From positions 1-24,337 of IMG/VR virus record IMGVR_UViG_3300035162_003068: 24,337 nucleotides of DNA; one strand, written 5' to 3'. The notes beneath the pieces are model-generated. The model was not told the DNA's origin, did not search any database, and worked only from the letters and a program-made list of their open reading frames with translations. Below, in pieces: positions 1 through 24,337 of this stretch. Source of the stretch: a virus. Each line of letters opens with the position of its first letter. The first letter of the stretch is position 1. Position numbers and translations under genes: made by a program.

Positions 1-1
1 A

Positions 2-3000
2 CGTGTTGATATGACAGTGTTTGACACAGATGATTTAACAGAAGGCACAGTTAACTTATACTTTACAGCGTTGCGTTCTAGACAAGCATTGCAAGGCTCT
101 ACAGGCGTTACATATAACAACATTACTGGAGCAATTGCAATTGGGCAAGATATTGCACCGGCAGCAGCGCCAGTATTTGCAGGATTGCAAACTACAGGTA
201 ACACTATTTTAGGCGGCACAACAACTCAAATTAACTCACCTAACTTACGTTTTGCGGGCAATGACTTAATAATGAATTCCGATGTTACAGGTGCGCCAAC
301 AGAAGATGTTGACTTTACTATTCAACGTGGCACAGGAAACAATACTTCGATCAGATGGAACGAAACAAATGATCAATGGGAATTTTCAAACAACGGCATT
401 ACATATACTCCGTTAGGCAGTGCAAGTGTGTTTACTGGAACAACAGATGGTGTTCCAGAAGGTATAACAAACTTATACTTTACTGATGCAAGAGCAAGAG
501 CTGCGTTAAGTGGCGGCACTGGTGTTACACTTACTGGCGCTACTGGCGTAATTGCAATTGGTCAAGATGTTGCACAATCAGCAACTCCGACATTTGCTGG
601 AATAGTAACAACTGGATTAACTGATGCTGATACACTTTCAGTACTAGGTCAATCTGAACTTGGCGATATTATAATTACTGGTAATACTATTTCACATAGT
701 GCTGCATCCGGAAACATTAATATTAATGCAACTGGTGTTGGCAGTGTAATATTTGGTAACCCGGTATCCGCACAGAATGTAACGTCAGGCCAATTTAACA
801 CAGACGGCATGCGTCTAAGCGGAAATAGAATACAAACAGTAGTGTCAAGTTCGGATTTAGAATTAGATGCAAACGGTGGCGGCATTGTACGAGTATTAAC
901 AGCCTTAGATATCTTAGGTGACCTAACAGTACAAGGAACAACTACTACTGTAAATTCATCAGAACTTAACATTGCTGATAATATTATTACATTGAATAGC
1001 GGAGTTACAGGATTACCTACATTAAATGCAGGCATTGAAGTTAATAGAGGCAACTTAGCAACTACAGCAATTCGCTGGAATGAAACTTCTGATACCTGGG
1101 AATTTAGTAATGACGGTATTGCGTATTCAGCATTACCTGGAAATACAACAGCATTAACAGAAGGTACAAACTTATATTATACTCAAGCAAGATTTGATGC
1201 AGCATTAGCAGCATCGACAACAGACGAGTTAAGTGAAGGAACATCAAATCAATATTACACTACTACTAGATTTAATGCAGATTTTAATAATCAAAATACT
1301 GGAAACTTAACTGAAGGATCCAATTTATACTTTACTGATGCAAGAGCAAGACTAGCAATATCAGTTTCTGGAGATGGTTCATATGATGATGCAACAGGCA
1401 TCATAACTATTGATTCTCCTGTAGATAGTGTTAATGGGTTAACAGGAGTTGTTGTATTAACTACTGATGCCATTAGTGAAGGTTCAAATAATGAATACTT
1501 TACATTAGCAAAAGCACGTTTAAGTCTTGCAGGTGCTACAGGTGTTACATATAACAATGCAACTGGCGCAATTGCAATTGGGCAAGAAGTTGAAACAACT
1601 AGTAATGTACAGTTTAATAACGGTGTGTTTGATGGTACTATGGGTATCGGCGGCCAAACTATTATAACTGGAGATGTTAATACAGTTAACTATGCAGTAG
1701 ATGCACAGTTTAAAATAAGAGGTGATTCTAATAATAACTTTGTACTAGGCATGGGTTACGAAACTAATGCTGACTTTGCGTTTATCGAAGTTAAAGAAAC
1801 ATCACAAGGCGGACGTACTCTTGCTATTCAACCAAACGGCACAGACACAGTTGGAAAAATAGCAATAGGTAAGACTACTGCACAAGCATTACTAGATGTC
1901 AATGGAACTGTTAAAGCACTTGCAGTTGATACAGCAGCGTTAAATGTTAATGAAATGTCAATTGGTGGCACACTTAACTTTAAAGATAATATTATTTCAA
2001 CAGCTGATAGTAATGCTGATCTTGAATTTAGACCTCAAGGCACAGGTAATGTTTATATTCCAAATGGTAAATTTGGAATAGGTTATGATCCGACAATCTT
2101 TGGAGGAACAGATCGACCTGCAGAAGTTACATTAGATGTTAATAGTGTAGATCAACTAACAGCAGCAAGATTTAAAAATACAGACTCATCAGCTGATGCT
2201 GGTCCTTATATTAATGTTTATAGAGATTCATCTAACCCTGCTGATGCTGACTTTATTGGCGGAATTCAACTAACAGGAAATGACAACCTTGGTTCCGAAA
2301 CTGCATATACTAAAATACGTTCTAAAATTATAGACTTTACAAATCCTACTAAAGCTTCACAAACAATATTTGAAAACTTAAAAAACAATGTTTATGTACA
2401 ACACTTGTTTGGCAACGACGAAGTAGTATTCAATGAAACAGGCGCCGACGTTAACTTTAGAGTAGAAGGTAATGGAGCAGCTGATGCGTTGTTTATACAA
2501 GGCTCAGACGGTAATGTTGGTTTAGGAACACAAAGTCCAGTACAGCGTTTAGATATTAACGGAAACATAGGTATTGGTAGTATTACTGTTGTTACAGCAG
2601 CACGTAGTTTAACTAACATTGTTGACTACACTGGTACAGGACAATTGTCGATTAATGGAGCAGCAACACTAGGTGATGCAACATATCAATCTAATCATGC
2701 TATAAACGGTAGTGCAACATTTAGTAGTAGTACTAATTCACTAGTAATAGATGGTTCTGAAATAAAATCACAAGGTGGCATAACTGTACGTTTAGATACC
2801 GATGTATCCGGCGGCGCAAATGAATACTTTAAAGTAGTTAATCAAGGTAACACTGAGTTGTTTAGTGTTAATTCAAGTACGGGTGTTGCTAGATTTGCAA
2901 GTGCATTTAGTTTACCGGCAGTTGATGGAGCATCTAATCAAGCACTTCTTACTAACGGTCTTGGCGCAGTATCCTGGCAAACTATTAGCTCGACAGTTGT

Positions 3001-3961
3001 TGCAGAAGGAACTAACTTATATTATACACAGTCAAGATTTGACACAGCGTTTGGCAACAAGAGTACTACAAACTTAGGCGAAGGCTTAAACTTGTACTAC
3101 ACTGATGCAAGAGTACAAAGTAAACTATCAAGTATTTCAGGGTCAGTATTGCCGACGAGTAATGGAACGTATGATGTTGGTTCGCAAATTAATAACTTTA
3201 GAACAGGTTACTTTAGTGATGGCATAGGTATCGGTGTAACATCAGCTCTAAGTGCTGAAATTCACGTTCAAGGAACTGGTGATCAAGAAATAAGAGCACA
3301 GAGTACTAGTAGCGGTGAAGCTGTATTCCAAGGTATTGGCAGTGGCACCGGTAGTGGCGGCAGATTTAAAGGTAATCCTGATACATACATAGGTGGTTCT
3401 AACTCTTCAGCAATATACTTTGAAAGTGGACTAGCAGAAGTAATGCGTATGAACGCTAGTCAGTTTATTGTAGGCGGCGGAACATTTAGTAATAGTGCAA
3501 ATCGTGTAATGATTAGTACTAGTGGTGATATGCAATTTGGTACAAATACCACAGCAGCACGTACCGTACAGTCATTTAGAAATATTAACGGAGAAATTGG
3601 TAGTATTTCAACAGACGGTACTACAACAGCATTTAACACAACATCAGATTATAGATTAAAAGAAGAAATTGGAAGTATTGACGATGCAGTAGAACGTGTT
3701 AATGCACTACGTCCAGTTAAATTTACATATCTAGCAGACGAAGGCGAGTTAGTACATGACGGCTTTATTGCTCATGAAGTTGACGAAATTGCTCCTCGTG
3801 CAGTATATGGTGAAAAAGATGCAGTCGAAGATGACGGTCGTATTAAGCCACAGCAGCTAGATCATAGTAAATTAGTACCATTATTAACAAGTGCATTGCA
3901 AGATGCGTTATCTAAGATAGAAAAACTCGAAGAGCGTCTATCAAAGTTAGAAAACAAATAA
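2..3961 (+). CDS. Long tail fibre protein with C-terminal S74 intramolecular chaperone (5' end outside window)
   Basis: The reading frame is open to the left edge, and the residues before the first ATG (position 11) already match the repeat unit, so the gene very probably starts outside the window. At least 1316 residues are visible. The protein is built of recurring modules: eight copies of an LTEGxNLYFTxAR-like motif, three copies of a TGAIAIGQ motif, and two related blocks ending in IRWNETxDxWEFSN. Residues from about 1212 (counting from the ATG at 11) match the endosialidase-type chaperone domain (Peptidase S74): S1212-D-Y-R-L-K1217 reproduces the Ser/Lys dyad spacing of that family, followed by HDGFIAHEVDEIAP and a C-terminal coiled coil rich in Lys, Leu and Glu. 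In this family the domain drives trimerisation of a beta-rich fibre and then cleaves itself off just before the Ser. The role is likely host recognition as a distal fibre. The domain call is firm; which fibre it is remains inference. Confidence 0.88.
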   Translation, partial: RVDMTVFDTDDLTEGTVNLYFTALRSRQALQGSTGVTYNNITGAIAIGQDIAPAAAPVFAGLQTTGNTILGGTTTQINSPNLRFAGNDLIMNSDVTGAPTEDVDFTIQRGTGNNTSIRWNETNDQWEFSNNGITYTPLGSASVFTGTTDGVPEGITNLYFTDARARAALSGGTGVTLTGATGVIAIGQDVAQSATPTFAGIVTTGLTDADTLSVLGQSELGDIIITGNTISHSAASGNININATGVGSVIFGNPVSAQNVTSGQFNTDGMRLSGNRIQTVVSSSDLELDANGGGIVRVLTALDILGDLTVQGTTTTVNSSELNIADNIITLNSGVTGLPTLNAGIEVNRGNLATTAIRWNETSDTWEFSNDGIAYSALPGNTTALTEGTNLYYTQARFDAALAASTTDELSEGTSNQYYTTTRFNADFNNQNTGNLTEGSNLYFTDARARLAISVSGDGSYDDATGIITIDSPVDSVNGLTGVVVLTTDAISEGSNNEYFTLAKARLSLAGATGVTYNNATGAIAIGQEVETTSNVQFNNGVFDGTMGIGGQTIITGDVNTVNYAVDAQFKIRGDSNNNFVLGMGYETNADFAFIEVKETSQGGRTLAIQPNGTDTVGKIAIGKTTAQALLDVNGTVKALAVDTAALNVNEMSIGGTLNFKDNIISTADSNADLEFRPQGTGNVYIPNGKFGIGYDPTIFGGTDRPAEVTLDVNSVDQLTAARFKNTDSSADAGPYINVYRDSSNPADADFIGGIQLTGNDNLGSETAYTKIRSKIIDFTNPTKASQTIFENLKNNVYVQHLFGNDEVVFNETGADVNFRVEGNGAADALFIQGSDGNVGLGTQSPVQRLDINGNIGIGSITVVTAARSLTNIVDYTGTGQLSINGAATLGDATYQSNHAINGSATFSSSTNSLVIDGSEIKSQGGITVRLDTDVSGGANEYFKVVNQGNTELFSVNSSTGVARFASAFSLPAVDGASNQALLTNGLGAVSWQTISSTVVAEGTNLYYTQSRFDTAFGNKSTTNLGEGLNLYYTDARVQSKLSSISGSVLPTSNGTYDVGSQINNFRTGYFSDGIGIGVTSALSAEIHVQGTGDQEIRAQSTSSGEAVFQGIGSGTGSGGRFKGNPDTYIGGSNSSAIYFESGLAEVMRMNASQFIVGGGTFSNSANRVMISTSGDMQFGTNTTAARTVQSFRNINGEIGSISTDGTTTAFNTTSDYRLKEEIGSIDDAVERVNALRPVKFTYLADEGELVHDGFIAHEVDEIAPRAVYGEKDAVEDDGRIKPQQLDHSKLVPLLTSALQDALSKIEKLEERLSKLENK
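35..3103 (+). repeat. Dispersed coding repeat: eight LTEGxNLYFT modules in the tail fibre
   Basis: Eight in-frame copies of a 10-11 codon unit (consensus L-T/S-E-G-x-N-L-Y-F/Y-T, usually followed by x-A-R) begin at 35, 452, 1154, 1229, 1307, 1472, 2999 and 3074. Copies 3-6 are crowded within about 350 bases, and the last two are 75 bases apart. Several copies are close at the nucleotide level, for instance around 471-498 and 1325-1351 (shared ACTTTACTGATGCAAGAGCA). They probably mark short folding units along a fibre shaft and are possible substrates for recombination that changes fibre length. Confidence 0.8.
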
Positions 3962-3964
3962 ATA
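3957..3964 (+). promoter_or_regulatory. Candidate T4-type late promoter element (AATAAATA)
   Basis: AATAAATA overlaps the stop codon of the first fibre gene and lies 34 bases upstream of the next start. It differs from the T4 late element TATAAATA at one base. The same variant occurs at 15456. T4-like late promoters consist only of this element, so chance matches are common in AT-rich DNA. Confidence 0.35.
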
Positions 3965-3998
3965 CATAGAAGAATAACATTTAGGGGTCCAACAGAAA

Positions 3999-5492
3999 AT
4001 GGCTTATACAATCAACAGTTTTACAGGAGTCAATAGTGATGTCACTATTGAAGACGGAACAGTTAACCAATCGACAGCATTAAGATTTATTGGTAAGAAC
4101 TATGCCGGATACGGCGAATTACAAAACGAGAACTTTTACCACTTGTTAGAAAACTTTGCAGGAACAGGTGAACCTGCTCGTAAAGCAATCGGCATGTTAT
4201 GGTATGATGCTTCGGAAAATAGAATAAGATTTTATGACGGACAGCGATTCCGTCCAGCATCTGGCGCTGAAGTTTCAGTTACTCAACCAGAAGGACAAAC
4301 TGCTGGTGATTTTTGGTTTGATAGTGCAAACGATCAAGTGTTTGTGTACACCGGAAGTCAGTATGTATTAGTTGGTCCTCAAACTACTTCACAAGGACAA
4401 GTTACACAACTTGAAACAGGATTTGCAAAGAGTTCACTTGATGGTTCCCTAAAGCCAGTTGTTAGAGCTTTTGTTGCAGGCGATGTTATCTTTACTGTGT
4501 CACAAGAGTCGTTTCCGATTAACACAGCTGAACCTGAAAACATTAATTTAAGTGGATTTGTTGGTAACCAAATTAATTCTGGTATTACACTACGAAATAC
4601 AAACACAGATGGTATTACTACATCAACTACAAGATTTTGGGGAACAGCTAGTTCCGCTGCAAACTTGGTTGTAAACAATGCACTTGTTAGTTCTTCTAAC
4701 TTTGTACAAGTTGATAGTCCAGAAATGACAGCACAGTTAAATATCCGTGCTGAAGGAGTAAGTGGCGGCTTAACAATTGGCGCAGCAGATTCTTTTAAGA
4801 TTTATAACAACAGTAATGTTGCAGCACTAGTAAACTCAGGCGGAACAGATATTTCGTTTGCAGATAGTACAGCAATTAGATTTAGAATGAACGCTAATGT
4901 GTTTAGACCAGAGACTGATAGTACTAATGACCTTGGCACTACATCAGTTAAGTTTAGAACAATTTATGCTGATACGTTTGATGGTGTTGTTACACAATCA
5001 CAACAGCTTGAGTATAACGGAAATGCTAGTGGTCTTTTTGCTAGAGCACAAGTTGCAGATAGTCCATTAACTATTCCAGTTAGAGACGGCACAGGAACAG
5101 TGTTTGCAACAACATTTAATGGTGTTTCAACAAGCGCACAGTATGCGGATTTGGCGGAAAAATATACAACTGATCAAGAATATCCAGTAGGTACAGCAAT
5201 GGCAGTTGGTGGCGAAGCTGAAGCAAAAGCAGCAAACGTAAGTAATTTGTGTATTGGTGTTATATCTGCAGAACCAGCATACTTAATGAACAGCGAATGT
5301 GACGGCCAAGCAATTGGTCTTAAAGGGCGTGTTCCTGTAAGAGTAAAAGGCGCTGTAACAAAAGGACAGCCTGTATTTGCCTGGGAAGATGGAGTATGTT
5401 CAACTATTACAGGGTTGGCATTAGTTGGAATTGCACTAGAAACAAATAGTAGCGAAGGCGAAAAGCTAGTTGAATGTGTACTAAAGGTATAA
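3999..5492 (+). CDS. Tail fibre / adhesin-like virion protein with self-cleavage-like C-terminal domain
   Basis: A 497-residue beta-rich protein rich in Ser, Thr, Asn and Gly. The N-terminal 130 residues contain MLWYDASENRIRFYDG and GDFWFDSANDQVFVYTG, two related short repeats seen in marine T4-like fibre proteins that resemble an attachment module. The C-terminal 116 residues (from about 382) begin YADLAEKY and continue with IGVISAEPAYLMN and GRVPVRVKG. This pattern recurs at the ends of phage fibre proteins and resembles the autoproteolytic Peptidase G2-type domain of neck appendages; I could not assign catalytic residues, so cleavage is inference. The ATG at 3999 has AGGGG 11 bases upstream. 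It follows the S74-bearing fibre by 37 bases and is probably a second fibre subunit or adhesin of the same tail apparatus. Confidence 0.7.
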   Translation: MAYTINSFTGVNSDVTIEDGTVNQSTALRFIGKNYAGYGELQNENFYHLLENFAGTGEPARKAIGMLWYDASENRIRFYDGQRFRPASGAEVSVTQPEGQTAGDFWFDSANDQVFVYTGSQYVLVGPQTTSQGQVTQLETGFAKSSLDGSLKPVVRAFVAGDVIFTVSQESFPINTAEPENINLSGFVGNQINSGITLRNTNTDGITTSTTRFWGTASSAANLVVNNALVSSSNFVQVDSPEMTAQLNIRAEGVSGGLTIGAADSFKIYNNSNVAALVNSGGTDISFADSTAIRFRMNANVFRPETDSTNDLGTTSVKFRTIYADTFDGVVTQSQQLEYNGNASGLFARAQVADSPLTIPVRDGTGTVFATTFNGVSTSAQYADLAEKYTTDQEYPVGTAMAVGGEAEAKAANVSNLCIGVISAEPAYLMNSECDGQAIGLKGRVPVRVKGAVTKGQPVFAWEDGVCSTITGLALVGIALETNSSEGEKLVECVLKV

Positions 5493-5498
5493 TCGAAC

Positions 5499-6497
5499 AT
5501 GGCAAATATTACAGCAGAAAAATTTAATAGATTAAGATCACAAATCTTGAATGTAGTTAACAACAATGACTTTAATCAAAATCCAGAACTTAATATTCAA
5601 CTAGGCGGGTATGGACAAAGTTTTGTTATTAATCCTGCTGTAACAGGTACAATTATCGGCGAAGCTGAACATAGACAATTGTATGATGCAATTGTGGCTG
5701 CTCGAGTTCACCAAATAGGCTCGTTGCCTAATACGTTAACAGCAGTTGACTTTGGTGATGTTATTGGCGACGATGCAACTTATACCCAAGATGCAAACGG
5801 CGACCTAGTTGTCGACGATGCATTGGCAGGATATGACGATTTAGAATTAGAAATTCAGTTTGCAAAAAATGGTCTAAACAATGGAATTCATGCGTTGGGA
5901 TCAAGAAGCCAATATGACAAACTTAGTACTTCAAGAAGTACTAATTGGGGAAATATCGCAACTAGTACGACTATTGATTGCGAGTTTCAAGTAGACTTCG
6001 GCAGCGTTGAAAGTGCTAGAAGATTCTGGAATACAGGCGGCGAGATTAGAATAACTGGACAGCATTTAAATACTGACGATCCTAAAAATGTATCATGGCG
6101 CGACTTATTTTCAAACTTTAGCTATTACTTAAAGGCCCGCGAAAGTGCAGGGGCAGCATCGCAAATTAATGATGGTTGGTCTGGTTTATCTAATACTTAT
6201 CAGCAAGTAGGGTATTGGTCTATTTCTACTAATCCTTTATATGCAGAAAACTATGTTACAGTCTCTGCAAAAGTAGATACATCGCTTAATAGCAGCGGAG
6301 TTGCTAGATATCTTTACATTAAAGTAAAATGTGTAGATGCAGATGTAGGCGATGGTGATAATTTTAATCCACCTATTCCGGTTGACGAAGTAGTTAAACC
6401 TGGAACTGCTATAACATTATCAGAATATCGAGCAGACACTACTTATATTAGCGCACTAACTCCAACAGTGACATTCCGTAACGGCAACACACTTTAA
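5499..6497 (+). CDS. Virion structural protein, first of two tandem paralogues
   Basis: A 332-residue protein with no catalytic motif. It carries features of a structural family I associate with marine myoviruses: an N-terminal helical stretch ending in ARVHQIGS (residues 68-75) and a central FQVDFGSVESARRFWNTGGE. The next gene has the matching motifs in the same order, with LRVHQTGS at the same residue position, so the pair arose by duplication. A 22-base near-perfect palindrome (5923-5944) lies inside the gene. AAAGG lies about 11 bases upstream of the ATG, and only six bases separate it from the preceding gene, so it is likely cotranscribed with the fibres. It is probably a tail or baseplate-associated component, but the exact location in the virion is unknown. 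Confidence 0.6.
   Translation: MANITAEKFNRLRSQILNVVNNNDFNQNPELNIQLGGYGQSFVINPAVTGTIIGEAEHRQLYDAIVAARVHQIGSLPNTLTAVDFGDVIGDDATYTQDANGDLVVDDALAGYDDLELEIQFAKNGLNNGIHALGSRSQYDKLSTSRSTNWGNIATSTTIDCEFQVDFGSVESARRFWNTGGEIRITGQHLNTDDPKNVSWRDLFSNFSYYLKARESAGAASQINDGWSGLSNTYQQVGYWSISTNPLYAENYVTVSAKVDTSLNSSGVARYLYIKVKCVDADVGDGDNFNPPIPVDEVVKPGTAITLSEYRADTTYISALTPTVTFRNGNTL
5923..5944. repeat. Near-perfect 22-base palindrome inside a structural gene
   Basis: TTAGTACTTC and GAAGTACTAA are exact reverse complements separated by two bases (AA). The stretch encodes L-S-T-S-R-S-T in the structural protein at 5499-6497, so codon-level Ser/Thr repetition could have produced it by chance. It could form a hairpin or cruciform or serve as a dimeric-protein site; nothing else supports a function. 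Confidence 0.6.
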
Positions 6498-6509
6498 TAG
6501 GAGACTTAA

Positions 6510-8018
6510 ATGTCAGTAGTAGAATCAGGAAATACGGCATCGGCAGCGCATTACAATAATTTACGAACTCGTGTGATTAATGCAGCGAGTGACTTTGGTA
6601 TTGATCTTGCTACTATTGAAGTTTATCTTGGAACAACAATGCCTGCAAAGACAGCTGGTGAATCAATTTCTAATGAAGACTACGATAAGCTATTTTTAAT
6701 AGTGTACTGGTTACGAGTACACCAAACAGGATCTGCTGATGTTGGCCTTCCAAGTCAAGCAAATAATTCTCGGTGGAACGCCGGTGACGCTATCCTAGCA
6801 GGTGATGGCTACGAATATGGCACGCCTGGGGTCCCTATACCCACCGGCGCAGGCGCAACTAAAACTGGTAACAATGATTTAGAAGAATCAATATTGGAAG
6901 CAGAAAATACCATAGGTGCACACGCTGCTAACCAGTTTAGTCTTACTAATAGCACTAGCGGCACATCTGCAGATACCAGTACTCCGACCTGGGGTGGTGG
7001 TACCAATGATAGTCCAGCTGGCGGAGGCGTAGGCGATGAGCTAGCAGGTGATAACTCTCGAGGTATGATACAACGTACCTTTTCTATAGATTTCCCATCA
7101 TCTGCCGCTAGAGAATCCTTTTTTAAATTAGGTGGCGAAGCTACATTTTACGTAAGAATGACAAACAGTAATGGCGTTCCTCGTACTTCTAATCCAGGCG
7201 GCACGAAAGCCAATTGGTGGTATAGGCATTTAAATGTAGATAATCCAATCTCTTTCAAATGTACTAATAGTATTTTTAGTACGTTATCAAATTCCTATCA
7301 ACAAATTTTTGAAAAGACAGACAGTAACAACGCCTTGTATGCTATGAACAGAACTAGACTATTAATGAGAAAGAACGCTGCTAACACAAGCATAGATGTG
7401 CGTGTTAGATGCTATGATTATGATAGGTCATTGACTGCCTGGCCTGATGCTCCTCGAGATGAAGACGTTGGCCAAAGAGTTGCAACATACGTTTCTTTGA
7501 AAAGAATTACTGCTGGAACAAATCCATTATTTAACACAGTTGGCAAAAACCCAACAATCAGTGGAACTAGTTGGACTACAAATGCTATTACTGATCAACC
7601 TGCACTAGCAGTAGGTCCAGATCCTTTTTCTGCAAGCTTTACCTCTGAAGGAACAAACGGAACTACAGTCAAAAATGTAGGAACATTTAATGTACCTGCA
7701 AATAGATGGACAATTACTCTTGATAGTATATTCTCTGCCTCTGGCTTTGTTTCAGGTTGGCTCTTGGGCTCTAGCAAAGGATCATCTGGCAATTGTAGAA
7801 TTATAATTCGTGACGGGTCGTATTCTGGGACAATTGTATATGATACAGGCATACTATTGCCTTTAGGTTTTTCCGTTCGAGGAACAACGGAAAACGGACT
7901 CATTTTTAAAACTAACAGCAATTCAAGAACATATTACGTGCAGTTTGAATCAACTGAGGCAGGCGGCCAAACAACTATGTCTTTAAGCGTAGACGGCTAT
8001 TATAACGGACCTGCATAA
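6510..8018 (+). CDS. Virion structural protein, second of two tandem paralogues with extra C-terminal domain
   Basis: A 502-residue protein. Residues 1-330 parallel the preceding 332-residue protein: LRVHQTGS at 68-75, FSIDFPSSAARESFFKLGGE in the middle, and NSYQQIF plus ALYAMN where the neighbour has NTYQQVG and PLYAEN. The paralogue has gained a Gly/Thr/Ser-rich linker (about 95-185) and a unique C-terminal region of about 160 residues, which reads as a beta-sandwich with alternating hydrophobic strands and repeated GSSKGSSG and DGSYSGT turns. This may be a receptor- or glycan-binding tip, but that is inference. The ATG at 6510 has a strong AGGAG seven bases upstream. It is the last gene of the structural block; a sigma-70-type promoter starts only eight bases after its stop. 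Confidence 0.6.
   Translation: MSVVESGNTASAAHYNNLRTRVINAASDFGIDLATIEVYLGTTMPAKTAGESISNEDYDKLFLIVYWLRVHQTGSADVGLPSQANNSRWNAGDAILAGDGYEYGTPGVPIPTGAGATKTGNNDLEESILEAENTIGAHAANQFSLTNSTSGTSADTSTPTWGGGTNDSPAGGGVGDELAGDNSRGMIQRTFSIDFPSSAARESFFKLGGEATFYVRMTNSNGVPRTSNPGGTKANWWYRHLNVDNPISFKCTNSIFSTLSNSYQQIFEKTDSNNALYAMNRTRLLMRKNAANTSIDVRVRCYDYDRSLTAWPDAPRDEDVGQRVATYVSLKRITAGTNPLFNTVGKNPTISGTSWTTNAITDQPALAVGPDPFSASFTSEGTNGTTVKNVGTFNVPANRWTITLDSIFSASGFVSGWLLGSSKGSSGNCRIIIRDGSYSGTIVYDTGILLPLGFSVRGTTENGLIFKTNSNSRTYYVQFESTEAGGQTTMSLSVDGYYNGPA
7869..7894. repeat. Perfect 9-base inverted repeat near the 3' end of a structural gene
   Basis: TTTTCCGTT (7869-7877) and AACGGAAAA (7886-7894) are exact reverse complements around an 8-base loop. 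A T5 run follows about nine bases later, which is too far away for a classical intrinsic terminator, and the element lies about 125 bases inside the coding region. Confidence 0.6.
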
Positions 8019-8025
8019 TCCACAC

Positions 8026-8054
8026 TTGACAACTAACTAATTCTGTGCTACTAT
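8026..8054 (+). promoter_or_regulatory. Sigma-70-type promoter with consensus -35 and extended -10
   Basis: TTGACA (8026-8031) is a perfect -35 box. A 17-base spacer leads to TACTAT (8049-8054), which is preceded by TG one base earlier, an extended -10. The alternative TATAAT at 8054 has a 22-base spacer, too long. Transcription would start near 8061, just ahead of the TAGGAG ribosome site at 8066. This is the only strong host-type promoter I see. It sits between the virion genes and the enzyme cargo, so the operon at 8079-14160 could be read by unmodified host RNA polymerase. Confidence 0.62.
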
Positions 8055-8078
8055 ATAATATAACGTAGGAGTACAATT

Positions 8079-8414
8079 GTGGACCCAAGACTTAAAACAG
8101 TATTAGACGATGTTGATCACATCAATACAATTAATAATCAAAAGCGCCTTGCTAAAGAAAAGTTCTACGAAGGCATAGTTATTTTCTATAACGGCGGCAA
8201 GTTTACTATCAACACTGCCTTTGTATCATTTATTTCAACTATTGATGCAACCTTTATTACAGATGACAACGATGTTCCTGTAAAGATAGAAAACATTAAT
8301 GACTTTCGGAAGTTAGTTACAACAACATATTTTGCTGAAACTGAAAAATATTTTAATGAGTATTCTAAGTTAATATCTTCTTCAAAAGATGTTGAGGATC
8401 TTTTGTCTGTATGA
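8079..8414 (+). CDS. Small protein of unknown function, first gene of the cargo operon
   Basis: A 111-residue protein starting at GTG; TAGGAG (8066-8071) lies seven bases upstream, which supports this start. It is highly charged, with MDPRLKTVLDDVDHINTINN at the N-terminus, an aromatic/hydrophobic central stretch (VIFYNGGKFTINTAFVSFI), and an acidic, Glu/Lys-rich C-terminal half that looks helical. There are no cysteines, no signal peptide and no recognisable catalytic motif. It overlaps the following glycosyltransferase by ATGA, so the two are translationally coupled, and a role tied to glycan modification is likely by context only. I do not recognise a named family. Confidence 0.6.
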   Translation: MDPRLKTVLDDVDHINTINNQKRLAKEKFYEGIVIFYNGGKFTINTAFVSFISTIDATFITDDNDVPVKIENINDFRKLVTTTYFAETEKYFNEYSKLISSSKDVEDLLSV

Positions 8415-9271
8415 CTACCGGTGTAATATTTTTTGCATATAACAACTCTGCTGTTGACTATATTAAGCAAGCAGTCTATAATGCTAAATTAGTAAAGCAG
8501 CATTTAGGATTGTCAGTTACTATAGTCACTGATAGTGTAAACTATCTTAAAACCACTTATCCGTTTTATATCCAATATGTAGATAATATAATTTATCAAG
8601 CACCGGATAAAGTGCAATTTCACCAAAAAAGCTTTCATGCAGGTGAGCATCATAATGTAATGGCAGATTGGAAGAATACTAATAGAGGGTCAGCATATGA
8701 CTTATCACCGTACGACACTACTATTATACTAGATACTGATTATTTAATTAATAACAGTAATTTTTTAAAAGTATTAGACCAGCCAAATGACCTATACATA
8801 TATCAGCATAGTGCAGATATATCACACTCGAGAATAATTAAAGGCTTTGATGCAGTGTCAGACGAGACAATAGATTTCTATTGGGCAACGGCAGTTGTGT
8901 TTAAGAAAACAGATAGAATTAAAAAATTGTTTAATCTTGTTAATTATATCAAAGAACAATATCATTATTTTAGAACTTTATATCGAATACCGACTAAGAT
9001 GTTTAGAAACGATTATGCATTTAGTATTGCAATACATATGCTTAACGGTCACTCTAAAACAGAATGGCCGGTTGCTCTTCCAGGAAAGATGATATATTCG
9101 AGTCCTGAAGATGACTTGTTGAGTATTAAAGACGGTACATATAAATTTGTTCTTGGTAACAAGTACAGACCTGACAAAGTTAATGCAGTTACAGTAACAG
9201 GCACAAATATACACATAATGAACAAGCTTCATTTAAACGACCTAATTGATAAGGAATTTGAAAATGAGTAA
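8411..9271 (+). CDS. Putative GT-A-fold glycosyltransferase (DTD motif), tandem copy 1
   Basis: A 286-residue cytoplasmic protein. The N-terminus (GVIFFAYNNSAVDYIKQA) is a typical first beta-strand/helix of a nucleotide-sugar-binding GT-A fold. LSPYDTTIILDTDYLI (98-113) contains the D108-T-D110 metal/nucleotide-sugar motif. A later segment, WATAVVFKK, resembles the acceptor-side strand after the DxD in GT8-like enzymes, and IHIMNK near the C-terminus could supply the usual His. The next gene shares LSPYDxTIxLDxDxL and the same overall order, so the two are tandem paralogues. The start is coupled to the upstream stop by ATGA. Sugar donor and acceptor are unknown. The main alternative is an inactive relative of the neighbour. 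Confidence 0.65.
   Translation: MTTGVIFFAYNNSAVDYIKQAVYNAKLVKQHLGLSVTIVTDSVNYLKTTYPFYIQYVDNIIYQAPDKVQFHQKSFHAGEHHNVMADWKNTNRGSAYDLSPYDTTIILDTDYLINNSNFLKVLDQPNDLYIYQHSADISHSRIIKGFDAVSDETIDFYWATAVVFKKTDRIKKLFNLVNYIKEQYHYFRTLYRIPTKMFRNDYAFSIAIHMLNGHSKTEWPVALPGKMIYSSPEDDLLSIKDGTYKFVLGNKYRPDKVNAVTVTGTNIHIMNKLHLNDLIDKEFENE
9251..9256 (+). promoter_or_regulatory. Ribosome binding site deciding the start of the second GT-A-like gene
   Basis: AAGGAA lies seven bases before the ATG at 9264. The upstream in-frame ATA-like extension to 9246 has no such site and would overlap the preceding gene further, so 9264 is preferred. Confidence 0.55.
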
Positions 9272-10037
9272 AGGATACCTTATCTTTGCACAAAATAATG
9301 GCAAAACAGATTATATTGAACAAGCAGAATTATTAAAGGCTAGCATACAAAAATATAATGACATTTGTAATGTTACTATAATCTCAGAATTTGAAACAGA
9401 CTATGCAAAAGATAGTACTTGGAAAATAGAGAATAGATGGCAAGCTTATAATCTGTCTCCGTACGATGAAACAATTGTACTAGACGCTGATATGTTATTT
9501 TGTAGAAACGTTGACCATTGGTGGGACAAGTTTGAAAATTATGATATGTTCTTTACTAGTGACGTATTAACATACAGACAAAGTGTTGTTACTAACACCT
9601 ATTACAGAAAGACGTTTGTCCATAATAATTTACCAAATATTTACACTGCTTTTTATTATTTTAAAAAGACTCCTACTTCTAAACGTGTGTTTAACGTAGT
9701 TGAAGATATTGTAAATAATTGGCAAACATATTATGCACGATATTTAAAAAGTACATTCCAAACAGGACAAAGTTTTGATCTTAACATGGCATTAGCTATT
9801 AAAATGTTAGGTCTAGCAAGCGAGACAACTGACGATACAATGGTTCCTAGCTTTATACATTTTAAACCTAAGATACAAGATTGGGATCGTCCATCAGATT
9901 CTGTTACTGATAGAATTCCAGTATATTATTTTAAAGATAATCTTATGCTTGACAGTTATATGCTAAATGACATATTGCATTATGTAGAACCAGAATTTGT
10001 CACACAAGAAATTAAGGAGTTCTTTAATGGTAGATAG
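9264..10037 (+). CDS. Putative GT8-like glycosyltransferase (DAD motif), tandem copy 2
   Basis: 257 residues from the ATG at 9264; AAGGAA seven bases upstream decides against an alternative start at 9246. GYLIFAQNNGKTDYIEQA forms the N-terminal strand-helix. NLSPYDETIVLDADML (63-78) holds the D74-A-D76 motif for metal and nucleotide sugar. NIYTAFYYFKK follows as the typical post-DxD strand, then SFDLNMALAIK, and a C-terminal SFIHFKPKIQDW that resembles the HxxGxxKPW-type end of GT8 enzymes. It is closely parallel to the preceding glycosyltransferase, but its C-terminal motif is better conserved, so of the two it is the more probable active enzyme. It overlaps its upstream neighbour by 8 bases and its downstream neighbour by 11. 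No membrane segment is visible. Donor and acceptor are unknown. Confidence 0.72.
   Translation: MSKGYLIFAQNNGKTDYIEQAELLKASIQKYNDICNVTIISEFETDYAKDSTWKIENRWQAYNLSPYDETIVLDADMLFCRNVDHWWDKFENYDMFFTSDVLTYRQSVVTNTYYRKTFVHNNLPNIYTAFYYFKKTPTSKRVFNVVEDIVNNWQTYYARYLKSTFQTGQSFDLNMALAIKMLGLASETTDDTMVPSFIHFKPKIQDWDRPSDSVTDRIPVYYFKDNLMLDSYMLNDILHYVEPEFVTQEIKEFFNGR
10014..10019 (+). promoter_or_regulatory. Ribosome binding site deciding the start of the 173-residue gene
   Basis: AAGGAG ends seven bases before the ATG at 10027. This favours 10027 over the in-frame ATG at 9997, which has no site and would add ten residues inside the upstream gene. Confidence 0.6.
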
Positions 10038-10548
10038 AATGGCCGAACTTCGTAAACACCAACAGGGTCTGCTTTGTCAAAAGTTTTTTGTTTCTCACGA
10101 TCAAGATGGAAATATTACTAGTGTGTTTGCTTCTTCAAACGCTCAAGATCCTTACACTGTATTAGAAATAGGAAAAGATTTAGCCGAATTATTTCTTACA
10201 GGCACAGCACTAACGTCTACGTATAAAGTTGAAAGATTGGGCGATTCTTATATATTACAAAAAGTCTTATTGACTAACAATATTACATCAGATTCTTTGT
10301 TTTATAAAGTTCCTAATATAGAAACAAATAGCACTATAATAGTTAACAGCACTGACTTGACTATTAAAATGCCTAGTACGCTAAATGAATCAGTAGTGTT
10401 ATATATTTGTGCAAAAAACTGTTTTCACATTTTGTACAACACAATAATTTATGATCCTAATATAGAGTTATATTCAATAGGTACAACAAACGAAATTAGT
10501 ATTTTTGTTCCAGCGCATGTACAAGATTTAGGCATGCAGTATGAGTGA
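10027..10548 (+). CDS. Protein of unknown function within the glycosyltransferase operon
   Basis: 173 residues from the ATG at 10027, chosen because AAGGAG lies seven bases upstream. The N-terminal 16 residues (MVDRMAELRKHQQGLL) look helical; the remainder alternates short hydrophobic strands with Asn/Thr/Ser turns (NITSDSLFYKVPNIETNST, DLTIKMPSTLNESVVLYICA), which suggests an all-beta domain. There are few cysteines and no catalytic signature. It is wedged between the two GT-A-like proteins and the two-domain glycosyltransferase-like protein, overlapping them by 11 and 8 bases, so it is very likely produced with them. It could be a small virion-associated or carbohydrate-binding protein, but nothing in the sequence demonstrates this. 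Confidence 0.55.
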   Translation: MVDRMAELRKHQQGLLCQKFFVSHDQDGNITSVFASSNAQDPYTVLEIGKDLAELFLTGTALTSTYKVERLGDSYILQKVLLTNNITSDSLFYKVPNIETNSTIIVNSTDLTIKMPSTLNESVVLYICAKNCFHILYNTIIYDPNIELYSIGTTNEISIFVPAHVQDLGMQYE

Positions 10549-11893
10549 TTTTAAATTAAAATTAACTGATTATGAGTTTTATTTCTTAGATCAAGGTAGT
10601 CCAAATATTGAAGAAAACTTCTATGATGTAAAGAATAAAATTCCTTGGGTACAACGAGTAACTACTTTGCCTAAAACTAATTACTTTGTAATCACTGATG
10701 ACGCAAAGCTTCGATCTAATTTCTTAACAACTCCATTAATATTTGATGATACTGTAGTTAATGGTACAGTACATTGGCAGAACAAAAGCACAGTAAACAA
10801 CCTTAACTATTATACTTCGGGTATAAAGTGGGTAGGGTTAAACAAATTTGAATTTGAATTGCCATCTGTTGGTTCTAGTGTATTCCATGCTGGAACAGCA
10901 GAGCAAGCTTACGACAGCGGGTATAAAGAAATTAAAAAAATTCTTGAAGGCAATAATCTAGCAAGTATTTCTGACGCTGACAAAAAGAATGTATTGATAT
11001 GGAACACTATCGGCGCAGACGTTAAGCACGGAATTGAATGTATTCATGGCGCACATGATGCAACTAAAAAATTCTTAACAGATGACGAATACAAGTCGTT
11101 GCTATTAGCTGAACCGTTTACATATTCACAAAGCATTTTCTACAAAACAGTATATAAGAGTCCGCATCGTATTAGCAAAGGCATTAAAGAAAATACAGTT
11201 AGTCGATATGATATTGTATTCATAAGCTATAACGAACCTAATGCAGAAGAAAACTGGCAATCTTTAAAAGCAAGATTTCCTAGAGCAAAAAGAGTACACG
11301 GCATCAAAGGCATCCACCAAGCTCATATCGAAGCAGCAAAGTTGTGTACTTCACCTATGTTTTGGATTGTTGACGGAGATGCAAAGGTAGATCCTGAGTT
11401 TAAATTTACATACAAAGTTCCAGATCATCAATTAGATCATGTACATGTATGGAGAGCAAAGAATCCTATTAATGGATTAGAATATGGCTATGGAGGAGTA
11501 AAGTTATTTCCCCGAAAACTCACAATAGAAATGGATACAAGTAAGCCGGACATGACTACAAGTGTAAGTGATAAATTTAAGCCTATGAATTTAGTATCTA
11601 ACATAACTGCATTTAACACCAGTCCATTTGAAACATGGAAAGGTGCATTTAGAGAATGTGTCAAACTTGCATCTAAATCAATTGATAGGCAACACGATGA
11701 AGAAACAGAGTATAGATTAACACAGTGGCAATTTGAAGGTGCAAATCGAAGACACGGAGACTATGCACAAATGGGTGCAAAGCAAGGTCAAGAATACGGC
11801 GAACAAAATTCTAATGATACTAATGCACTTAAAAAGATTAACGACTTTGATTGGCTACTAGAGAGGTTTGAACGTGAAAATAAAAGACATTGA
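10541..11893 (+). CDS. Two-domain glycosyltransferase-like protein (internal duplication)
   Basis: 450 residues containing two copies of one domain. The C-terminal copy (about 221-420) has DIVFISYNEPNAEEN, RAKRVHGIKG, FWIVDGDAKV (D278-G-D280, a DxD-type metal/nucleotide motif), NGLEYGYGGVKLFPR, WKGAFRECVKLA and QWQFEGANRRHGDYAQMGAK. The N-terminal copy (about 10-175) shows the same order in weaker form: SPNIEENF, PWVQRV, FVITDDAK (the first Asp of DxD has become Thr), NLNYYTSGIKW and IWNTIGADVKHGIECIHGA. This suggests one catalytic and one non-catalytic or regulatory domain. The following gene is a free-standing third copy. I infer a GT-A-like transferase from the SYNEPN start and the DGD strand; the exact family is not certain. 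It overlaps its neighbours by 8 and 20 bases. Confidence 0.62.
   Translation: MSDFKLKLTDYEFYFLDQGSPNIEENFYDVKNKIPWVQRVTTLPKTNYFVITDDAKLRSNFLTTPLIFDDTVVNGTVHWQNKSTVNNLNYYTSGIKWVGLNKFEFELPSVGSSVFHAGTAEQAYDSGYKEIKKILEGNNLASISDADKKNVLIWNTIGADVKHGIECIHGAHDATKKFLTDDEYKSLLLAEPFTYSQSIFYKTVYKSPHRISKGIKENTVSRYDIVFISYNEPNAEENWQSLKARFPRAKRVHGIKGIHQAHIEAAKLCTSPMFWIVDGDAKVDPEFKFTYKVPDHQLDHVHVWRAKNPINGLEYGYGGVKLFPRKLTIEMDTSKPDMTTSVSDKFKPMNLVSNITAFNTSPFETWKGAFRECVKLASKSIDRQHDEETEYRLTQWQFEGANRRHGDYAQMGAKQGQEYGEQNSNDTNALKKINDFDWLLERFERENKRH
11861..11866 (+). promoter_or_regulatory. Ribosome binding site selecting a GTG start at 11874
   Basis: GAGAGG ends seven bases before GTG 11874 but only one base before the in-frame TTG 11868. 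The spacing favours the GTG, giving a 303-residue product that begins MKIKDIDII. Confidence 0.6.
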
Positions 11894-12785
11894 TATAATT
11901 TATCTTAGTTACGATGAGCCTAATGCAGAAGAAAATTATGCAGACTTACTAACAAAGGCTCCTTGGGCAAAACACGTTCACGGTGTTGAAGGTAGTGATG
12001 CTGCACACAAAGCCTGTGCTAGATTAAGTGAAACTAGTCGGTTTATTACTGTAGATGCAGACAATAAGATTTATGCAGACTTTTTAGAACAAGAAATAGA
12101 TTTTAAACAATATCCGTATATGAAAAATGCTGTACTAAGTTGGTGTGGGTATAATGTAGTAAACGGCTTAATGTACGGCAACGGCGGACTAAAGTGCTGG
12201 CCCAAAGACATTGTACTCGATATGAAAACGCATGAAGCTAGTGAATCTGAGGATATTGCTTCGCAAGTTGAATTTTGCTGGAATTTAGATTACATACAAA
12301 TGAATAGCTGCTATTCTAAAGTGTATAATAATGCTTCTGCTAAACAAGCCTGGCGTGCTGGGTTTCGAGAAGGTGTTAAAATGAGCCTTGATCGAGGCAC
12401 TAAGTTTAGTAGCATTACATTCAGTGAAGAAGCGTATTGGCAAAACTTACATCGATTAATGATATGGCAAATGGTAGGCGCAGATATAACCAACGGAATA
12501 TGGGCAATGTACGGTGCTAGGCAAGGGTGTTATATGACTAATCTAACAGACTGGGATTATGTACAAGTACGTGACTTTGCTTACTTAGAAACCTTATGGG
12601 AAGATGTTAAGAAGCAAATAACGCCTGACAATATTCTTAGCGAGTGTACTCGACTAGGAAAACTGTTGCATCAAACATTACAAATACCAGTAGATCAGGT
12701 CTTGTCTGTAAACCAAAGTAAGATGTTTAAATATAGTTATACTAACACAGACAGAACTGGCCAAGGATTTATTGACATTGAATAA
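11874..12785 (+). CDS. Glycosyltransferase-like protein, free-standing copy of the duplicated domain
   Basis: 303 residues from GTG 11874, selected because GAGAGG is seven bases upstream. It matches the C-terminal half of the preceding protein throughout: DIIYLSYDEPNAEEN, AKHVHGVEG, FITVDADNKI (D61-A-D63), NGLMYGNGGLKCWP (98-110), AWRAGFREGVKMS and IWQMVGADITNGIWAMYGAR. The DxD and the GGxKxxP loop are both intact, so it is probably catalytic. A further C-terminal tail of about 65 residues, after about 238, is helical and lacks counterparts in the neighbour. It overlaps the preceding gene by 20 bases and the radical SAM gene by 14, so the three are tightly coupled. Function as a sugar transferase is inferred from fold-like motifs and context; donor and acceptor are unknown. 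Confidence 0.62.
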   Translation: MKIKDIDIIYLSYDEPNAEENYADLLTKAPWAKHVHGVEGSDAAHKACARLSETSRFITVDADNKIYADFLEQEIDFKQYPYMKNAVLSWCGYNVVNGLMYGNGGLKCWPKDIVLDMKTHEASESEDIASQVEFCWNLDYIQMNSCYSKVYNNASAKQAWRAGFREGVKMSLDRGTKFSSITFSEEAYWQNLHRLMIWQMVGADITNGIWAMYGARQGCYMTNLTDWDYVQVRDFAYLETLWEDVKKQITPDNILSECTRLGKLLHQTLQIPVDQVLSVNQSKMFKYSYTNTDRTGQGFIDIE

Positions 12786-14160
12786 ACTAGTAAAACGACT
12801 TGCACGTAAGCTAAAGATTACTAAAGATCCTATAGATCGCATGACTGAAGTTAAGCAACTTACAGATACAGTCTCGCCTACCTTTTGTTTAGCTAAGTGG
12901 CATCATACTACTATATATTTACAGACAGGCGAAACACACAGTTGTTATCATCCAGCACCGCATAAAATTCCTTTAGCAGAAATAGAAAACAATCCAGGTG
13001 CATTGCATAATACACTAGAAAAAAAGCAACAGCGTAAGCAAATGCTACAAGGCGAAAAGCCCAGCGGTTGTCAGTATTGCTGGAATATTGAGTGCTTGGG
13101 CAAAGATTATATTAGTGATCGTCATGAACGTAACAGCGGCATATACACAAAACAGCGTCTTGCTGAGATTGTAGACAACGATTGGAACTTTGATGTGAAT
13201 CCAGAATACATCGAAGTTAGCTTTGGTAACGAGTGCAACTTAAAGTGCGGATATTGTCACCCTAAAGCGTCAAGTAGTTTCTATAAAGAAATTGAAAAAT
13301 ATGGTCCGTATAATATGGTTAAAAATCATACACAGCATATTGACAAATTAAATATCTACAAAAAAGAAGAAGAAAATCCTTATGTTGCAGCCTGGTGGGA
13401 ATGGTGGCCTGAAGTTAGTAAGACATTAAACATTCTGCGTATAACTGGAGGTGAACCATTACTACAAAAAAGCACCTGGAAATTGCTCGAAGATTTAGAT
13501 AATAATCCTAAGCCGAACTTAGAAATCAATATTAATAGTAATCTTGCTATTAAACCTATTCTTGTAGAACGTCTCACAGCTAAAGTAAACAAGTTAATTA
13601 AAGAAAAGAAGATCAAACGATTTAAATTATTCACTAGTTTAGATACTTGGGGAGCACCTGCAGAGTATATTAGAACTGGACTAGATCTAAAAGTGTGGGA
13701 AACTAACTTTAACACATGGATGACAAAAACAGATCAGCCTATAACTTTTATGGTTACATTTAATGTATTATGCGTAACTACATTTCAGTCATTGCTTGAA
13801 AAGTTCTTAGAATGGAGGGAGCAGTATCAAGATGGATCTGTAAGAATACGATTTGATACTCCGTACTTAAAAGAGCCGTTACAATATGATATGAATATCT
13901 TGCCTAAAAGCTTTATATCGTATATGGATTCTCATTTACAGTTTATTGCAGATAATCTAGACGATAATAACGCCAATAAGTTTAGTAAATTAGAATATGA
14001 AAAATTTAGACGGGTAGTTGAATATATGCGAACAACAACTTACTCAGAAGAAAAGCTTATTGAAGGAAGAAGAGACTTTGTCGCTTGGTTTCAAGAACAT
14101 GATATTCGCAGACAGACAAATTTTGCCCAAACCTTTCCTGATTTAAAAGACGTTTTTTGA
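12772..14160 (+). CDS. Radical SAM enzyme with N-terminal twitch-type auxiliary cluster domain
   Basis: 462 residues from TTG 12772 (AAGGA four bases upstream; TTG 12778, ten bases away, is the alternative). The core CNLKCGYC (C155, C159, C162) is the CX3CX2C motif that binds the 4Fe-4S cluster and SAM; ILRITGGEPLLQ (GGEP 226-229) is the SAM amino-group motif. Ahead of the core, C39, C58, C100, C103 and C108 in FCLAKWHHT, SCYH and GCQYCWNIEC form a half-SPASM ('twitch') module, here N-terminal rather than C-terminal. That arrangement matches the N-terminal-twitch radical SAM family, known to me from marine phage genomes and without an established substrate. A second member with the same layout lies at 21638-23029. 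It ends the + strand operon and overlaps the 3' end of the convergent minus-strand gene by 18 bases. Confidence 0.85.
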   Translation: MTLNKLVKRLARKLKITKDPIDRMTEVKQLTDTVSPTFCLAKWHHTTIYLQTGETHSCYHPAPHKIPLAEIENNPGALHNTLEKKQQRKQMLQGEKPSGCQYCWNIECLGKDYISDRHERNSGIYTKQRLAEIVDNDWNFDVNPEYIEVSFGNECNLKCGYCHPKASSSFYKEIEKYGPYNMVKNHTQHIDKLNIYKKEEENPYVAAWWEWWPEVSKTLNILRITGGEPLLQKSTWKLLEDLDNNPKPNLEININSNLAIKPILVERLTAKVNKLIKEKKIKRFKLFTSLDTWGAPAEYIRTGLDLKVWETNFNTWMTKTDQPITFMVTFNVLCVTTFQSLLEKFLEWREQYQDGSVRIRFDTPYLKEPLQYDMNILPKSFISYMDSHLQFIADNLDDNNANKFSKLEYEKFRRVVEYMRTTTYSEEKLIEGRRDFVAWFQEHDIRRQTNFAQTFPDLKDVF

Positions 14161-15375
14161 GTAATACTGATCATTAGGCAAGGGCTTGCACTTAATACTT
14201 GCTTGTGATATTTCGATATATCGTAAAAACTCACTAACTGTATAATCGTTATACGCTGCTCGTTTGTAATTGTATTCGAGTACTTCAGTATTCTTCATTG
14301 ACCATTCTATTTGTTTAGATCTAGTCATTTTGTTTAAGTTTCCACAAACTCTAATTAGTTCTTTCTCTAGCTTGCTCCAGCGTTTAACAATATCGGGTTC
14401 AAAATCAAACTCGTAGTCAAACCAATCTGTATAAAGCTTGTATCCTAGTCTTTGTAGATTATAATTTTGCCCAGTTTGTCCCCAAATAATTACAGGAGTT
14501 TTTTGTACTATTGGCTTAAATGTCTTTTCACTATAAAATAAGCTAGTTTCACTCCAGTCACTTTGCATAGTTTCAGATGTAAGATTAAACAATACTTTAT
14601 TATGTAACCCAATACCAAGATCATTTGCCCAGTTAGTTTCAAAATCAGCAGTATCGACTATAAGCGGAGTGTTACTTTGTAAGAATTGGCGCATTGGGTT
14701 AGAATATAGGCTATTCCCTTTATAATCATTTTCAGTAACAACGTCATGGCTTAGTAAGCCGTACTTTGCAATGTCAGCTTGATGGAGTCTATAAGAACAG
14801 TAGCTTCTCCAAAAGCGATTTCTCCTACTTAAATTTAAATAATATTTCCCATCGTAATATGTATTAAGATTATGTTCTCTGTCTACAACTCGTGCCTTTT
14901 CCTTCATCATTTGTTTTTGAAATGTGTCCCAGTGCATTATTTCAATTATATTAATAGGACTACTTCTAGTTGATAGTGTGTTAAAGTATAATCTAAAGTT
15001 TGCCTTTTCTCTAAGATTTCCACTAAGAAAGCTAATCATTTTTGGATCGATGTTATTCTTTATTGCACTATTGTATAATGCAATAGCAACAGGCTGATCT
15101 TCAGGAGCCCATCCTTCGTGTGTGCCGTCTAGAACAAATGTACATTCTTTATTTCTAAGTTTTTCTAATGCGTCTTCAGTTAGTGTAGAAAATAAATCAG
15201 GATTATGTTTATGTGTATTTTGATATGAGTAGAAACAGTGCATTACTGGCATTCTTTCATATTCCCCTTTCTTCATTATTGAAATATGTTTCTTATAATG
15301 ATGAAATGCGCCAGGCTCGCTGTGACATTCTCTAAAGTAACTGTCGTTAGTAGTCCAGTTTTGTAAGTACTGCAT
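14143..15375 (-). CDS. Uncharacterised protein, possibly a GT-B-like glycosyltransferase
   Basis: 410 residues on the minus strand; ATG at 15375-15373 with a weak GGATA seven bases upstream. Two recurrent motifs of a conserved phage/bacterial family are visible: LNLSRRNRFWRSYCSYRLHQ (181-200) and FYSEKTFKPIVQKTPVIIWG (280-299), followed by RLGYKLYTDWFDYEFD. The SEKxFxxI...P-IIxG segment resembles the donor-binding 'EK' loop of GT10/exostosin-type GT-B enzymes, so a sugar transferase acting with the surrounding glycan genes is plausible. This is inference; no confirmed family name. The N-terminal 170 residues are Tyr/His-rich with no clear motif. It is the only minus-strand gene between two + strand operons, and its 3' end overlaps the preceding radical SAM gene by 18 bases, leaving no room for a terminator. 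An exact TATAAATA lies 30 bases upstream. Confidence 0.62.
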   Translation of the reverse strand: MQYLQNWTTNDSYFRECHSEPGAFHHYKKHISIMKKGEYERMPVMHCFYSYQNTHKHNPDLFSTLTEDALEKLRNKECTFVLDGTHEGWAPEDQPVAIALYNSAIKNNIDPKMISFLSGNLREKANFRLYFNTLSTRSSPINIIEIMHWDTFQKQMMKEKARVVDREHNLNTYYDGKYYLNLSRRNRFWRSYCSYRLHQADIAKYGLLSHDVVTENDYKGNSLYSNPMRQFLQSNTPLIVDTADFETNWANDLGIGLHNKVLFNLTSETMQSDWSETSLFYSEKTFKPIVQKTPVIIWGQTGQNYNLQRLGYKLYTDWFDYEFDFEPDIVKRWSKLEKELIRVCGNLNKMTRSKQIEWSMKNTEVLEYNYKRAAYNDYTVSEFLRYIEISQASIKCKPLPNDQYYSKNVF

Positions 15376-15405
15376 AATTAATTATCCATGTGTATATATT
15401 TAAAG

Positions 15406-15413
15406 TATTTATA
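15406..15413 (-). promoter_or_regulatory. T4-type late promoter (exact TATAAATA) for the minus-strand gene
   Basis: The minus strand reads TATAAATA from 15413 to 15406, an exact T4 late -10 element, 30 bases before the ATG at 15375. It is oriented correctly and located in a 114-base gap, which is more convincing than the many partial matches. A divergent one-mismatch copy for the next + strand gene lies 43 bases away. Confidence 0.55.
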
Positions 15414-15455
15414 GAGCTAATTTATTCATATAACAAAGTCTGATATATATTAAGT

Positions 15456-15463
15456 AATAAATA
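15456..15463 (+). promoter_or_regulatory. Candidate T4-type late promoter element (AATAAATA) for the + strand operon
   Basis: AATAAATA (7 of 8 match to TATAAATA) lies 26 bases before the nucleotide-sugar dehydrogenase ATG and ahead of its AAGGA site at 15479-15483. Together with the exact minus-strand element at 15406 it would make a divergent late promoter pair. Confidence 0.42.
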
Positions 15464-15489
15464 ACTGCGTACATAACTAAGGATTTAAT

Positions 15490-16719
15490 ATGAACATAGG
15501 ATTTATTGGAACTGGAAAACTTGGAATGCCTTGCGCAGAAGCAATGGCTAAAAAAGGACACGATGTTTCGGGATACGATGTTGCAAAGCGCACTAGTTAT
15601 GACATAACAATGTTTACTTCTATCGAAGGTGCAGTACAAGGCAGAGATATTGTGTTCGTTGCAGTGCCTACTCCTCACGATCCTTCCTATGACGGTAGAG
15701 CTCCAACTGCACACCTAGATCCGAAAGACTTTAATTATGATATTGTAAAAGATGTGTTAGCAGAAGCAAACAAGCATATGACAAAGGATCAATTACTAGT
15801 GCTTATTAGTACAGTATTACCTGGGACAACTCGTAAACAGTTTGTTGACCTTACTTTTAATACACGATTTATATATAATCCTTATTTAATTGCTATGGGC
15901 AGTGTTGCTTGGGATATGATTAATCCTGAGATGGTAATGATAGGCACAGAGGACGGAAGTAAGACAGGCGATGCAAAGCAGCTTGTGGATTTTTATAAGA
16001 CTATTATGGAAAATAGTCCTCGCTATATTATAGGAACGTGGGACGAGTGCGAATGTATTAAAGTTTTCTATAATACGTTTATTAGTGCAAAAATTGGCTT
16101 AGTTAATATGATACAAGATGTTGCCGAAAAGCAAGGAAATATAAATGTTGATGTTGTAACAGATGCCCTAGCATATAGTGACAAGCGTATTATGGGTCCG
16201 CAATATATGACAGCAGGAATGGGCGATGGTGGCGCATGTCACCCACGTGATAATATTGCACTACGTTATATGGCACAGGAACTAGGATTAGGCTACGATA
16301 TGTTTGATGCTATTATGAACGCTCGAGAAATTCAAGCAGAGAATCTTGCACTTAAACTAGTAGAGCTAGCAAATGAATATAATTACCCTATTTACATTCA
16401 CGGAAAAGCATACAAACCCGGCGTTGAATATTGTGACGGCAGTTATAGTATATTAGTTGGACATTATTGTAATGAGCATGGATTTGCTCCTACCTATGTT
16501 GATCCTATGACAGGCGATACAGAATATCCTAAAGAATCTTGTATAATGTTAATGGCGCATAGTGCTAGTACTACATACAAATATATACAAGAAGAGGGTG
16601 ATGATACTGATAAAGTATATTGCAATATTCCAGGAGGCAGTATAGTTGTTGATCCGTGGCGCAAGTTTGTATCAAATACAAGCACAGTAATTTATTATGG
16701 AAACACTAGACATCAATAA
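15490..16719 (+). CDS. Nucleotide-sugar (UDP-glucose/GDP-mannose type) 6-dehydrogenase
   Basis: 409 residues. The enzyme family oxidises C6 of a nucleotide sugar to the uronic acid with two NAD+. GFIGTGKLGMP (residues 4-14) is the Rossmann NAD motif, with D30 (SGYDV) at the ribose-binding position. LISTVLPGTT (105-114) is the conserved STVxPGTT strand. ECIKVFYNTFISAKI carries K191 and N195 of the catalytic linker helix. GDGGACHPRDN holds C250, matching the thiohemiacetal Cys of GGxCFPKD in this family. KAYKPGVEYCDGS matches the C-terminal KPxVxDxRxS domain. Domain order and length agree with the family, so it is likely active; the exact sugar cannot be told. AAGGA six bases upstream supports the ATG. 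It overlaps the next radical SAM gene by 23 bases and probably supplies a uronic acid donor to the glycosyltransferases here. Confidence 0.85.
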   Translation: MNIGFIGTGKLGMPCAEAMAKKGHDVSGYDVAKRTSYDITMFTSIEGAVQGRDIVFVAVPTPHDPSYDGRAPTAHLDPKDFNYDIVKDVLAEANKHMTKDQLLVLISTVLPGTTRKQFVDLTFNTRFIYNPYLIAMGSVAWDMINPEMVMIGTEDGSKTGDAKQLVDFYKTIMENSPRYIIGTWDECECIKVFYNTFISAKIGLVNMIQDVAEKQGNINVDVVTDALAYSDKRIMGPQYMTAGMGDGGACHPRDNIALRYMAQELGLGYDMFDAIMNAREIQAENLALKLVELANEYNYPIYIHGKAYKPGVEYCDGSYSILVGHYCNEHGFAPTYVDPMTGDTEYPKESCIMLMAHSASTTYKYIQEEGDDTDKVYCNIPGGSIVVDPWRKFVSNTSTVIYYGNTRHQ

Positions 16720-17710
16720 TTATCAAGACATACCTTGGGATAATATTACCGAGTTTGGCCAAAAGACCCTCCTAAAGAGCCATCTTTTTACGGTTTCGTG
16801 GATCCTGGCTAGATTTTGTAATTATAACTGCTCTTATTGCTGGCCTTACGCTAGATCTAGTACCCCGGACCACCAAGATCTAGAATTGTACCTAAGCACA
16901 CTAGATAGTATCAAAGCACAGGCTCGTGCAAACGGATTCAAAGATTTCCACTTTAGTTTCTCAGGAGGTGAGCCTACAGCTTATAAATACTTTGGAGAGA
17001 TCATAGATCATTATTGCAGTGATGCAACACCCGAGTATCAAAGTATCCACATGACTACAAACCTGTCCCCTGGGAGTAAATGGTGGAATAGGTGGATACA
17101 ATCAACTAATACGTTACAACGTAGAAGTATCACAGCAAGCTATCACGCAGAGTTTGCTAATGAACAAGAGTTTGGAGATAAGTGTCTTCAATTAATGAAA
17201 GCAGGTGTGTATGTTACAATCAACCAAGTTATGGTTCCAGAAATGTTTCAAGAACTTTTCGAACGCTTACAACGATTTGCCGCCAGAGGCATTAATGTTA
17301 CTGTCAAACCCCAGTCTGACCCAACAGCCTCTCATGTGGTACATGGTTACACAGCAGAACAGTTGGACAAACTACAAACAGGATTCCCTCAAAGAATCCC
17401 AGACGAATACAAAAAATTAATACCACTATTACAAGTAGAACTTGCTGACGCCCAAGGCAACACTTATTATGTAGATCAAGCAGAACGCTTCAATGCATTT
17501 GGCTTTAATAAGTTTAAAGGATGGGAATGTAACGCAGGATACCAAGGATGTGTTATCCGCGGCAATGAAGTCAAGCGCAGCTACAGTTGTCACGATGAAC
17601 CGTTGGGCACGTTAGACGGCGGATTTGAGCTCTTTAAGGCACCACGTAAATGTATTACTCCTAGCTGTGTAAGTAGTGCAGATAGTAAATTACCAAAGAG
17701 AAAAATATGA
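16697..17710 (+). CDS. Radical SAM enzyme with C-terminal SPASM-like cysteines
   Basis: 337 residues. CNYNCSYC (C41, C45, C48) is the CX3CX2C cluster motif and SFSGGEPTAY (GGEP 90-93) the SAM-binding motif. The C-terminal third has GWECNAGYQGC (C278, C285), YSC (C298), and KCITPSC (C319, C324), consistent with at least one auxiliary 4Fe-4S cluster. Its organisation matches the enzyme at 23026-23991: both share TTN/NTN plus a WW pair, then FNxFxGWEC-like residues. Such SPASM enzymes commonly modify peptides or sugars; the substrate here is unknown. The ATG at 16697 lacks a good ribosome site and overlaps the dehydrogenase by 23 bases, so translation is probably coupled. The first third uses C/G-ending codons more often than its neighbours by eye (for example ACC CCG GAC CAC near 16863), which may mark more recent transfer. 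Confidence 0.83.
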   Translation: METLDINNYQDIPWDNITEFGQKTLLKSHLFTVSWILARFCNYNCSYCWPYARSSTPDHQDLELYLSTLDSIKAQARANGFKDFHFSFSGGEPTAYKYFGEIIDHYCSDATPEYQSIHMTTNLSPGSKWWNRWIQSTNTLQRRSITASYHAEFANEQEFGDKCLQLMKAGVYVTINQVMVPEMFQELFERLQRFAARGINVTVKPQSDPTASHVVHGYTAEQLDKLQTGFPQRIPDEYKKLIPLLQVELADAQGNTYYVDQAERFNAFGFNKFKGWECNAGYQGCVIRGNEVKRSYSCHDEPLGTLDGGFELFKAPRKCITPSCVSSADSKLPKRKI

Positions 17711-18300
17711 AAATAGATATACAAGATGTATTATTTTGGATGGATGCTATTCGAAACAGTGAAGATCAGTATCGCACACTAGAAAGTTTTTGGAAAGGGC
17801 AAGTTAACAGTAAAGTTTGGCTTGCAGAAAACTTAGTAGGATTTGTGCCTGTCAAACCGTTAGACATTGTGATATACGGTGGTTGGAATGGAGTACTTGC
17901 AAGTATATTATTTAACTCTAACATCAACGTAAACAGTATTACAAGTGTAGACATAGATCCCGGATGTGAAGAAATTGCAAACACAGTTAATAAGCGTTAT
18001 GAAATAGAAGGACGATTCCGTGCAGTAACAGCAGACATGTGTTTTTATAAACCTAAAGCAGATGTAATTATAAACACAAGTTGCGAGCATATTACACAAT
18101 ATCAATATGATACTTGGTTATCTAATCAACCAGACAACGCAGTGTATGTACTACAAAGTAATAACTATTTTCAACACAAAGAACATATACGCTGTGCAAT
18201 TGACTTAGATGACTTTACTAAAATGAGTAGAATTAAGCCTTACTTGCGTAGGAAGTTGGATACACAATTATACGAACGCTATATGATAATAGGCTCATAA
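17707..18300 (+). CDS. Small class I SAM-dependent methyltransferase-like protein
   Basis: 197 residues. DIVIYGGWNGVLASIL (53-68) resembles methyltransferase motif I, although the usual GxGxG reads GGWNG, and ITSVDIDPGCEEIAN (78-92) matches the motif II strand with acidic D82/D84 for the SAM ribose. DVIINTSCEHI (119-129) sits where motif IV lies, but lacks the DPPY/NPPY of N-methyltransferases. It overlaps the radical SAM gene by ATGA, which suggests the two act together, perhaps methylating the radical SAM product. The 3' end overlaps the convergent halogenase gene by six bases. The substrate is unknown; an alternative is a non-catalytic SAM-binding protein. Confidence 0.62.
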   Translation: MKIDIQDVLFWMDAIRNSEDQYRTLESFWKGQVNSKVWLAENLVGFVPVKPLDIVIYGGWNGVLASILFNSNINVNSITSVDIDPGCEEIANTVNKRYEIEGRFRAVTADMCFYKPKADVIINTSCEHITQYQYDTWLSNQPDNAVYVLQSNNYFQHKEHIRCAIDLDDFTKMSRIKPYLRRKLDTQLYERYMIIGS

Positions 18301-20502
18301 ACTGTCTATTTGTTTTTTAGTAATACGGAATATATTCTTTCTAGGGTCTACTTGATACGGTAAGAAAAACTTACCGAGTTCTTTTGATCCCCATATACTA
18401 ATTTCTTCTAGATTCATATCAACATACGGAGTCAAGTTGCAGCCTTTGTTACATTGAAAATACATAATACTATTATTTGTTTTTAGCAAATTTTTAGAAC
18501 AATCTTTTAAGAAAAACTTCCATTCACTAACTCCCCAGACATCGACAATATCTTGATGAGGAGGAAATAACCATGTAGACGTTCCAACAGTACTGCGAAA
18601 ACTAACAACTAGATCAAACTTTTGTTCAAATAAATTATTAACACTAACATTCTTATATACAAGATAATGTTTTGGGTTTATATTTAATAACTCGTATCCC
18701 TGTTCGTAACGACTATCCGGATGCCTGCCATCACACGATTGTACATTATGTCCGTACATTTGACTAATATATGGAAAGAATCCTGCACCTGTCCCAATTT
18801 CTAGTATATTAAGCGGTAAAGATTTTTGCAACTCTAGTATATGCGCCGAGTTTAACTGTTCACTAATAGTTTCTTGTGCATTAATTAAGTACTTGTTATT
18901 ACTAGCTTTGCCTATACTAGTGATTAAATCTAATCCGCCTATTTGATCGATGACATTTTCTACACTTAGTTCTTTATGTGCATCTTTAAAGATATTATTT
19001 TTATGCCAGGTATAATTATTTTCACATAATGAAGAAATGTATCTGTGTTTATTATAATCAAACTCAAGCTGCATCTTTGCTAATATTTTATCTGCTTTGC
19101 TAGATTTATTTCGGTCATTAAATTCTATATTCCAATGCAACGCAAGTTGTATCCACATGTAATCAGGAAACATTGTGTATCCTGTTGAAGCACCTAGCAT
19201 ACTATTCTTTTCATCATAAATTTTGTCTATAACTAATGCTGCATGATTATCTGCTTTGCCTATTGTTTGCATATCTGTCCAAAATTTAGTATCTGTTCTA
19301 GGACTAAGAGTGTAATGTACTAAAATAAAATCAGCAATATCGTCAATGGTATGTGCCATCTTATTATTATATGATTTATAATCGTTTTCATTTAATACTT
19401 CGTGCAATCTTCTAATACTAGTTACTATAGTATATAACGCATTTGCTTCGAGTGGCTCAACAAATCCACATGTTAGACCAACAGCTACACAGTTTCCTTT
19501 AGCAAACGTTTCTAATCTCTCAGGCTTCCATTTAATTAATCTTGGTTCGTTTTTAGGAGTTTTAATTTGTTTTAGAAAATGCTCTTTAGCATCGTCATCG
19601 CTAACGTGCTTAGAACTGTAACAATAACCATTGCCCATTCTATGATATAGTGCTATATTAAAGCGCCAGCCGTGTGGCTCGGCAATGCTTTGTGTGTAAT
19701 TGGCCATCTCGGTTTCAGGGTCGTCATAATCAGTCTGACACACCCAGGCACTATCTATCGGATGGTTGTATGATTTCGTTTCCCATCCTAGAGCATTGAC
19801 TAATACTCTACTAAACCCAGTACAGTCAATAAACCAATCTGCGGTTATTACAGATCCGTTGTCTAACTCGATTGAACTAATATTTTCTTCTTGTGTATTT
19901 ACTTTAACAACCTCGGCAATTATGTTAGTAATATTAGGAGCAATCTTAGTCCTAATGTAAGTACCCACAAGTTCTGCATTAATGTGGTGTGCATGGCTGT
20001 GTATTTGATTTAACAGATATTCATTGTCTTTATATGGAGAAACATTATTTTCCATATAATGAAACTGCGGACAAAAGTATTGATCAAACCTTTTATACAC
20101 ATTATTTTTCACAAAATGATTTAATATATCTATAGTTCTCACCTGGCTAGTATCTACAACAAAGTCTTCGTTGGCTATATTTTTAGATACGTCTTTGTAA
20201 AGATAGTTTGCTGGAGTAGTATAGTTAAAACTAAAATATGACTCGTCGTTTGTACCGCACCAGTTAATAAACTTATTTGCATACTTATGAATAGCACCAG
20301 TTTCTTTCATCCAGTCAGTTTCGTCTATTCCAATTTCTTTAAAGAAATCTCGAACGTGCGGAGTAACACTTTCGCCAACTCCGATTATTGGAATAGTTGG
20401 AGATTCGACAACTGTGACATTTTCACTGCCGTGATATTTTGCAAGATACGCAGCAGTCATCCATCCTGCTGTGCCGCCACCGATTATTACTATTTTTCTC
20501 AT
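18295..20502 (-). CDS. Flavin-dependent halogenase-like protein fused to a methyltransferase domain
   Basis: 735 residues from ATG 20502 (TTG 20505 is a less likely start; no clear ribosome site). Residues 1-500 form a tryptophan-halogenase-type FAD domain: VIIGGGTAGWM (5-15) binds FAD, GVGESVTP (41-48) is the family's second motif, and K73 in AIHKYANKFINW aligns with the catalytic Lys79 of PrnA/RebH. E352 in EPLEANAL aligns with the catalytic Glu. Two signatures differ: WxWxIP reads WRFNIA (279-284), and the EPLES-T-G halide site reads EPLE-A-N-A. GNGYCYSS is retained. Residues 540-735 carry ILEIGTGAGFFPYI (566-579), then FDLVVSF, a class I methyltransferase. Halogenases have been characterised in marine phage (VirX1, cyanophage Syn10), but I know of no such fusion. 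No separate flavin reductase is visible. Function as a halogenase or other flavin oxidase is open. Confidence 0.8.
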   Translation of the reverse strand: MRKIVIIGGGTAGWMTAAYLAKYHGSENVTVVESPTIPIIGVGESVTPHVRDFFKEIGIDETDWMKETGAIHKYANKFINWCGTNDESYFSFNYTTPANYLYKDVSKNIANEDFVVDTSQVRTIDILNHFVKNNVYKRFDQYFCPQFHYMENNVSPYKDNEYLLNQIHSHAHHINAELVGTYIRTKIAPNITNIIAEVVKVNTQEENISSIELDNGSVITADWFIDCTGFSRVLVNALGWETKSYNHPIDSAWVCQTDYDDPETEMANYTQSIAEPHGWRFNIALYHRMGNGYCYSSKHVSDDDAKEHFLKQIKTPKNEPRLIKWKPERLETFAKGNCVAVGLTCGFVEPLEANALYTIVTSIRRLHEVLNENDYKSYNNKMAHTIDDIADFILVHYTLSPRTDTKFWTDMQTIGKADNHAALVIDKIYDEKNSMLGASTGYTMFPDYMWIQLALHWNIEFNDRNKSSKADKILAKMQLEFDYNKHRYISSLCENNYTWHKNNIFKDAHKELSVENVIDQIGGLDLITSIGKASNNKYLINAQETISEQLNSAHILELQKSLPLNILEIGTGAGFFPYISQMYGHNVQSCDGRHPDSRYEQGYELLNINPKHYLVYKNVSVNNLFEQKFDLVVSFRSTVGTSTWLFPPHQDIVDVWGVSEWKFFLKDCSKNLLKTNNSIMYFQCNKGCNLTPYVDMNLEEISIWGSKELGKFFLPYQVDPRKNIFRITKKQIDSL

Positions 20503-20514
20503 CAAATATATTTA

Positions 20515-20527
20515 GTAGTTAAACTAC
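20515..20527. repeat. Short inverted repeat in the divergent halogenase / radical SAM gap
   Basis: GTAGTT and AACTAC flank one A, forming a perfect 13-base palindrome 13 bases upstream of the halogenase start. It could be an operator or a small 5' hairpin; equally it may be chance in AT-rich DNA. The 68-base gap has no convincing ribosome site or sigma-70 promoter for either flanking gene. Confidence 0.35.
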
Positions 20528-20570
20528 CAGATAACTTACTTAACTGATAAATTTACAATAAGTACAATAC

Positions 20571-21638
20571 ATGTTTACATTTAATCAATTAGAAAATATC
20601 CATTTAGAAATTACAAATCGCTGCCAAGCTAGTTGTCCAATGTGCAGCCGTAATATTCATGGCGGCTTAGAAAATCCATTGATTAAAAATCAAGATTGGA
20701 CTATAGCAGACTTTAAACATATCCTAAGTAACGAAGTATTGCAGCAATTAAAAGGGTTCTACTTTTGTGGAAACTTTGGCGATCCTATTATTAATAATGA
20801 TCTAATAGAAATGTGTCAACATAGTACAGATGTTAATCCTAATTTGTATATCAGAATACATACTAACGGTGGCGCACGGAGTACAGATTGGTGGAAGAGA
20901 CTTGCAAAAGCATTACCGCCAGCACACAATGTTATTTTCGCAATTGACGGATTAGCAGACACGCACAGTTTATATCGTATTGGAACTGACTTTAATAAAG
21001 TACTAGATAACGCCAAAGCATTTATTAATGCAGGCGGCACAGCAGAATGGGCGTTTATTAAATTTAAACACAACGAGCATCAACAAACCGCAGCAGAAGC
21101 ACTAGCAAAAACACACGGATTTGCTAGATTTACTTATAAAGATAGTGCAAGATTTGTTGCTACTGAACAGTTTCCGGTTTATGATGCAGACGGTAATACA
21201 ACACGGTATTTAGAACCACCTACTGGCAGCAAAATTAATCTTATCACACAAGACGTAATTGACAATTATAAAGACATTGTAGCTGCAAGTGAAATTGATT
21301 GTTATGTAACCCAGACAAAAGAAATTTACATAGACGCATATAAGAAAATTATGCCCTGTTGTTTCTTAGCAAGTATTCCTTATAATCATGCTGCTGCAAA
21401 TGATGCTACAAAAACTATTAGATTAGAAATTGAACAACAGTATTCCAATTTAGTAAATGATTTAGGAAATACTAATGCGTTAGTAAATACTATACAATCA
21501 GTAATAGACTCCGATTCTTGGCAAAAAGTATGGCACAAGTATTGGGGTGCAGAAAAATTAATCACATGTGCTAGAACGTGTGGTGTAAATAAACTTAGTA
21601 AACCCAAAGATCAGTTTATAGACAAGGTAGAATTGTAA
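20571..21638 (+). CDS. Radical SAM / SPASM enzyme
   Basis: 355 residues. CQASCPMC (C18, C22, C25) is the CX3CX2C motif directly after LEITNRC, as in SPASM peptide- and sugar-modifying enzymes. The GGEP position reads CGNFGDP (65-71), a known variant. AIDGLADTHSLYRIGTDF (123-140) matches the conserved DGLxDTxxxYRIG strand. The C-terminal part has IDC (C243), a CC pair (C262-C263) in IMPCCFL, and CARTC (C332, C336), i.e. at least five cysteines for an auxiliary cluster. The substrate is unknown. No ribosome site is seen before the ATG, which begins a + strand run of four radical SAM genes diverging from the halogenase. Its stop overlaps the next start by one base (TAATG). Confidence 0.85.
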   Translation: MFTFNQLENIHLEITNRCQASCPMCSRNIHGGLENPLIKNQDWTIADFKHILSNEVLQQLKGFYFCGNFGDPIINNDLIEMCQHSTDVNPNLYIRIHTNGGARSTDWWKRLAKALPPAHNVIFAIDGLADTHSLYRIGTDFNKVLDNAKAFINAGGTAEWAFIKFKHNEHQQTAAEALAKTHGFARFTYKDSARFVATEQFPVYDADGNTTRYLEPPTGSKINLITQDVIDNYKDIVAASEIDCYVTQTKEIYIDAYKKIMPCCFLASIPYNHAAANDATKTIRLEIEQQYSNLVNDLGNTNALVNTIQSVIDSDSWQKVWHKYWGAEKLITCARTCGVNKLSKPKDQFIDKVEL

Positions 21639-23029
21639 TGTCAGATTTAGAAAAGTACCAAGCCGAAATAGCAAAAGTAAGCGGCACTCCTACATTTTGT
21701 GTTCTGCCCTGGATACACTTTGCTACTCGTCCTAACGGCGATATGCGACTGTGTTGTAGTGCAAACGCAAGCGGAGCAGCAACAGGCGATCACGAAGTAG
21801 GACTAGTAAAGATGGATGACGGTCGTCCTGCAAACTTTGGTAAACATACTCCGATGGAAGCATGGAATAATGAATACATGAAAGGTGCTAGGCGTGCAAT
21901 GCTTGCTGGAGAAGTTCCTGCAAGTTGTACAAAATGCTTTAAAGAAGAAAGCCAAGGTATTGTAAGCAAACGTATTTGGGAAACAGGTACGTGGCATCAA
22001 GACGATAATGGTGTAGACATTCCTGAACTTATACGTCAAACAAAAGAAGATGGCACAGTTCCAGAAGCACTAACATATTTAGATCTACGCTTAGGACATA
22101 CTTGCAATATTAAGTGTGTAATGTGCAGTCCGCATGATTCGAGTAAGTGGGTAGCTGATCATAAAAAGTTAATTCCTGTACTACAAGATCCTGAAGTAAA
22201 AAGACAAATGCAATGGGATCGAAAAGAATTTAATAACAAGTGGCATGAGAAAGATACATTCTGGGAAGAAATGTATGCACAGATTCCTAACCTAAGACAA
22301 GTGTACTTTGCTGGAGGCGAACCTCTAATGATTAAAGAACACAAAATGTTTATTGAAGAAATACTGCGCCAAGGGTATCAAGATAAGATACTACTACGTT
22401 ACAATTCAAACGGTTTACTTGTAGATGAAGACTTAATTGAAATGTGGAGCAAGTTTAAAAAAGTTAAGTTTGCAGTAAGCATGGACGCAAGCCACGGTCG
22501 CGATGAATATATTCGTTATCCTACTAACTGGGATACTGTAGAAAAGACTTTGCATATGTTAGATAATACGCCTGACAATATCCAAACAAGTTTAGCTACA
22601 GCAATACAAATATTCAACGTAAAGCATTTACCTGACTTTATGAAGTGGAAGCTAGAAAGCGGATTTAAAAAGCTAAACAGTGGAACAATGCCAGGTGGTG
22701 TACAAATGGGTGGTGGATTGGTTAATATGCACTTACTGTACATTCCAACTTTCCTTAGTATACAAATACTACCAGAACACGACAAGCAAGAAGTTAAAGA
22801 ACGCTTTATGGATTTTAAAGATTACTTGTGGAAAAACTATAGACAAGACGACGACTTTTGGAAGCACAATCCTTATGGATGGAATCGTTGGGAAGCAGTA
22901 ATGAATCATATGAACGCAGCAGACAACAGTCACTTGTTACCGGGCTTTAAAGAATATACTAATAAGCTAGATAACATTCGTAACTTAAATGCAGCAACAG
23001 TATTTCCGGAACTTTCTCATTTATTATGA
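21638..23029 (+). CDS. Radical SAM enzyme with N-terminal twitch-type auxiliary cluster domain, second copy
   Basis: 463 residues, almost the length of the related 462-residue protein at 12772. The N-terminal auxiliary cluster domain has FCVLPWIHF (C21), LCC (C39, C40) and SCTKC (C97, C100). The core motif is CNIKCVMC (C156, C160, C163) followed by QVYFAGGEPLMI (GGEP 226-229). The core and GGEP residue numbers coincide with or differ by one from the first copy, showing a shared architecture, although identity between them is low. KFAVSMDASHGRDEYIRYP matches the conserved strand after the GGEP. A long C-terminal region (about 340-463) with aromatic and charged helices is specific to this family. 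The reaction is unknown. It starts at the TAATG junction and overlaps the next gene by ATGA, so the four genes are probably translated in sequence. Confidence 0.86.
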   Translation: MSDLEKYQAEIAKVSGTPTFCVLPWIHFATRPNGDMRLCCSANASGAATGDHEVGLVKMDDGRPANFGKHTPMEAWNNEYMKGARRAMLAGEVPASCTKCFKEESQGIVSKRIWETGTWHQDDNGVDIPELIRQTKEDGTVPEALTYLDLRLGHTCNIKCVMCSPHDSSKWVADHKKLIPVLQDPEVKRQMQWDRKEFNNKWHEKDTFWEEMYAQIPNLRQVYFAGGEPLMIKEHKMFIEEILRQGYQDKILLRYNSNGLLVDEDLIEMWSKFKKVKFAVSMDASHGRDEYIRYPTNWDTVEKTLHMLDNTPDNIQTSLATAIQIFNVKHLPDFMKWKLESGFKKLNSGTMPGGVQMGGGLVNMHLLYIPTFLSIQILPEHDKQEVKERFMDFKDYLWKNYRQDDDFWKHNPYGWNRWEAVMNHMNAADNSHLLPGFKEYTNKLDNIRNLNAATVFPELSHLL

Positions 23030-23991
23030 TTAAGCAAATACAAAATAACCAAGATCCTAATATGGTGCGTATAGAATACATGCCAGGTAATACATGTAAT
23101 CATAAATGTCATTACTGCTTTCCAGGAAGCAACGAAGGCGATATGAAATGGCCAGATGTTGAACTTGTAAAGAAAAATCTAGGACACTTACTAAAACACT
23201 TTGAATCGCAAGGAAAAACTAAAAGTAATATTTTCATTATAGGCGGCGAGCCTACTTTATGGAAAGGATTAGAAGACTTGTGCAAATATCTCAAGAGTAA
23301 TTTTGACTGCATAATCGAAATGAATACTAACGGCACTCGTAAACCAAATTGGTGGAAAAAGCATGCTATGTATTTTGATCGTGTAGGAGTAAGTGTACAC
23401 AACGAATATGCTAACATAGACCATTTAATTAACGTGTGTGATATATTATATGACCAAGGCACATTTATTAACGCTGATGTTTTAATGGATCCTAACGATT
23501 TTGAAAAATGTGTAGACATTATTGAAAAATTAAAGACTAGTAAATACGCCTGGCCCATTATTGCTAAAGTTGTACACTTTAATGGTATGCATAGATACAC
23601 TGACACACAGTTAGAATTCTTTAATGATGGCATTAAGAGATATCCTACACAAGAATGGTACGACTCTGCATCAAAGTTACCTAGAACAGAAATTACTATT
23701 ACTAAAGATAACAACGAAACTATAACAGTTAATAGTGATAGTTGGTTAACTAGGAATAAACTAAATTATTTTAATGGCTGGGAGTGCAATCTAGGAGTAG
23801 ACTTTTTAAAGATATTTCCTAATGGGAATATTACTGGAAATTGTCAACAATCAATATTAGGTAACCAGAACTTATATGACAGCGAATTTACTAATACCTT
23901 TATGCCTAGTATTTTGCCTATTATATGTTCTAAAAATATTTGCGGATGCAGTGAAGAAATAAATTGCAATAAAAGGAAAATAAATGTTTAA
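23026..23991 (+). CDS. Radical SAM enzyme related to the 16697-17710 protein
   Basis: 321 residues. CNHKCHYC (C24, C28, C31) is the CX3CX2C motif; FIIGGEPTLW (GGEP 73-76) follows after about 40 residues. EMNTNGTRKPNWWKK and VSVHNEYAN parallel the TTN...WWNRW and ASYHAEFAN segments of the 337-residue protein upstream. NYFNGWECN (C254), GNC (C273), ICSKNICGC (C301, C306, C308) and C314 give a C-terminal SPASM-like cluster; the first of these also matches that protein. The two are thus paralogues separated by several kilobases. The ATG overlaps the preceding stop by ATGA. The next gene overlaps by eight bases. Substrate unknown; membership in the same modification pathway as the neighbours is inference. 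Confidence 0.83.
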   Translation: MIKQIQNNQDPNMVRIEYMPGNTCNHKCHYCFPGSNEGDMKWPDVELVKKNLGHLLKHFESQGKTKSNIFIIGGEPTLWKGLEDLCKYLKSNFDCIIEMNTNGTRKPNWWKKHAMYFDRVGVSVHNEYANIDHLINVCDILYDQGTFINADVLMDPNDFEKCVDIIEKLKTSKYAWPIIAKVVHFNGMHRYTDTQLEFFNDGIKRYPTQEWYDSASKLPRTEITITKDNNETITVNSDSWLTRNKLNYFNGWECNLGVDFLKIFPNGNITGNCQQSILGNQNLYDSEFTNTFMPSILPIICSKNICGCSEEINCNKRKINV

Positions 23992-24337
23992 CACTCTTGA
24001 ACCGGTTAACCCAAGACAGCAATTTCAAATTGCGTGGGAAAGCACACTTAAATGTAACCTTGATTGTAGTTACTGTGGTGACGGCCACGACAACAGACAG
24101 CCGCATCCACCATTAGGTGAATGTTTAGACACTGTAGATTTCATTTGCGATTACATATCAGTTATTATGAAAACTCGAAAGATTAAAGAAGCTAGTCTTA
24201 ATATCCAAGGAGGCGAAAGTCTTTTTCATCCTAGCATTTTAAAAATATTGCAATACTCAAATCAAAAATCAAAATCATTAGACTGGACGTTGTACATTAA
24301 TAGCATTACTAATGCAGTAGTAAAAGACAAAGTTTGG
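23984..24337 (+). CDS. Radical SAM enzyme, 3' end outside window
   Basis: 118 codons are visible from ATG 23984 before the window ends, so the gene is 3'-truncated by the edge. AAGG six to ten bases upstream supports the start, which overlaps the previous gene by eight bases. CNLDCSYC (C24, C28, C31) is the CX3CX2C motif preceded by IAWESTLK. The SAM motif reads LNIQGGESLFHP, GGES rather than GGEP, which is seen in some family members. The stretch after it (ILQYSNQ, LYINSITNA) fits the next TIM-barrel strand. Whether it has an auxiliary cluster domain cannot be judged. It is the sixth radical SAM enzyme of the window and the fourth of the terminal run. Confidence 0.82.
   Translation, partial: MFNTLEPVNPRQQFQIAWESTLKCNLDCSYCGDGHDNRQPHPPLGECLDTVDFICDYISVIMKTRKIKEASLNIQGGESLFHPSILKILQYSNQKSKSLDWTLYINSITNAVVKDKVW

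Follow-up and report, generated by a model that had tools for sequence, protein, structure and literature searches.

A marine-type virus contig carries a halogenase-family domain and a putative methyltransferase domain in one reading frame

Introduction

Can a single viral reading frame hold both a flavin-dependent halogenase (FDH) and a methyltransferase (MT), and if so, how did the two come to share one chain? The question is raised by an open reading frame (ORF) of 735 residues in a marine-type virus contig of 24,337 bases (IMG/VR record IMGVR_UViG_3300035162_003068), the whole of which was analyzed and is referred to below as the window. The first and last ORFs run off the window, so the contig is probably a fragment open at both ends. 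Its left part carries tail-fibre genes, and its right part carries radical-SAM and other metabolic genes.

Results

Architecture of the fused reading frame

The ORF and the features discussed below are located as follows.

18295–20502, minus strand: whole fused ORF, 735 aa plus stop, with the ATG at 20502–20500
18976–20502, minus strand: FDH domain (PF04820), residues 1–509, from Pfam, phrog_2928 and homology to the related viral contig L002
20284–20286, minus strand: K73 codon, whose residue aligns with RebH's catalytic Lys
19447–19449, minus strand: E352 codon, whose residue aligns with RebH's catalytic Glu and is followed by A353-N354-A355 where RebH has S-T-G
18973–18975, minus strand: codon 510, join of the ancestral genes, where the blastn blocks to L002 abut at 18975/18974
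18298–18972, minus strand: putative class I SAM-dependent MT domain, residues 511–735, from homology
18781–18804, minus strand: MT motif I, LEIGTGAG, residues 567–574, with glycines invariant in six homologues
18730–18732, minus strand: D591, the acidic residue that follows MT strand 2, invariant in six homologues
17707–18300, plus strand: convergent neighbour gene of 197 aa, which shares 6 bp at its 3' end with the fused ORF

A single two-domain frame of 735 residues had been predicted without a strand; it lies on the minus strand, begins with ATG and is uninterrupted by stops, while the plus strand over 18295–20502 has stops throughout and no long frame. There is neither a stop nor a frameshift at the join. 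Both halves align to their relatives within one frame, which speaks to the earlier concern about a frameshift, and the joining of two overlapping genes by one is rejected on this ground. Two full-length homologous domains sharing one frame is far beyond chance.

The N-terminal half is a halogenase-family domain

Residues 3–454 match the Pfam Trp_halogenase profile with an E-value of 2e-95 and 320.8 bits against a cut-off of 21, and residues 3–482 match phrog_2928 (E 1.7e-100). The stand-alone 519-aa halogenase of L002 is 82% identical to this half (pairwise dN 0.11, dS 0.63), and RebH, PrnA and VirX1 are clear homologues. The GGGTAGW stretch occupies residues 8–14, in which GGGTAG (residues 8–13) conforms to the GxGxxG FAD motif and G9 and G10 are invariant. 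K73 and E352 are invariant across five aligned viral homologues (alignment A2). The original prediction of a halogenase-type domain from GGGTAGW, K73 and E352 is thus upheld by the Pfam and phrog_2928 matches and the alignment with RebH.

Two halogenation-linked features differ in the viral proteins. The fused ORF has WRFNIA (residues 279–284) at the position of the WxWxIP motif of characterised halogenases, and the pattern throughout the viral clade is W-x-F-x-[IL]-[GAS]. The Fx.Px.Sx.G tunnel motif, which we infer to fall on the FxEPLESTG stretch (motif from PMC8407142), is likewise altered, with FVEPLEANA in the fused ORF against FVEPLESTG in RebH, and EPLEANA or EPMEANA replaces EPLESTG across the viral clade. 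According to a review, Fx.Px.Sx.G is perhaps general in active halogenases, and some active FDHs lack WxWxIP, so that the latter motif is not strictly required (PMC8407142). Because the viral clade departs from both features, halogenation is to be named with caution; the label halogenase is given by homology only, and the reaction is plausible but unproven. The WxFx[IL][GAS] and E-A-N-A stretches of the clade may mean a different reaction or a different halide site.

The C-terminal half is a divergent putative methyltransferase

Residues 511–735 gave nothing above the cut-off against the Pfam and PHROGs profiles. This half is 62% identical to the stand-alone 227-aa genes of L002, L003 and L004. 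A plasmid protein of Pseudodesulfovibrio that carries a class I SAM methyltransferase annotation was matched to it by tblastn (E 1e-8) and by hhalign (99.2%), and this protein itself matches Methyltransf_23 at 5e-6, which gives an indirect link to a recognised family. Furthermore, a profile of six MT sequences matched PDB 1ve3 (E 3e-4) and the SAM methyltransferase 3dh0 (E 0.0017). The GxGxG of motif I corresponds to G570-T-G572-A-G574, and D591 presumably binds the ribose of SAM, as we assume from the family. We therefore take residues 511–735 to be a divergent class I methyltransferase, and the earlier reading of the C-terminal part from ILEIGTGAG is borne out by motif I together with homology to an annotated methyltransferase.

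The structure predictions were weak, with an AlphaFold mean pLDDT of 49 for the MT half alone and 61 for the full chain. Foldseek with the MT-half model returned mostly methyltransferases as best matches, none of them below E 0.02, and the fold search with the full-chain model returned only halogenases among the top matches. The methyltransferase fold is backed by sequence and not by structure. A distant MT homologue (29%) was also observed at 5548–6609 of L062 in a Methylophilaceae MAG, near a gene that reads as a putative N-acetylneuraminate-synthase-like one.

The two halves are separate genes in related viruses

Eight related viral contigs were found first, and 36 in all with the alignment query. 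In L002–L004 and L007, the halogenase (518–519 aa) and the MT (ORFs of 227–238 aa) are separate genes on one strand, with identities to the two halves of 82% and ~62% in L002–L004 and of 76% and 58% in L007. The two genes of L002 are spaced by 3,284 bp (~3.3 kb) holding four genes, which encode a DUF6875-like protein, a 206-aa protein, a class III aminotransferase and an amidinotransferase. By blastn, the segments 6003–7525 (83%) and 10810–11426 (71%) of L002 cover the fused ORF and meet at a single base. At the join, about 10 C-terminal residues are missing from the FDH, and the MT is complete but for its start codon. Tblastn of the four intervening genes and of the SAM decarboxylase, 2OG and GDSL genes gave no match elsewhere in the window. 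The meeting point of the two blocks, at the native C-terminus of one gene and at the start codon of the other, supports a fusion by deletion.

The same junction could have been produced by an assembler that joined two genes belonging to a single virus or to two viruses that occur together, in which case no such protein exists. The join has been seen in a single assembled contig so far, since a degenerate 32-base pattern across it was found in no other viral contig of a collection from which near-identical records may be left out. The divergence of the two halves is also discordant: they are 82% and 62% identical to L002, against 76% and 70% between L002 and L007 themselves. The closest match of the window halogenase is L002, whereas the window MT stands at about the same distance from L002 and from L007. 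This discordance fits mosaic evolution and also a chimera. However, no more than 6–8 identical bases are common to the surroundings of the two ends in the relatives, too few to merge k-mers, and the join keeps the frame and coincides with the ends of both genes. A second rearrangement, again at a gene boundary, lies on the other flank of the MT, which there meets the convergent 197-aa gene; the homologue of this gene in the relatives stands farther from the methyltransferase, across genes absent from the window. The contig therefore differs from an L002-like genome by more than a single false join. The genes flanking the fused ORF are homologous to the same relatives. An assembly chimera is accordingly unlikely in our judgement.

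Another way to read the locus is that one frame gives two enzymes, with a separate methyltransferase started internally. An in-frame ATG is present at residue 477, about 33 residues ahead of the MT, but it is inside the conserved C-terminal region of the halogenase with only a weak purine-rich stretch upstream, and the native MT start has been lost. From residue 478 to residue 557 the frame contains no start codon, which leaves the MT without a close start of its own, so that a separate product is unlikely, and we regard internal initiation as very improbable.

The 197-aa neighbour (17707–18300) carries a SAM-binding-like glycine motif, IVIYGGWNG, and is 67–68% identical in the relatives; the Pfam profile search gave no family match for it.

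The fused arrangement is derived

In outgroups with 59–63% halogenase identity (L031–L033, L035, L036, L038, L039, L055 and L057), a DUF6875-like gene and an amidinotransferase gene lie downstream of the halogenase. The order halogenase–DUF6875-like–amidinotransferase is therefore ancestral, and the arrangement in the window is derived, probably by deletion. The converse history, an ancestral fusion split by insertion in the relatives, is disfavoured, as the outgroups already show this order.

The region is prone to loss and fusion events, as seen from two kinds of case. In L005, L006 and L008 (10805–10969), only 54 aa of the MT survive, located between the genes for the amidinotransferase and the SAM decarboxylase, and in L035 (2615–4591), a halogenase of the same clade is fused in frame to the next gene, DUF6875-like, as a chain of 658 aa. 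The MT was found in none of 29 further halogenase records (0/29), and most viruses keeping this halogenase lack the MT or have lost it. The pairing is therefore local to the nearest clade, and FDH and MT are not obligate partners. The original prediction had gone further and proposed a two-step enzyme with both reactions on the same acceptor; this part is less well supported, as the halves are separate in the nearest relatives and the MT is missing from most halogenase carriers.

These losses bear on whether the fusion is instead an intermediate of decay, that is, a real fusion in a cassette that is being lost, with one or both domains without function. Of the cassette, the window has no DUF6875-like, 206-aa, aminotransferase, amidinotransferase, SAM decarboxylase or 2OG gene, which may have left the enzyme without its pathway, and the MT is decaying in the sister viruses L005, L006 and L008. 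Against this, all 735 codons are open, the FAD motif, the Lys and Glu, SAM motif I and the Asp have all been preserved, and the missing genes could sit beyond the 24-kb fragment. We consider a decay intermediate unlikely.

The cassette around this halogenase clade was observed at 5490–13018 of L002 and also in L003–L008, L031–L033, L035, L036, L038, L039, L051, L052, L054, L055 and L057. Its core consists of the DUF6875-like protein and the amidinotransferase, whose best PDB match is HsvA (E 1e-24), with a class III aminotransferase in most; the nearest clade adds a SAM decarboxylase, 2OG oxygenases and the methyltransferase. The cassette looks like a small-molecule pathway, perhaps acting on a polyamine.

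The fusion is rare among the sequences surveyed

No second FDH–MT chain was detected in the 36 related viral contigs, in 78 phage records or in a survey of Pseudomonadota genomes. The 78 phage records with a match are all below 60% identity, and none of them (0/78) covers 80% of the query. A widespread fusion family was rejected, as the join pattern was found in 0 viral contigs and the MT-only and profile scans gave separate genes only. Bacterial FDH–MT chains were rejected as well: the six longest frames among the PF04820 matches listed from 398 Pseudomonadota genomes proved to be upstream extensions only, with 484–499 aa from the FAD motif to the stop.

Discussion

Formation and possible chemistry of the fused protein

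Collectively, we find it somewhat probable that the locus is an in-frame fusion born by deletion, which would give a two-domain protein with two-part chemistry. A deletion or equivalent recombination would have removed four genes (~3.3 kb by the L002 arrangement) from a metabolic cassette of a marine-type tailed phage, joining the 3' end of the halogenase-family gene in frame to codon 2 of the downstream methyltransferase gene, and translation would then yield one two-domain chain. In the RebH/PrnA family, FADH2, O2 and halide are activated through a Lys with a Glu as base. By analogy, the N-terminal domain would take FADH2 from a separate reductase, react it with O2 and probably halide, and deliver the activated halogen to a small molecule through K73, E352 acting as the general base. 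The C-terminal Rossmann domain would transfer a methyl group from SAM to an acceptor, possibly the same molecule.

Comparison with known systems

The fungal enzyme AoiQ of Aspergillus oryzae has 1014 aa, with an FDH N-terminal part and a functional SAM-binding, O-methylating C-terminal part; it acts on diaporthin isocoumarins, for which both halogenation and methylation have been reported (PMC9144378, PMC8407142). Further FDH–MT homologues occur in fungal dia clusters, and one species has separate genes, ngvE and ngvF (2026, PMC13301986). The viral fusion resembles AoiQ in layout only, with an N-terminal FDH and a C-terminal SAM methyltransferase in one chain, and both have separate-gene versions in relatives, namely ngvE/ngvF for the fungal chain and L002-type genes for the viral one. 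In contrast, AoiQ is fungal and longer than the viral protein, whose two domains became fused inside a viral cassette. Since the viral fusion derives from separate viral genes, common descent of the fusion with AoiQ is unlikely. AoiQ demonstrates that a chain of this layout can be bifunctional. The original prediction had described the fusion as unfamiliar, but such chains are known from fungi: the FDH–MT layout is not new, and the viral setting is new, on one record.

Among viral proteins, VirX1 (Cyanophage Syn10; PDB 6qgm) and other cyanophage 'tryptophan halogenases' belong to PF04820 and are similar to the FDH part in fold and length, but they are single-domain, unlike the viral fusion. 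A 530-aa Syn10 halogenase of VirX1's length has WVWNIP and EPLESTG, whereas the window clade has WRFNIA and EPLEANA. The halogenase::DUF6875-like fusion of L035 comes from the same halogenase clade with a different partner domain and is an independent event. KrmI (FDH-ThiF) and XanH (FDH-flavin reductase) also combine an FDH with an accessory domain (PMC8407142), but with other partner domains and from non-viral sources.

More doubtful is the fuller reading, that one in-frame deletion made a viral bifunctional enzyme for a halogenated or oxidised and methylated small molecule, working without the other cassette enzymes, as the first viral example of an AoiQ-like layout independent of the fungal one. 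If the fusion is real and active, it would be a second, independent FDH–methyltransferase chain, and the persistence of unfused precursors in sister viruses would make the fused and separate forms a directly testable pair. Comparing these viruses also brings to light a conserved cassette centred on this halogenase clade.

In the surrounding part of the window (12772–24337), six radical-SAM-like genes occur within 12 kb, at 12772, 16697, 20571, 21638, 23026 and 23984, five of them called by Pfam and the last by blastp to a radical-SAM homologue. A UDP-glucose dehydrogenase-like gene and the fusion lie among them.
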